This document shows, one piece after another, positions 1 to 64,000 of a stretch of DNA of 64,000 bases. The translations under genes and the position numbers were made by a program. This stretch comes from Nitrospirales bacterium. Lineage in GTDB: Bacteria; Nitrospirota; Nitrospiria; Nitrospirales; UBA8639. The notes under the pieces are model-generated. The model searched no databases. It saw only the letters and a program-made list of their open reading frames with translations, and had not been told where the DNA came from. The stretch covers positions 3,694,001-3,758,000 of the forward strand of contig JALDRJ010000002.1 of the NCBI GenBank assembly GCA_031315865.1, written 5' to 3'. The stretch's first letter is position 1; every line of letters begins with the position of its first letter.

Positions 1-1
1 C

Positions 2-163
2 GCGTACATGTTAGATACTATCGACCTGACTCCCCATCTGTCTGCCTTGCGGGCACACATCATGAATCGCAGCTGTGCCACCGATCGTATGGAAATCACT
101 GGAGGGTTGGGATGTATCGCACTCTGCGTCAAAGAAATTCTCGAGACTGAGATCTTACTTTAA
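2..163 (+). CDS. 3' end of an unrecognised gene (partial)
   Basis: An open frame enters from the left edge and runs 53 codons to a TAA at 161-163. The visible C-terminus contains the segments ALRAHIMNRS and MEITGGLGCIALCVKEIL. No family was recognised. It lies on the same strand as the next gene, about 130 bases upstream, so the two could share a transcript. Only the open frame and its coding-like composition support it; the true start lies outside the window. Confidence 0.4.
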   Translation, partial: AYMLDTIDLTPHLSALRAHIMNRSCATDRMEITGGLGCIALCVKEILETEILL

Positions 164-293
164 TAGCGAATTCAAATACGTGCCAATCGATACAGACGAC
201 ACCCCCCGCGTGGTACGACGTTGAACCAGACGGGAGTTATTTGAAACGGCTATAACGTCACAAACCACCGAACTGCCCGAACGAACACGCACA

Positions 294-1808
294 ATGAAAC
301 TCCAAGACCTTCTGACCCTGTATATCGATCAATTGCAAGAAGAACGAGACTTGGCCATGACGCAAGGGTTCGATGCTCCAGTTGACGTGGCGCAGGCACG
401 ACATCTTCGTACCATTGGCACCTTGCATATCTATGCACTAAGCCTTCCGAATGGACACATGTTGACACAAGATCTGCCCATTACGATTTTGCCGTCGAAT
501 AACTGTGAACCAACAGAAGGGATCGTACTAGGCACTCAGGATGGTGAGGTCCTGGTCCAAACATTCGATGCCTTCGGCGAGACCGTCCATCATTGCACCG
601 TGGTTCCGGACACATCGGGGTTCCTCGAAACCGCGATTACGCGCCTGTCCGAGATGTCCACTAAACCGGAGTCGTTCACGCTCGGCCCCGCCGAACGGCT
701 TGTCCCCTGGCTCAATCCCGATGAGAACGCCACCGACCCTGGAGCCAGAGCGAATGTCTCGGCTTCAGTGCTCTCGACGATGTGGCATGCCGACGAACAC
801 ACACGTCATACGCATATCGGCAGCATGCTCGTTGACCATGCCCGGCAAAACAAACGCGTGCTCGTGATGGGCCCGGATCATGAATCCCTTGATCGTCTCC
901 TAGGCTTCATCGCCAAGAAACTCCAAAACGCCGCGCTCCCCTTTAAAAGCCTCCTGAGCCGGTATGAACTGGCCATCCAAACAAGCGCAAACGGCATCGA
1001 CTTGCAGGAAATCGGGTTCGAATCCCATATGCATCAATTTTATGCCAAGGCGAACTCCCACAAGGTGCTTCTGCGAAAAAAATATGAGCGTTTTCGAGAA
1101 CTCACCCCCATCTTGGCTTACAAACGGGACAAGCAAAGAGACCTGAATGAAGTCAAACTCCTGGAATGGCGGCTCCTGACTTCATTGAGCGAATGGCAGG
1201 GTAAGATTAAATCCCTCGATAAAACCGTCGCAGATTATGAGGCCATTCCCATATGGAAGCGGCTTGCGATGCAAGCGGCGGGGAAGAATGTCGAAACGTT
1301 AAAAGAGTATCGCCTGATCTATGAACAGAAAATTCACGAACTCATGCGGGAAGTCGAAATCGCCCAGCAACGTATTCGAGAACTGGTTCCGGAAGCCACG
1401 ATCCCTAAGGACATGAGACCCGAATATGACGAATTGAAAGAAGAAATCGCGAAGCTTGGGGGAACCAGAAAGATTCGGGAAATGCTCGCCGCTGGCGAAG
1501 GCACGAATCGCCAAGCATTTATTCAAAATAAGCGCATTGTCGCCACCACGGCCAGTCGGGTCCTCACAGACCCCATATTTCGTCGTACACGCTTTGATAT
1601 GGCCATCATCGCCGACGCGCCCAAGATTCCCGCCCCATGCCTCTTAGGGGCCTCGGGACTAATCAGAGAACGAATCGTTCTTTGTGGCGACAGCGCTGAT
1701 TTACAAGCATGGACTTCCGGGCACAAGACACAGGCATTCGGAAAGTGGCCTCAAACCTTTTTACCAGGAGTTGCCTCAGGGCCCATCCAAGCCGCACAGA
1801 ATGCATAA
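294..1808 (+). CDS. Conserved-looking protein resembling a degenerate SF1 (DNA2/UPF1-like) helicase
   Basis: This is a 504-residue protein. An N-terminal part (about 1-165) is followed by RVLVMGPDHESLDRLLGF (about 183-200), which resembles the strand and helix of SF1 helicase motif Ia (the ILVVSPTHVAVD type). A long charged, probably coiled-coil insertion covers about 255-400. After it come RIVATTASRVLTDP and FDMAIIADAPKI, at the place where DNA2/UPF1-like helicases have their motif II 'DEAS', and then IVLCGDSADLQ, which resembles the motif III region 'LVGDxxQL'. No Walker A GKT is visible and the DE pair reads AD, so ATP hydrolysis looks unlikely. The fold assignment is inference from motif order; the function is unknown. 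No clear ribosome binding site decides the start. Confidence 0.7.
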   Translation: MKLQDLLTLYIDQLQEERDLAMTQGFDAPVDVAQARHLRTIGTLHIYALSLPNGHMLTQDLPITILPSNNCEPTEGIVLGTQDGEVLVQTFDAFGETVHHCTVVPDTSGFLETAITRLSEMSTKPESFTLGPAERLVPWLNPDENATDPGARANVSASVLSTMWHADEHTRHTHIGSMLVDHARQNKRVLVMGPDHESLDRLLGFIAKKLQNAALPFKSLLSRYELAIQTSANGIDLQEIGFESHMHQFYAKANSHKVLLRKKYERFRELTPILAYKRDKQRDLNEVKLLEWRLLTSLSEWQGKIKSLDKTVADYEAIPIWKRLAMQAAGKNVETLKEYRLIYEQKIHELMREVEIAQQRIRELVPEATIPKDMRPEYDELKEEIAKLGGTRKIREMLAAGEGTNRQAFIQNKRIVATTASRVLTDPIFRRTRFDMAIIADAPKIPAPCLLGASGLIRERIVLCGDSADLQAWTSGHKTQAFGKWPQTFLPGVASGPIQAAQNA

Positions 1809-1882
1809 AGGGCCCGTGAAACAGTTCTTGAGGATAACTCCTTGACCAACCTCCGTTAATTCACGATAATCCAGGTAGATGT

Positions 1883-1968
1883 GCCGAAGTGGCGGAATGG
1901 CAGACGCGCTAGATTCAGGGTCTAGTGTCCTTTGGGGCGTGCGGGTTCAACTCCCGCCTTCGGCACCA
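1883..1968 (+). tRNA. tRNA-Leu (anticodon CAG)
   Basis: The acceptor arm gccgaag pairs with cttcggc, followed by discriminator A and an encoded CCA. The anticodon stem ctaga/tctag encloses loop ttcaggg, giving anticodon CAG, which reads CUG (Leu). The T arm has the expected gcggg-ttcaact-cccgc form. A long variable arm (tgtcctttggggcg region) makes it a class II tRNA of 86 nt, as expected for leucine. Confidence 0.97.
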
Positions 1969-2163
1969 TATACCTTACAAACATCTCTACTACCAGCCGA
2001 TCCGTCATATACAACCAGAAACCATTGAAGTCTGATTGATAGAATACCGCTAGTAAAAGCCAGATCAATTTATGACCAAAGCCTGCCAGCAATGTCATTT
2101 TGTTTAACCCTCAAGTCTAGAGATAGGCAGGACCAATCTTCATTCTACTCATAGGCATGCCAG

Positions 2164-2197
2164 TATGATATGCTCACTTCAATGGAGATGAGCATAT
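2164..2197 (+). promoter_or_regulatory. Perfect 9-bp inverted repeat over the RBS and start codon of the DUF433 antitoxin
   Basis: Arms atatgctca (2168-2176) and tgagcatat (2189-2197) are exact reverse complements with a 12-nt loop that carries the ggag Shine-Dalgarno sequence. The 3' arm includes the first two bases of the ATG at 2196. A TATGAT hexamer at 2164-2169 is a plausible -10 box. The element could be a DNA operator for the antitoxin or toxin-antitoxin complex, or an RNA hairpin hiding the start; the sequence alone does not decide. Confidence 0.55.
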
Positions 2198-2420
2198 GTC
2201 CAACGTAGCAGACAGAATAACTGTGAACCCCAAACAATGTGGTGGACGTCCTTGTATTCGAGGGATGCGAATCCGAGTCACCGATGTCCTTGATCTACTT
2301 GCAAATGGCCTTACGACTGAAGAGGTTCTGCATGAGCTTCCGGACCTTGAACAAAAAGATATCCACGCCTGTTTAAGATTTGCCAGTGGTCGGCTCGATT
2401 ACCCGATGGTGGTGGCTTGA
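2196..2420 (+). CDS. DUF433-family antitoxin
   Basis: This 74-residue protein shows the DUF433 pattern: ITVNPKQCGGRPCIRGMRI near the N-terminus, then a winged-helix-like part with VTDVLDLLANGLTTEEVLHELPDL and a C-terminal ASGRLDYPM. DUF433 proteins typically sit directly upstream of a PIN-like DUF5615 toxin and act as DNA-binding antitoxins. The same arrangement is seen here, with a 4-base TTGA overlap to the next gene. A good ggag lies 7 bases before the ATG, inside a hairpin that also covers the start. The cognate partner and autoregulation are inferred from the family and arrangement. Confidence 0.9.
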   Translation: MSNVADRITVNPKQCGGRPCIRGMRIRVTDVLDLLANGLTTEEVLHELPDLEQKDIHACLRFASGRLDYPMVVA

Positions 2421-2749
2421 CTCTTTGGATCGATGCCCAGCTTTCTCCTCATCTTGCCCAGTGGATCGACCAGACATTTGAAATTGAGTCCCAGTCGGTG
2501 ACGTCTCTAGGCCTCCGTGATGCCGAAGACGTTTCAATTTTCCAGGAAGCACGTGCGGTAGGTGCCATTGTGATGACCAAGGACCAAGATTTCGTTAATT
2601 TGGTTAGGCAATATGGTCCACCTCCCCAGATTCTCCTGGTTACTTGTGGAAATACGTCGAACAAATATCTTCGTTCTCTTCTCCAACAGGTATTCCCCAA
2701 TATCTTCGAAACTGCTCCAAGCAGGAGAGCCACTTGTAGAACTGAGTGA
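2417..2749 (+). CDS. DUF5615 PIN-like toxin
   Basis: This 110-residue protein begins LWIDAQLSPHLAQWI, the typical DUF5615 start with the first acidic residue (D of WIDAQ). It continues with SLGLRDAEDVSIFQEAR and IVMTKDQDFVNL, which hold the further conserved acidic and Lys-Asp positions of this PIN/Mut7-C-like nuclease fold. The start is TTG at 2417, overlapping the antitoxin stop (TTGA). No ATG gives the complete N-terminal motif, so TTG is preferred. It probably cuts RNA when free of its DUF433 partner, by analogy with the family. The C-terminus (about 90-110) looks less conserved. Confidence 0.88.
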   Translation: MTLWIDAQLSPHLAQWIDQTFEIESQSVTSLGLRDAEDVSIFQEARAVGAIVMTKDQDFVNLVRQYGPPPQILLVTCGNTSNKYLRSLLQQVFPNIFETAPSRRATCRTE

Positions 2750-3134
2750 TGCGTGGTAATCCTGTTTCTTTTGTCAAACAATGAACAGGTTCAAAGTGTA
2801 GGAACGTCTATGTCGCGCATAAAACAGTTCATTCGGATATTCGATGCTAGAACATTTGGAGATACTGGTTTTCGTTCAGACGAGAATTCTCAGAAATGTA
2901 GTGAAACTCTCTAACTATTGTCATTGGTGATTATTAATAGAGTCAGGCAAAGAGCTGACTGAAGGGCTTTGGAGAATACGGAACCAATCGTCAAGAATAT
3001 TACATAACTGGTTCTGGCATGTTCTGCCTGGGCGTGCCATCATCTCTCACTCTATTTCCATATGAAACGCCAGACATGCTCCACCGGTCTTGGGTCCCCG
3101 CTTCTCCCTGTTCTTCAATATCCTTCCAACGCTC
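2750..3134. other. Intergenic stretch without a supported gene
   Basis: About 385 bases downstream of the toxin gene. Only short chance frames are present. I see no RNA gene, strong terminator or repeat. Confidence 0.5.
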
Positions 3135-3404
3135 TCAATAGAACGCGATGGTACTTGGGTTGATCTCAGCCGGGATACATTCATATTGATAGTCTGTATG
3201 TTCTTTCGCCAATGACAACTTCAGGGCATTGCAGTCATTTTTTTCGATAAAGGCGTCGATGTAACTCCACGTGCCCTGCTTTCCAGCCTGGGTGATTTGG
3301 ATCTCTGATTTTTTAATGCCCCAAAGCACCCAGGTTGATGAGGCCGCCGCTAACACCGCACTCGCGACAATCAGGACAATTGCCAGGAAGATCATTCGTA
3401 CCAT
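3135..3404 (-). CDS. Small exported or membrane-anchored protein
   Basis: An 89-residue protein. The start is chosen at the ATG at 3404, because AGAGGAG lies about 8 bases upstream and the protein then opens with a single hydrophobic segment MVRMIFLAIVLIVASAVL (signal peptide or anchor). The remainder, about 65 residues, contains two cysteines (NDCNAL and YECIPAE) that could form a disulfide outside the cytoplasm. No family was recognised. A longer frame reaches further upstream, but those codons lack a ribosome binding site and would place the hydrophobic segment internally. Confidence 0.6.
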   Translation of the reverse strand: MVRMIFLAIVLIVASAVLAAASSTWVLWGIKKSEIQITQAGKQGTWSYIDAFIEKNDCNALKLSLAKEHTDYQYECIPAEINPSTIAFY

Positions 3405-3728
3405 CGTAAAACTCCTCTGTGAAAAGCAAAAAAAGAAAAGAGAGAAAGACACCATGAAAACCGGTGTATGCTCTTCGTTCAAAGAAAAAAACCCATACGG
3501 CCGATATTCAGTATAATGGGCAAGATCTTACTAGGTTTTCCCTACGAATAGGAATACACAGAAACCCTAGTCCTCGAACATATACAAACAGGCATCCTCG
3601 CCTCTATCTCAAGAAAGGAAAATCGCCAACTTGCCCATGCAAGACGACTCAGACCAATGCCTGATCTTCTCTGGATTGCTCATCTCTCACGGACTTTTTC
3701 TATTGTTCATTCACGCGGGGTTCGGTCT
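3405..3728. other. Intergenic stretch, divergent promoter region
   Basis: About 320 bases between a minus-strand small gene and a weakly supported plus-strand gene. It probably holds promoters for one or both. Overlapping short frames here are not convincing. Confidence 0.4.
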
Positions 3729-4001
3729 ATGCTTTGGATGAAGACACATGAAATCGTTCTCCCGGACAATCGCAAGAAGATTACCCTGGAACGTCAATCA
3801 TTGTTTGGCCCTCGTCAACGGATAAAGTACATCGAAGCCACGATTCAATCGGCCAGTCAAGAGTCGAAGACCGATGTCGTCACGGTAACGCGTCGTCGAA
3901 TAGGATGGCGGTTTCGTATTCAATACCCCTTGATCACCACCTACTACAAAAAAAACGCAAAAGGCCAATGGAAACCCATTGGGACATCACTTCCATCCTG
4001 A
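3729..4001 (+). CDS. Hypothetical basic protein
   Basis: A frame of about 90 residues, rich in Arg and Lys, with segments MKTHEIVLPDNRKKITLERQ, VTVTRRRIGWRFRI and YYKKNAKGQWKPIG. The frame opens further upstream (from 3657), but ATGs at 3729 and 3738 give a more coding-like start. No signal peptide or known domain was recognised. Its reality rests on length and composition only. Confidence 0.35.
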   Translation: MLWMKTHEIVLPDNRKKITLERQSLFGPRQRIKYIEATIQSASQESKTDVVTVTRRRIGWRFRIQYPLITTYYKKNAKGQWKPIGTSLPS

Positions 4002-4545
4002 ACAGATTTTTTCCTTCTGACTATGTTCAATTTTCTACCATTCACCCGCCCATTTTTAACGATCATGTGATCATCCCGATTAATTTGCCTCAGCATTCCA
4101 CTTGAGTCTTTGCCACAAGAGGGGACGTTGATTAGCTATTGTTCCGTCTATCTTTATCTTCTATTTTTTCTTCCTGTTACCCTCGTTTGATTCATTCTGC
4201 CGTTATCCTGACTCTCTCTCGAAGAGGGCCGCTGTGGAGCCGACATGTGCCCCTTGAAAGAGTTGACGTAGCCTCTTGGCACACTTGAGGGTTACGCCAT
4301 ATCTACTACGGGGTTGCGGTGTTCAATGAATACGAAGGACGGAGCCAAATAGTGAGTATGATGGAGGAACTGGCCTATGAACGTACCAGGGAGGCTGTGA
4401 AGGAAATGAATGGCAGGCACGCCGGAAGGCCGGGGAGAGAGAACCCATTAAGTTATGAATGTATCAGTGTCCCTTATTCACTGCCTAACTAATCCAGCAA
4501 TTCTGTCTGATCTGTTGTAGAGGGGTCGCTCCGCTTTCGTTGAAC
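4002..4545. other. Intergenic stretch without a convincing gene
   Basis: About 540 bases. A short plus-strand frame near 4350-4490 (VSMMEELAYERTREAVKE...) looks like the remnant of something coding but is too short to name. Nothing else is evident. Confidence 0.4.
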
Positions 4546-4929
4546 CTAGGAGCGCTGGAACCAGACCACGACATCTGAGAAGCTCACGCTACCTGTGCCA
4601 TCTATCACACTGAATTGGAGGCTATTCATCTTTCCTGTCAGGAATCGATTTCCTCCAATACTTTCGTGCATTGTCCGGCGTACGCCCTCGTTGAAGGTCG
4701 TCGATATTGCCGTATCCCCATTGATGGTAATCTCACAATTGAGGCCATTCGCATCGTTCGTGGGATCTGCCATAAACATAATGATCGGACGTTGCACAGC
4801 GGTCCCGTCACCAGTTGCAGCCGGCAAAGCAGTATCTGATGGCAATTCGAAAGTCAGCGTATGGCTTTCACTCGCGCTCAGAGTAAATGAGTGATCCAGC
4901 AAGACTTTATAGTCGGCAAGCGTTCTCAT
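4546..4929 (-). CDS. Hypothetical beta-rich protein with a very strong ribosome binding site
   Basis: A 127-residue protein starting at the ATG at 4929, because AAAGGAGGTTACAC stands directly upstream and the frame beyond it is atypical. There is no signal peptide. The sequence alternates hydrophobic and polar residues, as in a beta-sandwich (HTLTFELPSD, RPIIMFMADPTNDANGLNCEIT, NSLQFSVIDGTGSVSFSDVVVWFQ). It resembles small structural or virion-like beta proteins in style only; no family was recognised. The strong Shine-Dalgarno sequence suggests high translation. Confidence 0.65.
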   Translation of the reverse strand: MRTLADYKVLLDHSFTLSASESHTLTFELPSDTALPAATGDGTAVQRPIIMFMADPTNDANGLNCEITINGDTAISTTFNEGVRRTMHESIGGNRFLTGKMNSLQFSVIDGTGSVSFSDVVVWFQRS

Positions 4930-5320
4930 GTGTAACCTCCTTTGAAAGAATACGTGTCGCGTCATATGATCCGGCATGCAGTACTGAGTACACACCCTAC
5001 CCAATTCTTCGATATACTTCAAAGGTCCTCACTCCTCAACTCATAGAAGCCGCCACACAGGAGCACATCCAGCAGCAACTCCATACTAAGAACCGACACA
5101 CACGGTACCGTGTATTTTGTTGGTGGTAATAAGATGACGCCGGCAGGGTCATGGAAGGCAGACATACTTCTTATCGAGCTGTCTAAAATTCGGGAGACAC
5201 TTCTGATGGCCTGTATTATGCTTGACAATTGCGTAAATATGGCACACGCTAGAATGAATCAACCAGTTCCGGCTAGTCTTTAGGCAGCTCGCAGATTTTC
5301 AGACAGACGTCAAATATGGT
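4930..5320. other. Divergent intergenic region
   Basis: About 390 bases between the minus-strand beta-rich protein and a plus-strand lipoprotein gene. It probably contains both promoters. No reliable gene is seen in either strand. Confidence 0.4.
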
Positions 5321-6049
5321 ATGACCTATTCGATGCGACTATTCATTTACCTGTTGCTCGTAACCTTCATGCTCACCGCATGTTCAACGCGCGTGATGTC
5401 CCCAGAAGAAACTGCCGAAATTTCATCGAAAACCTACCGGGCCGTCACGCCTCAGGCCATTTTATCGGCAGCTTCCGATCTGTTTTTTTTGGCCGACGAT
5501 CAGGCTTTTCAAAGAACGCTGGAGCCAGATCAGCTCGTGGCTGTCCGCGAGCATAGTTTCAACATCGGCCTGAACCTCGTCCAGTCTCAAGATACCTGGA
5601 ACATCTCCACGCATCCCGATACCGACGGAACAAAAGTCACTCTCGACGTGAAGAGTGAAGAGTCCTGGATAACAGGAAAAACGCAGGTCCAGAGGCCAAA
5701 CGGACCGGCCGTGTACACGCAATTCTGGAACCGTCTGGATTACCTACTCGGTCAATCAACCAAGTGGATGTCTTGTGGGGATCTGAATCATGAATACCTG
5801 GAAGATCGGACTTGGGGAGACGTCTGGTGGCTCTGCAGTGACGTGCAGGACCGGCTACCCCCCGAACTCATGACAGGAATCTGGCAGAACGGCGGGAACA
5901 ATGAACTGTCTCCGGAAGTTCAGCAGCGTTGCATGAATAAGGTATTAGATGGCCTCTACGGCATAGCGGACTCCCAACGCCAGCAGGATCTCTATCTTAC
6001 CCTGTGTCTTGAAGAAGAAGGCTACAGACTCTTTGATGAACATTTTTGA
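5321..6049 (+). CDS. Predicted lipoprotein of unknown function
   Basis: A 242-residue protein with an N-terminal signal (MRLFIYLLLVTFMLTAC) ending in lipobox LTAC, so it should be lipid-anchored in the envelope. The mature part has no recognised domain. It contains five cysteines in the second half (SCGDL, WLCSDV, QRCMNK, TLCLEE and the lipobox Cys apart), possibly disulfide-bonded. Starts at 5321 or at the second Met (5333) are equally possible, as neither has a clear ribosome binding site. It is followed by another small lipoprotein and a secreted protein on the same strand. Confidence 0.75.
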   Translation: MTYSMRLFIYLLLVTFMLTACSTRVMSPEETAEISSKTYRAVTPQAILSAASDLFFLADDQAFQRTLEPDQLVAVREHSFNIGLNLVQSQDTWNISTHPDTDGTKVTLDVKSEESWITGKTQVQRPNGPAVYTQFWNRLDYLLGQSTKWMSCGDLNHEYLEDRTWGDVWWLCSDVQDRLPPELMTGIWQNGGNNELSPEVQQRCMNKVLDGLYGIADSQRQQDLYLTLCLEEEGYRLFDEHF

Positions 6050-6380
6050 CCGAGGCGAAGTGACTGTGTGGAAAGGGCAATGAGCCTATCATCCTGAGCC
6101 CTTACCGATGTGGACTCTGAACAATGCCGTGTGTGCCAAGTACGAAATTCTATGCTATGATGTTACTGATTAATATGCATGCCTTTTCTACATTCAACGA
6201 TCGTACTTCATCTTCCCCGCTTTTATCCCCTCACATGAACCGAAATCATTTCAGTCATCTGCATGAACCAATGACACGGTCGTCTTACTCGAGCATTACA
6301 GGATTCTGACTTACGTATACGTTTTGAACACGTGTCTCGTCTCCAGGCTCCAGATGCTCAAGAAAGGAGTATGGTCTGCC
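6050..6380. other. Intergenic stretch
   Basis: About 330 bases between two lipoprotein genes. A 61-codon frame (6124-6309) has no ribosome binding site and coding-poor composition and is not accepted. The end of the stretch carries AAAGGAG before the next gene. Confidence 0.4.
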
Positions 6381-6692
6381 ATGGACGGTTCGACAATGCC
6401 CTCTTCGACACGACGCGCTCACTGGATTCTCTCGCTTGGCCTGTGCGTAGTATTCGGGGTCATACTTGGCGCATGCTCCCGGTCTGCTTGGATGAAGCCG
6501 GATGGACGTGAAGTGTCGCCCAATGAACAATTGGCCTGTGCGGAGGAAATCCGGGAAGCCCCTGAAAACCGGACACTCAATCACGACGAGATCCAACCCA
6601 AGATAGACAATTGCATGAAAGCGAAAGGCTACCATCGAAGACCCTGGTGGCTCCTCAACGATCTTCACTGGAACATCACTCCCCCATCATAA
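6381..6692 (+). CDS. Small predicted lipoprotein
   Basis: A 103-residue protein from the ATG at 6381, with AAAGGAG about 13 bases upstream. The N-terminus is basic (SSTRRAHW), followed by hydrophobic ILSLGLCVVFGVILGAC with lipobox LGAC. The mature part contains LACAEEIREAPENR and IDNCMKAKGY, a spacing of two cysteines that suggests a helical hairpin with one disulfide. No family was recognised. An envelope role is likely from the signal alone. Confidence 0.65.
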   Translation: MDGSTMPSSTRRAHWILSLGLCVVFGVILGACSRSAWMKPDGREVSPNEQLACAEEIREAPENRTLNHDEIQPKIDNCMKAKGYHRRPWWLLNDLHWNITPPS

Positions 6693-6896
6693 CGCCTGGA
6701 GAACGCCGAACATCTCAACTTCGCACCGCTCACCTCATCGACGCGAGCAGAGGTCAGACCCAGTCGCCCTCTTACCACGTATCAACCTCTCGTTCGCTTC
6801 AAGGGATCAGATTCTGATATCGTGAACCCCACAGATTTCAACAGCCCCTTTATCTATGCAGCCCCGTTGGGCCGTTACACTTGAGGAGCCCTCTTC

Positions 6897-7436
6897 ATGC
6901 CGACTTACGATCGCCCTTATTTCATCAAGATGTGTTGCTTGACTCTACTTCTGCTGATACAACCCTCTCCCGCTTTTCCGGAAGTCATCGACGGATTTAG
7001 AGAACTCAAATTCGGCATGACAAAAGAGGAAGTGCAATCACTCGAACGTTGCTCCAGTCCCACGGAATGCCTCTATGAGCTCGCCGGGAAAAATCGTTAC
7101 ATCCATCTGTCCTACTATCCTGAACAGAACAGCCAAGCCAGGCCCACGCTCGCTCGGATTTCCATAGACATGGGACATTTCTCAAACGAATGGTATGCTA
7201 ATCTTCAAAATATTCTTCAAAAGCAATATCAACTCACCCATGACCTGCGTGAAAGCGATATTGACGCGTTCGAGAAAGAACGTGTATCCGAACTGACATC
7301 GGGCTACGAAAACGGACAGGTACTCTTGCAGGTCGTCAGAAGAACGTTCGGAAACCTTATCCTGAAAGTCATCTATCAAAGCCCAGCGCTCGCAGCCGCT
7401 ACTCTTCAACAGCTCGAAAATTCTTCCCACTCATGA
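6897..7436 (+). CDS. Secreted protein of unknown function
   Basis: A 179-residue protein with an N-terminal hydrophobic signal (about residues 9-27, CCLTLLLLIQPSPAFPE). Right after it comes GFRELKFGMTKEEVQSLERC, a pattern common to small periplasmic domains with a 'lkfGMtkeeV' motif (as in SmpA/OmlA-like folds). Two nearby cysteines (RCSSPTECLY) could pair. The motif match is by eye; the function is unknown. The start Met follows a TTGAGGAGC sequence, a good ribosome binding site. Confidence 0.7.
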   Translation: MPTYDRPYFIKMCCLTLLLLIQPSPAFPEVIDGFRELKFGMTKEEVQSLERCSSPTECLYELAGKNRYIHLSYYPEQNSQARPTLARISIDMGHFSNEWYANLQNILQKQYQLTHDLRESDIDAFEKERVSELTSGYENGQVLLQVVRRTFGNLILKVIYQSPALAAATLQQLENSSHS

Positions 7437-7562
7437 CTTGTCATCCAGGAAGGCTTTCCTCACCATCCTGGCTTCCGCCCCGGCTCTTTGCCAAGCACTG
7501 CCAACGTCACGCCCGAGTTCCCCGCATCGTGACATCGCTGCAAGTGCCTGCCACCATGGAGA

Positions 7563-7931
7563 TCAACACGCCGTGGGCGGATGATCACTCTGCTCCATGT
7601 CCTCAAACGATCGACGGGCATACCGAAGGTCCACGACCGTCACCTGCCGGTCATGCTGCATCAGGCGCCTCCAACAACGCCGACAGAGATCATGGTCTTT
7701 CATGCTGACAGCCCGCCCGAGTTTACTGGAGTGGGGGTTGCGTCGCGGAGAAACCAAGACTTTGACTTCACTCCCGCATTCCGCACAACGCAGAAGACCG
7801 GGACTTTGAACCTTTGAAGGCTTTCCCGACCGGATGAACACGCTGCCTCGCTGCTTTTGGTGTTTCGATGCCCACCATTCCTCCGTGGTCATGCCATCTT
7901 CTTGAATGCCATGCGTAAATCTCCGTTTCAT
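7563..7931 (-). CDS. Small protein with a CxxC...CxxC zinc-ribbon-like pattern
   Basis: A 122-residue protein. GGAGGGAGGGG precedes the ATG at 7931, supporting translation. Cysteine pairs CAEC (about residue 48) and CRRC (about 83) are separated by about 30 residues, a plausible zinc-binding ribbon. The rest is basic. No family was recognised. The opposite strand carries several overlapping frames of similar length that lack comparable start signals. Confidence 0.5.
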   Translation of the reverse strand: MKRRFTHGIQEDGMTTEEWWASKHQKQRGSVFIRSGKPSKVQSPGLLRCAECGSEVKVLVSPRRNPHSSKLGRAVSMKDHDLCRRCWRRLMQHDRQVTVVDLRYARRSFEDMEQSDHPPTAC

Positions 7932-8437
7932 ACATCCCCTCCCTCCAAAGCGCTATGAGCAAAAAATCATATACACATGCCGAAGGAGAAGTTGAGCAAA
8001 GGCCATGCCGAAGAGCAACACGCATGGCCCATGGATTCATTCGTTCTGATCTTGTCAAGCTTTTATATGCCTTGTAACGGAATCGGACCGGACCGTCCGA
8101 TTGCCACAAGGACCTAGGGGACTCGAATCAACGGACAAGGTATGGCTATTTTTGACAGGCCGTCGAGCTAATGACACTACGATGGCAAGCACGATGAAGA
8201 TCAAGGAGAAGAGAATTTCAACATATTTGGCTAAGGATGATCTCGATAAAACAGAAGAATGCATCCCGCCTCTATGACACCCATAGAGAGATGCCTCATG
8301 AATGAACAGCAACAAACCGTCCGCATTACTGCCGGCTTGTACGGGAAATAAACTCTGGAAATATGTAGTCCTCGTCCAAGGCACCCTCCAGAGAATGGCA
8401 CGCAACCAGGACCGCTTGAGTAGGACAACCCTGCAGT
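7932..8437. other. Intergenic stretch with a doubtful membrane ORF
   Basis: About 500 bases. A minus-strand frame from an ATG near 8264 to 8055 would encode one transmembrane segment (KYVEILFSLIFIVLAIVVSLARR) but has no convincing ribosome binding site. It could be a real small membrane protein; I do not call it. Confidence 0.3.
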
Positions 8438-8893
8438 CTACACCTTCTGCACTTCAGCCGCCGACTCATTCAAAATGAGCCAGTAGAGGCCAAGCTGCTG
8501 GACAGCCTTCGTGAATTCTTGGAAATCTACGGGTTTCCTCACGTAACTATTCGCACCCAATTGATAACTTTTGACGACATCATGCTCTTCTTTGGAGGAA
8601 GTCAACACCACAACAGGAAGAAATTTCGTTCGATCATCGGCACGCAATCGTCGCAACACCTCGAGCCCATCAATCTTCGGCAGCTTGAGGTCGAGCAAGA
8701 TGATTTGCGGCATCTGGCTCAGGTCACGACCGGCATAGGCGCCAGTCCCGAAGAGATATTCCAAAGCCTGCACGCCATCACGTGCCACGACGACTTCATT
8801 CATGATGTTATTTTTCGCGAGCGCTCGCATCGTCAACTCTTCATCATCAGGATGATCTTCGACCAATAGAATCACTTGTTCCTTTGAACTCAT
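8438..8893 (-). CDS. Single-domain response regulator (Rcp1-like)
   Basis: A 151-residue receiver domain. The start is set at the ATG at 8893, which follows AAAAGGAGGTGGGCC. VILLVEDHPDDEELTMRAL gives the acidic pocket (EDHPDD), IILLDLKLPKIDG the phosphoacceptor Asp, VVVLTSSKEE the Thr/Ser switch and YVRKPVD the conserved Lys. No output domain follows, as in Rcp1-type regulators that relay signals from hybrid or phytochrome-like kinases. It lies 16 bases downstream of a histidine kinase gene on the same strand, so it is the probable phosphorylation partner. Confidence 0.95.
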   Translation of the reverse strand: MSSKEQVILLVEDHPDDEELTMRALAKNNIMNEVVVARDGVQALEYLFGTGAYAGRDLSQMPQIILLDLKLPKIDGLEVLRRLRADDRTKFLPVVVLTSSKEEHDVVKSYQLGANSYVRKPVDFQEFTKAVQQLGLYWLILNESAAEVQKV

Positions 8894-8909
8894 GGCCCAC
8901 CTCCTTTTC

Positions 8910-10595
8910 TCACAACGTAAAATAAAATGTGGCTCCAGCTCCCACCATGCCTTCGGCCCAAATTTGTCCACCGTGACGTTGAATTATTCGCTGCACGGTC
9001 GCCAACCCCACGCCCACGCCAGGGTACTCGCTAAACGCGTGCAATCGTTGGAAAGCTCCGAATAATTTGTGAACATAGGTCATGTCAAAACCCGCCCCAT
9101 TATCTCGGACGAAAAATGCCGACCGATCCCTGTACTGCGTGATCCCCATTTCAATCGTGGCATCCGACGTATGGGCCGTAAACTTCCAGGCATTGCCCAA
9201 CAAATTTTCCAGCACCACACGGAGGAGGTTCGGGTCGGCTGTGGTCTTCATTCCTTCCTCCACTCGCCACGCGACGTCATGATCCGGGTCCACCCGATTG
9301 AGTTCTCCGATGATCTGCTGCGCTAACGCGCTCAAATCCACCGGCTGCACGTGCAATTCCGCACGCGTCAGACGGGCGAGATGAAGCATGGCGTCGATCA
9401 ACTTCGACATGCGCTGACTCGCTGAACGGACTCTCTCCAAGAATCCTTTCCCGGCGTTGTCAAGTTTGTCTCCATAATCTTCAAGAACAGCCTGACTGAA
9501 CCCGTCTATGCCTCGTAACGGCGCGCGCAAATCGTGAGAGACTGAATAGCTAAAGGCCTCGAGTTCTTTATTGCTGGCCTCCAACTGAGCCTTTTGTTCC
9601 AGCAAATCCGCATTGAGTTTTCGAACGCCCTCTTCAGCCAGTTTGCGCTCCTTCACTTCCTTGACAAGTTCGGCGTTGGCCTCGGCCAATTTTGCGGTCC
9701 GCTCATGGACGCGTTGCTCCAAATGGTCTCTTACTTCGCGTAGCGCGCGCTCCGCTAATTGACGCTCTCGAATTTCCTGCTCCAATTGTTCATTCGTTCT
9801 TTGAAGGTCCAGCGTCCGCTGTTGCACGCGAACTTCTAGTTCATCTGAGGTTCGACGGAGCTTTGACACGACCAGTCCCACGCCCCCTAGCCAGAGCAAC
9901 GCCAGAAGGCTCATGAGTCCATACGTACTCCGCATATTCACGCCAGTAAGCGTCTCCAGACTCCGGAGCGGATAGAGAATTTCCAACACACCGCGAACCT
10001 GCCCTGTTTCCCAGTCATGTTTGGGGCTTTCGGGATGGGAATTGTGACAATCCACACATTCCGGCCGCAGCACGTCGGCGGTGGCATAGCGAAGAGTGGG
10101 TTGGCCGTCTACCTCTTGAAACCGCAGGAAGACATCGCCAGGATGTTCCGATAGATAGTTCCAAGCCTCGGATTCAAATGAATCATGTACGCCTCCTGAC
10201 GGCCCACGCCAGGGAAACGGATGAGGACTGTAGAGTCGAGTCTGTTCACCCGGACGTTGCACACCCATCCGCTCGCCGAGTTTTGCGCTTAACGTCGCCG
10301 GAAGAGGAATGGCGCCTGGCTGGTTTTCATACTCATGCGTCACGACAACCCCATTGGCTCTCACCCGCTCCACGACTTCACTTGTGTAGAGATTGCGCAT
10401 TTCCATCAGGGCTCGGGTATAGACATCAGCGCTCGTCACGGCCACCGTCTTGACCATTTGGGTCTTTAAATGGGTGATATGGATCAGCATGACGACCAGA
10501 CAAATCCCGAACAAGATCGAGATGATTAAAATGGTTCGCTCATGGAGTTGTTGCAATATGCTGGAGAAAATCTTTGACATCGGTGAACTCGTCAT
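8910..10595 (-). CDS. Membrane sensor histidine kinase with periplasmic DUF3365 (Tll0287-like) heme-type domain
   Basis: A 561-residue kinase. A transmembrane helix (about 20-42, ILIISILFGICLVVMLI) is followed by an extracytoplasmic domain of about 185 residues that contains CVDCH (CXXCH, encoded at 10044-10058), the c-type heme signature typical of DUF3365/Tll0287-like sensors. A second helix (about 225-245) leads to a long coiled coil with two LEQ/RELAE repeats. The kinase core has SVSHDLRAPLRG (phosphorylated His), NLLGNAWKFT (N box), DNGAGFD and GVGVGLATVQRII (G boxes). Heme-based redox or gas sensing is inferred. The ATG at 10595 is chosen; a TTG at 10616 is possible. The response regulator follows at once. 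Confidence 0.92.
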   Translation of the reverse strand: MTSSPMSKIFSSILQQLHERTILIISILFGICLVVMLIHITHLKTQMVKTVAVTSADVYTRALMEMRNLYTSEVVERVRANGVVVTHEYENQPGAIPLPATLSAKLGERMGVQRPGEQTRLYSPHPFPWRGPSGGVHDSFESEAWNYLSEHPGDVFLRFQEVDGQPTLRYATADVLRPECVDCHNSHPESPKHDWETGQVRGVLEILYPLRSLETLTGVNMRSTYGLMSLLALLWLGGVGLVVSKLRRTSDELEVRVQQRTLDLQRTNEQLEQEIRERQLAERALREVRDHLEQRVHERTAKLAEANAELVKEVKERKLAEEGVRKLNADLLEQKAQLEASNKELEAFSYSVSHDLRAPLRGIDGFSQAVLEDYGDKLDNAGKGFLERVRSASQRMSKLIDAMLHLARLTRAELHVQPVDLSALAQQIIGELNRVDPDHDVAWRVEEGMKTTADPNLLRVVLENLLGNAWKFTAHTSDATIEMGITQYRDRSAFFVRDNGAGFDMTYVHKLFGAFQRLHAFSEYPGVGVGLATVQRIIQRHGGQIWAEGMVGAGATFYFTL

Positions 10596-11010
10596 ACCAG
10601 CTGGAACCGCAGTCAAGAACGATGCGAATGCCCATATGAATCAAACATGGCACCTTCTGCGCATGGCTTCGATAGTGTTATCGGTTTTCCCGCTCGAGAA
10701 ATGAAGAAAAAACATGAATCCGATCGTGTCGAATGGGCCTGATTCATGTCACTTGTGTTCAAATAGAGAGACCCAGGCCCTCGTAACCGGCTTCCCCCAT
10801 AGGACAGAATTTCTGCCTTTTTCCGCTTCAAATCCCATTCAGGTTCTGGCTGGCGCGAGGGCGGCGGCTTGACCTAAGTTTCCAGCGAAAAGTTGACCCG
10901 ATACGAACTCAATGATACCCTTTTGCGCTACAGTCGAGTGGAGAAAGTGCCCCTCGTCGTGTTCCTGATGCGTCACTCAATGAGAAGAGCCGATCTAAGA
11001 GGAGGATGAG
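10596..11010. other. Divergent intergenic region before the RRM gene
   Basis: About 415 bases between the kinase start and the RRM gene. It should hold promoters for both directions. I could not identify a reliable operator or RNA element. Confidence 0.4.
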
Positions 11011-11328
11011 ATGAGCGCAAAACTGTACGTCGGAAACCTGCCGTTTTCGACGACCGATCAAGAATTACAAGAAGTCTTCGCGACTCATGGAGCCGTGATA
11101 TCAGCGACCGTGATCATGGATCGATTTTCAGGACGTTCACGTGGTTTTGGGTTTGTGGAGATGAGTTCTCCGGATGAAGCCCAACAGGCCATTTCGGCCT
11201 TACATGAGTCTGAACTTGACGGACGTCCACTCATCGTGAATATCGCCAAACCTCGCGAGACGCGACCTCCGTTTCGTCCAGAATCGCGTGGAGAGGAGGC
11301 ATCTGGAAGCACTCACGCGGAAGGCTAA
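11011..11328 (+). CDS. RRM-domain RNA-binding protein
   Basis: A 105-residue single RRM. LYVGNLPF (residues 4-11) is RNP2 and RGFGFVEM (about 43-50) is RNP1; the fold ends near LIVNIAKPR. A short Arg/Pro/Gly-rich tail follows, as in small bacterial RRM proteins of the cold-shock-associated Rbp type. AGAGGAGGATGAG immediately precedes the ATG. It likely binds single-stranded RNA as an RNA chaperone; the specific role is unknown. It converges with the BrxD-like ATPase operon, 6 bases apart. Confidence 0.95.
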   Translation: MSAKLYVGNLPFSTTDQELQEVFATHGAVISATVIMDRFSGRSRGFGFVEMSSPDEAQQAISALHESELDGRPLIVNIAKPRETRPPFRPESRGEEASGSTHAEG

Positions 11329-11334
11329 ACAGCT

Positions 11335-13683
11335 CTACTCATGATTCAAGTGAGCGACCGCTTGGTTCTGCATCGCCACTGCCAGGAGGGGATCTTCCTC
11401 TGACTCTTCTTGTCCGGCGGCCGGGTCGTCTTCCAGTACGGCATCGAGTTCTACATCTTCTGAGTAATCCTGCAAGACCGTCGTGACCTCAATGTGCACA
11501 TTCGCCCCGGGTGTCAATCGTTTGAGATCCCATTCGGTGATCCACCCTCTGACGTATTCTCGCATGCGCGTACTGGATAATTGGTCGACCGAGGTCACGG
11601 CTGACGGCTCCCACCCATACGCCGAACCATGAAGCGCCCGTACTTTCTCATACGTGTCCTCCACGAGTTTTCCATACGGTAAATTGAGCAGCATACGATC
11701 CTGGTCAATCACATGAATGCCCGCTTCGGCTTCCTTAGCCATTTTCATGATGGAATCGGCTTCAGGCTGTGCGAGACTCACAGAAACCTTCTCACGATCG
11801 CCCTTTTCGTCCAACACCACGGCCTGAAAGTCATCTGTTAACGCGACAACAGACCCCAAGCCTGGAAATTGGCAATTTTCGAGCGCACCCATCCAACGCG
11901 CTAACTCCGCATACGACTTGACTCGCTGCTTGTATGAATAGCGGGCCATAATTTCCGCTTCGTCGATCAGCAGGACCCAACCCGCGTAGCCAGCCGCTAC
12001 GATCAACCGCGAAACAAAACGGAAGCGCTGCAGGGACAATTCTTGTGCCGTGATTTTTTCGAATGAGTATGGAATATCCGGTGCGCATCCTTTCAGGAAT
12101 TTCTTTAATTCTCCGTTGCTGAGCGGATCTCCAGACCAAAAACGGATCATACGATGGCTCAGCTCCGGATCATTGACCATCTGTTCATACAGGTACAGGC
12201 TCGCGGCAAGCCGGGCATCGACTTCTCCATTTTCCCGGCGCTGGGCCCATCCATAAAATTCCGAATATTGCGGACTTTGAAAATTCAGTTCGCTGGCAAT
12301 TTCAGTCAACGCGTGACCTCGTTTGTGCGGAACGAGGGCGGAATCAACCGCCGCCCGAAAGAGCGTCGCGACATTATGAAATGGCGTTTCCTTGCTGATC
12401 ACGATGGGACTGCACACGACATTGTGCTCAAGGGCCATGTGCTGCAAAGACTCTAACAAGTGAGATTTTCCGGAACCGAAGCCACCGGCAATCAGCAACC
12501 CCTTCGCCATCGTGTTGGTCTCCACTCGTGGGGCGAGTTCCTGGAGAAGACCTTGAAACTTCCCTTCAATCTCCGGCTGATGGCTTCCCAGAGCTTGAAC
12601 CACATCACGGTTGGGCACGCCAGATCGAAGCGATTCGATGACCCGTTGATGAGAGACGTTCCCGGCCACCTCAGCGCTGTTGAATTCCGAACCTGTCTCT
12701 TCCGCCACACCTTGTGGAACAATTCCTATCGGTGCGTTTCCCAGACGAATAAGTGCCCCCAACGGATTTTGATACGTCCGATCACGGACTTCATCCCAGA
12801 TTCGTAACTTCAGCGCTTCATACCGGCTCAATCCACGACGCGCATCGGTCAGGAATTCACCTGGAGCCATCACGATCAACAGCAGTCCTTCGATTTCGTC
12901 CGTGCCGTCGATGAACTGACGCAGCACTTCGTACACATCCATCGAGGCGGCCGGACTATAATAGAACCCCTCTGGCTGTGGAGGACGCTTGGCGACGACA
13001 TACCGGTCTATGTTGATCGTTAAGACCAGCCCATGTTTTCCGGCCAGCCGCACCCAGTGCGAGAGTGACGCGAACATGTGCCTGGCATTGTGCCGTACGA
13101 TTTTTTGGAATATGAGGGCCTCTTTCAAAGCGGACAGTTGACGTAATTCCCCTCGCAACCACTCGTTGACGGCTTGAGTCATGAATGGACTGCCTTCTCC
13201 AGAATCGAGCTGCGCAAGACAGAGGCGAATCATGGCCATCTTGAATTCCTGACACAAGGCCGGATCTTGAAAGATCGCCCGTTCCAGCCAACTATTGAGA
13301 TCACGCCGCAACAACGGTTCCGCACGATCATTCAGCTTCGCTACGTCGGCCAGGTTGAATTGTGACCGGTCCTCAGGCATCTGATATCCGTTTTCCTGAA
13401 GAAGTCGTGCGACGAATTGATACGCGAGTGAATCCCAATCGATGAGCCGTGCGACTTGATGGAAGAGACGGTCAGCCATATGGACTTTGGTCTCACTCGA
13501 CTCGACATGGACGGAACAGAACCCTTCTTCCCGCGCCATGGTATCCAACTGCGGATGGAGTAATTCACTGGCAGGGGTGTTTTCAGCGATGACGAATTTG
13601 ACGGCTGATCCACCCCGCTTCACGAATCGTTTGAGGTATTCCTGCCGAACCGTGCTTAACCAATCTTGCGGATGTAATTCCAT
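11335..13683 (-). CDS. BrxD-like (DUF2791) tandem ATPase, paralog A
   Basis: A 782-residue protein in two halves. The N-terminal half looks like a degenerate P-loop domain: GGSAVKFVIAENTPASELL (about 24-42) stands where BrxD-type proteins have a GxxGxGKS loop but lacks GKS, while a Walker-B-like strand GLVLTINIDRY remains. The C-terminal half starts at RVIESLRSGVPNRDVV, has Walker A GGFGSGKSHLL (about 400) and Walker B GWVLLIDEAEI (about 573), and matches BREX BrxD/DUF2791 proteins in order and wording. An acidic tail follows. BrxD works with other BREX proteins in phage defence, but no pglX, pglZ, brxC or brxHI is visible here. It is the last gene of a three-gene operon, 86 bases after its paralog. 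Confidence 0.85.
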   Translation of the reverse strand: MELHPQDWLSTVRQEYLKRFVKRGGSAVKFVIAENTPASELLHPQLDTMAREEGFCSVHVESSETKVHMADRLFHQVARLIDWDSLAYQFVARLLQENGYQMPEDRSQFNLADVAKLNDRAEPLLRRDLNSWLERAIFQDPALCQEFKMAMIRLCLAQLDSGEGSPFMTQAVNEWLRGELRQLSALKEALIFQKIVRHNARHMFASLSHWVRLAGKHGLVLTINIDRYVVAKRPPQPEGFYYSPAASMDVYEVLRQFIDGTDEIEGLLLIVMAPGEFLTDARRGLSRYEALKLRIWDEVRDRTYQNPLGALIRLGNAPIGIVPQGVAEETGSEFNSAEVAGNVSHQRVIESLRSGVPNRDVVQALGSHQPEIEGKFQGLLQELAPRVETNTMAKGLLIAGGFGSGKSHLLESLQHMALEHNVVCSPIVISKETPFHNVATLFRAAVDSALVPHKRGHALTEIASELNFQSPQYSEFYGWAQRRENGEVDARLAASLYLYEQMVNDPELSHRMIRFWSGDPLSNGELKKFLKGCAPDIPYSFEKITAQELSLQRFRFVSRLIVAAGYAGWVLLIDEAEIMARYSYKQRVKSYAELARWMGALENCQFPGLGSVVALTDDFQAVVLDEKGDREKVSVSLAQPEADSIMKMAKEAEAGIHVIDQDRMLLNLPYGKLVEDTYEKVRALHGSAYGWEPSAVTSVDQLSSTRMREYVRGWITEWDLKRLTPGANVHIEVTTVLQDYSEDVELDAVLEDDPAAGQEESEEDPLLAVAMQNQAVAHLNHE

Positions 13684-13769
13684 GCCTCTAGATCCTTCAT
13701 CGTGATAGAGTTTTTTTCATGACTCTCTTCTGTCGTCCTTTCCCATGCTTACGCTAGCTGTGTGCTGGG

Positions 13770-16058
13770 TCAGGAATGCGATTCGGCCAGAACCGGCTGG
13801 GCCACTTCGTCTGGACTCGCTTCCAAATCCGCATCCTCGGTGTAATCCTGCCGCACTTCCGTCAATTCAATTTCGACGGTTTCCCCCGGGGCCAGTCTCT
13901 TCAGATCCCATTCCGTAATCCACCCTTTGACGTATTCCCGCATTCTCGTGCTCGATAATCGTTCAATCGTCGGGACTTGAGGGGGATTCCATCCATAAGC
14001 CTGCGCATGGACGGACCAAATCTTCTGATAAATTTCCTCGATCCGTTTATCGTGGGGGCCCACGAGAGGAATACGTTCACATTCGATCAACTGCATTCCC
14101 TGTTCGGCTTGACGTGATAACACCAAATCAGCTTCTGAGCCCGTGTCCCGCAACTTTGCCGGCACCATTTCCCGATCACCTTTTTCATCCAAGATCGCAC
14201 TTTGAAAATCGTCAGTCAGCGCCAACACAGAGGCCAAACCTGATTTGTACCCGATATCAGCAAAGCTCGACGCCTCTAAACGTCCCATCCATCGGGCTAA
14301 TTCAGCATACGATTGCGCGCGCTGCTTGAAGGAGTAGCGTCCGATGATTTCGGCTTCGTCAATCAGCAAAATCCAGCCGGAATAGCCGGCAGCCACCATC
14401 AGACGGGAAACGAACTTCAAACGTTGCAGGGCCATTTCGGCCGAGGTCAATTTGTCAAAGCGGTACGTCATGCCCGAGTCGCAGGCTTTCACGTATCGCT
14501 TGATTTCCCCATCACTGAGCGGGTCGCCAGCCCAGAATCGAAGTATGCGATGACTCAGTTCAGGATCATTGATCATGCGTTCATACAAAAGAAGCGTTGC
14601 GGCAAACCTAGCGTCAATCTCGCCTCCCTGTCGGTTGACCCATTCGGAAAACTGTGCAAATCGCGGACTTTGAAATTGCAAGCCGCGCGTCACTTCCATG
14701 AGCGCTTCCCCACGTCTCTGAGGGATCACCGCCGACTCGATCGCAGCCCGAAACATCAAGGCGGGATTATACAGAGGAGTTTCCTTGCTGATGACGACCC
14801 GGCTCGTGACGAAGTTTTGCTCCAAGGCCATCTGTTGTAGTGATTCCAAGAGATGTGATTTCCCAGTCCCAAATCCTCCCTCCACGAGCATGCCCTTCGT
14901 GGTCCATCCCTTTTCCACACTCCCTTGAGCATCATGGAGTAACTGTTGAAATTTTGATTGGACTATGGGTTGAGGACACCCCAGGGTTTTGACCACTTCG
15001 GCATTTGGAACTCCCGATCGCAATGATTCGATCACTCGTTGCGCCTGAGCATTGCCCCCTTCTGACATGCGACGATACGAGCCCACCTCACCAGACGATG
15101 AAGACGCATTCGAAAGTCTGATCATCGGAGCAAGAGGATTCTGCCGGTACTTATCTCGCACATCGTCCAGTATGCGGAGTTTTAATGCTTCATACCGGTT
15201 CAGACCCAATCGTTGGTTCGTTAAAAATTCAAAGGGCGCGATGACCACCATCAATAAGCCTTCAATTTCATCCGTTCCATCGATAAATTGCCGCAACATC
15301 TCATAGGCGTCGAGGACCGCCGCAGGACTATAGGACAACCCCGCTCTCTCCTTCTTGACCGACCGAGACTGTACGAATGCGGAAATATCGAGAGAAACGA
15401 CAAGCCCTCGATCGCCGATTACACGAATCCAATGCGTGAGAGAGGCGAACAAGAAACGGGCATTGTTTCGTGAAACCTTTTGGAATATCAGGGCTTCTTT
15501 GAGCTTTGACAGGTACCGCAGCTCCCCGCATAACCAGGCTTTAATGGATGTCGCGAGTGTGGACGTCTCCCCTGGTGGCTCAAGCCGTGCCAGACAGAGC
15601 TGCATCATGGCGAGGCGAAATTCAAGACTCATGTGATAATCATGGAACAACGCCTGTTCCAGCCATCCGGTCAGATCACGTTTTAAATCGGCTTCTTCTC
15701 GACCATTGAGGGTCGCAAGAAAGGTCCAATGACAGTCACTGGGAGTTTCTGGAGTCTGACAGTGGTTCTGCGCGAGCAACCGTTTCAGGAACCGGTAGGC
15801 CAACGCGTCCCAATCGATTTGCCGGGCGATCTCCTGAAAGAGCAAATCGATCAATTGCACTTTCGTCGAACGGGCGTCAGCGTTCACCACGACATAGTCT
15901 TCGTGCTGGGCCATCACGCGGAGCTGAGCGGAAAACTGCGAGAGATCGGTGCCTTCAGTCCCTACTGCGAACTTCACGACCGATCCTCCATCCCGAACAT
16001 ACTGTTGGAGGTACTCTTTTTGAAGGATCGTTAACCATTCATGTGGTGACATTGCCAT
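13770..16058 (-). CDS. BrxD-like (DUF2791) tandem ATPase, paralog B
   Basis: A 762-residue paralog of the downstream gene, collinear along its whole length. The N-terminal half has GGSVVKFAVGTEGTDLSQF (P-loop lost) and GLVVSLDISAF. The C-terminal half has RVIESLRSGVPNAEVV, Walker A GGFGTGKSHLL (about 397), Walker B GWILLIDEAEI (about 566) and SSTRMREYVKGWITEWDLKRL near the end. AAGGTC precedes the ATG at 16058. The two proteins could form a hetero-oligomer with alternating active sites; that is inference. The family is linked to BREX, but the neighbourhood lacks BREX effectors, so a different role (nucleic acid remodelling, loader) remains open. Confidence 0.85.
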   Translation of the reverse strand: MAMSPHEWLTILQKEYLQQYVRDGGSVVKFAVGTEGTDLSQFSAQLRVMAQHEDYVVVNADARSTKVQLIDLLFQEIARQIDWDALAYRFLKRLLAQNHCQTPETPSDCHWTFLATLNGREEADLKRDLTGWLEQALFHDYHMSLEFRLAMMQLCLARLEPPGETSTLATSIKAWLCGELRYLSKLKEALIFQKVSRNNARFLFASLTHWIRVIGDRGLVVSLDISAFVQSRSVKKERAGLSYSPAAVLDAYEMLRQFIDGTDEIEGLLMVVIAPFEFLTNQRLGLNRYEALKLRILDDVRDKYRQNPLAPMIRLSNASSSSGEVGSYRRMSEGGNAQAQRVIESLRSGVPNAEVVKTLGCPQPIVQSKFQQLLHDAQGSVEKGWTTKGMLVEGGFGTGKSHLLESLQQMALEQNFVTSRVVISKETPLYNPALMFRAAIESAVIPQRRGEALMEVTRGLQFQSPRFAQFSEWVNRQGGEIDARFAATLLLYERMINDPELSHRILRFWAGDPLSDGEIKRYVKACDSGMTYRFDKLTSAEMALQRLKFVSRLMVAAGYSGWILLIDEAEIIGRYSFKQRAQSYAELARWMGRLEASSFADIGYKSGLASVLALTDDFQSAILDEKGDREMVPAKLRDTGSEADLVLSRQAEQGMQLIECERIPLVGPHDKRIEEIYQKIWSVHAQAYGWNPPQVPTIERLSSTRMREYVKGWITEWDLKRLAPGETVEIELTEVRQDYTEDADLEASPDEVAQPVLAESHS

Positions 16059-16160
16059 CGTCAGACCTTCTAAGATGTTCGTATCGATTCACGATCGGAC
16101 CGCAGGAACGAAAGGTAATACAGTCTCACCGTTCTTTCCTCACCCCAACGCTTCACTGCC

Positions 16161-17036
16161 TTATCCTGTCTTCACGAACGAGAGACCATAGTAGGTCTTC
16201 TCTCTCCCTCCCTGGGCGATCACCGTCAGGGTTCGATTCGCATCCCGGACGCCGGTACTGGCATGAAAATTTGCCCGATGCCCTTTCTTGGTCACGACGG
16301 TCCCGCTCTTATCCAATAGATACACATCACGACCAAATTCCTGTCGTGTGTACTCCGTCGCTTGCCAGGGCAACAGGGTTAAAAGTTGATACAGTTCGAG
16401 AAGAGGGATGACCGTTCCCGTGCCGATCAAATGCTTCCCTCGTCCGGCGACTACGATCGAATAGGCGGAGAACAACATTTCCAGGAAGGTCTGTGTTTTC
16501 AACCGTGGCGGCTTGTTCTGGACCTCTTTTAATTTCTTGACTAAGACGGATGGGCGGAGGCGGCTCTCCTTTGTACGATCAATGGCGACGGCTCGCTCCT
16601 TATGAAGAATCTGCAGCAACACGGGATAGGAAAAGAGATATCCATCATGTTCATAGATATTCACGCCCATTTGCTGAGCCGCAGACAGTAATTCCTCTCG
16701 ATACCCTTTCCCCGATAAGTACCGTCCTTCATCGAAAAAATTCCAATTCTCTTGCGCCTTGCCAAAGTCACATCCAAGTGTCAGCGTCGCTTGCCTCGCT
16801 TCCTCCAACAACCGACGAAGTTTCACCAAATCTCCGACTTTGGCGGCATCCCGTAACTTTTTGTATGAGGTCGCGACGAGGCCGGCCGTTTTGACGAGCA
16901 TCGCGGATTGCTCTTCCATGTCCGCAAGAGCCTGTTCAAGATTGAGTTCCTTCTTCGGGACATCCGGAGTACAATGATGGGCAGGCAATTCGGCCACGCA
17001 ACTGGCAGATCCGACGCTGGATTGCTGTTCACTCAT
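16161..17036 (-). CDS. Unknown protein, first gene of the BrxD-like ATPase operon
   Basis: A 291-residue protein without signal peptide or recognised domain. The N-terminal 40 residues are low-complexity. Residues about 33-90 are probably helical (LEQALADMEEQSAMLVKTAG, LVKLRRLLEEARQATL). A globular part follows, with WNFFDEGRYLSGKGYREELL, GVNIYEHDGYLFSYPVLLQI and an Arg/Lys-rich KESRLRPSVLVKKLKEVQNKPP. It lies 102 bases upstream of ATPase paralog B on the same strand, so it is probably co-transcribed and may be an adaptor or substrate-binding partner of the ATPases. That role is inferred from position only. Confidence 0.7.
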   Translation of the reverse strand: MSEQQSSVGSASCVAELPAHHCTPDVPKKELNLEQALADMEEQSAMLVKTAGLVATSYKKLRDAAKVGDLVKLRRLLEEARQATLTLGCDFGKAQENWNFFDEGRYLSGKGYREELLSAAQQMGVNIYEHDGYLFSYPVLLQILHKERAVAIDRTKESRLRPSVLVKKLKEVQNKPPRLKTQTFLEMLFSAYSIVVAGRGKHLIGTGTVIPLLELYQLLTLLPWQATEYTRQEFGRDVYLLDKSGTVVTKKGHRANFHASTGVRDANRTLTVIAQGGREKTYYGLSFVKTG

Positions 17037-17336
17037 ACACGTCCATCCCTCGTGCTATGCAGGAAAATATAGACTGGCTCACGTCGCGAACGATCGGTCA
17101 ACCCGACATCCGTGAAAAAGCGACGTTCATCACACTATCGACTGCTGGACACGCTGTTGGTTTCTGGGGCTCATCGGTTTTTTTACATATTTCCTTAAAA
17201 GGCGCTCAATAAAACCCAAGAACATGACAGGCTGGCGAGTAATGGGCCAAGACGCATGGCGGCATCATTCCTCGAAAGACACAGAATGCGTGATGAGGTG
17301 ACGAATCATGTGCAGTGACGATCATGAAGGACGGAT
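17037..17336. other. Divergent intergenic region
   Basis: 300 bases between the ATPase operon and the SDR gene, on opposite strands. It should contain the promoters of both. No clear operator is seen. Confidence 0.4.
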
Positions 17337-18134
17337 ATGAACCAGCCCCACTCGACACTTGGACAGGCCGTCATCACAGGAGCCTCAAGAGGCATCGGCG
17401 CAGAGTATGCCAGAGCCCTCGCCGGCGAAGGGTATTCCCTGCTCCTCGTGGCCAGGAATCAAGCTCGTTTAGAGCAGGTGGCCGGTGAAATTTCAGACGC
17501 GCATGCTATCGAGGTGAGAACGGCATGCATAGACTTGACGAACGACACTGCCTCTGACGAACTCTTCGAGACCGCGCAACGATCGCCTCTGCCCGTCGAC
17601 CTGCTGATCAACAACGCGGGATTCGGGATGTTTGGGGCGTTTGTCCAGACACCCGTCGCTCAGGTCCAAGCCATGCTTCGATTGCACATCAATACCATCG
17701 TCGAAAGCACCCATCGTTTTTTACCCTCCATGATCGCGCGACGGAAGGGTACTATTATCAATGTCGCATCAGTGGCGGGATTTCTCCCAATCCCCTACAT
17801 GGCTGAGTATGCCGCGACCAAGGCCTTTCTGATTTCATTTTCCGAAGCTCTGGCGGAGGAAGTCCGCGCATCCGGCGTGACGATTCAAGCCTGTTGCCCC
17901 GGCTCCACTCAAACCGACTTTCACCGAACAGCCGGACATCAACCCAAGAACCCCCTCGGCTCTCAAACCGTCCAGGAAGTCGTCAAAGCCTCCTTGAACG
18001 GTCTCAAGAAACGTCATGCTCGCGTCACGGTAGGCTGGCAAGGCAGGGCTATTGATTTCCTGACTCATTATATGCCCCGCTCTCTCCTCGTCCGCATGGC
18101 CGGCAATCGGGCCAAACCCACCTCCCAAGATTGA
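17337..18134 (+). CDS. SDR-family NAD(P)-dependent oxidoreductase
   Basis: A 265-residue classical short-chain dehydrogenase. TGASRGIGAEYA (about 14-25) is the glycine-rich cofactor loop, NNAGFGMFG (about 90) stabilises the central sheet, INVASVAG holds the catalytic Ser, and YAATKAF holds the catalytic Tyr and Lys. CCPGSTQTDF is the usual PG motif after them. Arg residues after the first strand (VARNQARLE) favour NADP(H). The substrate cannot be told. It precedes the export cassette by about 170 bases but need not belong to it. Confidence 0.93.
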   Translation: MNQPHSTLGQAVITGASRGIGAEYARALAGEGYSLLLVARNQARLEQVAGEISDAHAIEVRTACIDLTNDTASDELFETAQRSPLPVDLLINNAGFGMFGAFVQTPVAQVQAMLRLHINTIVESTHRFLPSMIARRKGTIINVASVAGFLPIPYMAEYAATKAFLISFSEALAEEVRASGVTIQACCPGSTQTDFHRTAGHQPKNPLGSQTVQEVVKASLNGLKKRHARVTVGWQGRAIDFLTHYMPRSLLVRMAGNRAKPTSQD

Positions 18135-18305
18135 AGTCCCTGTATCGCGTATACCCGCGCCGGACGCTCTCACTGACGGCACAAAACTTAACTAAACGCT
18201 CACAAAAACCGACAATGCTCATGAAGTGTCAAAAATTAGTCCATCAGGACCGACAGGGGATGATGTTTTTCATGGACGACTCCTAAATGTCCGGGCTCGT
18301 GGAGT

Positions 18306-19811
18306 ATGTGGAACCTGATCAACAGACTAACAGCCTTATCTCTTATCGTACTTTTGATTGTACAAGCCGGGTGTGTCGTGACGCCGGAACGGTTAACCGA
18401 ATCTGATATCCAGGCTCGCATCACTCATGACTTGCAATATGTCACGAAAGATCAAGACCCCGTTACCGACCCCATCGACATTTTCGAAGCGATGGCTCGA
18501 GCGCTGGCCTACAACCTCGAGACGAAAGTGGAAGTCATGAAGACAATGCTCGCGCATCAACAACTCGACCTGTCTCACTATGACCTGCTCCCACAACTCG
18601 TCCTCAACAGTGGCTATGACGGCCGCAGTAACTACAGCGGAGCCACCAGCCGATCATTGTTAAGCGGACAAACCTCACTCGAACCGTCCACGTCGTCCCA
18701 GAAAAATGTTTTCACGACGGATTTAAGTCTCAGCTGGGATGTCCTCGATTTCGGCCTGTCCTACGTTCGCGCCAAACAGGCTGCGAATAATGTGCTGATC
18801 GCCGAAGAGGAACGGCGACGCGTGGCCAATCGGGTCATGCAACACGTCCGAACGACCTTCTGGCGAACAGTCAGTGCCAACCGCATGCTCGGACGGCTGG
18901 CCCTCCTCGAGGACTGGGTCACCAAGGCTTTGGACGAACTCGAGCAAGCTCAGCAACGTCGACTGGAACCCCCCCTGGCTTCCTTGCAATATCAACGAGA
19001 ATTGCTCTCGACGAAAAACGAAATTCAAAAGCTGTATCACGCGCTGTCGGTGTCTCGATTTGAACTGGCTGAACTCATGAACCTGACGCCGGGTCAGACC
19101 TACGAGCTGACGCTTGCATCACGTGAAGATCCCATTCCCACGCTCGCGCTGTCGGTGAAAGAACTGGAGCATCGCGCACTCGTACATCGGCCGGAACTTC
19201 GGACAATCGACTATCGAAAACGAATCAATGCTGAAGAAACCAAGGCCGCTCTCTTGGATATGTTACCGAACCTTAATCTTCAGTTCGGACCGAATTACAG
19301 CAGCAATAGTTTTCTGTTCAATAACCACTGGCTGTCCTACGGAGCCAAAATCAGCTGGAACCTGCTGAACGTGTTTCGAACTCCCAAACAATTCACGATC
19401 ATCGAGCTTCAGGATCAGATCCTGCACACTCAAAGTCTTGCCCTGACGATGACGGTCATGAGTCAGGTGCACGTCAGCTTGGCTCAACTCACAGCGGCCA
19501 AAACCGCCCTTCACTCAGCACGAGCCTACTTTGACACTCAAGAACATATCGAAGAACTCGTTCAGCATTCGTGGAACGCCAGACGGCAGGGTCAACGCAC
19601 GATCATTCGTGAACGACTAAACGGCATCCTCGCTGAGCTCCGTCACGAAGCCGCACGAGCGGAATATGAAACGGCCTACGCGAATCTCCTCGCGGCAATC
19701 GGGGAAGAACTCCTGCCAGAACGGATAGAGGGCCGGAAGATCTCCGAGATCGCCAATGCCTTACGGAATCAATGGGATGGCTTAAAAACATCCAATCAGG
19801 AAACGGCCTAG
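18306..19811 (+). CDS. TolC-family outer-membrane lipoprotein
   Basis: A 501-residue protein. The signal LIVLLIVQAGC ends in a lipobox-like AGC. The mature protein shows two long helical repeats with the OEP pattern: AMARALAYNLETKVEVMKTM, LSLSWDVLDFGLSYVRAKQAANN, then LVHRPELRTIDYRKRINAEETKAALLDMLPNLNLQ and ISWNLLNVF. TolC-type proteins form trimeric outer-membrane channels for type I secretion and efflux. It is the first gene of a plus-strand run with HlyD adaptors, an M50 protease and a giant surface protein, and is the likely outer-membrane exit for that substrate. Confidence 0.9.
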   Translation: MWNLINRLTALSLIVLLIVQAGCVVTPERLTESDIQARITHDLQYVTKDQDPVTDPIDIFEAMARALAYNLETKVEVMKTMLAHQQLDLSHYDLLPQLVLNSGYDGRSNYSGATSRSLLSGQTSLEPSTSSQKNVFTTDLSLSWDVLDFGLSYVRAKQAANNVLIAEEERRRVANRVMQHVRTTFWRTVSANRMLGRLALLEDWVTKALDELEQAQQRRLEPPLASLQYQRELLSTKNEIQKLYHALSVSRFELAELMNLTPGQTYELTLASREDPIPTLALSVKELEHRALVHRPELRTIDYRKRINAEETKAALLDMLPNLNLQFGPNYSSNSFLFNNHWLSYGAKISWNLLNVFRTPKQFTIIELQDQILHTQSLALTMTVMSQVHVSLAQLTAAKTALHSARAYFDTQEHIEELVQHSWNARRQGQRTIIRERLNGILAELRHEAARAEYETAYANLLAAIGEELLPERIEGRKISEIANALRNQWDGLKTSNQETA

Positions 19812-19825
19812 TCAAATTCAGCAAC

Positions 19826-20749
19826 ATGAAATCCATTATCCTACGAAGAGCGAGAACACTGGGGATGGCGACCGTGGCCATCTCATGTTTGCTCAGTCTC
19901 TCCGTCTCCGTACAAGCCAAAATCAAACCAAAATCATCACCGGCACGCGCTGAACTGAATAGTATTCGCGGCATCATCACGCCTGCAGCGGAAGCGGTAT
20001 TATCCAGTGAAATACAAGGACGCATTCAATATCTCCCGCTACGGGATGGGCAACGATTCAAGAAAAACCAGGTACTCGTCTCCTTTGAGTGCTCCAAACT
20101 CGAAGCGAATCTGGCCAGTGCCAAAGCCGAACACGAAGCCAACGTCAAAACATTGAAAAACGGGCAGCAACTATCCACGCTGCATGCGATCGGTGGACTG
20201 GAAATCGAGATCAGCCTCGCGGAGGTTAAAAAGTCTCAAGCTGCAGTGGATATTGCACAAACCGACGTGAACAACTGTGTGATCAGAGCTCCCTTCTCTG
20301 GGCGAGTCGTCAAAACGCTGGTCAATCAGTATGAGAGCGTCAATCCCTACGATCAGTTGTTGAGCATCCTGGATGATAGTCGGTATGAGATTGAACTGAT
20401 TCTCCCGTCAACCGCCTTACAATGGGTTGGAAAGGACAAGCCATTTGATTTTACCGTGGATGAGACCGGAAAGACTCACAAAGCCACAGTCGCCATACTA
20501 GGTGCGAGCATCGATCCGGTCAGCCAGACTTTCCGAATAACAGGACATTTCCTCGAAACGCCACAGGATATTCTCTCGGGAATGAGCGGCAGCGCACATT
20601 TCCCTGACCAACCAATCCCCACCACAGAATCCAATACCCAAGCCAAAGCCCAGACTAAAACCCTGTCCCAAACAAAGGCGCACAACGCCAAAAAGAACGT
20701 ATCGGGTCCGGCCGACTTGTCGCTCAAGCCCACGCGGAAACGACGATGA
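19826..20749 (+). CDS. HlyD/RND-type periplasmic adaptor
   Basis: A 307-residue protein. A signal peptide (about 1-31, RRARTLGMATVAISCLLSLSVSVQA) favours the ATG at 19826 over an upstream frame start at 19772 that overlaps the tolC-like gene. Residues about 45-85 (GIITPAAEAVLSSEIQGRIQYLPLRDGQRFKKNQVLVSF) form the first half of a biotinyl-lipoyl domain. A helical hairpin follows (AEHEANVKTL), then VNNCVIRAPFSGRVVKTLVNQYESV, and a beta-barrel with ILGASIDPVSQTFRITG. The tail is Gln/Lys/Thr-rich. The adaptor should bridge the inner-membrane components and the TolC-like channel. Confidence 0.9.
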   Translation: MKSIILRRARTLGMATVAISCLLSLSVSVQAKIKPKSSPARAELNSIRGIITPAAEAVLSSEIQGRIQYLPLRDGQRFKKNQVLVSFECSKLEANLASAKAEHEANVKTLKNGQQLSTLHAIGGLEIEISLAEVKKSQAAVDIAQTDVNNCVIRAPFSGRVVKTLVNQYESVNPYDQLLSILDDSRYEIELILPSTALQWVGKDKPFDFTVDETGKTHKATVAILGASIDPVSQTFRITGHFLETPQDILSGMSGSAHFPDQPIPTTESNTQAKAQTKTLSQTKAHNAKKNVSGPADLSLKPTRKRR

Positions 20750-20763
20750 CGACATAGGGTAGC

Positions 20764-22236
20764 ATGAGGAACGAAGAACATCGGCCGACGGCTCACTTAG
20801 GTACTACGACAGAGCTCCTTGAACCGACAGAAAACGCACCGCCTCTTTCCGCAAAAGCTGACACGGCGGCCCCACCGCCTACTTCAACATCAGGCCTCGC
20901 ATCTCTGGAATTCCAAGCCCTGTTCACGTTACTCCAGCTTGAGCCCCAGGCTCGCATGGCCCAGAGCATCAAAGAACTCCATTTCCTGGCGGTGAACGAA
21001 ACGCGGCGACTGCTTCCGTACCGACAGGCGTTCCTGTTCAAAGCCGGCGCCAACCTCAAAAGTCGCTGTCAGCTTGAAACCGCTTCCAGTGTGCCGGCCA
21101 TTCGGCGAGACGCGCCACTCACTCTGTGGCTGGAGCAGACGCTTCATGCCCTTCGCCAGAAAGAAGGTGTGCCAGAAAAACAACTATTTTCCGCGGATGA
21201 ATGTCCACCGGACCTTAAAAACGGATGGAAAGAATTTTCCTTTCCTCATGTCTTGTGGTGTCCATTCATCCTTCCCGACAAGACATTCCTAGGCGGCCTA
21301 TGGCTGGCCAAAGACACGCCCTGGCAAGACAGTGAGGCCACCATCGCCCAACGGCTGTGCGACACCTACGCTCACGCATGGGGAGCCATGGCCCGACGGA
21401 AGCGCATATCGCTCACACAGAGAACATCTCGAAAATGGCTATGGCTCGCCCTGTTCACCGGCCTGATTGCAATGGCCATCCCTGTCCGTCTGTCAACATT
21501 GGCCCCAGTCGAAATCGTCGCTCGGGAACCGGCGATCGTCAGCGCGCCCATGGATGGAATGATCGCGGAAATCCTCGTCCCTCCAAATACGCGAGTGGGG
21601 AAGGGACAAGTCATTTTTCAGTATGACGACACCGATTTACGCAGTCAGTATGAAGTCTCGGAACACAATCTCACCAAAGCCATCGCGGAATACCGCAAGG
21701 TCACACAACAGGCATTCGCAGCCGCGGAGAGCGATGCGCAAGTTCCGTTACTCAGAGCCGAAGTGCAGTTGCAGGAGACCGAACGTGATTACGCCTTGGA
21801 ACGTCTGGAACACGTCGCCGTCAAAGCCACCCAAACTGGGTTGCTTCTATACTCCGATCAATCGGACTGGGTAGGCCGTCCAATCAAGACCGGAGAGCGG
21901 ATCATGGAAATCGCCGACCCTGAAAAGATCGAATTAAAGATCGACGTCCCGGTCAACGACGCGATTGCGCTGCAGGATCGCGCAGCCATCGAAATATTCT
22001 TAGACGCAAAGCCACTGGACACCTACCCAGCGACGCTTATCCGCGCCAGCTATCAAGCCGTTGAGCTTCCCGAACACATCCTCGCATACCGCGTCATCGC
22101 GAAATTTCACCATAGGCCCTCCGACGTGCGGATCGGTTGGCGGGGCACGGCAAAAATCTACGGTGACCAAACCACCGTCTTCTTCCTGGTCTTCCGGCGA
22201 CCACTCTCAGCGATCAGGCAATACCTTGGCTGGTGA
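20764..22236 (+). CDS. GAF-domain HlyD-family membrane fusion protein
   Basis: A 490-residue protein. A Pro/Thr-rich N-terminus precedes a GAF-like cytoplasmic domain (about 55-215; ELHFLAVNETRRLLPYRQAFLF, HVLWCPFILPDKTFLGGLWLA). One transmembrane helix (about 222-242, WLWLALFTGLIAMAIPV) leads to a periplasmic adaptor with APMDGMIAEILVPPNTRVGKGQVIFQYDD, a helical hairpin, and AVKATQTGLLLYSD. A GAF sensor on a membrane fusion protein is unusual and suggests that export responds to a cytoplasmic ligand. It overlaps the next gene by one base (TGATG), indicating translational coupling with the M50 protease fusion. Confidence 0.88.
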   Translation: MRNEEHRPTAHLGTTTELLEPTENAPPLSAKADTAAPPPTSTSGLASLEFQALFTLLQLEPQARMAQSIKELHFLAVNETRRLLPYRQAFLFKAGANLKSRCQLETASSVPAIRRDAPLTLWLEQTLHALRQKEGVPEKQLFSADECPPDLKNGWKEFSFPHVLWCPFILPDKTFLGGLWLAKDTPWQDSEATIAQRLCDTYAHAWGAMARRKRISLTQRTSRKWLWLALFTGLIAMAIPVRLSTLAPVEIVAREPAIVSAPMDGMIAEILVPPNTRVGKGQVIFQYDDTDLRSQYEVSEHNLTKAIAEYRKVTQQAFAAAESDAQVPLLRAEVQLQETERDYALERLEHVAVKATQTGLLLYSDQSDWVGRPIKTGERIMEIADPEKIELKIDVPVNDAIALQDRAAIEIFLDAKPLDTYPATLIRASYQAVELPEHILAYRVIAKFHHRPSDVRIGWRGTAKIYGDQTTVFFLVFRRPLSAIRQYLGW

Positions 22237-24362
22237 TGAGTCAGGTCAACACCAGGCACTCCCCTCTCCCTCCGTTACGCGACGACTTGCACGTGATCAA
22301 GAGCATGCCGACGTTGCAGGGAGAACCAACCTGGACCATCGTTGACCCCGTTCGCAATGCCTATCTTCAGATCGGATACGGGGCCTATCAATTATTGACG
22401 CGATGGAATGCAGGAACGGTCGAGCAGCTCGTGGACAGGATCTCCTTGGAAACGTCCTGCACCATCACCAAGAAAGACGTCGAAGAATTCCTTAAATTTC
22501 TATACGCGAATCACTTGACGCAAGCCCCTATGACAGGGAGCAGTGCAACCTTTGCGGCACAGGCCGAGGCTAGGCAACAATCCTGGCTTATAGCGCTGCT
22601 CCATCAGTATCTCTTCTTCAAAATCCCGGTAATCCAACCGGATCGTTTACTGAAAATCACACTCCCCTACGTGGCTCCTCTGATGACGCCAGTCACGGCA
22701 GCCTTTGTCGCCGTTCTCGGAATTCTTGGCGTCTTCCTCGTCAGCCGTCAATGGGACGGCTTTATTCATTCCTTCCTTCATCTGTTCTCGTTAGAAGGAG
22801 TAATCGCCTTCGGGATCGCACTCTGCGGGGTCAAAGTCCTGCATGAATGCGCGCATGCGTTCACCGCCACCAAGTATGGATGCCGGGTGCACACGATGGG
22901 AATCGCATTCCTCGTCATGTTCCCTCTCTTGTATACGGACACGACAGACGCTTGGCGCCTCGCGTCCCGCCGAGAGCGGATCCTCATCGCGGCCTCGGGG
23001 ATGATCGCGGAAGTCGCATTGGCGATGTGCGCGACATTCCTCTGGAACTTTCTGCCTGACGGAATTTTCCGCAGCATTGTCTTCGTGATCGCCACGACAA
23101 GCTGGGTCATGTCGCTCACGATTAACCTGAATCCCCTGTTACGATTCGATGGATACTATGTCCTTTCGGATTTTCTCGGCATTCCCAACCTTCAACAGCG
23201 GGCGTTCGCATTCGGTCGCTGGAAACTCCGGGATGTGCTCTTCGGCCTGAACGTACCCCCTCCAGAACACACGACACCACTGCTGCGCAAGGGGCTTATC
23301 GCCTACGCCTGGAGTACATGGCTGTTCAGATTTGTTCTCCTGACGGGCATCGCCGTCCTGGTCTACCACTTTTTCTTCAAGCTTCTCGGCGTCATCTTAT
23401 TCACGGTCGAAATAGTCTGGTTCATCGTGATGCCCGTTTGCCGCGAAATCAAAGAATGGTGGAAATTCAGAGATCATATCGTGAAAACCCCTCGGGCATG
23501 GATCTCAGGAACCATTCTGGCACTCATAGTCTTGACGGCCTGCATGCCCTGGCATACGCGTGTAACCATTCCAGCTATCCTTCAAGCCGAAGACCACACC
23601 GTGATTTTCTCCCCCGCAGCTGCGCAACTGCTCGAAAGCAAGATTGACAACGGGCAGCACGTTGAACAGGGAGAAATCCTGATCCGGTTAACCTCTCCGT
23701 CGATCGAGCATGATCTCCGGCAGGCTCATGTCCGCGTGAATGCCCTGAAACGTCAGATACAGACAATCACCAGCGACCCGGACCTGTTGGCCAATACCCA
23801 CGTCCTCATCGAAACACTCGGCACCGAACTCTCGACGCTTCGCGGACTGCAGGAAATGAAAGACAATCTCCTGTTGAAAGCCCCGTTTTCCGGGGTCATC
23901 GTCGACGTTCAACAGTCTTTGCATCCCAAACGTTGGATCAATGAACAACTTCCCCTCACGCGAATCTTCAGACCGCAGACCCAAAAACTTGTGGCACTCA
24001 CATCCCAGACAGAACTGTCAAGATTACAAATCGGACAACACGCGACGTTCATTCCGGATGATCTCATGCAACCGGCGATTCAAGCCCGCATTTCAGATAT
24101 CCGCCATGTCGATGAGGAAACGCTCGTCATTCCGTACCTGGCCTCCGTCTTTGGGGGAAATATCCCCGTGCGAGAAAATGGAAAAGGAGAACTCATTCCG
24201 AAATCCGGGGTGTATCGAGTCACCCTCACGCCGCTCGAGCATCTGCCTCCAAGCAAGCAGGTAATCAAAGGCCTTATTCACGTGCAGGGCGCTCCACAGA
24301 GTCTGGCCATCCAATTCCGAGATTTTGTGGTTTCAGTCCTGGTACGGGAAATGGGATTTTAG
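22236..24362 (+). CDS. PqqD-like / M50 site-2 protease / HlyD-like fusion protein
   Basis: A 708-residue protein from the ATG at 22236 (a GTG at 22233 is also possible). Residues about 12-95 resemble a PqqD-type winged helix (WTIVDPVRNAYLQIGYGAYQ, TVEQLVDRIS), the fold that reads leader peptides in RiPP systems. Several transmembrane helices carry the zinc protease motif HECAH (203-207) and the second site NLNPLLRFDG. After further helices comes a periplasmic HlyD-like part (VIFSPAAAQLLESKIDNGQHVEQGEILIRL, LLKAPFSGVIVDVQ). M50 enzymes cleave within the membrane. Its place between two adaptors and a giant surface protein suggests that it recognises, cuts or threads that substrate. Confidence 0.9.
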   Translation: MSQVNTRHSPLPPLRDDLHVIKSMPTLQGEPTWTIVDPVRNAYLQIGYGAYQLLTRWNAGTVEQLVDRISLETSCTITKKDVEEFLKFLYANHLTQAPMTGSSATFAAQAEARQQSWLIALLHQYLFFKIPVIQPDRLLKITLPYVAPLMTPVTAAFVAVLGILGVFLVSRQWDGFIHSFLHLFSLEGVIAFGIALCGVKVLHECAHAFTATKYGCRVHTMGIAFLVMFPLLYTDTTDAWRLASRRERILIAASGMIAEVALAMCATFLWNFLPDGIFRSIVFVIATTSWVMSLTINLNPLLRFDGYYVLSDFLGIPNLQQRAFAFGRWKLRDVLFGLNVPPPEHTTPLLRKGLIAYAWSTWLFRFVLLTGIAVLVYHFFFKLLGVILFTVEIVWFIVMPVCREIKEWWKFRDHIVKTPRAWISGTILALIVLTACMPWHTRVTIPAILQAEDHTVIFSPAAAQLLESKIDNGQHVEQGEILIRLTSPSIEHDLRQAHVRVNALKRQIQTITSDPDLLANTHVLIETLGTELSTLRGLQEMKDNLLLKAPFSGVIVDVQQSLHPKRWINEQLPLTRIFRPQTQKLVALTSQTELSRLQIGQHATFIPDDLMQPAIQARISDIRHVDEETLVIPYLASVFGGNIPVRENGKGELIPKSGVYRVTLTPLEHLPPSKQVIKGLIHVQGAPQSLAIQFRDFVVSVLVREMGF

Positions 24363-24684
24363 TCTACCGCTCTAGCACACCCACCACACCGTTCGTTTTC
24401 TTTTCTGAGAACTGTTCCGTCACCGCCACCAACTTCCCTGAAACACAACAAACATGAAGCAACCAACATGGCCTCACAGAGCGTTGGTTCATAGGAAAAA
24501 TGGGAAGTCAGCCATAGGACTTTTTCTGATATTCATCAATAGATCGCAAAAAGTGGATATTTTGAGCGTCGTGGCCGATGTAGAGACTAGGGAAAATACA
24601 GCTAGAGGCCTGAATCCACACTATTTCCATGAGGCGGAGGCCTGGCATAGCCAGATAGCTCGTTTGTCTATTTTTGGATCACGC
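24363..24684. other. Region upstream of the giant surface protein
   Basis: About 320 bases. The reading frame of the surface protein is open from 24454, but the translated 77 residues lack signal-like or conserved features. The stretch may be a leader region with a promoter. Confidence 0.4.
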
Positions 24685-27600
24685 ATGAAATCATCACATT
24701 CCTCAACCTCCAGTCCAAATCGCTTCATGCAAGCATTGCTGGCCTTGGAACCACGTCTCCTGTTTGATGGCGCAGCACTCGTCACTGCCGACACGATCGT
24801 CAACGACCAAGACGTTCAGGACCAGGCCGAGGCGTCTGAGCCCAAAGAATCCGGAGAGCATGAGGGAGGACATCACCCGGCATCTGATCCGCTACTCGAG
24901 TCCTTAATCGCCTTACCAGCCAGGACCGATCGACAAGAAATCGTCTTCATCGATACCCGCGTGAATGATTACCAAACGCTCATCAAAAATATTGATCCGA
25001 ATGCCGAAATCGTGCTTTTGGATCCGACACTCGATGGGATCTGGCAAATCACGGACGCACTACGCGATCGAGAGGGCGTCGATGCACTCCATATCGTGTC
25101 GCATGGTGAACAGGCTCACCTACAAGTAGGAACCAGTTCCTTAACCATCGACTCCATGAATGGGAACTATCACGAGGCCCTCGCGACCATCGGCCAGGCT
25201 CTATCGGAGGAGGCCGATTTACTCATCTATGGCTGTAGTTTTGGCGAAGGTGAAGTAGGTCAGGCCGCCGCTGTCAGATTAGCCGAACTGACCGGAGCGG
25301 ATATCGCTGCCTCTAACGACCTCACCGGAAACGCAGAACTCGGCGGTGACTGGGACCTGGAAATTTCAACCGGCACGATTGAAACGACCGCAGTCATCGG
25401 TGAAGCCAGTCAAGCCGTATGGGAAGGCCTCCTTGCCACCTATACCGTGACGAACACGAATGATTCAGGAGCTGGTTCGTTCCGGCAAGCTATTCTGGAT
25501 GCCAATGCCAATGTGGGGACTGACACCATCGGGTTCAATATTGCAGGCGCTGGTCCACATACCATCACGCCCACCTCGGTACTGCCCAACATCACCGACA
25601 CCGTCATCATTGACGGAACGACAGAGCCGGACTTTGTGAGCACACCAGTCATCGAATTGGATGGCAGTAGCGCAGGAGCCGTCGCTGGTCTGACCTTCGC
25701 CTCGGGCAGCGATGGCAGCACGATCCAAGGATTGGTGATTAACCAATTTGAGGGGGCTGGGCTTGATCTCTCCAGCGACAATAATACGGTCCAAGGAAAC
25801 TACATCGGCCTAGACGTGACCGGCACGGCGGATTTAGGAAATGGCTTTGCCGGCATCCTCATCCAGAATGCCGCCACTGGCAACACCATCGGGGGAACAG
25901 ACGCCGCCGCACGTAACGTGATCTCAGGGAACACCAATGGCATCGTCATCCGGCATACCGGCACCTCGTCCAACACCATAGCCGGGAACTATATTGGCAC
26001 AGATTTCAACGGTGACGCGGATGTAGGGAATACCTTCGACGGCGTCTTAATCCAAAATGGGGCCACGGGCAACACTATCGGAGGCACCACAGCGGCACAT
26101 CGCAATATCCTGTCTGGAAACGATCGGGCAGGAATTCAGATCACTGGTGAAACGACGGACGGCCACACCGTACAAAACAACTATGTCGGTGTGGCAGCGG
26201 ATGGCACGACAGCTCTCGGAAATGCGAACTCTGGCATCTATATCGGCTTCGGCAGTGACGATAACATCATCGGCGGCATTGGGATGGGCAATGTAATCGG
26301 CGCCAGCGGGTTTGTCGGGCTGGAGCTAGACGGGGCAAGCTCCGGGCATATCATTCAAGGCAACTATATCGGGACTGATGCCACTGGCACGGTGAATCTC
26401 GGCAACCAGGAAAATGGCGTGCTGTTTGAAAACGGCGCATCCTCCAATCTCCTGGGCGGCGAAAACGCCGGGGAAAGCAATACCATCGCATTCAATGGCC
26501 AGGGTGGCAGCTTTACGGCTGGCATCGACGTATCGGATACCACTTCCATCGGGAATGCCTTACTAGGCAATGTCCTCTACTCAAATGTCGGGATAGGCAT
26601 TGATCTGAATAGTGGACCGCTTGGAGTCACACCCAATGACGCCGATGACGGGGACACTGGTGGCAATAATTTACAGAATTATCCGGTGCTCACGACCGTG
26701 AGTCTTAAAACCGCGAGTCAGGTTGTCATTGCGGGAACGTTCAATACGGACCTCTTGAGCCAAAATTACCGGATTGAGTTTTTTGCCAACACGACGGCTG
26801 ATGGAAGCGGCCATGGCGAAGCCGAACGGTATCTTGGGTATACGACCGTGACAACCGATGGAGCAGGGAACGCCTCCTTCAACATCACGCTGTCGGCCTC
26901 TGTCGTCGCTGGTGAATCGGTGACGGCCACGGCTACCGTGGACCTTGGCGGCGGAAGCTATGGTGACACGTCGGAATTGGCGCTCAACATGACCGCAACG
27001 AACAATGCCCCCGTGTTGACCCCGGCCAGCCCCACCCTCACATCCATTACGGAGGACGATACCAATAACAGCGGCGATTTGATTTCGGCCATCGTTACGA
27101 CTGATATTACTGACGCCGACAGCGGGGCCGTCGAAGGCATCGCTATTACCAGCGTGAATGCCAGTAACGGCACCTGGCAATACAACACCGGCTCCGGCTG
27201 GACTGACGTCGGCACGGTCAGCAATGCCTCTGCGTTGTTGTTGCGCAGCACCGACTCCTTGCGCTTCGTACCCGATGGCCAAAACGCCGATGCCGCTTCG
27301 GTGACCTATCGCGCCTGGGATCAAACCAGCGGCGCCGCCGGCAGTAAAGTCGATGTCTCCACCAACGGCGGCACCACCGCCTATAGCAGTGCCACCGATA
27401 CCGCCTCGCTCACCGTCACCGCCGTCAATGATGCCCCCGTGTTGACCCCGGCCAGCCCCACCCTCACATCCATTACGGAGGACGATACCAATAACAGCGG
27501 CGATTTGATTTCGGCCATCGTTACGACTGATATTACTGACGCCGACAGCGGGGCCGTCGAAGGCATCGCTATTACCAGCGTGAATGCCAGTAACGGCACC

Positions 27601-30501
27601 TGGCAATACAACACCGGCTCCGGCTGGACTGACGTCGGCACGGTCAGCAATGCCTCTGCGTTGTTGTTGCGCAGCACCGACTCCTTGCGCTTCGTACCCG
27701 ATGGCCAAAACGCCGATGCCGCTTCGGTGACCTATCGCGCCTGGGATCAAACCAGCGGCGCCGCCGGCAGTAAAGTCGATGTCTCCACCAACGGCGGCAC
27801 CACCGCCTATAGCAGTGCCACCGATACCGCCTCGCTCACCGTCACCGCCGTCAATGATGCCCCCGTGTTGACCCCGGCCAGCCCCACCCTCACATCCATT
27901 ACGGAGGACGATACCAATAACAGCGGCGATTTGATTTCGGCCATCGTTACGACTGATATTACTGACGCCGACAGCGGGGCCGTCGAAGGCATCGCTATTA
28001 CCAGCGTGAATGCCAGTAACGGCACCTGGCAATACAACACCGGCTCCGGCTGGACTGACGTCGGCACGGTCAGCAATGCCTCTGCGTTGTTGTTGCGCAG
28101 CACCGACTCCTTGCGCTTCGTACCCGATGGCCAAAACGCCGATGCCGCTTCGGTGACCTATCGCGCCTGGGATCAAACCAGCGGCGCCGCCGGCAGTAAA
28201 GTCGATGTCTCCACCAACGGCGGCACCACCGCCTATAGCAGTGCCACCGATACCGCCTCGCTCACCGTCACCGCCGTCAATGATGCCCCCGTGTTGACCC
28301 CGGCCAGCCCCACCCTCACATCCATTACGGAGGACGATACCAATAACAGCGGCGATTTGATTTCGGCCATCGTTACGACTGATATTACTGACGCCGACAG
28401 CGGGGCCGTCGAAGGCATCGCTATTACCAGCGTGAATGCCAGTAACGGCACCTGGCAATACAACACCGGCTCCGGCTGGACTGACGTCGGCACGGTCAGC
28501 AATGCCTCTGCGTTGTTGTTGCGCAGCACCGACTCCTTGCGCTTCGTACCCGATGGCCAAAACGCCGATGCCGCTTCGGTGACCTATCGCGCCTGGGATC
28601 AAACCAGCGGCGCCGCCGGCAGTAAAGTCGATGTCTCCACCAACGGCGGCACCACCGCCTATAGCAGTGCCACCGATACCGCCTCGCTCACCGTCACCGC
28701 CGTCAATGATGCCCCCGTGTTGACCCCGGCCAGCCCCACCCTCACATCCATTACGGAGGACGATACCAATAACAGCGGCGATTTGATTTCGGCCATCGTT
28801 ACGACTGATATTACTGACGCCGACAGCGGGGCCGTCGAAGGCATCGCTATTACCAGCGTGAATGCCAGTAACGGCACCTGGCAATACAACACCGGCTCCG
28901 GCTGGACTGACGTCGGCACGGTCAGCAATGCCTCTGCGTTGTTGTTGCGCAGCACCGACTCCTTGCGCTTCGTACCCGATGGCCAAAACGCCGATGCCGC
29001 TTCGGTGACCTATCGCGCCTGGGATCAAACCAGCGGCGCCGCCGGCAGTAAAGTCGATGTCTCCACCAACGGCGGCACCACCGCCTATAGCAGTGCCACC
29101 GATACCGCCTCGCTCACCGTCACCGCCGTCAATGATGCCCCAACGATTACCAGTGATGGCGGTGGAACCACCGCGAATGTCAATATGGTTGAAGGGAACA
29201 CAGCCGTCACGACCGTCACGGCCAGCGATGTTGATGTCCCAGTCGACGCACTGACCTACAGCTTGGTCGGTGGAGCGGACCAAGGCCTGTTTAACATCGA
29301 CGCCAATAGTGGAGCATTGGCCTTCAACACTGCGCCGGCCTTTGCGATTCCAGCAGATGTGGACATGAACAACATCTACGTCGTTCAAGTCCAGGTCAGT
29401 GACGGAAACGGCGGCACCAACATTCAAACGATCAACGCCACCGTGACCGCGGCGAATACGTCTCCAACAATCACGAGTAACGGAGGCGGGCCGACAGCCG
29501 GCATAAATATAATCGAGGGACTCACAGGCATTACGACCGTGACCGCTACAGACAATGATACAGGAGATATTCTGACCTATGGACTGGTGGGGGGGGCCGA
29601 CGCCAGTCGTTTCAGCATCAATAGCAGTACCGGAGTCCTGACATTCAACACGGCGCCTGATTTCGAAAATCCTGTTGATGCCAATCGGGATAATGTGTAC
29701 GAAGTCCAGATTCAAGTCAGCGATGGAAACGGCGGATTTGATTCTCAAACCTTGAATGTGACCGTAACCAATATCGTGGAGGCCCCCGCTCCTATTCTCG
29801 ACCCATTCCCTTCCCCTGAACCGTCAACGGATCCCACCCCGGAAACAGATTCTGCCTCCGTCTCTGAAGAACGTACGGAAGACACCGACGAGGCAACGAC
29901 TGCCCCTGCCGGAGACCAGAATCCGGGAACACCAAATCCTGTCGCACCAGCCTTCCTGGAAGAGCGGGATCAAACGAACGATCGGTTCAATCGTCACTCG
30001 GCTTCGCATTCTCACCCTGCTCACCCCCCTCAACAGCAGTTAGATGTAATGCATGTTTTGAGACCTACCGACTTTCTTCCCACGAACATATGGAATTCAG
30101 ACAACATGTCGTCCGCCCCAATGCGATCACTGGATATTGGAGGAATCGCCCCTACTGTTCCGATGGATCTCCATCTCCAGCTCGACGCTCTGGCTCAACA
30201 GTTACAAAGCACGCTCCACCATACAAATGACCAATCCGACCTCGCATCCGGTCTGGCCAGCGGCGCTGGCATGACACTCTCGGCCGGGTATATCGCCTGG
30301 TTTTTACGAGGCTCTTCCTTTTTGACGAGTCTCTTGGCCTCTGTCCCCGCTTGGGGAAACTTCGACCCGCTGCCTGTTTTGTCGGGCGGCTATACCGCGC
30401 GCAAGATTCACGAACAGCAAAACCAATCTCAAGCCGACAAAGAAAACCAAGAATTTCAAGGCATTGGTGAGATTTTTCAAGACGTAAAAAAAGACCCGTA
30501 A
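24685..30501 (+). CDS. Giant LEPR-XLL / DUF4347 surface protein with cadherin-like repeats
   Basis: The protein is 1,938 residues from the ATG at 24685; the frame is open from 24454. The ATG at 24685 is chosen because it places LALEPRLLFDGAAL (LEPR-XLL motif) at 19-32. Next come DUF4347 (about 84-235, VDALHIVSHGEQ, DLLIYGCSFGEG), a right-handed beta-helix region with GNTIGG and RNVISGN turns (about 255-630), and five identical 142-residue Ig/cadherin-type repeats. Two further cadherin-like repeats (FSINSSTGVLTFNTAPDFE) and a Pro/Glu/Thr-rich linker follow. Near the C-terminus is a hydrophobic segment, AGYIAWFLRG to WGNFDPLPVL (about 1867-1898). Such proteins are large adhesins. There is no classical signal peptide, so export probably uses the adjacent cassette. 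Confidence 0.92.
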   Translation: MKSSHSSTSSPNRFMQALLALEPRLLFDGAALVTADTIVNDQDVQDQAEASEPKESGEHEGGHHPASDPLLESLIALPARTDRQEIVFIDTRVNDYQTLIKNIDPNAEIVLLDPTLDGIWQITDALRDREGVDALHIVSHGEQAHLQVGTSSLTIDSMNGNYHEALATIGQALSEEADLLIYGCSFGEGEVGQAAAVRLAELTGADIAASNDLTGNAELGGDWDLEISTGTIETTAVIGEASQAVWEGLLATYTVTNTNDSGAGSFRQAILDANANVGTDTIGFNIAGAGPHTITPTSVLPNITDTVIIDGTTEPDFVSTPVIELDGSSAGAVAGLTFASGSDGSTIQGLVINQFEGAGLDLSSDNNTVQGNYIGLDVTGTADLGNGFAGILIQNAATGNTIGGTDAAARNVISGNTNGIVIRHTGTSSNTIAGNYIGTDFNGDADVGNTFDGVLIQNGATGNTIGGTTAAHRNILSGNDRAGIQITGETTDGHTVQNNYVGVAADGTTALGNANSGIYIGFGSDDNIIGGIGMGNVIGASGFVGLELDGASSGHIIQGNYIGTDATGTVNLGNQENGVLFENGASSNLLGGENAGESNTIAFNGQGGSFTAGIDVSDTTSIGNALLGNVLYSNVGIGIDLNSGPLGVTPNDADDGDTGGNNLQNYPVLTTVSLKTASQVVIAGTFNTDLLSQNYRIEFFANTTADGSGHGEAERYLGYTTVTTDGAGNASFNITLSASVVAGESVTATATVDLGGGSYGDTSELALNMTATNNAPVLTPASPTLTSITEDDTNNSGDLISAIVTTDITDADSGAVEGIAITSVNASNGTWQYNTGSGWTDVGTVSNASALLLRSTDSLRFVPDGQNADAASVTYRAWDQTSGAAGSKVDVSTNGGTTAYSSATDTASLTVTAVNDAPVLTPASPTLTSITEDDTNNSGDLISAIVTTDITDADSGAVEGIAITSVNASNGTWQYNTGSGWTDVGTVSNASALLLRSTDSLRFVPDGQNADAASVTYRAWDQTSGAAGSKVDVSTNGGTTAYSSATDTASLTVTAVNDAPVLTPASPTLTSITEDDTNNSGDLISAIVTTDITDADSGAVEGIAITSVNASNGTWQYNTGSGWTDVGTVSNASALLLRSTDSLRFVPDGQNADAASVTYRAWDQTSGAAGSKVDVSTNGGTTAYSSATDTASLTVTAVNDAPVLTPASPTLTSITEDDTNNSGDLISAIVTTDITDADSGAVEGIAITSVNASNGTWQYNTGSGWTDVGTVSNASALLLRSTDSLRFVPDGQNADAASVTYRAWDQTSGAAGSKVDVSTNGGTTAYSSATDTASLTVTAVNDAPVLTPASPTLTSITEDDTNNSGDLISAIVTTDITDADSGAVEGIAITSVNASNGTWQYNTGSGWTDVGTVSNASALLLRSTDSLRFVPDGQNADAASVTYRAWDQTSGAAGSKVDVSTNGGTTAYSSATDTASLTVTAVNDAPTITSDGGGTTANVNMVEGNTAVTTVTASDVDVPVDALTYSLVGGADQGLFNIDANSGALAFNTAPAFAIPADVDMNNIYVVQVQVSDGNGGTNIQTINATVTAANTSPTITSNGGGPTAGINIIEGLTGITTVTATDNDTGDILTYGLVGGADASRFSINSSTGVLTFNTAPDFENPVDANRDNVYEVQIQVSDGNGGFDSQTLNVTVTNIVEAPAPILDPFPSPEPSTDPTPETDSASVSEERTEDTDEATTAPAGDQNPGTPNPVAPAFLEERDQTNDRFNRHSASHSHPAHPPQQQLDVMHVLRPTDFLPTNIWNSDNMSSAPMRSLDIGGIAPTVPMDLHLQLDALAQQLQSTLHHTNDQSDLASGLASGAGMTLSAGYIAWFLRGSSFLTSLLASVPAWGNFDPLPVLSGGYTARKIHEQQNQSQADKENQEFQGIGEIFQDVKKDP
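27007..29136 (+). repeat. Five tandem copies of a 426-bp coding repeat
   Basis: Copies begin at 27007, 27433, 27859, 28285 and 28711, each 426 bp (142 codons, APVLTPASPTL to TVTAVND). By eye the copies are identical at nucleotide level, including synonymous positions. This points to very recent amplification or gene conversion. The true copy number may vary between cells, and an assembly could have collapsed or expanded it. Confidence 0.97.
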
Positions 30502-30530
30502 TCCTCCCATCATTCGGACTCTGATCTAGT

Positions 30531-32072
30531 ATGCGACTGCCTCCACTCATTGCCATCAGTATTGGCTTGGTTTCCTTAACCGTCACGACGATGCTGCTGG
30601 GCAATACCGTATTTTCCGTGGCGCCGGACGAGCGCCAACAACTCTTCGCCTACCGCCAAACACTCTCGGAGTCCCTCGCCGTTCAATACACAGCGCTCGC
30701 CAGTCAAGATGAGTTTGAGACCATTGAATTTGCCATGAATCAACTCGTCGCCCGCACCGACGATATCGTGTCGGCGGCCTTAGTTTCCATCAATGGAGCT
30801 ACGCTGGCGGCCACAACAGCGCACCACCAAGCCTGGTCTCCACAAAAAAAAGACGAATCAACATTGGAGCATATGCAAGTCCCTATTTTCCAAGGATTGG
30901 CGAAGTGGGGAGTACTTCAGATTCGGTTTCGATCCAAACACGAGTATGGACTCCTGGCATGGGTCTCGACGCGATGGATTGGTTATCTGACGTTCGTCGC
31001 CATACTTGGCTTCTTGGCCTACTGGCTCTTCATGAAACGCACATTGCGGCACCTTGACCCATCCTCCGTGATTCCGAAACGTGTGAAGGCCGCATTGGAC
31101 AATCTCGAGGAAGGCGTGGTGATCCTTGACAACCAAGATCGCATTCTCCTCACCAATACGGCATTCGTTCGGCAATCAGGAAAACAGATGTCTAATTTGC
31201 TGGGAATCAAATTGACCGAATTGCCATGGCTGATCAGCAAAGACCAGATGATGGAAGAACATTCCTGGGTGACCGCCCGACAGGAGAATTGCCCACAAAC
31301 AGGATTTCCCGGCTTGCTGGCTCATGCTGAAAAGGAGGAAGTCAGAAAATTTCTGATCAACAGTTCGCCAATCACTGATGATCATGGACAGGTCACCGGC
31401 GTGCTCGTCTCCTTCAATGATGTCACCGAATTGGATGAAGCCAACGCTCAGCTCATGGACGCGCTCAAAGATTTGCACGAGAGCCGTACTGAAATCATCA
31501 AGAAAAACGAGGAACTCGAACATTTGGCGACTCGCGATCCCTTGACAGGATGCTGGAACCGCCGGGCATTTTTCGAACGATTGGAGAAAACCTACGTCAA
31601 CGCGAAGCACAACGATCTGTCCCTCAGTTGTATCATGACGGATATCGATCATTTCAAATCCTTTAACGACCGGTATGGTCATGCTCTCGGAGATCAAGTA
31701 ATACAGGTGTTCGTCAAAACACTGATTGAATGTCTCAGACCATCGGACATCATCGGGCGGTACGGAGGGGAAGAATTTTGCGTGATTTTACCCAACACCG
31801 ATCTCACAGGAGCTCAGGAAATCGCTGAACGCATGCGCCGCAGGGTTGAGACTGAAAGTGGCACAAAAATCCGGACTACGTCTCAGCTTTCGATTACGTC
31901 GAGTTTTGGCGTCGCGACGATCGGACCGGCGATGATTGATCCATTGGAACTGCTTGATATGGCGGATAAAGCCCTGTATGAAGCCAAAGAGGGCGGGCGG
32001 AATCAGGTTGGGTTCTGGGACACTCAGATGAACGAACCGAAACTGAACTCGGCAGCCGTATTCACACGGTAA
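30531..32072 (+). CDS. Membrane diguanylate cyclase (PAS-GGDEF)
   Basis: A 513-residue protein. Two transmembrane helices (about 5-25 and 145-165) flank a small periplasmic domain. A PAS domain follows (about 187-300, ALDNLEEGVVILDNQDRILLTN), then a short coiled coil, then GGDEF (about 340-500) with TRDPLTGCWNRRAF, DIDHFKSFNDRYGH and active site GGEEF. RPSD five residues before GGEEF fits the inhibitory I-site (RxxD), so product inhibition is likely. It makes cyclic di-GMP and follows the giant adhesin by 29 bases on the same strand, suggesting that it tunes adhesin production or retention. The link is inferred from position. Confidence 0.95.
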   Translation: MRLPPLIAISIGLVSLTVTTMLLGNTVFSVAPDERQQLFAYRQTLSESLAVQYTALASQDEFETIEFAMNQLVARTDDIVSAALVSINGATLAATTAHHQAWSPQKKDESTLEHMQVPIFQGLAKWGVLQIRFRSKHEYGLLAWVSTRWIGYLTFVAILGFLAYWLFMKRTLRHLDPSSVIPKRVKAALDNLEEGVVILDNQDRILLTNTAFVRQSGKQMSNLLGIKLTELPWLISKDQMMEEHSWVTARQENCPQTGFPGLLAHAEKEEVRKFLINSSPITDDHGQVTGVLVSFNDVTELDEANAQLMDALKDLHESRTEIIKKNEELEHLATRDPLTGCWNRRAFFERLEKTYVNAKHNDLSLSCIMTDIDHFKSFNDRYGHALGDQVIQVFVKTLIECLRPSDIIGRYGGEEFCVILPNTDLTGAQEIAERMRRRVETESGTKIRTTSQLSITSSFGVATIGPAMIDPLELLDMADKALYEAKEGGRNQVGFWDTQMNEPKLNSAAVFTR

Positions 32073-32080
32073 GGGGATGC

Positions 32081-32938
32081 TTACGCAGCATGGTCCATAG
32101 CGGGCGCGATCATTTCGAGCGTGAGATTGAGCCCTTCCTGCACAAAGGCCATGAACCGATCAAGATCCTCATCCGTTAACTCTCGCAGCTCGGCCGGCTC
32201 GAGAGACACATATGACATCCAATGCTCCCTCGGGATTTCAAGTAGCTGACATTCTTCGACGACTCCTGCGACGTGTAATATCCCAAGTTCGAGCGTGATT
32301 GCGGGGGCCGTATTCAGGTCTAAGTGATAGCGAGTCGAGTCTTGATAATTCAGTGGAAGGTTCCACATCTCTAGCAAGCGCGCACCGACTTCTCCCGCAT
32401 GAAACCCGAGAAGCTTGGTCTCAAGCGTTGTCCGCGTCGTTCGTTCTTCCTTTCCCTGCTTGAGTACCTGTTGAGCCAGGTCAGGAATTTTTTGAAACAT
32501 CACGAGGTGGCCGATGTCACTTAAGAGGCCTCCCACGAAAAGACGTTCACTATCGATGACATGATAGGTTTGCGCAATCACGCGAGCCAGGAGGCCTCGC
32601 TCGACGCTATTGCGCCAGAATGTTTTCATATCCATCGTTGTCGATGAGATTCTTGAAAAGGTCGTCGCCACGGCGGTCGCCAGAACGAGATCGTGCAGCG
32701 GTTGCATGCCTAAAATGCTGGCCGCACGAGAGACCGTTTCTATCCGTTCAGACAGCCCATAAAAAGGGCTGTTGACTAACTTCAAAACCCGTGCGGTCAT
32801 GGCCACATCCAGAGAGAGCGCTCTGGCAAGATCCAACATCGACGCCTTCGGATCTTCAACGACCTCCCGTACTCTGAGATAGACATCAGGCATCGATGGC
32901 AAGTCATCGCAATGTTGAATGAGTTCTTCGATCGTCAT
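32081..32938 (-). CDS. HDOD-domain signalling protein
   Basis: A 285-residue protein. The HDOD domain spans about 5-205: LPSMPDVYLRVREVVEDPKA, ALSLDVAMTARVLKLVNSPFYG, VSRAASILGMQPLHDLVLA and GGLLSDIGHLVMF. HDOD domains look like HD phosphohydrolases but usually lack the metal ligands and act as protein-interaction modules, often with c-di-GMP or chemotaxis networks. GAAGGGA precedes the ATG at 32938. It converges with the diguanylate cyclase gene, 8 bases apart. No output domain is attached; the C-terminal 80 residues are unassigned. Confidence 0.92.
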   Translation of the reverse strand: MTIEELIQHCDDLPSMPDVYLRVREVVEDPKASMLDLARALSLDVAMTARVLKLVNSPFYGLSERIETVSRAASILGMQPLHDLVLATAVATTFSRISSTTMDMKTFWRNSVERGLLARVIAQTYHVIDSERLFVGGLLSDIGHLVMFQKIPDLAQQVLKQGKEERTTRTTLETKLLGFHAGEVGARLLEMWNLPLNYQDSTRYHLDLNTAPAITLELGILHVAGVVEECQLLEIPREHWMSYVSLEPAELRELTDEDLDRFMAFVQEGLNLTLEMIAPAMDHAA

Positions 32939-33114
32939 GCTTTTCCCTTCAAGTCAGGAAGGATAAATGTTTTACATTTTTCCTGGTTTTTCTGATCAAT
33001 TGATCGGCAATCGAGGTGGATCTCTTAAGATTGAAAAGAGAATCAGGCTCAGGCATGAAGAGGAAGACGAGAAAAGGCTCGAAAAATACGAACCACGAAC
33101 GATGAGAGACGCCT

Positions 33115-33969
33115 CTAGCTGGTGGTATCGGCTCGCCTCAAAGCGCGCATGAGAATGGGGTCGTTCATGGCGACCTCACTCAAGGCATCCATGATGTGAC
33201 CCCCTTTAGTCTTGACGAGTGCCTTGGCTTTCGAATATTGGCGCGCATTAAACCGCGCGACTGACGGTTGGCCATTGACGATTTGGCAGGCCAATACTCC
33301 GCCCGTCTTTAACTCGCAGGTTCCACCGTGATCCAGTAGGTGACGCGCTTCTTGTTGAGAGACACTATGAAATCGGGCAAAATCTTCGAGACCGCTCGTT
33401 TCCACGAGTTTCCCATCGGGCATGACGCATTTTCGTTTAAAATGCGGAGACCAGTCCTTCCGGAAATCGATATATTTGACGTCTCCGCCCCTCGCTACAG
33501 CTAGTTCCAACTTGGCGTAATCCAGGCCTAAGTTTTTTTGCTGCAAGCGTTCCTTTAATTCCTGTGGGAGCGTGCGGAAAAACACCCGGGAAGCCGCCTC
33601 TTCCATGGACAGTCCCCAACTTGTTCGTAACTGTTCTGTTTCCGCGTACTGTTCAACGTCCAATACCCAAGTTTGTTTGGGGGCTGCTCCCGAAGGATCC
33701 ACCTTGCAGACGAACAATCCTTTTGTCACCAGGGAACCAGACTGTGGATACTCGTACAACCCACCCTCCAGCAAGAGTCGGCTGACGGTTTCCAGGGGAA
33801 TGTCATAACTCTCAGACAAGACCTTGGCATGACTCCCAAGGTCTTCTGCCTCGGTCATGGCACAAACCATGACATTCCCTGGGGGATCATGATCGGTGTA
33901 GTTCTCAAGAATGTTATACAGAACTGGTAATTTTTCTTTTTTAAGTGGCCGTTTTTTTACCTTAAACAT
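33115..33969 (-). CDS. Unknown cytoplasmic protein
   Basis: A 284-residue protein without signal peptide or membrane segment. TAAGGAGATGAACCGG precedes the ATG at 33969, so the start is firm. It starts with a Lys-rich stretch (KVKKRPLKKEK). Two similar segments suggest an internal duplication: SLVTKGLFVCKVD...WVLDVEQYAETEQL and ELKTGGVLACQIV...ARFNARQYSKAKAL. Each pairs a short beta unit with a helix, and helix-turn-helix-like pieces lie in between (ESYDIPLETVSRLLLEGG, FHSVSQQEARHLLDHGG). No family was recognised. Confidence 0.75.
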   Translation of the reverse strand: MFKVKKRPLKKEKLPVLYNILENYTDHDPPGNVMVCAMTEAEDLGSHAKVLSESYDIPLETVSRLLLEGGLYEYPQSGSLVTKGLFVCKVDPSGAAPKQTWVLDVEQYAETEQLRTSWGLSMEEAASRVFFRTLPQELKERLQQKNLGLDYAKLELAVARGGDVKYIDFRKDWSPHFKRKCVMPDGKLVETSGLEDFARFHSVSQQEARHLLDHGGTCELKTGGVLACQIVNGQPSVARFNARQYSKAKALVKTKGGHIMDALSEVAMNDPILMRALRRADTTS

Positions 33970-34082
33970 TCCGGTTCATCTCCTTACTGCTCTCGAGCCC
34001 GTCACGGTATTTGCATTTATCCAGTACCCAATGGTAGAAGGTGGCCCCCTTGGCTCATCCTAACACGCGAAAGGTGTTCTCC

Positions 34083-34661
34083 ATGTCTCAACACGATCTA
34101 ATCCAGGCCTTTCATTCCACGAATGCTTTTCAGTGGGATAAAACCACGGGATTTCGCCTGGCGAGTGGATTGACGAGCCCCTATTACGTCGACTGCCGTA
34201 TTGTATTATCTCATCCCGGTCCACGTCACCTTGTGGCTGCACTGGCCTACGAACGGCTCCGCCCCTTGACCTTTGACGTGATTGGCGGGTTAGAGATCGG
34301 AGCCATTCCACTAGCGACCGGTATTTCCGCGTATGGCTTTACCGCAAGTCCTAGTCGTGAGTGGCGAACGTTTGTCGTGAGAAAACAAGCCAAAGATCAT
34401 GGGCTCGGGAAGCTCATCGAAGGCACATTTGCCCAGGGAGAACAGGCGATCATCGTCGACGACGTGATGACGACTGGCGGTTCATTAATTCAAGCAACCC
34501 ATGCCGCACGCGAGTCCGGATTGGTTGTGACGCATGCACTGGTGATCGTCGATCGTTCAGAAAATGATGGCCATCAACGCCTTCAGGAACAAGGCCTTCA
34601 ATTACTGAGCCTCCTCACGTTGGACGACCTCAAGTCCGGAAGTCGAATGCCTCGCTCGTGA
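34083..34661 (+). CDS. pyrE: Orotate phosphoribosyltransferase
   Basis: A 192-residue enzyme of pyrimidine synthesis; it joins orotate to PRPP to form OMP. The start is set at the ATG at 34083 (AAAGGTG upstream); an in-frame ATG at 34041 is less likely. Key features are FRLASGLTSPYYVDCR near the N-terminus (OPRT signature), DVIGGLEIGAIPLATGIS, FVVRKQAKDHGLGKLIEG (flexible catalytic loop with Lys) and AIIVDDVMTTGGSL (PRPP-binding loop). Length fits the family. It stands alone on its strand, so no pyr operon is visible. Confidence 0.96.
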   Translation: MSQHDLIQAFHSTNAFQWDKTTGFRLASGLTSPYYVDCRIVLSHPGPRHLVAALAYERLRPLTFDVIGGLEIGAIPLATGISAYGFTASPSREWRTFVVRKQAKDHGLGKLIEGTFAQGEQAIIVDDVMTTGGSLIQATHAARESGLVVTHALVIVDRSENDGHQRLQEQGLQLLSLLTLDDLKSGSRMPRS

Positions 34662-34681
34662 ATCATCACACGTGTTTGTCC

Positions 34682-34702
34682 AAAAACTGCAAGACAGTTT
34701 TT
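34682..34702 (+). terminator. Possible rho-independent terminator after pyrE
   Basis: aaaaactg and cagttttt form an inverted repeat with a 5-nt loop and end in a run of T. The stem is AT-rich with only three GC pairs, so it is a weak candidate, but its place 20 bases after the pyrE stop fits. The symmetric sequence could serve either strand. Confidence 0.4.
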
Positions 34703-34744
34703 TGCGACTGATGAATCACGAACAGACAAGGGAGGCCTTTTTCT

Positions 34745-35053
34745 CTACTCACATCGAAACCGAATTCCCCACCAGGTTTCGGTAATCACGTCAGACCCGG
34801 CAATCCCCTCGACGACACGTTTTCGGCCCCGTGTCGGCCCTTCCTTGATAATCGTGTAAGAACGCAGACAATATCGACTGATCTGATGGAACGCTTCTGT
34901 TCGATTGGGCGACCCCAGATGCCCATGATGTGCTTGGTAAAGGTATTGCGCGACTCCTCCCTGCTGACCTTCCGGATGAAGCATTACGCCCGCCCCACAA
35001 CCCGTCAGGCACATGCACACCCCGATACTCACAAACTTGACCAACGTACTCAT
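34745..35053 (-). CDS. Small predicted lipoprotein
   Basis: A 102-residue protein with signal VKFVSIGVCMCLTGC ending in lipobox LTGC. The mature part includes GVAQYLYQAHHGHLGSPNR, FHQISRYCLRSYTIIKEGPTRGRKRV and a C-terminal WWGIRFRCE with two cysteines that could pair. The family was not recognised. It is divergent from the rhodanese gene. No obvious ribosome binding site is seen at the ATG. Confidence 0.7.
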   Translation of the reverse strand: MSTLVKFVSIGVCMCLTGCGAGVMLHPEGQQGGVAQYLYQAHHGHLGSPNRTEAFHQISRYCLRSYTIIKEGPTRGRKRVVEGIAGSDVITETWWGIRFRCE

Positions 35054-35180
35054 AACGGCATAAGATTTTTTAAGGGGAACCGTGATTGTTTATTGTCCGG
35101 GTGTCAGCTCGTGACAATATCAACGTGACGGTTGAATCATGATTCCGCAGTGGAACGACTTACCAAGGAGACGTCATATA

Positions 35181-35603
35181 ATGCAAATCAAACATCTCAT
35201 GAGAAGCCTGACAATTATCTTTCTTCTCTTTGGGCTCAGTCATGTCAGTATGGCGGCCAAACATTATGACTTAAGTGTCCAACAATTGAAGGCTGGACTT
35301 GACAAGGCTCAGCATCCCTCTCAAAAAGGCTTCATTTTAGTTGATGTACGGACACCCGAAGAACATCAGGAAGGCTTTATTCCTGGAACTGATTTTAACA
35401 TCGACTATCGCGAATTACCGCAGCGTTATCGAGACCTTGGGGCTGACTTCGATGACCATATTGTCGTCTATTGTCAATCAGGGCACCGAAGTAACATCGC
35501 GGCTGACACGTTAACAAAAATCGGCTACAAACATGTCTATAACGTTGAAGGCAGCATGAATGCATGGCAAGCCGCTGGATTTGAAGTTGATCACCCTAGA
35601 TAA
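35181..35603 (+). CDS. Exported rhodanese-like sulfurtransferase
   Basis: A 140-residue protein. The ATG at 35181 is chosen because AAGGAG lies about 10 bases upstream and the protein then starts with a signal peptide (MRSLTIIFLLFGLSHVSMAA). A single rhodanese domain follows: ILVDVRTPEEHQEGFIPG, then VVYCQSGHRSN, in which Cys is the persulfide-forming active residue of the loop CQSGHRS, and YNVEGSMNAWQAAGF. The domain should act in the periplasm. The sulfur donor is unknown. Confidence 0.93.
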   Translation: MQIKHLMRSLTIIFLLFGLSHVSMAAKHYDLSVQQLKAGLDKAQHPSQKGFILVDVRTPEEHQEGFIPGTDFNIDYRELPQRYRDLGADFDDHIVVYCQSGHRSNIAADTLTKIGYKHVYNVEGSMNAWQAAGFEVDHPR

Positions 35604-35690
35604 GTCAAAAAAGATACAGGCCTTCGAGAACGTGACGTGAGACAGATGAGGAACAGAGATACCGATGAGGGACACACCGTTCCTTAGATT

Positions 35691-36581
35691 TTACAGCGCA
35701 AGGTCGTGAGTTTCTTCCATGACTCTGGAATAAATCTGGTCAAACTCGGTGTGCATTTCTCGAAAGGCTTCGAGCAATCGCGGATCAAAGTGAGAGGGCT
35801 TGGTTCGATCGTTTCCGTTCAACATCACATCGCAGGTCTTCTTGTGCGAAAACGCCAGCTTGTACGGGCGCCGGCTACGCAGCGCATCATAATGATCGGC
35901 CAACATCACGATACGACCCGCCAAAGGGATTGCCTCTCCTTGTAATCCATAAGGGTAACCGCTGCCATCCCATCGTTCATGGTGAGTGATCGCCACCTCC
36001 CGAGCCATGATTAATAAAGGCGACGAGGAACCGGCTAAGAGACTGGCTCCGAGGCTGGGATGCTGTTTGACCATTTCCCATTCTTCCTCTTCTAATGGAC
36101 CTTGTTTCCCCAAGACGGCGTCCGGAATGCCAATTTTTCCGACATCGTGCATCGGGGCTGCGGCATACAATTGTTCAGCCTCTTCCATCGGCCATCCGAT
36201 CGCAAGTGCGAGCCGTTTTGCATAATGGCTCAATCGTTCTATATGCCCTCCCGTTTCCTCATCTTTATAGCGGGAAGCCAATGACAAGCGAACGATGGTT
36301 TCGGCATAAGCCTGCTCTAATTCACGATTTTTTTGTTGTTCCGCGTCATAGGATTTTTTCAGGTCACGGGCGTAGGCCTTGAGTTGTTGATTGACCCGTT
36401 CGATTTGCCTAGTCCTCTTGGCTTCTCGCCTCAGTAATGTTTTCAGGTCGATCGCGTACTGCGTGAGCTGCGATCGAGAAGCGGCCAATTGACGTTGCGT
36501 GGCGAGGTCGTGTGCGAAGGAAGGATCATCCGGAACAGAGCCTTGATGCGGATGCGGCTTTTTCGGATCGGAGGGCTTCAT
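35691..36581 (-). CDS. HD-GYP cyclic di-GMP phosphodiesterase
   Basis: A 296-residue protein. A charged coiled coil (about 25-95) precedes an HD-GYP domain with MHDVGKIGIPD (HD metal ligands), a following HHERWDGSGYPYGLQGEAIPL (HHExxDGxGYP) and MLADHYDALRSRRPYK. All key ligands are visible, so it should hydrolyse c-di-GMP. Its start overlaps the stop of the upstream receiver-domain gene (ATGA), so the two are translated together and the receiver probably controls the phosphodiesterase. It is a likely counterpart of the diguanylate cyclase about 4 kb away, although that pairing is inference. Confidence 0.95.
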   Translation of the reverse strand: MKPSDPKKPHPHQGSVPDDPSFAHDLATQRQLAASRSQLTQYAIDLKTLLRREAKRTRQIERVNQQLKAYARDLKKSYDAEQQKNRELEQAYAETIVRLSLASRYKDEETGGHIERLSHYAKRLALAIGWPMEEAEQLYAAAPMHDVGKIGIPDAVLGKQGPLEEEEWEMVKQHPSLGASLLAGSSSPLLIMAREVAITHHERWDGSGYPYGLQGEAIPLAGRIVMLADHYDALRSRRPYKLAFSHKKTCDVMLNGNDRTKPSHFDPRLLEAFREMHTEFDQIYSRVMEETHDLAL

Positions 36582-36955
36582 CCCGCGAGGGCTTTCTCGA
36601 CGGTATGAATGAGTTCTAAGGGGCTAAACGGTTTCTGCAGATAGGCAAAGATGCCGAGCGTTCGGAGTTCCGCCTGGTGCTCCGTGTCATCTTCACTCGT
36701 GAGGAGCAAAACCGGAATTCCTGTCGTAAAAGAATTCTTTCGAAGCTGACGAAGAACGGTCAAGCCATCAAGTTTGGGCATAACCCAATCCAAGATGACC
36801 AGATCTGGTTGATACTCATAGATTGCGGCAAGTCCGGCTTCCCCATCTTCTGCCGTCAGCAGACGATACTTGGAATCTTCAAGCGTGATCTCCACCAATT
36901 CTCGTATGTCCTCATCGTCATCCACGATAAGGATCGTTTTGCCTTTCGTGTCCAT
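36578..36955 (-). CDS. Single-domain response regulator
   Basis: A 125-residue receiver. TILIVDDDEDIRELV gives the acidic residues, LVILDWVMPKLDG the phosphoacceptor Asp, VLLLTSEDD the switch Thr and YLQKPFSP the conserved Lys. It overlaps the HD-GYP gene by 4 bases. In many bacteria receiver and HD-GYP domains are fused (RpgG-type); here they are separate polypeptides. No kinase is adjacent. Confidence 0.95.
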   Translation of the reverse strand: MDTKGKTILIVDDDEDIRELVEITLEDSKYRLLTAEDGEAGLAAIYEYQPDLVILDWVMPKLDGLTVLRQLRKNSFTTGIPVLLLTSEDDTEHQAELRTLGIFAYLQKPFSPLELIHTVEKALAG

Positions 36956-36994
36956 ACACTCGATACTCTCAGCGCAATACGCGTGATACAGACG

Positions 36995-37870
36995 TTATAC
37001 CCACTCACCATCTGACTGTTGATCCTCCATGATCAGCGTTTCGGGCTCATCCGCCCGTAGCTCCCTTAACTCACAGACGCCCTTCTCGATCTTTCGAGCC
37101 ACCGTTATAAACCCCGAATGGGCGACCATGCGATGATCCGGCCGCACACTCCGTCCTTTGATATTCCATGTCCGCAACAATGTCTCAAACGTGTCGATCA
37201 TCCCAAACTCTTGGGTGTTTTCCAGAGCCTGTACGGTTTGCATGACTTGCGGGATGGTCGGAACAAAGCTTAAATACAGCCCCCCGCTCCGTAATCCCTG
37301 GGCCGCATGTGGGACGACTTGCCATGGCTCGGAAAGATCAAGCACCACACGGTCAAACGGTCCCTCCTGAACATCTTCCTCTTTGATGCCCTCGAAGATA
37401 TTGTCCTGTCTGAGCGTAAATTGGGGCACATCACCCATGTATCGCTGGATATTTTTCATCGCGGTTTTGGCAAAATCCTCTCGAACCTCATAACTCACGA
37501 CACGTCCCTTCTCACCAACGGCTCGCAGCAACGCCATCGTTAATGAACCTGATCCGACGCCTGCCTCCAAGACCCTAGCCCCTGGATAGACATCAGCCCA
37601 AATGGTGATCATGGCCAAATCTTTTGGATAAATAACTTGCGCGCCTCTTGGCATCTTGACCGAATACTCGGCCAAGGTAGGATAGATGGCGACCATCGGC
37701 TTTCCTGTTGAAAGCTGAACCATCGTTCCATCAGGCTTGCCAATGAGTTCATCATGAGCGATTTTCTCTCCACTGATTTGGAATACATCACCGGCCTTCA
37801 AGGTCAAGGCATAATGCCGGTCTTTTTTATCGACTAAATGGATTCTTTGGCCAGCTTGAAGACGTTTCAT
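36995..37870 (-). CDS. trmI: tRNA (adenine-58-N1)-methyltransferase
   Basis: A 291-residue protein of the TrmI/Trm61 family, which makes m1A58 in the T loop of tRNA. The N-terminal beta domain (residues 1-75) is followed by the SAM-binding domain: IYPKDLAMITIWADVYPGARVLEAGVGSGSLTMALL (GAGxGS loop), VVSYEVREDFA, and FDRVVLDLSEPW, the family's DxxEPW motif. The segment SVRPDHRMVAHSGFITVARK matches the C-terminal end of the family. A C-terminal tail of about 30 acidic residues is extra. The gene is divergent from nfeD. Confidence 0.95.
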   Translation of the reverse strand: MKRLQAGQRIHLVDKKDRHYALTLKAGDVFQISGEKIAHDELIGKPDGTMVQLSTGKPMVAIYPTLAEYSVKMPRGAQVIYPKDLAMITIWADVYPGARVLEAGVGSGSLTMALLRAVGEKGRVVSYEVREDFAKTAMKNIQRYMGDVPQFTLRQDNIFEGIKEEDVQEGPFDRVVLDLSEPWQVVPHAAQGLRSGGLYLSFVPTIPQVMQTVQALENTQEFGMIDTFETLLRTWNIKGRSVRPDHRMVAHSGFITVARKIEKGVCELRELRADEPETLIMEDQQSDGEWV

Positions 37871-38079
37871 CGTGGCGGCATTCTAACAAGCGTTCCATCT
37901 ATTGCGCACCCACTCTTTTGAGGGGAACGCAAGTGGCCTATCTTGTTGTTCACTCATCGCATCGTCTAAATTCATCTTAGATTTTCCACCTGCCGTGTCA
38001 TCCACTTCGGCTCATTCCTTGACACGATTCAGAATGAAACGTAATATCCAATTAGATGGGCCCTCACTGCAGGAGCCTC

Positions 38080-39438
38080 ATGCTTGCTTCACCATTACAC
38101 CAACCATTTTCTTCACCCCTGAGAAATCCTCGTCTCTTAGTCCTGGTAACGTACTTGCTCTGCCTTGGTTTCACGGCAGGCTATCATCCAACCGCCCACG
38201 CCAAAACTCCGCTCGTGATTACGGCCAGCTATGAAGGCGTGATTAATCCCGTCGCTGTTGAATATCTTCAAGAAGTCCTTCTAGAGGCTGCAGATAAGCA
38301 GGCCGCATTACTCATCTTTCAACTTGACACTCCTGGAGGATTGGACACTTCCATGCGTCTTATGGTGAAAGACATCAACCAATCCTCAATCCCCGTCGCG
38401 GTCTATGTCGCTCCCTCCGGCGGGCGAGCCGCATCGGCAGGGGTCTTTTTGACCCTCGCCGCTCCTTTCGCGGCAATGGCCCCAGGTACGAATATAGGAG
38501 CCGCGCACCCAGTCGCCATGGGAGGCGGGGAGATGGATGAGGTCATGAAAGAAAAAGTCGAAAACGATGCAGTCGCATATATCGTCTCGATCGCCGAGCG
38601 TCGAGGACGCAACATCGAATGGGCGGAAAATGCCGTTCGCAAGAGCGTCTCTGTTCCTGCTCAGGAAGCTTTGCGATTAGGACTGATTGATGTCGTGTCA
38701 GAGAGCGTACAGAACCTGCTCCATCAGTTGGATGGAAAAACAACCTCCATCAACTCGCAACCGGTCACGTTACATACGACGAACGCCCGAATACAGCACA
38801 TCCCCATGTCCTGGCGGCTGGAAGTACTCAAGGCATTAAGCGACCCCAATATTGCGTATATTCTCATGACCATCGGCACGATCGGAATGATCGCCGAACT
38901 GTATAATCCTGGAGCCATCCTTCCAGGGGTGGTCGGCGCCATTAGCCTGATCCTCGCCTTTTATTCGCTGCAAACGTTGCCAGTGAATTATGCAGGGGTG
39001 TTGCTTCTCATCCTTGGTCTCGTCATGTTGATGTTAGAAGTGATGGTCACGAGTTTTGGGCTGTTAGCCATCGGCGGGGTTACCGCCCTTATCCTAGGGT
39101 CCTTGATGCTTATTAAGGAAGGCTATCCGTTTTACCAACTCTCCTGGTCCATCATTATTCCCATGGTGACGCTCTTGACAGGATTTATTCTCCTCATCGT
39201 CACATTCAGCCTGAAATCGCTCAAGAGACGGACGGTCACCGGGTCCGAAGGATTGATTGGCATGACGGGATCAGCTAAAACGGACCTGCTCCCCAGTGGT
39301 CAAATTTTTGTCCACGGGGAACTCTGGGAGGCGATCAGTGAGGCCCCTCTTCGAGCTGGCGATCCCCTTGAAGTCACCGGTATAGATGGGTTAACCCTGC
39401 ATGTCAAACCCACGGCTCCAACTCATCCCACTGTCTAA
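38080..39438 (+). CDS. nfeD: NfeD-family membrane serine protease
   Basis: A 452-residue long-form NfeD. A signal/anchor (about 16-38) precedes a ClpP-like protease domain: [28 protein letters not shown] (catalytic Ser in AASAG) and [13 protein letters not shown]; a Lys in the helix ENAVRKSVS region probably completes the dyad. Four or more membrane helices and a C-terminal OB-fold ([28 protein letters not shown]) follow. AGGAG sits 5 bases before the ATG at 38080. Long NfeD proteins cleave stomatin-type partners, and a slipin gene follows directly. Confidence 0.94.
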
Positions 39439-39449
39439 TCATGGAGGTT

Positions 39450-40238
39450 ATGGTGAATCCATCGTATGTATTGCTGTTGATCGGTTTCATAGCCTTGGTC
39501 ACCAAAGGCTTTTACGTGCTCCGGGAATATGAGCGAGCCGTCATTTTTCGATTTGGACGCCTTGCGAGCGGCATCATAGGCGGCCATGGGCCAGGCGTTA
39601 TCATCATTCTTCCGTTCATCGATAAACTCGTCCGCGTCAGTCTTCGAACCGTAACGATGGATGTTCCCCCGCAGGATGTCATTACCAAAGACAATGTCTC
39701 GGTCAAGGTCAATGCGGTCATCTACTTTCGGGTGGTAGAAGCCCAAAAAGCCATCGTTGACGTCGAAGATTACTATTATGCGACTTCCATGATCGCGCAA
39801 ACGACCTTGCGGAGCGTACTTGGTCAGAGTCAACTCGATGACTTACTGTCCAAACGCGATGAAATCAATGCCGACCTCCAGCGCATTATCGATCAGGCCA
39901 CCGAGCCTTGGGGGATAAAGGTGACGGCAGTGGAAGTCAAGAACGTCGATCTTCCACACGAAATGCAACGAGCCATCGCGCGACAAGCGGAAGCGGAACG
40001 GGAACGCCGATCAAAAGTCATCCATGCGGAGGGCGAATACCAAGCATCACAACGTCTGGCGGATGCTGCGAACGTGCTCTCGCAAAACCCTGCAGCCATT
40101 CAGCTCCGATACTTAGAAACCATGATGAGTATTGCCGGTGACAAGAATTCTACTATACTTTTCCCTCTCCCAATCGATATCCTTAGTTCATTCATGAAAT
40201 CATCCGAGCGAACGACGCCCGACATCAGACAAACGTGA
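39450..40238 (+). CDS. Slipin (stomatin/prohibitin-family membrane protein)
   Basis: A protein of about 262 residues: an N-terminal membrane helix ([16 protein letters not shown]), then an SPFH domain with [61 protein letters not shown] and [22 protein letters not shown] helical coiled part ([20 protein letters not shown]) follows. The start is uncertain: ATG at 39441, ATG at 39450 or GTG at 39453 are in frame, and GGAGG lies at 39443-39447. It forms the usual NfeD-slipin operon, in which the protease trims the slipin C-terminus and membrane microdomains are organised. Confidence 0.94.
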
Positions 40239-40296
40239 TCTAGCAAGCATCCCACACACCAACACCCATAGAGATTGCACTGAGATGGAGTAATCG

Positions 40297-40998
40297 ATGA
40301 AACGATTTTTTGCCGTAATCGGTCTGGGACGATTCGGGTACAGCGTTGCCGAAACCCTCATCAATAAAGGCTGCGAAGTCTTAGCCATCGACCGGGATGA
40401 GGAAAAGATCCAGGCAATCAGCGACATCGCGACATTTGCCGTTCAATGCGATGCGACGGATGAACGCGCGCTGAAAGCCGTGAGTGCCCAGAATGTCGAT
40501 GTGGCGGTGGTCAGCATCGGGGAAAATATTGAAGCCAGCATCCTGATCGTTCAAACCTTAAAAGAGATGGGCGTCCAATCGATCGTCGCGAAAGCCGTCG
40601 CTCCCATCCAAGGAAAAATCTTAAAGAACCTCGGCGTCAATGAGGTGATTTACCCGGAGCGGGATACCGCGATCCGTCTTGCCCATCGCTTAGTTTCGCC
40701 TAACGTCTTGGAATACCTCGAACTGGCTCCCGGATACAGTATCGAAGAAGTGTCCGTTTCAGATCAACTGTCTGGACTGAGCATCGGCGAGTCTAAAATT
40801 CGTGAACAACACAATCTAAACATCATTGGCATCAAAAAACAGGTGACGCGTATGGTGAAGGGACGAATGATGGTCGGAGAGTCATTTCATTTCACACCTT
40901 CCCCAGATGAAGTCATCGAAAAAGGTGATGTGCTAGTGTTGATGGGTCGTGCCGAAGACTTTGATCGATTCAGTAGTGCCGAAGAAGAACGAACGTAA
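40297..40998 (+). CDS. TrkA/KtrA-type potassium channel regulator (RCK protein)
   Basis: A 233-residue protein. The N-terminal Rossmann fold has FFAVIGLGRFGYSVAETL (GxGxxG) and VLAIDRDEEKIQAI with the Asp that binds the nucleotide ribose. The C-terminal TrkA_C domain ends in VIEKGDVLVLMGRAEDFDRF. RCK proteins bind NAD(H) or ATP/ADP and gate Trk/Ktr potassium transporters. No membrane partner gene is adjacent, so the transporter is elsewhere. GGAG lies 6 bases before the ATG. Confidence 0.95.
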   Translation: MKRFFAVIGLGRFGYSVAETLINKGCEVLAIDRDEEKIQAISDIATFAVQCDATDERALKAVSAQNVDVAVVSIGENIEASILIVQTLKEMGVQSIVAKAVAPIQGKILKNLGVNEVIYPERDTAIRLAHRLVSPNVLEYLELAPGYSIEEVSVSDQLSGLSIGESKIREQHNLNIIGIKKQVTRMVKGRMMVGESFHFTPSPDEVIEKGDVLVLMGRAEDFDRFSSAEEERT

Positions 40999-41020
40999 TG
41001 ATCCTTCAGCAAGCATTCAT

Positions 41021-41743
41021 TTAATACTCTTCGACAGGTTTCTTGCTCAAACCGAAAAAACGAGAGAGTTGTTCTAATGGGTTATGTCGTTTAATGGCTA
41101 CCATAAAGACTCTTCGCATCCGATTTTCCGGACACCGAATTTCCTTCATGCCATGCCACGAATTCTCGGTTCGAGCAAACAACAAGCTATAATTTCCGAT
41201 CGCCTTGGAGGGGATAGTTGAAGAAAATTCATCAAAACTTGGAGCTGACTTTCGTTCAAGTTTCCCGCCATCATCAAGAATAAGTGTTTCTCCTCCCCAC
41301 TCTGGGCTCCAATCCTGCTCCGTATTCATGTAGAACAAATGGGCACCAATCTTGTTCTTATGGTCACAGTGAGGAGAAATCGAACAGCCATTGGGAGTGT
41401 AAAACCAAAAAAAGTCCAACTCAAATGACCGACACTGGAAAAAGGTCTTTAAGAAGTTTCCATATTTTTGACCTTGAAGTTCCTGTATGAATTCTGCCCA
41501 AGGCCTTGCCAAAGATAAATCTTTTCGATACTTGAGTGTATATCGATCGTGACTTTTTTGCCCATATTTTCTCGCTCGCCCAAACGTCGAGGTAAATATC
41601 GCTTGCTCCGGCAACGTCTCCAGCAATGAGCGATAGCGATCTTCATACAACATGCCATAGGGATTAATCCATGGATAGGGCGTCTGTTGTTGAAAGGCTC
41701 GGGAGGGAAGGCTCTCAAGCATCTCCGCATTTAAGTAGTGCAT
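41021..41743 (-). CDS. 2OG-Fe(II) oxygenase (prolyl-4-hydroxylase-like)
   Basis: A 240-residue protein from the ATG at 41743; an in-frame TTG at 41791 would add 16 residues. A double-stranded beta-helix is shown by SPHCDHKNKIGAHLFYMN (HxD iron ligands), WGGETLILDD, and NSWHGMKEIRCPENRMRRVFMVAI (distal His and the 2-oxoglutarate-binding Arg). Members hydroxylate sugars or proteins in surface-glycan clusters; the substrate is unknown. The gene starts the glycan region on the minus strand. Confidence 0.9.
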   Translation of the reverse strand: MHYLNAEMLESLPSRAFQQQTPYPWINPYGMLYEDRYRSLLETLPEQAIFTSTFGRARKYGQKSHDRYTLKYRKDLSLARPWAEFIQELQGQKYGNFLKTFFQCRSFELDFFWFYTPNGCSISPHCDHKNKIGAHLFYMNTEQDWSPEWGGETLILDDGGKLERKSAPSFDEFSSTIPSKAIGNYSLLFARTENSWHGMKEIRCPENRMRRVFMVAIKRHNPLEQLSRFFGLSKKPVEEY

Positions 41744-41904
41744 GGTCGACCAAATTGGATAAAATGCTAGAAACTCGGGTTTGAAAGCCAATAGTCATAC
41801 ATGAAGGTTATGAACGTAAAGATCTTGAACAATGATGTCAACAGGCATCCATTCGTTGATCGAGAAACAAGAAGCCACGTAACACATGGAAGCTCACAAT
41901 CGCC

Positions 41905-42429
41905 ATGCCACACGATCAAGCCATTCACAGTTTGACTAAGACATTGTGCCGGCGATCCTTTTCTCTGATCTTGTTCGTTTTTTTCTCGTTATCCAACTTA
42001 ACGCTACCGGCTCTTAACGAGGCGTCGGCTGCGGCCCCCTCAGACAACTGTGTCAGATCCGCATATCCCATCCTGATTCACGTACATGGACTTCGCAATG
42101 CACAGGGGTCGATCAAGGCAAAACTCTATGGAGAGAATCCAGAGGAATTTCTTGTCACGGGGAAAAAGCTCGATTCAAAACGGGAATCAGTCAACCAGCC
42201 TGTTACCATCGTCTGCCTACAAGCCCCGCAACCCGGCATCTATGCCATTGTCGTACATCACGACGAAAACAGCAATAAGAAATTAGACCGAAATTGGATC
42301 GGAATTCCCAAAGAAGGTGTCGGTTTTTCGAATAATCCAGAATTGTTTCTAGCTGCACCTGAATTTCACGATGTGACATTTCACGTCGTGGATGGCACGA
42401 CGAAATTAGATATTACGATCCAATATTAG
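41905..42429 (+). CDS. DUF2141 secreted protein
   Basis: A 174-residue protein. A signal peptide (about 17-44, SFSLILFVFFSLSNLTLPALNEASAAAP) precedes a DUF2141 domain: LIHVHGLRNAQGSIKAKLYGENPEEFL, PGIYAIVVHHDENSNKKLDRNWIGIPKEGVGFSNNP (the family's HDxNxNxxLDxNxxGxPxEG core). The function of DUF2141 is unknown; it is often found in the envelope near carotenoid or glycan genes. Its stop overlaps by 4 bases with the converging glycosyltransferase stop. Confidence 0.92.
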   Translation: MPHDQAIHSLTKTLCRRSFSLILFVFFSLSNLTLPALNEASAAAPSDNCVRSAYPILIHVHGLRNAQGSIKAKLYGENPEEFLVTGKKLDSKRESVNQPVTIVCLQAPQPGIYAIVVHHDENSNKKLDRNWIGIPKEGVGFSNNPELFLAAPEFHDVTFHVVDGTTKLDITIQY

Positions 42430-43802
42430 CCATTAGACAAATTGACTGTTTTAGCTTTCTTAAGGCCTGTATCCCCTTTTATCACTCGTCTAATTTTTTT
42501 TCGACCTTCACGCGCCAGCATCCAACTTGTTTGCCTCCACATGTTGGCATCACTTGGGGCTGCTTTCAATGCTCGCCCTAACAACTTCAGGGCCCATGAC
42601 CACTCATCTAGCCGGAACAACATTTTAGCCCCGCGGACATATTCACACGCCTTGACCCAGTGTTTCACGTTTGGTCCAAATTCATCAAAACATCCGGACA
42701 GTTCCGTCGAGACTGGCTTCAATCCCCAGGAAGACGTTTCTTGCACGAACTCACAGGGGACTGAATTTGTTCGCCGGCCCCGAAAATTTGCGATTGCCCG
42801 CTCATACAATTGGCTCAAACGTTCTTTCGTGTGCTCCCATGATCGTTCTTGAATGACCGTCGCTCGTGCCGCTTGACCTATTTGTTGTCCAAGTGCTCGA
42901 TTACCTATGAGTTCCAACGTCCTGTCAACAAAGAGATCGGGACGATCAAAAGGGACGATCCATCCGTTTTGTCCATGCTCTACTAAATCCAACGCCGCTC
43001 CAACCGGCGTTGACAGACATGGAATGCCACTGGCCATCGCTTCAAGAAGCGGGACAGGACCTCCTTCGACGCGAGACGTGACCCAATAGACATCAAGCGC
43101 TCTATATGACCTCGCCACACTCCCATGATCGAGTTGGTAGGGAATATGAACCGAATGAATCTGTTCTTGATTCAATCGTCGAACCAGAGCCTTCCATCCT
43201 GGACCAACGATTAAAGCCACCAGATTCGCGCACCTCTTCTGCATCTTTTTGAGCCCGCTCACTAAACAATCCATGCCCTTTCTTCCGTCATTATCACTCG
43301 TGCGTCTGCCAGAGAATCCTATCACCACCGCATCATCAGGAATTTTCAGCATGCGTCGAGTATCGCCGCGCTCAAGCCGTGTGGCTGGATGAAACGCCTG
43401 GTGGTCGACGGCAAAAGGGACTACACTGACTTTCTCCTTTGGAAAACCTCGATCTAATACATAGTGCTGCCATTGCCCAGATACCGTCATAATGGCATCC
43501 GCATCATCGAGAAACCGGACATGCGTACTCGAATCGACATGATGAAGCGTCACCGCGACAGGCACGCGACCGCAAAATGGCTCCATCGTCTTGGTGTTCA
43601 AGAAGTGGACAACATCAAACGATAGAGGAAATCGTCCAAATCGCCACAGAAACTGTCTGACCATGTATTGCGATGCGATGATCGCCTCGATACGTGGATT
43701 GTCCGTTACAACGTGCCTGGCAAAATTCCCGGTCGCCCAATACAACGAATCGACCAGAAGCAGGACACGAAGCTTGCGATGGTCGGACATGGTCGGTTGC
43801 AT
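42426..43802 (-). CDS. GT4-type glycosyltransferase with C-terminal helical extension
   Basis: A 458-residue GT-B enzyme. The first Rossmann half covers about 10-150. The C-terminal half has VVIGFSGRRTSD, LVALIVGPGWKAL and SRVEGGPVPLLEAMASGIPCLSTPVGA, which is the EX7E nucleotide-sugar motif of GT4 enzymes, then LVEHGQNGWIVPFDRPD. About 85 extra residues at the C-terminus include a TPR-like helix pair (WALKLLGRALKAAPSDANMWRQ). It probably adds a sugar to a surface polysaccharide. An ABC exporter gene lies just upstream on the same strand. Confidence 0.92.
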   Translation of the reverse strand: MQPTMSDHRKLRVLLLVDSLYWATGNFARHVVTDNPRIEAIIASQYMVRQFLWRFGRFPLSFDVVHFLNTKTMEPFCGRVPVAVTLHHVDSSTHVRFLDDADAIMTVSGQWQHYVLDRGFPKEKVSVVPFAVDHQAFHPATRLERGDTRRMLKIPDDAVVIGFSGRRTSDNDGRKGMDCLVSGLKKMQKRCANLVALIVGPGWKALVRRLNQEQIHSVHIPYQLDHGSVARSYRALDVYWVTSRVEGGPVPLLEAMASGIPCLSTPVGAALDLVEHGQNGWIVPFDRPDLFVDRTLELIGNRALGQQIGQAARATVIQERSWEHTKERLSQLYERAIANFRGRRTNSVPCEFVQETSSWGLKPVSTELSGCFDEFGPNVKHWVKACEYVRGAKMLFRLDEWSWALKLLGRALKAAPSDANMWRQTSWMLAREGRKKIRRVIKGDTGLKKAKTVNLSNG

Positions 43803-43877
43803 GGGTTCTCTTAAAATGACTCAGCTTGACGACATAGACCAGACAGGTATGGTCAGGTGTTGCCAGAAACAATTTCT

Positions 43878-45635
43878 CTACAGTGGAGACGAGCGTGGCT
43901 CCGCGGACGACCGATCCACCACGATCGCCGCTGCCCCATGCTCTAAGCGGTATACTCGATCGGCCGCTTCAATTAAGCCCGTTTGATGCGATATGGCAAG
44001 AATCGTCATCCCCCCCCGAAGATCCCGCAAGGTTTGGCAGATCGCCGCTTCGGTTTCCGAATCGAGAGCGCTCGTCGCTTCATCTAAGATCAGGAGCTTG
44101 GGTCGCTGAGCTAAAGCTCGAGCAATGGCGATTCGCTGCCTTTGCCCGCCAGAAAGACGACTGCCATGCTCCCCGACCGAACTATGGGCACCTTCCGGCA
44201 AATCTTGAACGAATGCCCAAGCCCCCGCTGCACGTAGCGCATATTCAACGTCTTGGTCTTGTAAATCTGGATCTCCTAACGTCACGTTCCGGTAGACGGA
44301 ATCGTGCAGGAGTAATGTTTCTTGCGGAACATAACCGATCATCTTCCTCCATGCCCTGAGATCAATCTGGCTCAATGGCTGATCATCAAGCAGCACCTCT
44401 CCCCTCTGAGGTCGAATCAACCCGATGGCTAAATCCACGACGGTTGTTTTGCCTACTCCCGACGGGCCAACGATAGACGTGAAATACCCGGCAGGAATCG
44501 TCAGAGACAAATCCTCAAAAATCGTTCGCTTGTCATAGGCAAACGTCACGTGCTCAACCCGGAGGCAATCGTCAAGCGTCGGCGTCTGGATTCCAGACGT
44601 ATTTTCACGCGCGCGCTCTGCCTGTTCGATCGTGTCGCGCAAGGACCAATAAGCGCTTTCAAACACCACCATCTCCTGGTACTGGCGTTGCACTTTTCCG
44701 AGTCGGCTGAGCATTTGCGCTAACAACAAAACCAGAACCATGACCGTGGCAAACGGCATTTCCCATTTGACCAATGCGACATACAACCCAATCGCGACGA
44801 GAATCGTCAGCATCGGTTCTTGAGAAGCTCGTAGGGCTTCTCGACTCATGACTTGCCGTCGAATGGCTTTGTTTAATTTTTTCGTCTCTGATTCTAAGAG
44901 AGAACTGAAAAGCGCCTCCCGCGCCATGGCTTTCAAAGGCTTCACTGAACGAAGACTATCAGTCATCACGGAAAGCAAAGACTTCAACAGTTTGGTTTGT
45001 CTTCGGCCAGCCCGCTTGGCTATCCTGATTAACTTATTGAGGACGAATAGGAGGCACAGACTCGCGCTGATCGCGGTTAAGGTGACTTTCCACGAGACTA
45101 AAAACGCCACACAAGTATACACAAACACCTGGATTGACACCGCGGTAACATTGGCCGCGAAATGATAGGCACTGGCGGATCGTTGGGCTTCAGTCGCGAC
45201 GGCATTGACCAGCGTTCCAGCGGGCTGCCGCACGTAGTATTCCCATTTCGTATTCAAGAGCGCCCGGAGAAGCGCCAACCGTTGATCCGTGGCAACATGC
45301 GCCATCGTATAGCCGACTTGCCGGTTGGCTAACAAGAGAAACACATTCTTGAGCAAAATGCCGAATACAATGACCACGAGAAGGGCACCCAGGGAAGGGG
45401 AGAATCCCATTCGAGTCAAGCCATCCAGGATTAACTGCCCTGGCCCAGCTTCGGTTGCCACTTGTCCCTGGCCCCCACCACTTGACTGAGAAGACTGACT
45501 GTTAATCGCGGTACTCAAGAGTGGAAGAAGGGTGGATAAACTTAACCCTTCCATGATTCCGGCAATCAACAACGAAAGGAGAGTGAGGAAGCTCGCCCAG
45601 GGATAGGCTCGACCAAACGCAAGCAGTAAGCTCAT
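43878..45635 (-). CDS. MsbA-like ABC exporter (membrane and ATPase domains fused)
   Basis: A 585-residue half-transporter. Six transmembrane helices (about 15-320) precede the ATPase domain: VGPSGVGKTTVVDLA (Walker A), YVPQETLLLHDSVYRN (Q loop), RLSGGQRQRIAIARAL (signature), LLILDEATSALDSETE (Walker B and D loop) and ILAISHQ (H loop). A Ser/Gln/Gly-rich loop lies in the first periplasmic segment. It should work as a homodimer, flipping a lipid-linked glycan or lipid in the inner membrane. The gene is 75 bases upstream of the GT4 gene on the same strand. Confidence 0.95.
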   Translation of the reverse strand: MSLLLAFGRAYPWASFLTLLSLLIAGIMEGLSLSTLLPLLSTAINSQSSQSSGGGQGQVATEAGPGQLILDGLTRMGFSPSLGALLVVIVFGILLKNVFLLLANRQVGYTMAHVATDQRLALLRALLNTKWEYYVRQPAGTLVNAVATEAQRSASAYHFAANVTAVSIQVFVYTCVAFLVSWKVTLTAISASLCLLFVLNKLIRIAKRAGRRQTKLLKSLLSVMTDSLRSVKPLKAMAREALFSSLLESETKKLNKAIRRQVMSREALRASQEPMLTILVAIGLYVALVKWEMPFATVMVLVLLLAQMLSRLGKVQRQYQEMVVFESAYWSLRDTIEQAERARENTSGIQTPTLDDCLRVEHVTFAYDKRTIFEDLSLTIPAGYFTSIVGPSGVGKTTVVDLAIGLIRPQRGEVLLDDQPLSQIDLRAWRKMIGYVPQETLLLHDSVYRNVTLGDPDLQDQDVEYALRAAGAWAFVQDLPEGAHSSVGEHGSRLSGGQRQRIAIARALAQRPKLLILDEATSALDSETEAAICQTLRDLRGGMTILAISHQTGLIEAADRVYRLEHGAAAIVVDRSSAEPRSSPL

Positions 45636-45757
45636 ACGTGGGAGGATTTGGACTTGTCGACGACCCGTGGAATTGATCTAAGCAGGCTTTCGGGCACCAT
45701 CCAGCCATGGCCAAAGAACAAAAAACATGATATCGAATGCCCTATGTTATCTTTCAT

Positions 45758-46963
45758 TTATTGCGCGCTGACCAGTCCTTGTTCCCGTAGCTGTTGGGCG
45801 AGCGATTCAGCGACGATCTTGTGAGCTTTGGCCGTCATATGCTCATCTTCTATATGAAAATACAGATCAGTTTCTCCCGCCTGTTCAGCTTGAACGAGTG
45901 GAGTCAACGCATCAAGGACCGGAATATGGGCTTCATGTCCAAATTGCTCAATTATCCGGTTAATACGAGTCAGGTCGAGCTTCAAACCCGGATAGACTTC
46001 ACGGACCTTTTGCTGATACTCCTCTTCAACTTGTAATTTTGGCGCCATCACCATCATAGCAAACTTCGCTCCTTGCGCCACCGATTCATCTCGCATCCGC
46101 AGTATCAACGCTTGCGTCACCGCCCAACCATCGTCCCAAAGTTGGCGATAGTCTTCTTTTGTCATCCCGCGAGTTGAATACTCAGGAGCGAACTCGGCCA
46201 GAAACGGCCATCCAATAAAAATGTTCGGGTCGTGAAACGCTGAAGTTTGAAAGCTCTTCACCAACAATTTTCCCAACCGATACAGGACATGACGCTTAAA
46301 ATAGGGTTTGAGGTGATCTTCCGACGAACGATCTTTCTGCTTTTCGTAAAACGCCTTTACATACCGAAGATCGAGTTGTAACTGCCCTGCGTCATCCAGG
46401 TACGCATATGCCCGGACCTTCTTCTTCTGATGAAGCTGCTGGAGGGCCAACGTATTCGTTTGAATATCGGTATTCGGACTGAAAGCCAGCACGACCAGGT
46501 CAGGCTGATAGGATAAGCCTTCTTCTTCCAAGAACAAGAGTTCCTGAACTGTATTGTATGTCGCAAATCCGCCATTGATAATATCGACCTGATCTTCCCC
46601 GAGTTCTTTCGCCAAGAGTGTGGGCAGGATCTGTTCAACAGGAACCCCACTGCCAAACGTCGTGGAATCGGCCACGAAAAGAATACGTTGGCGGTGATCT
46701 TTGGGGCCAATGTCTGTACCTCTCAGTCCCTGCGCGTTGATCTCAATCGGAACATTAAAGTCCAATTCTTGATGTCGTCCGACAGCATGAGGAGCATAGG
46801 CGATGGTTCTGGTCGGATGAGGCACCGTGACCGGAAGTGTGGAAAAGGGCTGAGCCAGCGTTCTAAAGAAGTACACGCGGAGAAAGGCCTCCCCCACAAC
46901 AACCATGAAAAGGACCGTGAAGATGACCAACGCGGCATTCAGTATCGTAGTCTTGTTTTTCAT
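45758..46963 (-). CDS. Membrane-anchored SGNH hydrolase-like protein 1
   Basis: A 401-residue protein from the ATG at 46963. An N-terminal anchor (ILNAALVIFTVLFMVVVGEAFL) precedes an SGNH fold: ILFVADSTTFGSGVP (block I; the usual GDS reads ADS but the Ser remains), INGGFATYNTVQ (block II), LVVLAFSPNTDI (block III, Asn) and HIEDEHMTAKAHKI (block V, DxH). A TTG at 46990 overlaps the preceding stop and is an alternative start. Such proteins add or remove acetyl groups on exopolysaccharide in the periplasm; the role is inferred. Confidence 0.88.
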   Translation of the reverse strand: MKNKTTILNAALVIFTVLFMVVVGEAFLRVYFFRTLAQPFSTLPVTVPHPTRTIAYAPHAVGRHQELDFNVPIEINAQGLRGTDIGPKDHRQRILFVADSTTFGSGVPVEQILPTLLAKELGEDQVDIINGGFATYNTVQELLFLEEEGLSYQPDLVVLAFSPNTDIQTNTLALQQLHQKKKVRAYAYLDDAGQLQLDLRYVKAFYEKQKDRSSEDHLKPYFKRHVLYRLGKLLVKSFQTSAFHDPNIFIGWPFLAEFAPEYSTRGMTKEDYRQLWDDGWAVTQALILRMRDESVAQGAKFAMMVMAPKLQVEEEYQQKVREVYPGLKLDLTRINRIIEQFGHEAHIPVLDALTPLVQAEQAGETDLYFHIEDEHMTAKAHKIVAESLAQQLREQGLVSAQ

Positions 46964-46986
46964 GAACACGACAGATCGTGGGACAG

Positions 46987-47982
46987 TCAACGGCTAAAAT
47001 ACTCGGGAAAATGCTCGGCCAATGCCCGTTGAAGGCCTTGAGCGAACAATGTTCCCGCTTTGCTATTGGGATGTGCGTCAGTCGGCGTCACCCATAATGT
47101 CCGAGGGTTTTCCTGCTGGACGGTTGATAAGAGATCGATAAATGGCGTGTCGTAACGACTGGCTTCGGAGGCAAGCAGATCCGTCACGTGTTGAAACGGA
47201 TAGGGTGAGACTTGATGCAGTTCAGGGTAATTCACGATCAAAAACTTCATATCATGTTGTTCACAAAATTTCACCAGTTGACGAATCGCCTCCCGGGCAG
47301 CCAACCACCCAGGCTGATCCTCATCGTAAAGACCCCGGTAATAGCTGAGCCAATCCCCCCTGCCAAAATAGCTGCGCATCAAGACATCGAAACGACCCGC
47401 TAAAAACACCATGGCATAGGAATGTTCGACCAAAAAGCTCTGAGAACGGGACGGCGTGGGTTCGGCATCATTGATAAAGTAATTGAGCACGACAATGTCG
47501 GGTTGAAACCGGAATCCCTCATTGAGAAAATAGGCCGTTTGCATCGCCGTGTTGGAATTCCCGATCCCGGTGTTCAGCACTTCATAGCGACGAGATGTTC
47601 CGTCCTGATTCAACAGCGACTCCAGCACCATGGATGTCACGCCCTCTGGCGGCGCGCCCCAGCCAAACGTGACTGAGTCGCCAAGCATCATGATTCGAAC
47701 CGTATCCTTGGGTTTTTCAAGACTGTAGTCCTGGTCTCGCCATCCAACGGAATTGATCGTGACCGGCACACTCATATAGGTCCCTGACACGTTCGGAACA
47801 TGTTCATGTCCCATACCCGGTATTGAACTCACACGCTTCATGTCTTGAGCGTACCGCCACATTTCAATATCAAAATTATCGACATGAGTCTGAGTGCCTC
47901 GTACGTAGACTTCTGCCAAACCCCAAACAACCACGAGGCTCATCGCCACCAATACCAACCCGAACACCAAGTTTTTCATCAT
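46987..47982 (-). CDS. Membrane-anchored SGNH hydrolase-like protein 2
   Basis: A 331-residue protein from the ATG at 47982 (or the next Met at 47979), chosen because it places the anchor NLVFGLVLVAMSLVVVWGLAEV at the N-terminus. IMMLGDSVTFGWGAP is SGNH block I with the nucleophile Ser, LNTGIGNSNTAMQ block II, VVLNYFINDAEP block III and TPTDAHPNSKAG the DxH dyad. All catalytic residues are visible. It lies directly upstream of SGNH protein 1 and may act with it on the same polymer. Confidence 0.9.
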   Translation of the reverse strand: MMKNLVFGLVLVAMSLVVVWGLAEVYVRGTQTHVDNFDIEMWRYAQDMKRVSSIPGMGHEHVPNVSGTYMSVPVTINSVGWRDQDYSLEKPKDTVRIMMLGDSVTFGWGAPPEGVTSMVLESLLNQDGTSRRYEVLNTGIGNSNTAMQTAYFLNEGFRFQPDIVVLNYFINDAEPTPSRSQSFLVEHSYAMVFLAGRFDVLMRSYFGRGDWLSYYRGLYDEDQPGWLAAREAIRQLVKFCEQHDMKFLIVNYPELHQVSPYPFQHVTDLLASEASRYDTPFIDLLSTVQQENPRTLWVTPTDAHPNSKAGTLFAQGLQRALAEHFPEYFSR

Positions 47983-48276
47983 CTGGTCACTATGATCGTG
48001 ACAACCGACCCTGTCCTGTTTGATTCGATCAGGTCGACACTCGTTTAAGAGGGTGGAGGACATGGAACCCAATGAGATGGATTGCGACAGGACGGTCGAC
48101 AAGAAAGGCAAGCGCGTACCTTCTTTACGCGGCGATGTGAGCTCTCTTTATTAGACCTCGGAATACTTCAGAAGCAAAACACCCGTCAGGAATCATTTGT
48201 CCATGGACGACACTAGCAATCGGAAGCTATTGTAATCGAACGGAGCCGATTAGATAAATAGGGGACAGGGATTTGA

Positions 48277-49536
48277 TCAATCTTTCTTGAGTGCTCTACG
48301 AAGATCCTCAACATGAATCGAAAAGTCGTCGCTGACGCGGGAACGTTGAATCACATCACGCGTTTTCACGCATGTGTAGTTGAGCCCCATATCCACGCAC
48401 AAGCGGAAATAGGCATCAGTCGCACGAGAGGGGAAAAGCTCAATGACTCGAGTGCCAGGGTCGCAGAACACGAGATTCGCGAAGCCAGACCCATGTGGCC
48501 CCACGACGATCTCTGCCTCATGAAATAAGGTAATTTGCTCGGCCAAGGACAGCTGCTCAAGATGACAGAACCTAAACCCTTGAGGCGCTAGAAACGAAAA
48601 AATCTCTTCTTCATTCACCACCTTCCGTCTCCCGGCCAAAGAACGGGATACGTAGATTTTCCGTCTTGGCTTCGAACGCGTCCCTCCCGTGGGCAAAAAC
48701 GTACGGCGCAGCCAATCGCACACCCATCGCGGATAATGATAACCAAACAAGACCTGATGACAGGGGATGACCATCTGATCACTACTTGCCCAAGGAATGT
48801 GGTCGCAGTTAACGAGACACTGCGTATCGATAAACCCCAATGCCTCAATGGACTCGATTTGAAACGATCGAGAATATTGCAAAAAATAATGCTCGACACG
48901 CTCTTCACACTCTCGCAACTTGGCAAGCCTGGGCAGTACATCAAATAACCAATGCGAATACATGTGCTGTTGTTCCGACGTCAAAACGGCCATCCGTCCC
49001 TGGTAATGTCGAGGCTGCGCCTGCCGTTTTCTATAGTCGACAGCAATACAGTCCCGCCACTTCCGTCTTTGATACTTCGTTCTCTGCCTCAGAGGATGAC
49101 AGGCATCGAAGACAGGCAGGCCAGAGACGTCATACACGAACCCATCACGGTCGGCAGATCCATCTGCGATCGAAAGAACATGATGAAAGGTCACAGGAGA
49201 AGGCGTGGGACGATCCCAAAACCCCTCTTTGTCACCTTCGTTGAATTTGGTGTAGTCAAACATGGTGGGGGGATTAAACATCTTTCGCGGAAATTGCGTG
49301 GAGGAAATCGGAATATACGGGATAGAGCCTAACCAGTGGCCCACCCTCTTGATACCGAAGAAGGCCGATATACCGTAGACCACGATTGACCATAAGGCGG
49401 AAAGAAGCTTTTTATGGTTTCGTGAGTATGCCGGTTGACATGACCCACACGCGGTAGAAGGGAAAGAATCTCTCCCGTCTACTGGCTTACGAACTGATCG
49501 ACGAACGAGATTGTCTTTTAACAAGCCTACCAACAC
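48277..49536 (-). CDS. GT61-family (DUF563) glycosyltransferase
   Basis: A 419-residue protein. A GTG start at 49536 is supported by AGAGG 7 bases upstream. The catalytic part shows the GT61 pattern: MYSHWLFDVLPRLAKL, KIYVSRSLAGRRKVVNEEEIFSFL, VGPHGSGFANLVFCDPGTRVIELF. GT61 enzymes add xylose or related sugars in eukaryotes and build capsule or EPS in bacteria. The N-terminal 100 residues carry four cysteines and no clear domain. It belongs to the same minus-strand glycan group as the SGNH genes. Confidence 0.92.
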   Translation of the reverse strand: MLVGLLKDNLVRRSVRKPVDGRDSFPSTACGSCQPAYSRNHKKLLSALWSIVVYGISAFFGIKRVGHWLGSIPYIPISSTQFPRKMFNPPTMFDYTKFNEGDKEGFWDRPTPSPVTFHHVLSIADGSADRDGFVYDVSGLPVFDACHPLRQRTKYQRRKWRDCIAVDYRKRQAQPRHYQGRMAVLTSEQQHMYSHWLFDVLPRLAKLRECEERVEHYFLQYSRSFQIESIEALGFIDTQCLVNCDHIPWASSDQMVIPCHQVLFGYHYPRWVCDWLRRTFLPTGGTRSKPRRKIYVSRSLAGRRKVVNEEEIFSFLAPQGFRFCHLEQLSLAEQITLFHEAEIVVGPHGSGFANLVFCDPGTRVIELFPSRATDAYFRLCVDMGLNYTCVKTRDVIQRSRVSDDFSIHVEDLRRALKKD

Positions 49537-49854
49537 ATCAAACCTCTAGGGAGATACAGAGCGAGAAACAGAAAACATTCGAGCCGAGAGACGTATCTGC
49601 CTCATCGCCTTTTTTGGCTAAGAACCGACCAAAAGTGCTATCAAAAGCTTATCACTTCTTATTATTTCAACCAACGATCGGGTGGCGAGATACACAATCC
49701 ATGCGGACGCATAAAAGGTAGAAAATGTAGGGGCTTGAACGGAAGGATGCGGGTATAAAAGTCGTTAACAAGAATCAAGTGACGACGATGTTTTGAAGAT
49801 AATTGGGACGTGAGTCAATAGAGAGAATGAATGTCCTCACTATAGCAAAGTCCA
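49537..49854. other. Intergenic stretch between two glycosyltransferase genes
   Basis: About 318 AT-rich bases without a supported gene. It may hold the promoter for the GT61-SGNH group on the minus strand. No terminator hairpin was recognised. Confidence 0.4.
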
Positions 49855-51012
49855 TCACTCTTGAAAACCAAGAATCTCCTTGATCTTGCGACCGACCTGA
49901 TCGGTTTCTCGGAGAGGAATTCCCTTGTGGGCCTCGAGATCCCGCCCAAACATTTGTGCATATCCCCGCTCGACCAATACCCGATGAAATGCCTGCAAGT
50001 CACGAAGCGGTCGAACGAACCCTTTTCGCAAGAGCAACCCGCACAACCGCTTCACGCTCTTGGTCCAGACGGGCTCCTGAACCATGGCTTGAGATCTCCA
50101 CCCCGCGACGACAATCGCCTCGCGAACACGCGCGAAACCACGTAACGGTCGTTCAGGCAACGGATAAATATAGACGGGTTTTCCGACCGAGACGCTTTCT
50201 CCCACCATAGACTCACTATCGCCAGTCACGATGATGAGATCGGCAACCGATAAATATCCCCAATAGGGATTGGGGGAATGACCAGGCTCCCACCTTCGAA
50301 CCAACACATGAGGACCGAGACCTTCACACAGCGCATCCGTGGCCTTCTGTCCGGTTCGCCTACTGGTGACGGCATGGACCGTTCCCCCAATTTTCTCGGA
50401 AAACGCCCTCACGTCTTTCCCCAACTGTCTCGCGACACCTTCATCAAAAACAGACCGAACGGTACTTCCCCCGACCAATAGCACAACGTAAGGACGAGCA
50501 GCCTCATGATATAATTCCGACCATTCCCTCGCCGCAGATTCAAGCTGTTGATCGGATACGCGATTGAGCGGCGCGAGCGTTTCAATGTGGTGGTCATGTG
50601 GCCACATTCGACAATAGGCCGGCGCAATCGTGATGTCGCCTTGAGCCACCGCTTGACTGCCTTTTCGGCCCAACTGAATGAGCTTCGTTCGTCCGCGACT
50701 CTGGCTACGAATCCATCTGGCGATTGGAGCCGGACGACGCCCGGCGCATATCACGACATCGGGCCATGGCGAAACCAAAGGACTTGAGGTCTTGAGGTTC
50801 AGACAGAGAGTTGTCGAACCTATCAGACCCTCATGAATCTTATGCAGACGCGCGAGCGGCGTGAAGTCCAGGCGCTTGACCTCGTATGGCCAGCCGAGGG
50901 AATCCGCCAATCCCAAAGATTGCGTCGTATTGCCAGGCCGATCATCGGTCAATACCCAGACATTTGGAGAGTTCCTACCGGAAATATTGCTCACCTCCTC
51001 TGTCAATTCCAT
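49855..51012 (-). CDS. ELM1/GtrOC1-family putative glycosyltransferase
   Basis: A 385-residue protein. The family pattern is VWVLTDDRPGNTTQSLGLADSLGWPYE at the N-terminus, then PDVVICAGRRPAPIARWIRSQS, KLIQLGRKG, and at the C-terminal half LVRRWEPGHSPNPYWGYLSVADLIIVTGDSESMVGESVSVGKPVYIYPLPE. ELM1-like proteins resemble GT-B enzymes and were named after a plant mitochondrial-fission factor; bacterial members lie in lipid A or glycan loci. The ATG at 51012 is preferred over a TTG at 51069. Confidence 0.92.
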   Translation of the reverse strand: MELTEEVSNISGRNSPNVWVLTDDRPGNTTQSLGLADSLGWPYEVKRLDFTPLARLHKIHEGLIGSTTLCLNLKTSSPLVSPWPDVVICAGRRPAPIARWIRSQSRGRTKLIQLGRKGSQAVAQGDITIAPAYCRMWPHDHHIETLAPLNRVSDQQLESAAREWSELYHEAARPYVVLLVGGSTVRSVFDEGVARQLGKDVRAFSEKIGGTVHAVTSRRTGQKATDALCEGLGPHVLVRRWEPGHSPNPYWGYLSVADLIIVTGDSESMVGESVSVGKPVYIYPLPERPLRGFARVREAIVVAGWRSQAMVQEPVWTKSVKRLCGLLLRKGFVRPLRDLQAFHRVLVERGYAQMFGRDLEAHKGIPLRETDQVGRKIKEILGFQE

Positions 51013-51150
51013 GGCAAGGGGAAACCTACTTCGATAAAACCGATATGAAGATTGCCATGGATTCGTCAAAGATTCTCGTATGAATGATGAAGCTTTTGAC
51101 TTTCATGACGTTATAGTATTATCAATAAAAAAGAACAACAGACGATCAAG

Positions 51151-52524
51151 ATGATGACTTCAAAGCCCACACTCATTATTCCCTCAGAAACACAGCTCCG
51201 TGAATTTGATGCCAAGCTACTTCTTGGGTGCGTTGCCGCCGAACGAGAGTATCCTGTTATTATTGGCTCACAGACGCATATTCATCTGAATATTAGTGCG
51301 TTGCCAAAGGGAATTTACTTTGCCAAAGACCTCCAAGCGAGTAAGGTGCGTATTCTCGATATACTCGAGAAACTCGGCTCATGCATCGTTGCTTGGGATG
51401 AAGAAGGGTTAATCACTTACAGTCCAGAAGTCTATTATCAAAGACGAATTTCTCCCAAAGCTCTTTCTCATACTACGCTGTTGTTCGCCTGGGGCAAAGA
51501 ATACGAATCACTCGTCAAGGGATTCCCTGGATATAAGGACACGCCAGTTTATGTGACAGGGAATCCGCGTTTAGATTTACTTCGACCTGAATTGCGATTG
51601 TACTTTGAGGAAGAAACCAATCGGATTCGTGAACGTTTTGGAAAATTCATATTAGTCAATACAAACTTTGGCACCTTAAATCATTTCGTCGAAAATTTAA
51701 CATCTCAAAAACCAGCAGAAATTACTCGCGCTTCATCCGAGATTAACAAATATTGGTCTGAGCGGAACGTCTATCGTACGGCCCTTTTTGATCACTTCCG
51801 ACATTTACTTCCCCAACTCAGTAAAGTACTGCCTGAATATACGATCATTCTTCGCCCCCATCCTGCTGAAAATCATGAGCCTTGGCGAATGGCTGCCTCC
51901 GATTATCATAATATCCAGGTGATACATGAAGGAAACGTGATACCATGGATTATGGCAGCCCAAGTGTTAATTCATAATAGCTGTACGACTGGAATTGAGG
52001 CTTACTTGGTAGGAACTCCCGCAATCGCCTATCAGCCAATCGTCTCGGATCGGTTCGACCATCAATTGCCGAATGCGTTAGGGCATCAAGCCTTTTCGTT
52101 TAGTGAGCTAGAAAACGCGCTTCGGGACATACTTAATAAAAAAACTAACAGCCGGGATGACTCTCAGCAAGAGACCGTCGCTCATAATCATATGGCGGCA
52201 CTGGACGGGTCACTTGCCTCGGACAGGATTATGGATGTGATCGAAGAAAATGAGCGCCTCTTAACCCTTGCCAGGCCAGGAAGCCTCAAAAAATACCTCT
52301 CGGGATGGTTTCAGAGCCAATACCGCGCCTCGAAGAAACGATGGAAGTCGCAGTTTTCAGGCAATAAAAACAGTGCCGATTACCAACAACACCGCTTCCC
52401 CGGCATCTCACTGGAGGAAGTTCAAGTCCGTCTCTCTAGATTTCAACAGCTCTTAGATAGATTTCATGGTTTGACAGTCAAAGAAGTCTCTCAATATATT
52501 TTTTCTTTACATAGGCAGGGATAG
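51151..52524 (+). CDS. Surface carbohydrate biosynthesis protein (GT-B-like)
   Basis: A 457-residue protein. LIIPSETQLREFDAKLLLGCVAAEREYPVIIG starts the protein as in the surface-carbohydrate biosynthesis family found in polysaccharide loci. VYVTGNPRLDLLRPE, YTIILRPHPAENHEPW and VLIHNSCTTGIEAYLVGTPAIAYQP form the GT-B C-terminal core shared with CDP-glycerol-type transferases and with sugar 2-epimerases. A basic coiled region (residues about 375-400) precedes the C-terminal helix. It is the only plus-strand gene in this part, more AT-rich than neighbours, which may reflect recent acquisition. Confidence 0.88.
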   Translation: MMTSKPTLIIPSETQLREFDAKLLLGCVAAEREYPVIIGSQTHIHLNISALPKGIYFAKDLQASKVRILDILEKLGSCIVAWDEEGLITYSPEVYYQRRISPKALSHTTLLFAWGKEYESLVKGFPGYKDTPVYVTGNPRLDLLRPELRLYFEEETNRIRERFGKFILVNTNFGTLNHFVENLTSQKPAEITRASSEINKYWSERNVYRTALFDHFRHLLPQLSKVLPEYTIILRPHPAENHEPWRMAASDYHNIQVIHEGNVIPWIMAAQVLIHNSCTTGIEAYLVGTPAIAYQPIVSDRFDHQLPNALGHQAFSFSELENALRDILNKKTNSRDDSQQETVAHNHMAALDGSLASDRIMDVIEENERLLTLARPGSLKKYLSGWFQSQYRASKKRWKSQFSGNKNSADYQQHRFPGISLEEVQVRLSRFQQLLDRFHGLTVKEVSQYIFSLHRQG

Positions 52525-52619
52525 AATCGGCATACGATTCTTCATTATCATTGGCCCAAGGCTTGGACAAGGGCTCCTTACTGAAGAGAGGGGTCAAACG
52601 GTTGGGCAACGGCTTGTTC

Positions 52620-53336
52620 CTATTTTATCGCCAAGAATCCTTCAAAACAGATAAATTTCATGACAGTCAGAATATCGACGAATCCTGCGCGTTTCAGCAT
52701 ATCAACATTAGCCTGCGTTGAAAACGGTTCGAGCACCCCTTTCAAACTTTTACTTTTCCCAATTATTTCCTCCGCAGAATAACCTTGCTCCAGCTTGAAG
52801 TCAGTATATAGGCCTGTCGTAATGTCCTGAAACCTCGCATCGTTCGCACGAACTTTCTCGAAGAGTAATAATGCCCCTCCCCAATTGAGACTCTTGAAGA
52901 TCTTGTTAAAAAGTTCTTGCCGAATACTCGGACGGACAAATTGGATTGTATAGTACGCTGTGATGAAATCTGCTGAAGAGAACTTCGTTAAGCAAATATT
53001 ATCGTTAAGAAATTTAGCATTCTTCACTCCCGCAGCTTTCTGCTTTTTTCGTGCCAATGCAAGCATTTCTTTTTCGGCATCAATACCGACAAACATGGCT
53101 CCTTCTTTATGCAAATTATGTTTCGCGAGTTTCAGCGTTAACTCTCCGGTCGAACATCCCAGGTCATAGCACGTTGAGCCATCTTTGACAAAATAATCAC
53201 TCACCTTACAGACTAAATCGTGACCAGCTTGATACCACGGCACGGACTTTGACACATGCTGATCAAATTGCTGAACGATCTCTCCCCGGAAACGCCAATT
53301 CGCGTTCCCGGCTTTCAATTTGTCTCCCACCTTCAT
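52620..53336 (-). CDS. CmoA-like class I methyltransferase
   Basis: A 238-residue protein. CYDLGCSTGELTLKLAKH is the SAM-binding loop. The C-terminal half (WGGALLLFEKVRANDARFQD, YTDFKLEQGYSAEEIIGKSKSLKGVLEPFSTQANVDMLKRAGF, CFEGFLAIK) matches CmoA, the carboxy-SAM synthase of tRNA wobble modification. In my alignment by eye, the Arg that binds the carboxylate in E. coli CmoA (Arg199, from memory) is replaced by Ser, so it may be a plain SAM methyltransferase or use another ligand. Its ATG overlaps the stop of the asparagine synthase gene (TGATG), implying coupled expression. Confidence 0.88.
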   Translation of the reverse strand: MKVGDKLKAGNANWRFRGEIVQQFDQHVSKSVPWYQAGHDLVCKVSDYFVKDGSTCYDLGCSTGELTLKLAKHNLHKEGAMFVGIDAEKEMLALARKKQKAAGVKNAKFLNDNICLTKFSSADFITAYYTIQFVRPSIRQELFNKIFKSLNWGGALLLFEKVRANDARFQDITTGLYTDFKLEQGYSAEEIIGKSKSLKGVLEPFSTQANVDMLKRAGFVDILTVMKFICFEGFLAIK

Positions 53337-55192
53337 CAGGAGATTCCTTTCGACGATTGCAGACTAAAATCGCTTACGCCACAAGATGCCATGGACAAGC
53401 CATTTGGGGTCATAATTTTGGGGAAAAAATTATCTTCATGCAGGAAGAATAAGCGATGGAAAATTTCCAAGTTCATCAGTCTGATCACATCTCTCTTTGA
53501 TAACTCATCTGGAATGTGCACAACATCTTGAATCGCAAAGTGGTCAAAATTCCAAAACGAAGGATGCGCCCACGCCATAGAGTAATTTCTTGTCCCTTCC
53601 TTTCCACGATTGACAAACTCCCCGATTTCCCTTGCAGCCAATTCACGCAAGAGTAATTTCCCAAAATGACCTGAAGAATGTCGAGCACTTTTAAAGCGTG
53701 GTGGAAGATGACACACAAAACGCACCAAGTCCATATCCAGCAAAGGATTCCTCAGCTCAACAGATTCCATCATCGAATAGGCATCGCTGTGCGGAAGGTT
53801 GCAGGTTTGCAGAAAGGTTGATGTATCATGAAACATGGTCGCAAGGATATATCGCTCACACGGGTCAACAATATTCTGCAGATGAGAGAGAATACGTCGG
53901 CGTATATCACATTGAACGGATTGATGATCCTCGGCATGCTCCTTCTTATAGAAGGGACTCTGGCTATCCAGACTGACAAGATCGCCAAGGTCAAACATAT
54001 CCGGCTGTGGATGGGCGAACATGTTCTCATAATGAGTATAGCCTGAAAAATACTCATCGGCACAATCTCCCCCAAGAAGAACATACACATCATTTCGCCG
54101 TGCGTCTCGACAAAGCTTTGACATGGGAGGGCCTCCGCCCCAACGTGACGGAGCTCCGGAGGCGGCGATAAAATTGTTCAATCCGATCAGATACTCTTCA
54201 GGTTTTTGGAGAGAAAAATAGACGTTGGCTGGGCGTTGCTTCAATACGTTTGGTATCACGTCAAGTGGAATTTCCTCGATGCCTGGAGAAATTTTCGTAA
54301 ACCCAGTAATCTCAGGATTTTGCTGTTGGGCAAACCAATACACCAAGGTTGAATCTATCCCCCCACTGGTCAACACTCCCACCTTGACATCACTCGTTAA
54401 ATGACGAACGACCGCTTGTCTTAACAAAGACTTCAATTCATCTAGGCATGAAGCCATCGACATGTCGGCATAGTCATCAGCGTCCTCACGATTGTAGAGG
54501 CTCCATACGGTAAAATACTCTTCTATCGAAATATGCCCCTGTTCGAGCGTCAAACTATGTCCAGCCGGAAGAATATTGATTCCATCGAAGAATGTGCGGT
54601 CAGTATGAAACGTCCCTCGAGTACCCTGAGAGCCCGCTGTGGAGAGATACACCGTGTAGGCGGCGAGATTAGGGGTGGTAGAGCTTTGTAGTTCAGTGAG
54701 GCTACGAATGTCAGATGCAACAGCGAAACACCCGCTCTTGAAAAAATAGTAAAGAGGTTTTTGGCCAAAATGATCACGAACAATCGTGGCCTTTTGCACG
54801 ATATTATCGTACAGCACAAACGCAAACATTCCTCTCACGCAATCCAGTGTTTTTTCTAATCCAAAGGAAATAATGAATGCCAATAAGACTTCTGTATCCG
54901 ATTCCGTTCGGAACCGATGCCCACAAGCTGAGAGCTGCTGACGAAGTTCCCGGTAGTTGTATATTTCTCCATTTAGGACAATGACGTATCGCCCAGTACT
55001 GTCCCAGAATGGCTGATTGGCACTTGATGTCAGATCGATAATCGAAAGCCTCGTATGGCCAATAACATAATCTTTTCCGTAATATAAATCGCAGAAATCT
55101 GGCCCACGATTGGCCATATGGCCTAAGGACTTTTCATAAAGGATATTGGGCGAGACGCCAGCTTGATTCCAATAAAATAATATTCCACACAT
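53336..55192 (-). CDS. asnB: AsnB-type glutamine-dependent amidotransferase
   Basis: A 618-residue protein. The start is set at MCGILFYWN (ATG at 55192), because class II amidotransferases need Cys2 as the glutaminase nucleophile; a longer frame exists but is not useful. The glutaminase domain (2-200) shows GHTRLSIIDL, NGEIYNYRELR and SDTEVLL. The synthetase domain has VGVLTSGGIDSTLVYW (PP-loop), GGDCADEYFSGY and MESVELRNPLLDMDLVRF. In glycan clusters such enzymes amidate a sugar or acid rather than make free asparagine. Both flanking genes on this strand are methyltransferases. Confidence 0.92.
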   Translation of the reverse strand: MCGILFYWNQAGVSPNILYEKSLGHMANRGPDFCDLYYGKDYVIGHTRLSIIDLTSSANQPFWDSTGRYVIVLNGEIYNYRELRQQLSACGHRFRTESDTEVLLAFIISFGLEKTLDCVRGMFAFVLYDNIVQKATIVRDHFGQKPLYYFFKSGCFAVASDIRSLTELQSSTTPNLAAYTVYLSTAGSQGTRGTFHTDRTFFDGINILPAGHSLTLEQGHISIEEYFTVWSLYNREDADDYADMSMASCLDELKSLLRQAVVRHLTSDVKVGVLTSGGIDSTLVYWFAQQQNPEITGFTKISPGIEEIPLDVIPNVLKQRPANVYFSLQKPEEYLIGLNNFIAASGAPSRWGGGPPMSKLCRDARRNDVYVLLGGDCADEYFSGYTHYENMFAHPQPDMFDLGDLVSLDSQSPFYKKEHAEDHQSVQCDIRRRILSHLQNIVDPCERYILATMFHDTSTFLQTCNLPHSDAYSMMESVELRNPLLDMDLVRFVCHLPPRFKSARHSSGHFGKLLLRELAAREIGEFVNRGKEGTRNYSMAWAHPSFWNFDHFAIQDVVHIPDELSKRDVIRLMNLEIFHRLFFLHEDNFFPKIMTPNGLSMASCGVSDFSLQSSKGIS

Positions 55193-55254
55193 ACGACTTC
55201 GACCCATTTCATGTGAGGCCGTGAACGAATCAGGTCCTGAATATGGCAGGGATC

Positions 55255-56292
55255 TTACAGATAACGAAGCAAAATATGGTAACGTCCCGACATCATTTCC
55301 TCTGCACTGAGATCTGGCCAATTCTCTTCAACGATTTGCCAAAATCCGTCGACTTCGTCAGCAAGATTCTGAAATTCATTAATATTCCGTAGTGGTTCAT
55401 TGATGACGGCCTGCATAATAAAACCGTGACGTCGAGCGATCTTAATAAGATTGGACATGGTATGACGGGGATAGGCCAATCCAGTGAAAAAGAAGTCGGT
55501 CATCTGCTTGGCCCGTTGCGGATGAAACTCACTCGCAAACCGTCGGTATTCTTGATTCGTGAGTAAAAGATGCCCCCAGGGAATATTTGTCGTGGCATAC
55601 CGATGCGGACCCAGGTACGAAAAAAAAGAAAAGTGTTTAATACAGAAGACCGCCCCTTTATTCGCGACCATCGCTACAGCCTTAAAGATACCGTCCCAGT
55701 TGGGAATATGATCAATCGCCTTGACATAAAACAGATCAAACTTCTCATCGAGTTGAGCCAAATCATGAGCGCCAATTTGAGCAAAACGATAGGTTTTGGT
55801 TGGTTGGGGGGTATAAGGCACGCGATCTGGCTTCAATGAAAAGTGCTCATACCCGAGAAAGGACCGATACTGTTCATACTCAAACGCATCTGGACAATGT
55901 ACCCGAATAAACTCCCGGATACTTTGAAACTCTGCGTCTTGATCATGTCCCTGCCAACTCGTCTTGTGTTCTTCATTTAAAAACGGGTCAGCACCCACGG
56001 CTGAGTCCAGATCTGAAAACTCTAATAATAACCGGGGAATCATCCCATTTCCCGTGCCAATATCCAACAGCTTCTTACCCTTCAAATTAATATTGGCCTT
56101 CTGAAAAAGCTGGAGAGCCTGGTGCACTTGCAAAAAAATTCGCCCTCGTTGCCTGTCCGTGAGAGGGCCAGGAGGGGGAGAATCCCAATAGTTCGTCCCT
56201 GGGCTTGTTGGGGATAAAAACGGTAAAAGATATTCATCACTCACTGGTAATTTTTTGCCATTATCCTTCGTGAAAAAGCTAACATCTCTCAT
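55255..56292 (-). CDS. Class I SAM-dependent methyltransferase (glycan cluster)
   Basis: A 345-residue protein from the ATG at 56292, with GGGAGGAAGAAA upstream. KGKKLLDIGTGNGMIPRLLLEFS is the SAM-binding motif. FDLFYVKAIDHIPNWDGIFKAVAMVANKGAVFCIKHFSFFSYLGPHRYATTNIPWGHLLL belongs to the later strands and has the unusual 'ATTNIPWGH' loop. PGTNYWDSPPPGPLT near the N-terminus suggests a substrate lid. The substrate is probably a sugar; it is the first gene of the AsnB/CmoA-like group on the minus strand. Confidence 0.85.
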   Translation of the reverse strand: MRDVSFFTKDNGKKLPVSDEYLLPFLSPTSPGTNYWDSPPPGPLTDRQRGRIFLQVHQALQLFQKANINLKGKKLLDIGTGNGMIPRLLLEFSDLDSAVGADPFLNEEHKTSWQGHDQDAEFQSIREFIRVHCPDAFEYEQYRSFLGYEHFSLKPDRVPYTPQPTKTYRFAQIGAHDLAQLDEKFDLFYVKAIDHIPNWDGIFKAVAMVANKGAVFCIKHFSFFSYLGPHRYATTNIPWGHLLLTNQEYRRFASEFHPQRAKQMTDFFFTGLAYPRHTMSNLIKIARRHGFIMQAVINEPLRNINEFQNLADEVDGFWQIVEENWPDLSAEEMMSGRYHILLRYL

Positions 56293-56980
56293 TTTCTTCC
56301 TCCCTCTATCTTGCCAGTATGAACGAGTCAAATAGAAACTTGAGTATGAGTACAGATCAAAGCCACTCACCCGTCACCAATCTTTATCGTGTATCTCGTG
56401 AAATCTACCACGTTGCCCCAATGATTTATAGCCGAAATAATTCTTTTACGATGAAAGACAACAGCTATAACATTGAATCCCCTATTACGTCCACGTTGTC
56501 CACTTGCGACAGTATGGAGGGAGTCAAATGGTGCACCAGTGAAGCGGGCCGAAGTCTGGCTGGAATACGAACATGGGGAAAATCCTTTGTTAATATTTTC
56601 CTTCTGGGCCTGTTGAAAAAAGCCGTCAGCGGCATTCTCGGCCTTGCTGCTTGGCTCGCATTGCTCATGATTTTCGCCAATGGCCCCTTCCCTCACATGA
56701 TGAAGTGTTCAACAGGACTGAAACACGGAAGATGAGCCAAGACTTTTTTGAACCGCCCCGACGCTACTGAGGCATAACGTCGTTCCAACGAAATATGGCC
56801 CTTGATAACCTCATTATTCAACACTCCCCTTCTCAACCAATCCAATAGGCATTGCGAGCTGGTTTTTCATTGTAAAAGTGGAAAAATGCTTCGATTGAGG
56901 GTGAGCAAAGATTTGGAGAAGCTCACAAGCAAGCACGCGACTTGCCCCTTTACCTAAGCTGTCACACAGGATGCGGATCG
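56293..56980. other. Intergenic stretch at the edge of the RHS island
   Basis: About 690 bases. A 138-codon plus-strand frame (56319-56735) has one hydrophobic segment but poor coding composition and no ribosome binding site, so it is not called. The remainder shows no feature. Confidence 0.4.
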
Positions 56981-56981
56981 G

Positions 56982-57473
56982 TTGCGTCAGACTCCAGCAA
57001 CCATGCGACTAAGAGGAGGGCCCTTTAGTCTGCACTTTGGACTCCCACAACTGGAACCTCACCCAGCGAATCCACTGGTGCATTTGGTTTCCCATGGTGG
57101 AACGCCTTCTACCAGCATCACTCCCGCTGCCAATACTGTCCTACCGGGAGCCACTGTAACATTTTCCTGGAGCTACACCGCTGGAGGTACGAGCGGAACA
57201 GATGTCGCCTACAAGTACACGAGTAAAGAATTGGATGGGTCAACGGGGCTCTTTGGCCACGATCACTGCATGGGCGAACCCCACATGGTGCCCCATCCTT
57301 GGTTGTTGATGCTTTCTACCGTTTACGCAATCGATTACAGGTGGCCAAATCTATGAAGCCCGGTACTACGACGCGGCTCTCAGCCCTTGGCCACGGTCAT
57401 TGACAAGGCGCCACGCTTCTGATGATCCCCTTTGAAATGGCCACCATTTCGCCGCTCCAAAAATGCGATTAGA
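56982..57473 (+). pseudogene. Broken RHS core fragment
   Basis: AYKYTSKELDGSTGL (near 57207-57251) and IYEARYYDAALS (57352-57387) are recognisable pieces of the RHS hyperconserved core (YKYTGKExDxETGLYYYxARYYDP). They lie in different frames and are separated by unrelated sequence, and the TSITPAANTVLPGATVTFSWSYT part upstream looks like a beta-rich extracellular domain. The region is a decayed end of an RHS gene. A stop at 57470-57472 separates it from the tip that follows. Confidence 0.7.
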
Positions 57474-57487
57474 AGTGGCCAAGTATT

Positions 57488-58510
57488 TCCGCCGATACGA
57501 TAGTCCCTAGTGTCACTGATCCACAGGCACTCAATCGCTACAGCTATGCCAGAAATAATCCGATTCTCTTCATCGATCCATCAGGGCACTTCTTTAAGAA
57601 ACAGTTTAAAAGTATTAAGAAGGCCTTCAAAAAATTTGAAAAGGCAGGATGGAAATATCGACATTATTGGAATCCTAGTACGATTGCGATTGACTACGCC
57701 TTAACGAACCGTACGATCGGACCTTATGCCCGTGCTGTTGGATTTGCAGCGGCCTCTTATTATGGGGGTGCTTTGGGAGCTGCTGGGTTTCAGGCTTATT
57801 TATCAAGACTAGACGGTGGGTCAATAGGAGATGCAGCCAAGGCTGGAGGCATTACACTTGCCGTTGGTCGAATAGGGTATGGTGCTTATACGACCAAGGC
57901 CAATGGAGGATCATATGGCGATGCATTCAAAACTGCGGGCATTGCCTTAGCATCTTCAGCAGCCGGACAGACCTTCACGGACTTAGGCGGGAATTATATT
58001 TTAGGTGGAGCTGGGGCTGGAGCGTTAGGTGGATATCTTAGTGGAGGCGATCCGGGACAAGAGGCTGCCTTAGGTGCCACTGGTGCAGTAGCTAGCGGTG
58101 CCTTCGCAGGAAGGAATGTAGGCGCAGATTTATTAGATGCAGCTGGAAAGGTATGGAACCTGCCGAATACCGCCGTGGGCTTAGTTTGGGGTGGGATCGG
58201 TGTCCTCGGAGGCGCAGGAGTCTCCATTGGCAATAATGCCATTCAGTTTACTAACCACCCATTGGGAGTAAATGCCGTAACGTTAGGAAACACAATCAGC
58301 TATACTCAAGGTAGTGGTCCAGGAGATTATGACTTCCTATATGATTCCAAAGTACGTCTTAACATCGGTCTACATGAACAGGCTCACACCTATCAATCTC
58401 AGGTCTACGGACCATTATTTCTTCCACTCTGGCTCCTGGGAGGCGGCCCTAGCGCATCAAACCCCTTTGAGCAAAGCGCCAATAATTTCGCCCTGGGAGG
58501 GTCCTGGTGA
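57488..58510 (+). CDS. Orphan RHS C-terminal tip 1 with HExxH motif (5'-truncated)
   Basis: The frame opens just after a stop at 57470-57472 and encodes ISADTIVPSVTDPQALNRYSYARNNPILFIDPSGH, the standard end of the RHS core, then a Gly/Ala-rich linker and LHEQAHTYQSQVYGPLFLPLWLLGG at the C-terminus. HEQAH matches the HExxH zinc-metallopeptidase pattern seen in some RHS toxin tips. The only in-frame start codons are far downstream (TTG 57773), so it is probably silent unless recombined into a full RHS gene. Its stop overlaps the next gene's GTG, a candidate immunity gene. Confidence 0.8.
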   Translation, partial: SADTIVPSVTDPQALNRYSYARNNPILFIDPSGHFFKKQFKSIKKAFKKFEKAGWKYRHYWNPSTIAIDYALTNRTIGPYARAVGFAAASYYGGALGAAGFQAYLSRLDGGSIGDAAKAGGITLAVGRIGYGAYTTKANGGSYGDAFKTAGIALASSAAGQTFTDLGGNYILGGAGAGALGGYLSGGDPGQEAALGATGAVASGAFAGRNVGADLLDAAGKVWNLPNTAVGLVWGGIGVLGGAGVSIGNNAIQFTNHPLGVNAVTLGNTISYTQGSGPGDYDFLYDSKVRLNIGLHEQAHTYQSQVYGPLFLPLWLLGGGPSASNPFEQSANNFALGGSW

Positions 58511-58896
58511 TTAGACGAATCCAGGCAATACCCGTGAACAAACCTGCATATACAGTACTATTGTTGTTTATGTTATTTAGCCTTTCTGGATGTGAAGATT
58601 TTGGTTTTGAAGGCCCCCGAATCAGAAACGGGTTCTCTACACCAATAAAGATACATATTCTGTTTAAGAACGGAGAAACCCGAACTGGGGTTTTGCCAGC
58701 AGGAGCACGAACTCATCTTGGAATACAGGGTATGAGTATTAAGCAGGTCCAGATCTACCAGAATGAGGTGTTAAAAATTGAAATCCCCAATTCTGAATTT
58801 CCTACGTATGAGCAGTTCATGAAGTTCAAAAATAACCCAACAGAAATTTGGACTATAGACGAAAAGGGGATTTACCATCTGTCTGTTCCTAATTAG
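58507..58896 (+). CDS. Predicted lipoprotein, candidate immunity protein for RHS tip 1
   Basis: A 129-residue protein with a GTG start overlapping the tip's stop (GTGA). VLLLFMLFSLSGC is a signal ending in lipobox LSGC, placing it in the envelope. The mature part is beta-rich (TPIKIHILFKNGETRTGVLPAGARTHL, SIKQVQIYQNEVLKIEI). Tight coupling to the toxin-like tip and envelope location fit an immunity protein protecting the periplasm. The sequence itself was not recognised, so the role is inferred from position. Confidence 0.75.
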   Translation: MIRRIQAIPVNKPAYTVLLLFMLFSLSGCEDFGFEGPRIRNGFSTPIKIHILFKNGETRTGVLPAGARTHLGIQGMSIKQVQIYQNEVLKIEIPNSEFPTYEQFMKFKNNPTEIWTIDEKGIYHLSVPN

Positions 58897-58991
58897 CGTA
58901 CCTGAAAAAACTGAGGTCACATGATAAGGAAAGAGGGACACTGATAATTTAATAAGTTAACAGACACCTCAACCGTCGTTAAGGTAAAGTC

Positions 58992-59015
58992 GAATACGGG
59001 TCAAATCTTTTGTTA
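58992..59015 (+). repeat. Dispersed short repeat, copy 1
   Basis: Contains gggtcaaatcttttgtt, shared with copies near 62197 and 63242. It lies just before the IS3 element. Confidence 0.6.
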
Positions 59016-59108
59016 GATTTTTCTACTCAGACAGATGGTCCAATGATGTGATTCGAGAAGTGGTCCCCGTTTTTTGGACAGCTCGATAAGTGAAATTTCT
59101 GCCTTTCC

Positions 59109-59954
59109 TTACGCTACCTGCTGTGTTTTGAGATCAGCAAAATATACGGTATCAGGTGTTTGTCGATTCAAGGTCTGATGACGGCGTACGTTGTTATAGA
59201 ATTGAAAATAGCTTGTCAGGCCAGCGCACAGCGTGGCTGGCGTGTTATAAGCTCGTAGATACACATCCTCGTACTTTACGCTCCGCCAGAGCCGTTCCAC
59301 AAAGACATTGTCGACCCACCGCCCTTTCCCATCCATGCTAATCCGTACTCCATGAGCTTTGAGCACCCCCGTGAAAGCCTCACTGGTGTATTGCGCCCCC
59401 TGGTCAGTATTGAAAATTTCGGGCGCGCCATAATGGCGGAGTGCTTCTTCTAACGCTTCCACACAGGCCTCAGTCTCCAGAGTATTCGAAACCCGCCAGG
59501 CCAGCACTCGCCGTGAGTGCCAGTCCATAATGACCGTGAGATACATAAATCCCTTGGCCATGGGAATGTAACAGATATCACTCGCCCAGACCTGATTCGA
59601 GCGGTCAATATTCAGGCCTCTCAGCAAGTAAGGATACACCTTATGCTCCTTGCCCGGCTGACTGGTGCGGGGCTTGGGATAGAGAGCCCGGAGCCCCATG
59701 TTCCGCATCAGGCGCTGGACCCGCTTCCGGTTCACGCCGTACCCTCGATGCCGAAGTTCAACGCACAGGCGTCGACTTCCGTAGAACGGCCATTGCAGAT
59801 AGAGCGCGTCGAGCTGTCTCATCAATGCGAGATCAGCCTCCGAGACAGCCTGTGAGCGAGCATACACACTGGAGCGAGGGACGGCCAACAGCCCACACTG
59901 ACGAACCACAGAGAGTTTTTGCTTGCCCTTGATCATCGCTTTGCGCTCGCTCAT
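59109..59954 (-). CDS. IS3 transposase OrfB (DDE integrase)
   Basis: A 281-residue protein from the ATG at 59954, which overlaps the orfA stop. HTH_21-like YGSRRLCVELRHRGYGVNRKRVQRLM precedes an rve-type core with DICYIPMAKGFMYLTVIMDWHSR (first Asp), IFNTDQGAQYTS (second Asp) and DNVFVERLWRSVKYEDVY (Glu). All catalytic residues are visible. The frame extends upstream through the orfA end to 60110, allowing a fusion by -1 frameshifting. The gene looks intact, so the element may be active. Confidence 0.95.
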   Translation of the reverse strand: MSERKAMIKGKQKLSVVRQCGLLAVPRSSVYARSQAVSEADLALMRQLDALYLQWPFYGSRRLCVELRHRGYGVNRKRVQRLMRNMGLRALYPKPRTSQPGKEHKVYPYLLRGLNIDRSNQVWASDICYIPMAKGFMYLTVIMDWHSRRVLAWRVSNTLETEACVEALEEALRHYGAPEIFNTDQGAQYTSEAFTGVLKAHGVRISMDGKGRWVDNVFVERLWRSVKYEDVYLRAYNTPATLCAGLTSYFQFYNNVRRHQTLNRQTPDTVYFADLKTQQVA

Positions 59955-60241
59955 CGGCCGTGCCCGAGCGCGTTGGCTAAAAAATCCTTCTCCATGGTGA
60001 GCTGTCCAATCTTGGCATGGAGTTTCTGCTGCACCTGCTCGTGAGTCGCGGCATCGGCGGGGCTTGCTCCAAATACGTGTTCGGCTTTGGCAAGCAGCTG
60101 TTTCCTCCAATCCTGGATTTGATTGGGATGCACATCAAACTGTTTCACCAACTCTGCCAGTGTGCGATCTCCTCGAACCGCCGCGAGGGCAACTTTGGCC
60201 TTAAAAGCGGGAGAGTGATTCCTTCGTGATCGTCGTGCCAT
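59951..60241 (-). CDS. IS3 transposase OrfA (helix-turn-helix)
   Basis: A 96-residue protein. HSPAFKAKVALAAVRGDRTLAELVKQFDVHPNQIQDWRKQLL is the HTH_Tnp_1 helix-turn-helix that binds the element ends. A leucine-rich helix (LHAKIGQLTMEKDFL) follows, as in IS3 OrfA. GGAGCAGAAG precedes the ATG at 60241. Near its end the sequence TTTTTTA allows a -1 shift into orfB. Confidence 0.95.
   Translation of the reverse strand: MARRSRRNHSPAFKAKVALAAVRGDRTLAELVKQFDVHPNQIQDWRKQLLAKAEHVFGASPADAATHEQVQQKLHAKIGQLTMEKDFLANALGHGR
59978..59984 (-). other. Slippery heptamer T TTT TTA in orfA/orfB overlap
   Basis: On the coding strand the orfA frame reads GAT TTT TTA GCC. T TTT TTA is the X XXY YYZ type. A -1 shift gives ...DFL then SQRARARPMSERK, joining OrfA to OrfB as the IS3 OrfAB transposase. 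Confidence 0.7.
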
Positions 60242-60341
60242 CTTCTGCTCCTTTCGTTGAACAAAAATATACCGCAGAAGATTTCACTTAGCATCCAGAA
60301 ATTCCTGTCTCAGAAGTGGGGTCCACTTCTCCACCGTTCCC

Positions 60342-61368
60342 AAAATGCGATTAGAAGTGACCAAGTATCTCCGCGGATACGATTGTGCCGAGCACCACCG
60401 ATCCGCAAGCATTCAATCGGTATAGCTATGCCAATAACAATCCGATTCTCTACACCGATCCATCTGGGCACTTTTTCAAGAAGGCGTTACGTAAAATTGG
60501 AAAGGCGTTTAACTCTCCGATTTTTAGAGGCATTGCTTGGGCTCTCGCTCCTGGTGCTGCGGCATATTTTGATCCCTACACCAGTAACACAGCTTTTTCT
60601 CTGAGTGCGGGAGCCATTGCCACCTATCTGTGTGGGGGCAGTCCGATCTGCGGCGGCGCGGCATCGGGAGCCGTCGGGCCTATTTGAGCGGAGGGAACAT
60701 TGGGCGAGGAGCTGGAGTCGGCGCGGCTGTCGGGGCCGTCTCATTTGGAACAGACTATTGGGCCAACCAGGCGACGCAGGGGGAATACCTTGTCGCCTCG
60801 GCATTCGTCGGCGGAGCTGCCGGAGCGGCCACGGGAGCCGCATTGAATGGTGGCAACGCGAGACAAATTATCCAAGCATCTCTGATTCAAGGATCAGTTG
60901 CAGCCATCTCGACGTACATTAGCTTACATTCACAAGTATCTGCGGGAGAAGGGCAACAAATTGCCCTTGAGCAGAAGAACTTCGATGCAATGAACGTTGC
61001 TAAAGGAGGGAATTTTTCGCCGGAGGATGAAGAGACTTTGGTTGCAGCTGTAGTGGTAGGATTTGGTACTGAAGAAGCTGCTGCAAACGCAGCGGAAGCT
61101 GCACAATTGTATACACCTGGAGGTAGTGTTGTAGGGTCTACAATCAAAGGCTATACTAAACATGGTATCAATCAGGCTCTTGGTCGAGATGGTGTAGGAG
61201 TTAGTCCAAAAGCTATTTTAGATACAGTTCGAAGCCCTAACAAAATTAAAGTGATGCCAGATGGTGTCAGAAGAATTTATGGTTCTCAAGCTGGAAGTAA
61301 GGATTCGCCCAGATGGGAATGTCATTACAGTAATACCTAAAGGTACAGAAGCACATAGGTTGAAGTGA
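60342..61368 (+). pseudogene. Orphan RHS C-terminal tip 2, with two compensating frameshifts
   Basis: The first frame encodes ADTIVPSTTDPQAFNRYSYANNNPILYTDPSGH (RHS core end) and a Gly/Ala-rich linker. After GGAASGAVG (near 60675) the reading must change frame to continue as AYLSGGNIGRGAGVGAAVGAV. Near 61296 it changes back, ending VRIRPDGNVITVIPKGTEAHRLK at a stop at 61366-61368. The C-terminal domain KGYTKHGINQALGRDGVGVSPKAILDTVRSP is a toxin domain type common in RHS and polymorphic toxins. The lesions leave no complete product, unless they are sequencing errors. A small gene follows after 10 bases. Confidence 0.82.
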
Positions 61369-61378
61369 GGGCTAAACT

Positions 61379-61630
61379 ATGAGCATTGCAAAAAGTAAGA
61401 AGAATACTCTACGTATTACAGAAATTCTCCATGAAAGAGGTTCGTCCATGGTAGAGGAGATTTCAAAGGTTCCAGATGTTCAGTTACTGTCTCGTGCTTT
61501 AAGAGAAATAATCGTCGATGAGCTGGGCGATGAATTTTTTCAGAGAGGACTACGAGAAGATGGAGAACCAAATGAGTACGGGCTGGAATTAGAGAACCTT
61601 ACTGATGCCTGTGGTTTAGCATGGGATTAA
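61379..61630 (+). CDS. Small acidic protein, candidate immunity protein for RHS tip 2
   Basis: An 83-residue cytoplasmic-type protein starting 10 bases after the end of tip 2. It is acidic towards the C-terminus (EDGEPNEYGLELENLTDACGLAWD), typical of immunity proteins that block basic nucleases. A helical first half (ITEILHERGSSMVEEISKV, VQLLSRALREIIVDELGDEFF) is visible. No family was recognised; the assignment rests on position and charge. Confidence 0.7.
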   Translation: MSIAKSKKNTLRITEILHERGSSMVEEISKVPDVQLLSRALREIIVDELGDEFFQRGLREDGEPNEYGLELENLTDACGLAWD

Positions 61631-61742
61631 CCCAGCCACATTCAACCTTGAAGTGCACTACTGGCTTCGCGAAAATATAGGGGAAATTTGTAAATGGGGT
61701 CATTGCTTGACTTTATATTATCCCCTTATTCGTCCTGAGGCT

Positions 61743-62215
61743 ATGGCCCGTCCATGACGACTCGAATATGCCGGGGCCCTGTATCATCTCACGCTCGGGA
61801 CACTGGGTGGCAGGCTATCTCTCTGGATGACACCGACCGCGCACGCTTCCTGGATCTTCTCGGTGAGGAGGTCGAACAACAGCACTGACGGTGCTTGGCC
61901 TAGTGCTTGATAGACAACCATGACCATCTTTTACTTGAAACGCAGGAAGCGAACCTGAGTCGGGGCATGCGCCGGCTCAATGGGCAATATACCCAAGGCT
62001 TTATCGGCGTGTCCCTCGGGCGCAGACGCTCCCCACTCGAGTAACGGGACCGGAAGTTTTGGCGCAGGTTGGCCAGGTGTATGGACTGATGACACCGCCC
62101 TCCTGACCCGCTCCCATTCGGGAGCCTATCAGTGTGCGGCCTGGCTGCGGCGACTGGCAGCCAACGAACCCGTAGCGGTGGTCGCCCAAATACGGGAAAT
62201 ACGGGTCAAATCTTT
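61743..62215 (+). pseudogene. Decayed RAYT (IS200-like Y1) transposase
   Basis: Pieces of a REP-associated tyrosine transposase are readable in different frames: MARP (61743), LEYAGALYHLT, WQAISLDDTDRARFLDLLGEEVEQQ, then a shifted DNHDHLLLETQEANLSRGMRRLNGQYTQGF and a C-terminal VYGL.DTALLTRSHSGAYQCAAWL with LANEPVAVVAQ. The Tyr-containing helix and catalytic HUH (HDHLLL) are interrupted by frameshifts and deletions. The gene is dead. Confidence 0.75.
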
Positions 62216-62220
62216 TGTTG
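62197..62220 (+). repeat. Dispersed short repeat, copy 2
   Basis: aatacgggtcaaatctttt continues as gttg; nearly identical to copy 1 near 58992 and related to copy 3 near 63242. It lies directly at the end of the decayed RAYT gene. Confidence 0.6.
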
Positions 62221-62605
62221 TTGTTTTCTTCTTCGACAGTTCCAGCTGCCATTGTCCTTTCCCGCCCTGGACCTATTGGAGGCACAGAGAGCACGCATTT
62301 AGAACTGGCCAGAATCTTTGATTTGCAATCAGTCTAAATTTACGCGTTGCTGAAAAACACAAATTGAAGGTAGCCAATTACGTCATCAAGCACGCGCCTT
62401 ACCCGCTCTTGAACAGACATCGACTAGATGGGGACCACTCTATTCTAAATGCAAGCGAGAAGAACCAAACAGTCGATTAAGAATACAATAACAAAAGACT
62501 TGACTCCAATTTTAGAAATTTAGAAGAGGAGAAAGAAGCTGGATGGACGTCGGTTTTTATGCTATGATGATTATATTGTGATGTTTTGCACGCGGAGTGA
62601 TTGCA

Positions 62606-62851
62606 ATGGCCCAAGAGACTGGAAATGTTACAGTAAGAATGCCCGTGAAAACCCAAAAGAAACTGGATCAGATTGCCGCAGAAGCCGATCGGTCCCGGAA
62701 CTGGATTATCAATGAAGCGATCGACCAATACCTGGATGTCTATGCGTGGCAGGAAGAGCGTATCCGTGAACGGCTGAAAAAAGCGGAAAAAGGAGGAAAA
62801 TTCCTTACCAAGGATCAAGTCAGTGACGTCATTGAGTCCTTTAAGCCATGA
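62606..62851 (+). CDS. ParD/RHH-type antitoxin
   Basis: An 81-residue protein. GNVTVRMPVKTQKKLDQIAAEADRSRNWIINEAIDQYLD is a ribbon-helix-helix with the beta strand VTVRMP and helices typical of CopG/ParD antitoxins. A charged C-terminal tail would bind the toxin. The ATG at 62606 is chosen over a GTG at 62597 because cggag then has a suitable spacing. It overlaps the toxin gene by 4 bases (ATGA) and probably represses the pair. Confidence 0.92.
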   Translation: MAQETGNVTVRMPVKTQKKLDQIAAEADRSRNWIINEAIDQYLDVYAWQEERIRERLKKAEKGGKFLTKDQVSDVIESFKP

Positions 62852-63150
62852 TGAAGGAAGTCGAATGGCTTGAGGAGGCCCTTCAGGATTTAAAGGAAAT
62901 CGGCCAGTTTATCGCAACCGATGATCCGCAGGCAGCGTACCGGGTTTTGACCAAAATCGAAACCAGCGTTCAATCCCTCGAACACCACCCACAGCTCGGT
63001 CGGCCTGGACGTGTGCCAAAAACACGGGAGCTGATCATTCCGGGCCTGCCGTTTATCGTTCCGTATTACCTGAAACAGCATAAAATCCGCATTCTGGCCG
63101 TGATGCATACCGCCAGAAAATGGCCTGATGAGTTTACCAATCTTCAATAA
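62848..63150 (+). CDS. ParE/RelE-family toxin
   Basis: A 100-residue protein. VEWLEEALQDLKEIGQFIATDDPQAAYRV and LEHHPQLGRPGRVPKTRELIIPGLPFIVPYYLKQHKIRILAVMHTARKWP follow the ParE/RelE pattern, including GRPGR, the Arg-rich strand and the C-terminal HxARxWP. ParE members poison DNA gyrase, whereas RelE members cut mRNA on the ribosome; the two cannot be separated with certainty here, though GRxGR and HTARKWP favour ParE. It pairs with the upstream RHH antitoxin. Confidence 0.93.
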   Translation: MMKEVEWLEEALQDLKEIGQFIATDDPQAAYRVLTKIETSVQSLEHHPQLGRPGRVPKTRELIIPGLPFIVPYYLKQHKIRILAVMHTARKWPDEFTNLQ

Positions 63151-63241
63151 GGGAAGCCGTACAGAATTGAGGTACGACAAATACCGCCCAAAATTTCTGC
63201 GCCATTTATAGGCGTTTCAAATAATTTCCGTAAAGGATAAA

Positions 63242-63260
63242 GGGGGCAAATCTTTTGTTG
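63242..63260 (+). repeat. Dispersed short repeat, copy 3 (diverged)
   Basis: gggggcaaatcttttgttg shares the caaatcttttgtt core with copies near 58992 and 62197. It marks the right edge of the mobile island, just before the 2-epimerase gene. Confidence 0.5.
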
Positions 63261-63294
63261 ATTAATTTGCGCACGGCACACACATTTCCTGGAA

Positions 63295-64000
63295 TCAGTA
63301 TGTCAGCTTCTTTTCGAATGTCAGGGGAACACTCGTCAATAACTCGGCAATCTGTTCTCCCGCTTTGCCATTTCCGTAGAGCGCGTCTTCACTGAATTTG
63401 CCTTGTGCGGCTTGTTTGTGAATAGCGCCCAAGATTTCTTCCCGGTCATACCCTACATCGATGACATTGCCCCCTCGATCACGTCCATCCTGACGACTGC
63501 CAATATTGACCGCCGGCACGCCCAAGAATGAACATTCTCGAATTCCCGCACTCGAATTGCCCACCAAACACTTGCTGCGATAGATCGTCTGCACAAACAC
63601 TTCCGGAGGCAAATTCCTAAAGAAGTGGACATTGGGTAAATCATAGTGCTCCCGGAATATACGAATCCCCTGAGATGTCCCATCGGAGCCCGCATCCACG
63701 TTCGGCCAAAACCACAGCGTCGCAAGGCCACTTGCATGGACGGCGTGCAGGGTCTCCTCGATATGTCGGCGCGCTTCCTGGTATTCAGTCGTGACCGGGT
63801 GCTGCAACACGACGATATATCCGTTGGAAATATCAAACTCGGATCCGGCCCCCCCATACGTTTCAAAAAACTTCTCAAACGTGATAGGTGGCCGCGCGAT
63901 GGCTTCTTGCGCAAGATCGATCGACGGACACCCGGTCACAAAGACCCGGTCCGTGCGCTCACCCATGCGCCGCACTCGTTCGGCCGCCTGTGTGGTCGAG
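63295..64000 (-). CDS. UDP-N-acetylglucosamine 2-epimerase (partial, 5' end outside)
   Basis: The frame is open to the right edge, so the N-terminal part is missing; 234 residues are visible. GYIVVLQHPVTTEYQEARRHIEETLHAV, LWFWPNVDAGSDGTSQGIRIFRE, FFRNLPPEVFVQTIYRSKCLVGNSSAGIRECSFLGVPAVNIGSRQDGRDRGGNVIDVGYD are the C-terminal GT-B core of hydrolysing 2-epimerases (NeuC/LegG type, used for sialic- or legionaminic-like acids). NSSAGIRE and NIGSRQDGR are family hallmarks. It suggests that nonulosonic-acid or related glycan genes continue beyond the window. Confidence 0.93.
   Translation of the reverse strand, partial: STTQAAERVRRMGERTDRVFVTGCPSIDLAQEAIARPPITFEKFFETYGGAGSEFDISNGYIVVLQHPVTTEYQEARRHIEETLHAVHASGLATLWFWPNVDAGSDGTSQGIRIFREHYDLPNVHFFRNLPPEVFVQTIYRSKCLVGNSSAGIRECSFLGVPAVNIGSRQDGRDRGGNVIDVGYDREEILGAIHKQAAQGKFSEDALYGNGKAGEQIAELLTSVPLTFEKKLTY

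What the first reader, a model, noticed from the sequence alone, without database searches (positions are those of the whole stretch)
18306..32072. Candidate ABC-free export cassette for a giant LEPR-XLL surface protein
TolC-like channel, HlyD adaptor, GAF-HlyD adaptor, a PqqD-like/M50 protease/HlyD fusion, a 1,938-residue LEPR-XLL/DUF4347 protein and a diguanylate cyclase lie in order on one strand, partly overlapping. Type I secretion needs an ABC ATPase, and none is in the cassette. The substrate lacks a classical signal peptide but has LEPRLLFDG at the N-terminus and a hydrophobic AGYIAWFLRG...DPLPVL region near its end. My inference is that the M50 fusion handles the substrate in the inner membrane and the adaptors plus TolC-like protein carry it out, with c-di-GMP as control.
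Basis: partly seen in the sequence, partly recalled or inferred. Interest (0 to 1): 0.88.

Follow-up and report, generated by a model that had tools for sequence, protein, structure and literature searches.

The report
ABC-free export cassette for LEPR giants
A set of four neighbouring genes (an outer-membrane channel, two adaptor proteins, and an adaptor fused to a membrane-embedded protease) travels with giant surface proteins that start with a shared LEPR tag in many bacteria, from Nitrospira relatives to E. coli plasmids, and looks like a widespread, undescribed protein-export machine that lacks the usual ABC motor.

Summary
Window 18306-32072 holds OEP/TolC, HlyD, GAF-HlyD, PqqD-like/M50/HlyD, a LEPR/DUF4347 giant and a diguanylate cyclase on one strand. 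The first four genes plus the giant form a conserved cassette in Nitrospirota, Alpha-, Beta- and Gammaproteobacteria and on plasmids including E. coli's, with essentially no ABC exporter inside it. In 197 genomes of the window's order, 76 have both the M50-HlyD protein and DUF4347, 5 have one of the two, 116 neither. The giants share an N-terminal motif, LExRxx[FLY]DxA, that is not a hydrophobic signal peptide. The protease's HExxH and NxxP...DG motifs are conserved throughout. The window's genome has no recognisable type I ABC exporter. A sister cassette contains a SecA-like ATPase that lacks SecA's wing/scaffold domain. c-di-GMP control is not general (10/30 Nitrospirota loci, 2/68 others), and the hydrophobic C-terminal motif is essentially confined to Nitrospirota. 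Best reading: a TolC-dependent export system in which the M50-HlyD protein reads the LEPR tag, with a Sec-type motor most likely. Export itself is inferred; nothing was tested at the bench. I found no description of this system in the open papers I could search.

The parts
18306..19811 (+). TolC-like outer-membrane factor (OEP), 501 aa, with a hydrophobic N-terminus
   Evidence: PF02321 E 2.3e-33; first gene of the conserved cassette
19772..20749 (+). Periplasmic HlyD/RND-type adaptor with an N-terminal hydrophobic segment typical of a signal peptide (a later start near 19826 is possible)
   Evidence: PF13437, TIGR01730 over cut-off; hydrophobic segment at residues 29-47
20764..22236 (+). GAF-HlyD adaptor: N-terminal GAF-like domain (about 20764-21438), one TM (21439-21495), HlyD domain
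   Evidence: HlyD_3; GAF in 9/36 relatives; TM 226-244
22233..24362 (+). PqqD-like / M50 site-2-protease / HlyD fusion, 709 aa
   Evidence: AlphaFold model pLDDT 87; HlyD part matches MacA/MexA/EmrA, Z 14-17
22260..22532 (+). N-terminal beta3-alpha3 domain, PqqD/RRE-like (residues 10-100)
   Evidence: model; weak PqqD, lasso-PqqD and WgkC hits
22842..22856 (+). HECAH, HExxH zinc site of the M50 domain
   Evidence: HExxH in 51/51 relatives and invariant in 68
23124..23156 (+). NLNPLLRFDGY, second M50 active-site motif
   Evidence: present in 51/51 relatives; N298, D306, G307, Y308 invariant in 68
24685..30501 (+). LEPR/DUF4347 giant protein, 1,938 aa, with Big/cadherin repeats; proposed exported substrate
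24745..24774 (+). N-terminal motif LEPRLLFDGA (family consensus LExRxx[FLY]DxA), proposed export tag
   Evidence: L, E, R, D invariant in 68 giants; independent set 26/28; not hydrophobic
24940..25434 (+). DUF4347 domain, caspase/CHAT-like fold with His-Gly and Tyr-Gly-Cys motifs
   Evidence: PF14252 E 1.8e-53; fold matches 9qpe_G Tce1 Z 12.9 and SAVED-CHAT Z 8.6
27005..29141 (+). Five perfect 426-bp tandem repeats (142-aa Ig/cadherin-like units)
30277..30381 (+). C-terminal motif LSAGYIAWFLRG...AWGNFDPLPVL, conserved in Nitrospirota giants
30531..32072 (+). Membrane-anchored PAS-GGDEF diguanylate cyclase with intact GGEEF and RxxD I-site; lineage-specific neighbour, not core

Best explanation
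The four genes 18306-24362 encode a dedicated trans-envelope exporter for giant proteins that carry the N-terminal LExRxx[FLY]DxA tag, here the 1,938-aa protein at 24685-30501. Proposed working: (1) in the cytoplasm the tag is read by the inner-membrane M50-HlyD protein through its PqqD-like domain, perhaps with the GAF domain of GAF-HlyD (inferred); (2) the chain is pushed through the inner membrane by a Sec-type motor, in this genome the single housekeeping SecA, in sister cassettes a dedicated SecA-like ATPase (inferred from the sister cassettes); (3) the M50 active site cuts the leader or a membrane-held segment (inferred; only the conservation of its catalytic motifs is shown); (4) M50-HlyD, GAF-HlyD and the periplasmic HlyD form the adaptor collar to the TolC-like channel, so the giant reaches the surface (inferred from fold and gene order). 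Shown here: gene content, order and cross-phylum linkage, motif and active-site conservation, absence of a recognisable type I ABC exporter in this genome, the SecA-like motor in the sister cassettes, and the caspase-like fold of DUF4347.
For: Conserved cassette next to LEPR giants in Nitrospirota, on Azospirillum, Niveispirillum, Burkholderia, Kosakonia, Citrobacter and E. coli plasmids and in 80 genome-contig loci: of 68 with enough upstream DNA, GAF-HlyD 65, HlyD 64, OEP 54, all three 52; 43 of 48 long loci have a giant ORF. Genome co-occurrence M50/DUF4347 76:4:1:116; DUF4347 in 35/39 cassette genomes from other groups. N-terminal motif: 68/68 at L, E, R, D, 0 of 1,286 other ORFs, 26/28 in giants picked by DUF4347 alone. 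One Pectobacterium giant keeps the tag without DUF4347, so the tag looks like the common element. Active site conserved. No type I ABC exporter recognised in the window's genome; 28/80 cassette genomes, closed ones among them, lack an LssB-like ABC. Sister cassettes: GAF-HlyD > M50-HlyD > SecA-like > HlyD in 13/13 loci, 22/22 such genomes of the order with an extra SecA_DEAD hit, and several sit beside LEPRLLLSA-type proteins.
Against: No secretion, processing or localisation data exist. Type-1 cassettes contain no motor, and 37 of 41 cassette genomes examined have no second strong SecA_DEAD gene, so step 2 rests on analogy. The tag region is no more hydrophobic than a cytoplasmic N-terminus (median 1.41 against 2.39-2.50 for HlyD and OEP starts), which argues against ordinary SecYEG targeting. 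The PqqD-like assignment is below Pfam's cut-off. Co-occurrence counts are not corrected for shared ancestry. The genome-contig scan kept only the best 80 of at least 587 relatives.
Confidence: 0.57

Rival explanations
1. The M50-HlyD/GAF-HlyD complex is itself the inner-membrane channel and does not use Sec. Energy comes from the proton gradient, from folding or Ca2+ binding outside, or from an unlinked ATPase.
For: No dedicated ATPase in type-1 cassettes; extra SecA genes are absent from most cassette genomes; the tag is not a Sec-like hydrophobic signal.
Against: Sister cassettes carry a SecA-like motor in 13/13 loci; no M50 protein is known (from memory) to conduct polypeptides.
Confidence: 0.2
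2. The giants cross the inner membrane by Sec or another route. The M50 protein cuts them, and the TolC/HlyD part exports only a fragment or small partner, so the cassette is a processing and release module rather than the giant's exporter.
For: The M50 part is closest to the daptide maturation protease and related to epipeptide proteases (NF041824 E 9e-44); DUF4347 is caspase-like, which would fit self-cleavage.
Against: The giants lack a classical signal peptide; the channel and adaptors are nearly as tightly linked to the cassette as the protease is.
Confidence: 0.13
3. A conventional type I ABC transporter encoded elsewhere exports the giant; the cassette only modifies or anchors it.
For: 52 of 80 cassette genomes of the order do have an LssB-like ABC at E<=1e-140; one sister cassette (L066) and one plasmid (L111) have a type I ABC nearby.
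Against: The window's genome has only four ABC_membrane proteins, one MsbA and three half-size proteins far below every type I cut-off; 28 cassette genomes lack an LssB-like ABC.
Confidence: 0.07

Closest known systems
Type I secretion systems (HlyB/HlyD/TolC; LapA-type adhesin exporters)
   Same: TolC-like channel, HlyD adaptor, giant repeat-rich substrate encoded next door
   Different: No ABC transporter; a conserved tag at the N-terminus (LExRxxFDxA); an M50 protease fusion and GAF-HlyD take the inner-membrane place
Tripartite efflux pumps (AcrAB, MacAB, EmrAB with TolC)
   Same: Adaptor fold (MacA/MexA/EmrA, Z 14-17) and outer-membrane factor
   Different: Inner-membrane part is not ABC, RND or MFS, the classes named in the 2021 review (PMC8277102)
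Daptide and epipeptide (YydH/LiaK) M50 metalloproteases of RiPP pathways
   Same: Nearest M50 family by profile (NF041824 E 9e-44), but 150 of 300 bits, below the equivalog cut-off; PqqD-like N-terminal domain
   Different: Fused to HlyD and linked to TolC and to proteins of 1,200-5,900 aa instead of small peptides
SecA2 accessory translocases
   Same: Sister cassettes carry SecA-like DEAD, preprotein-binding and partial P-loop domains
   Different: No wing/scaffold (SecA_SW) or SEC-C domain; linked to M50-HlyD; absent from the window's own cassette
IncHI plasmid Big proteins RSP/RSP2
   Same: Giant Ig-like plasmid proteins of enterobacteria that are secreted
   Different: Exported by the conjugative T4SS (PMC8730810), not by this cassette
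Tce1 (PA0256), T6SS effector of Pseudomonas aeruginosa
   Same: DUF4347, the closest solved fold (9qpe_G, Z 12.9; PA0256 noted with DUF4347 in PMC8262886; that PA0256 is Tce1 is my inference)
   Different: A small Hcp-delivered effector, not a LEPR giant

Membership tests
Type I secretion system | Dedicated ABC exporter in the cassette or the genome | tested here: not met
   None in the cassette; the window's genome has four ABC_membrane proteins, all below TIGR01846, TIGR03375 and TIGR01842 cut-offs
Type I secretion system | HlyD-family adaptor and TolC-like channel | tested here: met
Type I secretion system | C-terminal secretion signal in the substrate | tested here: inconclusive
   Two lineage-specific C-terminal motifs seen; no functional test
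Tripartite efflux pump | Energised ABC, RND or MFS inner-membrane transporter | tested here: not met
   Cassette genes are OEP, HlyD, GAF-HlyD and M50-HlyD only
M50 site-2 protease | HExxH and N(x)2P(x)4DG motifs within a membrane domain | tested here: met
   51/51 and 68 relatives; model with long helices over the hydrophobic stretch
M50 site-2 protease | Proteolytic activity in the membrane | not testable with these tools
   needs a biochemical assay
PqqD / RiPP recognition element | Profile match at cut-off and winged-helix fold | tested here: inconclusive
   16.6 of 23.4 bits; the only recurrent family among relatives; beta3-alpha3 in the model
LEPR-XLL proteins (NF012209) | N-terminal LEPR motif at the curated cut-off | tested here: met
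   20 bits against 17
Clan CD (caspase/CHAT) peptidase | Caspase-like fold | tested here: met
   Z 12.9 to Tce1, 8.6 to SAVED-CHAT; most other matches are below Z 8 and not decisive alone
Clan CD (caspase/CHAT) peptidase | Catalytic His-Cys dyad in all members | tested here: not met
   Cys 66/68, but His 50/68 (Glu in 16); the window protein has both
Classical Sec substrate | Hydrophobic N-terminal signal peptide | tested here: not met
   (hydrophobicity only; no signal-peptide predictor was available)

The most novel reading that the evidence does not exclude
A new class of Gram-negative secretion system: a TolC-dependent exporter whose inner-membrane core is an intramembrane-protease/adaptor fusion (with a GAF-adaptor), which recognises an N-terminal LExRxxFDxA (or LEPRLLxA) tag on giant surface proteins. 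It uses no ABC transporter, and in one branch a SecA motor without its wing/scaffold domain drives it directly.
Probability: 0.5. Interest if true: 0.96.

Novelty: categorically new. Interest (0 to 1): 0.86.

Why it matters
Giant repeat proteins are major surface and biofilm factors, and their export is usually assigned to type I ABC systems. It would explain how many LEPR/DUF4347 proteins without a signal peptide leave the cell. It would also give intramembrane proteases and SecA-type motors a role in trans-envelope export, and its spread into genetically tractable hosts makes the question directly testable.

Tried and rejected
Canonical type I ABC in the genome: sought by PF00664 and NCBIfam models, rejected. 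A dedicated SecA hidden elsewhere in the window's genome: only one real SecA, the second match is 20.5 bits and below cut-off. Classical signal peptide on the giant: rejected on hydrophobicity. c-di-GMP as a general control: rejected. IncHI RSP-type Big proteins as the same system: rejected, they use a T4SS. BapP of Pseudoalteromonas and DDxP proteins as prior descriptions: both papers invoke ABC-based type I systems. Promoter and terminator scans gave no more matches than shuffles. Rfam gave only a tRNA. PDB sequence search with the N-terminal domain of the M50 protein found nothing; the fold search of the whole M50 model was filled by the HlyD part, so the PqqD-like and M50 parts were not tested structurally. 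Literature: LEPR-XLL 2 papers, DUF4347 4 papers, none found to be about export; searches combining M50 or site-2 protease with HlyD and TolC gave no description of such a system.
Full report
What is there. The window lies in a 3.78-Mb, two-contig genome (98% complete). A genome of its own genus carries the same contig as the record 'Nitrospirales bacterium NPIRA04' (G105:C46 and L115), so the window belongs to Nitrospirales, Nitrospirota. The likely start of the giant is ATG 24685 (1,938 aa), which puts the LEPR motif at residue 21. A longer reading from 24454 exists (2,015 aa).

It is a conserved cassette. In 30 type-1 loci of the order, OEP > HlyD > GAF-HlyD > M50-HlyD stands next to a LEPR/DUF4347 giant in nearly every case. 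On plasmids the same order with a giant in front occurs in Azospirillum, Niveispirillum, Burkholderia anthina, Kosakonia, Citrobacter and E. coli. In E. coli the exporter DNA is in 24 of 5,426 complete genomes, mostly on plasmids. The best 80 span Nitrospirota and Alpha-, Beta-, Gamma- and sulfate-reducing proteobacterial lineages. Of 68 with enough upstream DNA, 65 have GAF-HlyD, 64 HlyD, 54 OEP and 52 all three. One has an exporter-size ABC on the same strand and none a SecA-like gene. Of 48 long loci, 43 hold a giant ORF.

Association at genome level. Of 197 genomes of the order, 76 have both type-1 M50-HlyD and DUF4347, 4 only the former, 1 only the latter and 116 neither. These genomes share ancestry, so I quote no p-value. 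In 39 cassette genomes reached through the genome-contig loci, 35 have DUF4347.

The tag. Across 68 giants L21, E22, R24 and D28 are invariant and A30 nearly so: LExRxx[FLY]DxA, usually followed by an alanine-rich stretch and T. The strict pattern is in 66 of 67 giants and in none of 1,286 other ORFs of 300 aa or more. Because those giants were chosen by N-terminal similarity, I also tested giants chosen by DUF4347 alone: 26 of 28 have it. In Pectobacterium aroidearum the cassette-linked giant has the tag but no DUF4347, while a DUF4347 giant with the tag lies about 250 kb away. The region is not a signal peptide by hydrophobicity: its best 11-residue window has a median of 1.41, like the cytoplasmic start of GAF-HlyD (1.41) and unlike HlyD and OEP starts (2.39, 2.50).

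The M50-HlyD protein. HExxH and N..P...FDGY are kept in 51/51 relatives of both cassette types and HExxH, N, D, G and Y in 68 type-1 ones, which suggests that activity has been selected for. The AlphaFold model (pLDDT 87) shows a beta3-alpha3 N-terminal domain, a helical membrane part and a HlyD adaptor. The adaptor matches MacA/MexA/EmrA with Z 14-17. The N-terminal domain resembles PqqD/RRE domains only weakly by sequence, and its structure was not tested on its own. NCBIfam places the M50 part near the daptide protease.

The motor question. The window's genome has four ABC_membrane proteins: MsbA (over cut-off) and three half-size proteins far below the type I models. Across the order, 28 of 80 cassette genomes have no LssB-like ABC at E<=1e-140. 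The genome has one real SecA. A second family of M50-HlyD (about 25% identical) sits in a sister cassette in Nitrospira and gammaproteobacteria: GAF-HlyD > M50-HlyD > SecA-like > HlyD in 13/13 loci, in most followed by an OEP, with LEPRLLLSA/LEARVLLAG proteins beside several. The SecA-like proteins have the DEAD, preprotein-binding and part of the P-loop domain but no SecA_SW or SEC-C domain, which the housekeeping SecA has (L197 is more divergent and matches the DEAD domain only). Nucleotide-binding motifs are intact in most. I therefore infer that a Sec-type motor drives this family of exporters, supplied by the cassette in one branch and by the cell in the other. That last step is the weakest link.

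DUF4347. The core of the domain (about residues 81-210) is modelled with confidence and matches Tce1, a T6SS protein of P. aeruginosa (9qpe_G, Z 12.9), SAVED-CHAT (8.6) and Craspase CHAT proteins. The Cys is kept in 66/68 and the His in 50/68, with Glu in 16. So the domain is caspase-like and perhaps a self-cleaving protease in many giants, but not in all.

What is not general. A same-strand GGDEF gene lies in 10 of 30 Nitrospirota loci and 2 of 68 others. The window's cyclase has an intact GGEEF and I-site. The C-terminal W.LR..DPLPVL motif is seen in Nitrospirota giants and in one Nitrosomonas MAG (L159). Other proteobacterial giants often end with an F/L-S/T-x-Q-L/I/V motif followed by a short helix-like tail.

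Comparison with the known. It resembles type I secretion and tripartite pumps in its outer parts, but the defining ABC (or RND/MFS) component was looked for and not found, so I do not file it there. A 2021 review of tripartite systems names only ABC, RND and MFS inner-membrane parts (PMC8277102; the first 300,000 characters were held). Searches of 5.39 million open papers found no description; most subscription papers were not searchable. Novelty is therefore 'categorically new' on condition that the export function is confirmed; if the cassette turned out only to process giants exported by Sec, it would be a new variant of known parts.

Noticed in passing
L060-L069, L195-L197: Sister cassette with a SecA-like ATPase lacking the SecA wing/scaffold domain, between M50-HlyD and HlyD, beside LEPRLLLSA-type proteins; possibly the more revealing system of the two.
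   Followed up: partly
window 24940-25434: DUF4347 has a caspase/CHAT-like fold; closest solved structure is the T6SS protein Tce1. The catalytic His is replaced by Glu in one clade.
   Followed up: yes
L114, L110 and 24 E. coli genomes: The exporter with a 4,459-aa LESRQLFDGA giant is carried on plasmids and a few chromosomes of E. coli and on Citrobacter plasmids, nearly identical in sequence within E. coli.
   Followed up: partly
window 27005-29141: Five perfectly identical 426-bp tandem repeats in the giant gene (100% matches), suggesting very recent amplification or homogenisation.
   Followed up: no
window 11335-16058: Two adjacent, paralogous BrxC/BrxD-type ATPase genes (782 and 762 aa) without an obvious complete BREX system.
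   Followed up: no
L104, L108, L173, L176, L181, L185, L187, L194: Small phage tail-collar-type proteins, at least one with a signal-peptide-like start, sit near the cassette in several proteobacteria; three copies in Kosakonia.
   Followed up: no
L104-L190, C-termini of giants: Proteobacterial giants often share a short C-terminal motif (F/L-S/T-x-Q-hydrophobic, then a LLAAL-like tail), different from the Nitrospirota DPLPVL ending; could be a second sorting or docking signal.
   Followed up: partly
L207 (Pectobacterium aroidearum): A DUF4347 giant with the LESRVLFDGA tag lies about 250 kb from the cassette, so orphan substrates exist.
   Followed up: partly
window 26671-29748, minus strand: A 1,025-aa open frame opposite the repeat array is probably an artefact of the repeats.
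   Followed up: no

Follow-up and report, generated by a model that had tools for sequence, protein, structure and literature searches.

What a leader-reading domain might be doing on a membrane protease whose gene adjoins that of a giant surface protein is the question raised by one locus in the window (the whole 64,000-nucleotide stretch of DNA analysed here). The sequence-only reading had placed a PqqD-like domain at the N-terminus of the protease and had offered it two possible ligands in the neighbouring protein: the LEPR-XLL segment or a segment at the C-terminus. The answer that we prefer, with a probability of about 0.6 on comparative sequence evidence, is that the RRE of an M50-HlyD fusion protein reads the N-terminal LEPR-XLL leader of the giant protein, that the protease probably cleaves this protein and that export follows. 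The cassette and its presumed substrate are laid out as follows, all on the forward strand.

18306-19811 (+): TolC-type outer membrane efflux protein, cassette member (PF02321, E 2.3e-33)
19772-20749 (+): periplasmic adaptor, an RND-type membrane fusion protein (TIGR01730, 103.8 bits, cut-off 94.9)
20764-22236 (+): second HlyD-type adaptor (PF13437, E 2.7e-9), with an N-terminal domain of ~230 aa that has no family assignment
22233-24362 (+): ORF of the RRE - M50 site-2 protease - HlyD fusion, 709 aa
22254-22562 (+): predicted RRE/PqqD-like domain, residues 8-110 of the fusion (model pLDDT 88.5, pTM 0.78; its PDB matches are RREs)
22842-22856 (+): HExxH zinc motif, H204-E205-x-x-H208, invariant in 66/66 aligned sequences
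23124-23153 (+): second site-2 protease motif, N298-L-N-P-L-L-R-F-D306-G307 (N298, R304, D306 and G307 invariant in 66/66, P301 in at least 90%)
23538-24308 (+): C-terminal periplasmic adaptor domain, residues 436-692 (MacA, EmrA and MexA chains at Z about 14-17)
24454-30501 (+): giant surface protein with LEPR-XLL, DUF4347 and cadherin-like parts, presumed to be the substrate (PF14252, E 1.9e-53; Cadherin; LEPR-8K)
24736-24798 (+): LEPR-XLL segment containing ALLALEPRLLFDGAAL, the proposed RRE-read leader, dialect A (NF012209, 19.9 bits, cut-off 17)
27005-29141 (+): five identical 426-base repeats, passenger region (5.0 copies, 100% matches)
30274-30498 (+): C-terminal tail, a moderately hydrophobic stretch and FDPLPVL, of a type seen here only in Nitrospirota class A substrates

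The fusion has the marks of an M50 site-2 protease: a PF02163 score of 30.9 bits (cut-off 27.2), both motifs and a multi-helix membrane domain, with seven helices predicted, N-in and C-out. A fold search with the full-length protein returned, among the matches listed, only adaptor and biotinyl-domain structures; residues 1-233 of the second adaptor matched nothing in Pfam at E 0.1. The giant protein is 2015 aa long, although its gene may in truth start further in, with an ATG at 24685. Its LEPR-XLL segment is a member of NF012209, was placed identically by a second search and lies in close agreement with the position given for it beforehand (about 24739-24780). LEPR-XLL is a named domain, mentioned in passing in the literature that was searched, which assigns it no function.

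Type 1 secretion of giant adhesins brings together a giant surface protein, a HlyD-type adaptor and TolC, and C39-peptidase transporters couple a peptidase to export. This locus differs from both in that no ABC ATPase is seen in the cassette, that the proposed signal is N-terminal and that the protease is a membrane metalloprotease. Type 1 secretion calls for an ABC transporter encoded together with adaptor and TolC, and none adjoins the cassette in annotated relatives or is found among the ten window ORFs scanned; an unlinked one is possible.

An RRE has a winged-helix fold, and the order required of it is three strands and then three helices (PMC12710340). AlphaFold2, given residues 8-110 and a 66-sequence alignment, predicts this order, with strands near residues 20-24, 33-38 and 43-47 and helices near 49-56, 63-73 and 80-92; the peptides quoted in the sequence-only reading fall at residues 34-55 and 62-71 of the fusion. 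RRE proteins occupy the top six rows of a Foldseek search with the predicted domain (best E 0.013 at probability 1.00, none at 0.001). In VIA-align comparisons a lasso-peptide B1 protein with its leader gives Z 9.6 (rmsd 2.9, 82 residues aligned), TbiB1 with its leader 9.4 and 9.2, and PqqD itself (5sxy), the comparison that had been proposed as the check, 8.2 (rmsd 2.6, 84 aligned). On this model the N-terminal domain of the fusion has the RRE/PqqD fold, as had been supposed, and its best solved matches are leader-bound lasso RREs and PqqD. RREs bind leader peptides in a cleft between strand 3 and helix 3. The PqqD and B1 proteins, alike in predicted fold (Z 8.2 to 9.6), nevertheless stand alone and serve small peptide precursors, whereas the domain here is fused and falls below the Pfam cut-off by sequence.

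Direct sequence proof of PqqD family membership failed for the window's domain. PqqD is the sole N-terminal family match of the whole fusion in Pfam, sub-threshold at E 0.14, and the isolated domain scores 16.8 bits against the PF05402 cut-off of 23.4. The domain of class A, one of two classes into which the RRE-proteases fall, aligns weakly by hhalign with seven Nitrospirota PF05402 proteins (probability 19) and with MpaP RREs (probability 25, E 7.5e-4), and the class A profile matches no sequence of a solved chain. A search of a viral fold library found nothing, and the window's genome holds no PF05402 match at E 0.001. PqqD is matched by 8 of 66 class A relatives (best 0.0039), every other family matching one member, and by 20 of 21 class B relatives at E 0.05 (best 9.6e-8); hhalign joins the class A domain to that of class B at E 8e-6 and the class B domain to seven PF05402 proteins at E 1e-7.

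The closest named relative is MpaP/DapP, the daptide intramembrane metalloprotease, in which an N-terminal RRE likewise precedes a site-2 protease and whose adjoining substrates likewise bear an N-terminal L-E-x-(L/M)-E-(A/P) motif. The daptide protease profile NF041824 scores 150.1 bits (E 9e-44) against the window's fusion, under its membership cut-off of 300, and 172.2 bits (E 1.8e-50) against class B, where the match spans positions 2-361 of 379 and therefore includes the RRE part. MpaP differs in that no HlyD domain is named for it and in that its substrates are peptides of ~50 aa with genes for tailoring enzymes and an ABC transporter nearby, as against 2015 aa, TolC and adaptors here. 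The YydH/LiaK epipeptide metalloproteases (NF058609, E 2.5e-7) share the HExxH membrane protease, theirs serving RiPP maturation, but the match is limited to fusion residues 189-319 and is far under the family cut-off. Fusions of an RRE with a site-2 protease are thus already known; what is new here is that a HlyD adaptor is fused on as well, that the cassette includes TolC and that the presumed substrate is a giant LEPR-XLL protein, and the part of the literature that our search reached contains no description of this cassette.

The argument for the LEPR-XLL leader as ligand begins with the correspondence, among all loci with a visible motif, of the two RRE-protease classes to two LEPR-XLL dialects, in Nitrospirota and in Pseudomonadota. 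In Nitrospirota, whose sequences had been inspected before the dialect patterns were written, so that a largely independent sample is provided by the other phyla alone, dialect A accompanies 38 of 41 class A loci and dialect B none, while dialect B accompanies 10 of 18 class B loci and dialect A none. Outside Nitrospirota the class A figures are 13 of 63 loci for dialect A and 5 of 6 among plasmid systems, with no dialect B in either set; for class B, dialect B is found in 6 of 7 and dialect A in none. Fifty of these 63 class A loci show no motif, in most cases because their giant gene continues beyond the flank. These counts use the looser of two ORF rules, the stricter one missing LEQR variants and N-termini deep inside long ORFs; in the Nitrospirota scan, control DNA (2.45 Mb reversed, 7.35 Mb shuffled) gave no match. 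Class B leaders read LExLEPR, LESMEPR or LDPMEPR (for example FMLESLEPRLLLSATP) and resemble the daptide leader motif, ELExMEAP. Judged by composition-preserving shuffles, this likeness is a modest one, at 142 to 421 in 20000 for six of the seven leaders and 3776 in 20000 for the seventh. Class B loci also carry their own copy of SecA, and none is seen in the class A cassette.

Substrate and cassette are linked and co-inherited, so that the dialects could pair with the classes without contact, and gene linkage alone could account for the pairing. The RRE might then be structural or regulatory and read no peptide, LEPR-XLL being recognised by another part of the apparatus, such as the N-terminal domain of ~230 aa, free of any family assignment, on the second adaptor. 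Consistent with this, identity in every region of the fusion correlates strongly with motif identity (0.74-0.83). Partial correlation sets the RRE apart (0.334, reached in 0/2000 permutations, against -0.06 to 0.13 for the other four regions), and the RRE ranks first of 31 windows overall and first outside Nitrospirota. Within Nitrospirota it ranks third, the HExxH region coming first, and after rank transformation it is twelfth of 31 and no longer singled out, which is why we regard RRE-specific covariation as suggestive only. Against a purely inherited pairing are the description of the daptide relative as RRE-dependent and the fact that neither class has lost the RRE, whose residues R9 and D31 (model numbering) are invariant in 66/66 class A sequences. 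We consider it unlikely.

It is conceivable, since the nearest named relatives are RiPP proteases, that the fusion really acts on a small RiPP-like precursor whose gene lies elsewhere, the giant gene being a mere neighbour. This is very improbable: of the 29 LEPR places found no more than 20 kb from a class A fusion, 24 are at most 2 kb away, and Azospirillum, Variovorax, Burkholderia, Kosakonia and E. coli plasmids, in whose annotation no small precursor appears at these loci, also have a giant gene adjoining the cassette. Over whole genomes, fusion and above-cut-off LEPR occur together in 35, the fusion only in 16, LEPR only in 6 and neither in 238, a distribution that favours the leader reading. 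Among the LEPR-only genomes the matches in G166, G275 and G077 sit in very short ORFs (15 to 40 aa) and no giant LEPR gene is seen in G223; the orphans therefore likely reduce to G195 and G232, draft Nitrospirota genomes with class-B-type LEPR proteins, in which the fusion was not found by a profile search controlled with two positive genomes. These two count against the leader reading. Five genomes searched with class B yielded nothing.

Site-2 proteases cut within membranes, and the RRE or the protease might instead recognise the hydrophobic stretch and FDPLPVL at the C-terminus of the giant protein, the protease cutting the helix for release or sorting. Complete C-termini of Nitrospirota class A substrates do carry a DPLPV-type motif in 15 of 31 cases and a hydrophobic 19-mer of at least 1.45 in 21 of 31. 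Other class A loci, with the same class of RRE, have the motif in 0 of 41 and the 19-mer in 1 of 41; 33 of these 41 complete C-termini carry instead an F-x-x-Q type motif, under a broad pattern drawn up once the sequences had been seen, and the window's own hydrophobic stretch peaks at just 1.16. This alternative appears to us quite improbable. Of the two ligands offered at the outset, then, comparison favours LEPR-XLL, which substrates of one RRE class have in common across phyla, matches its dialect to the protease class and is daptide-like, over a C-terminal segment that is not common within class A and varies with lineage.

For the LEPR-XLL leader the following sequence of events may be envisaged. 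The RRE, presumably on the cytosolic face of the inner membrane, would bind the LEPR-XLL segment near the start of the giant protein as a leader and present it to the site-2 protease part of the fusion, the zinc motifs of which should also face the cytosol. Cleavage would probably fall at or after the LEPR motif, and the HlyD part of the fusion would then take over the substrate, followed by the other two adaptors and TolC. More tentatively, and short of calling it probable, we propose that giant surface proteins are exported by a widespread route that has LEPR-XLL as its leader, with an RRE-guided site-2 protease, joined to HlyD, substituting for the ABC transporter; the route would have grown from RiPP-type leader recognition and would exist in two classes with their two dialects, one with a dedicated SecA. 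If the RRE does read LEPR-XLL, the role of RREs, known from small peptide precursors, takes in proteins 2,000 to 16,000 residues long, and a large set of giant surface proteins, from Nitrospira, Azospirillum, Pseudomonas, Pectobacterium and plasmid-borne E. coli loci, gains an export signal together with a receptor for it that can be tested.

The fusion closes a cassette of four genes that overlap or are closely spaced, the others encoding TolC, an RND-type adaptor and a second HlyD-type adaptor. It is a protein of 709 residues, with an N-terminal domain followed by the M50 protease and then by the HlyD domain, and its closest named relative, from a Nitrospirales MAG, is 63% identical. Starting 91 bases 3' of the fusion gene is an ORF of 2015 residues that contains the LEPR-XLL segment, DUF4347 and cadherin-like repeats. 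The features referred to here are:

13770-16058, minus strand: BrxC/BrxD-type BREX ATP-binding protein (PF10923, E 2.1e-34)
16161-17036: unidentified gene upstream of the BREX ATP-binding protein gene
22233-24362, plus strand: the RRE-M50-HlyD fusion
27005-29141: five 426-base repeats in the giant gene, all identical (100% matches), which suggests recent expansion or gene conversion

The sequence-only reading had likened the N-terminus of the fusion to PqqD and other RRE domains, and the observation of an RRE-like domain on an M50 fusion stands. Pfam PqqD is the best match of this domain, with a score under the family cut-off. A second group of fusions in Nitrospirota, class B, is ~25% identical to class A, the group of the window's fusion; PqqD is matched at E 0.05 by 20 of 21 class B relatives (18 from Nitrospirota and three plasmid sequences), and profile alignment of the class A and class B N-terminal domains gives E 8e-6. 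An AlphaFold2 model of residues 8-110 (pLDDT 88.5), whose alignment included 65 relatives found in the genome collection, has the order strand-strand-strand-helix-helix-helix. Its top six Foldseek matches among solved chains are all RREs, three of them with lasso leader bound, and none reaches E 0.001. RRE proteins also occupy rows 1-7 of the VIA-align ranking, with lasso B1 proteins with leader bound at Z 9.2 to 9.6 and PqqD (5sxy) at Z 8.2. Within the limits of prediction, we regard the RRE fold of this domain as settled.

The zinc motif H204-E-x-x-H208 is invariant in 66/66 sequences, as is D306, and a membrane-fusion-protein domain makes up the last ~250 residues (MacA, EmrA and MexA match it at Z about 14 to 17). 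Hydropathy, model helices and charge distribution fit an N-in, C-out topology of seven membrane helices. The RRE and both zinc motifs would then lie on the cytosolic side of the membrane, and the adaptor domain would be periplasmic.

The two classes of fusion are paired with two dialects of LEPR-XLL, written as LE(P/S/Q)R-x-(M/L)-F-D-(A/G)-A for dialect A and (L/M)E-x-(L/M)E-(P/A)-R-x-L-L-(S/A)-(A/G)-(D/T) for dialect B. Neither pattern matches in reversed (2.45 Mb) or three-times shuffled (7.35 Mb) sequence. Dialect A is found at 38 of the 41 Nitrospirota class A loci (the window and 40 of 45 other places) and dialect B at none. Conversely, 10 of the 18 class B loci have dialect B and none has dialect A; several of the eight loci lacking a motif stop at contig borders. 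The patterns were derived from Nitrospirota sequences with proteobacterial N-termini also in view, so that other phyla are out of sample only in part: among 63 class A loci from elsewhere, 13 have dialect A and none dialect B, the remainder being mostly without a visible N-terminus. On plasmids, five of six class A systems have dialect A and none dialect B (the sixth, from Magnetospirillum, has a short ORF in which the motif is not visible), and six of seven class B systems have dialect B and none dialect A. The seventh record begins just before the fusion gene and does not show the substrate; in Alisedimentitalea the dialect B motif lies just 5' of the annotated start.

The C-terminal segment of the surface protein had also been put forward as a possible ligand. 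Within class A, complete substrates have a DPLPV-type C-terminus in 15/31 cases in Nitrospirota versus 0/41 elsewhere, and an F-x-x-Q-type C-terminus, a broad pattern drawn up after inspection of the C-termini, in 1/31 versus 33/41. (ORFs that were shorter than 400 residues, lacked adhesin-like composition, were cut 3' or had masked ends were dropped from these counts.) Because C-termini differ while the RRE class stays the same, the C-terminus is unlikely to be the general ligand. At the other end of the substrate, motif identity correlates with identity of each region of the fusion (0.74 to 0.83 among 46 class A systems of <90% identity), most highly for the RRE. Corrected for the four other regions, the partial correlation of the RRE is 0.334, a value equalled by 0 of 2000 permutations; the linker (0.09), protease core (0.13), membrane part (-0.06) and adaptor (0.03) have lower values. 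Over 31 sliding windows the RRE ranks first overall and among 14 non-Nitrospirota systems; in 32 Nitrospirota systems the HExxH region is first and the RRE third. After rank transformation the RRE drops to twelfth of the 31 windows. That RRE and protease core may both track the motif, as recognition plus cleavage would predict, is a hint, not proof. Of the mechanisms considered, the one with the best support is the first idea of the sequence-only reading, in which the protease's RRE recognises LEPR-XLL; we give it a probability of about 0.6.

Among 295 Nitrospirota genomes, 51 have the fusion at E 1e-20. An LEPR-8K match at E 0.1 is present in 52, and in 41 of these it is above cut-off. Both are found in 35 genomes, the fusion alone in 16, above-cut-off LEPR alone in six and neither in 238 (odds ratio 87; the genomes are akin, so the p-value overstates the significance), and 42 of 61 above-cut-off LEPR places have a fusion gene no more than 20 kb away. 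Two draft Nitrospirota genomes, G195 and G232 (loci L203 and L205), have class-B-type LEPR-XLL proteins, and the RRE-M50 fusion was not found in these drafts. The genome-collection search (582 confirmed loci, 80 of them kept) places the fusion in Pectobacterium, Pseudomonas, Serratia, Methylomonas and Pelagibacteraceae MAGs, among others, and the same cassette with a giant neighbour is on plasmids of Azospirillum, Variovorax, Burkholderia, Kosakonia and E. coli. E. coli plasmid NZ_CP081687.1 (locus L099, 4830-24581) carries a complete class A cassette and a 4459-residue Ig-like giant protein with the N-terminus FALESRQLFDGAA; 24 of the 5426 complete E. coli genomes have near-identical fusion genes, and 21 of the 25 places are plasmid-borne. 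In Variovorax paradoxus (L003) a 48.7-kb gene of about 16,240 residues (CP063167.1, 19413-68132) adjoins one side of the cassette and type II secretion genes the other. Small 'tail fiber' proteins adjoin class A cassettes in the loci of Kosakonia (L098, 11074-13181; phage tail collar domain, PF07484, and an apparent signal peptide), Azospirillum (L002, 1-1853) and Burkholderia (L198, 1-138). A Calothrix plasmid (L202, 7416-8834) encodes a site-2 protease without the HlyD domain, whose N-terminal stretch is RRE-like by eye.

No ATPase was seen in the class A cassette. Of ten genomes tested, five have class B, and in each of these a second SecA match lies about 350 bases or less from that of the fusion. 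Each of the other five, which have class A alone, shows a single SecA above cut-off; a weak match under cut-off is additionally present in three of the ten. The SecA neighbour is annotated in Alisedimentitalea, Pfam-identified in Pontibrevibacter and not annotated at the Thalassospira class B locus. Most class B cassettes (L094, L095, L190-L193; Nitrospirota L033-L050) have a SecA-like ATPase, and those of Pseudomonadota also a small DUF3467 protein (PF11950); the two may serve as a dedicated motor for translocation and a chaperone.

No description of the RRE-M50-HlyD cassette was found in the literature searched, where LEPR-XLL appears in two papers, with a single mention in the available text of each. 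The RRE survey PMC12710340, in its accessible portion, covers RRE fusions and thirteen recognition motifs; 'M50' and 'HlyD' are both absent from its main text. The accessible parts of PMC6963963, PMC12153261 and PMC13274458 have no bearing on the cassette. According to the available text of a 2026 preprint on TMcins (PMC13252029), a RiPP leader is removed by another site-2 protease. The best named match of the fusion is the NCBI daptide protease model (for daptides, see the accessible text of PMC10036551), and the part available of a later preprint (PMC12338566) reports that cleavage falls after ELExxxxx. In three Streptomyces clusters the leaders next to mpaP mostly end in QELE(A/V/T)(L/M)EAP. 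Seven distinct daptide leaders were scored with a matrix from 14 distinct class B motifs, and the highest score falls at this site in six of them (142 to 421 of 20000 composition-preserving shuffles as high) and elsewhere in the seventh (3776/20000), the leaders being mutually related, which limits the weight of the test. The likeness of class B motifs to daptide leaders is thus supportive, not proof. Daptide MpaP is a known fusion of RRE and site-2 protease; what we describe here is a variant with an adaptor domain, re-used for giant surface proteins.
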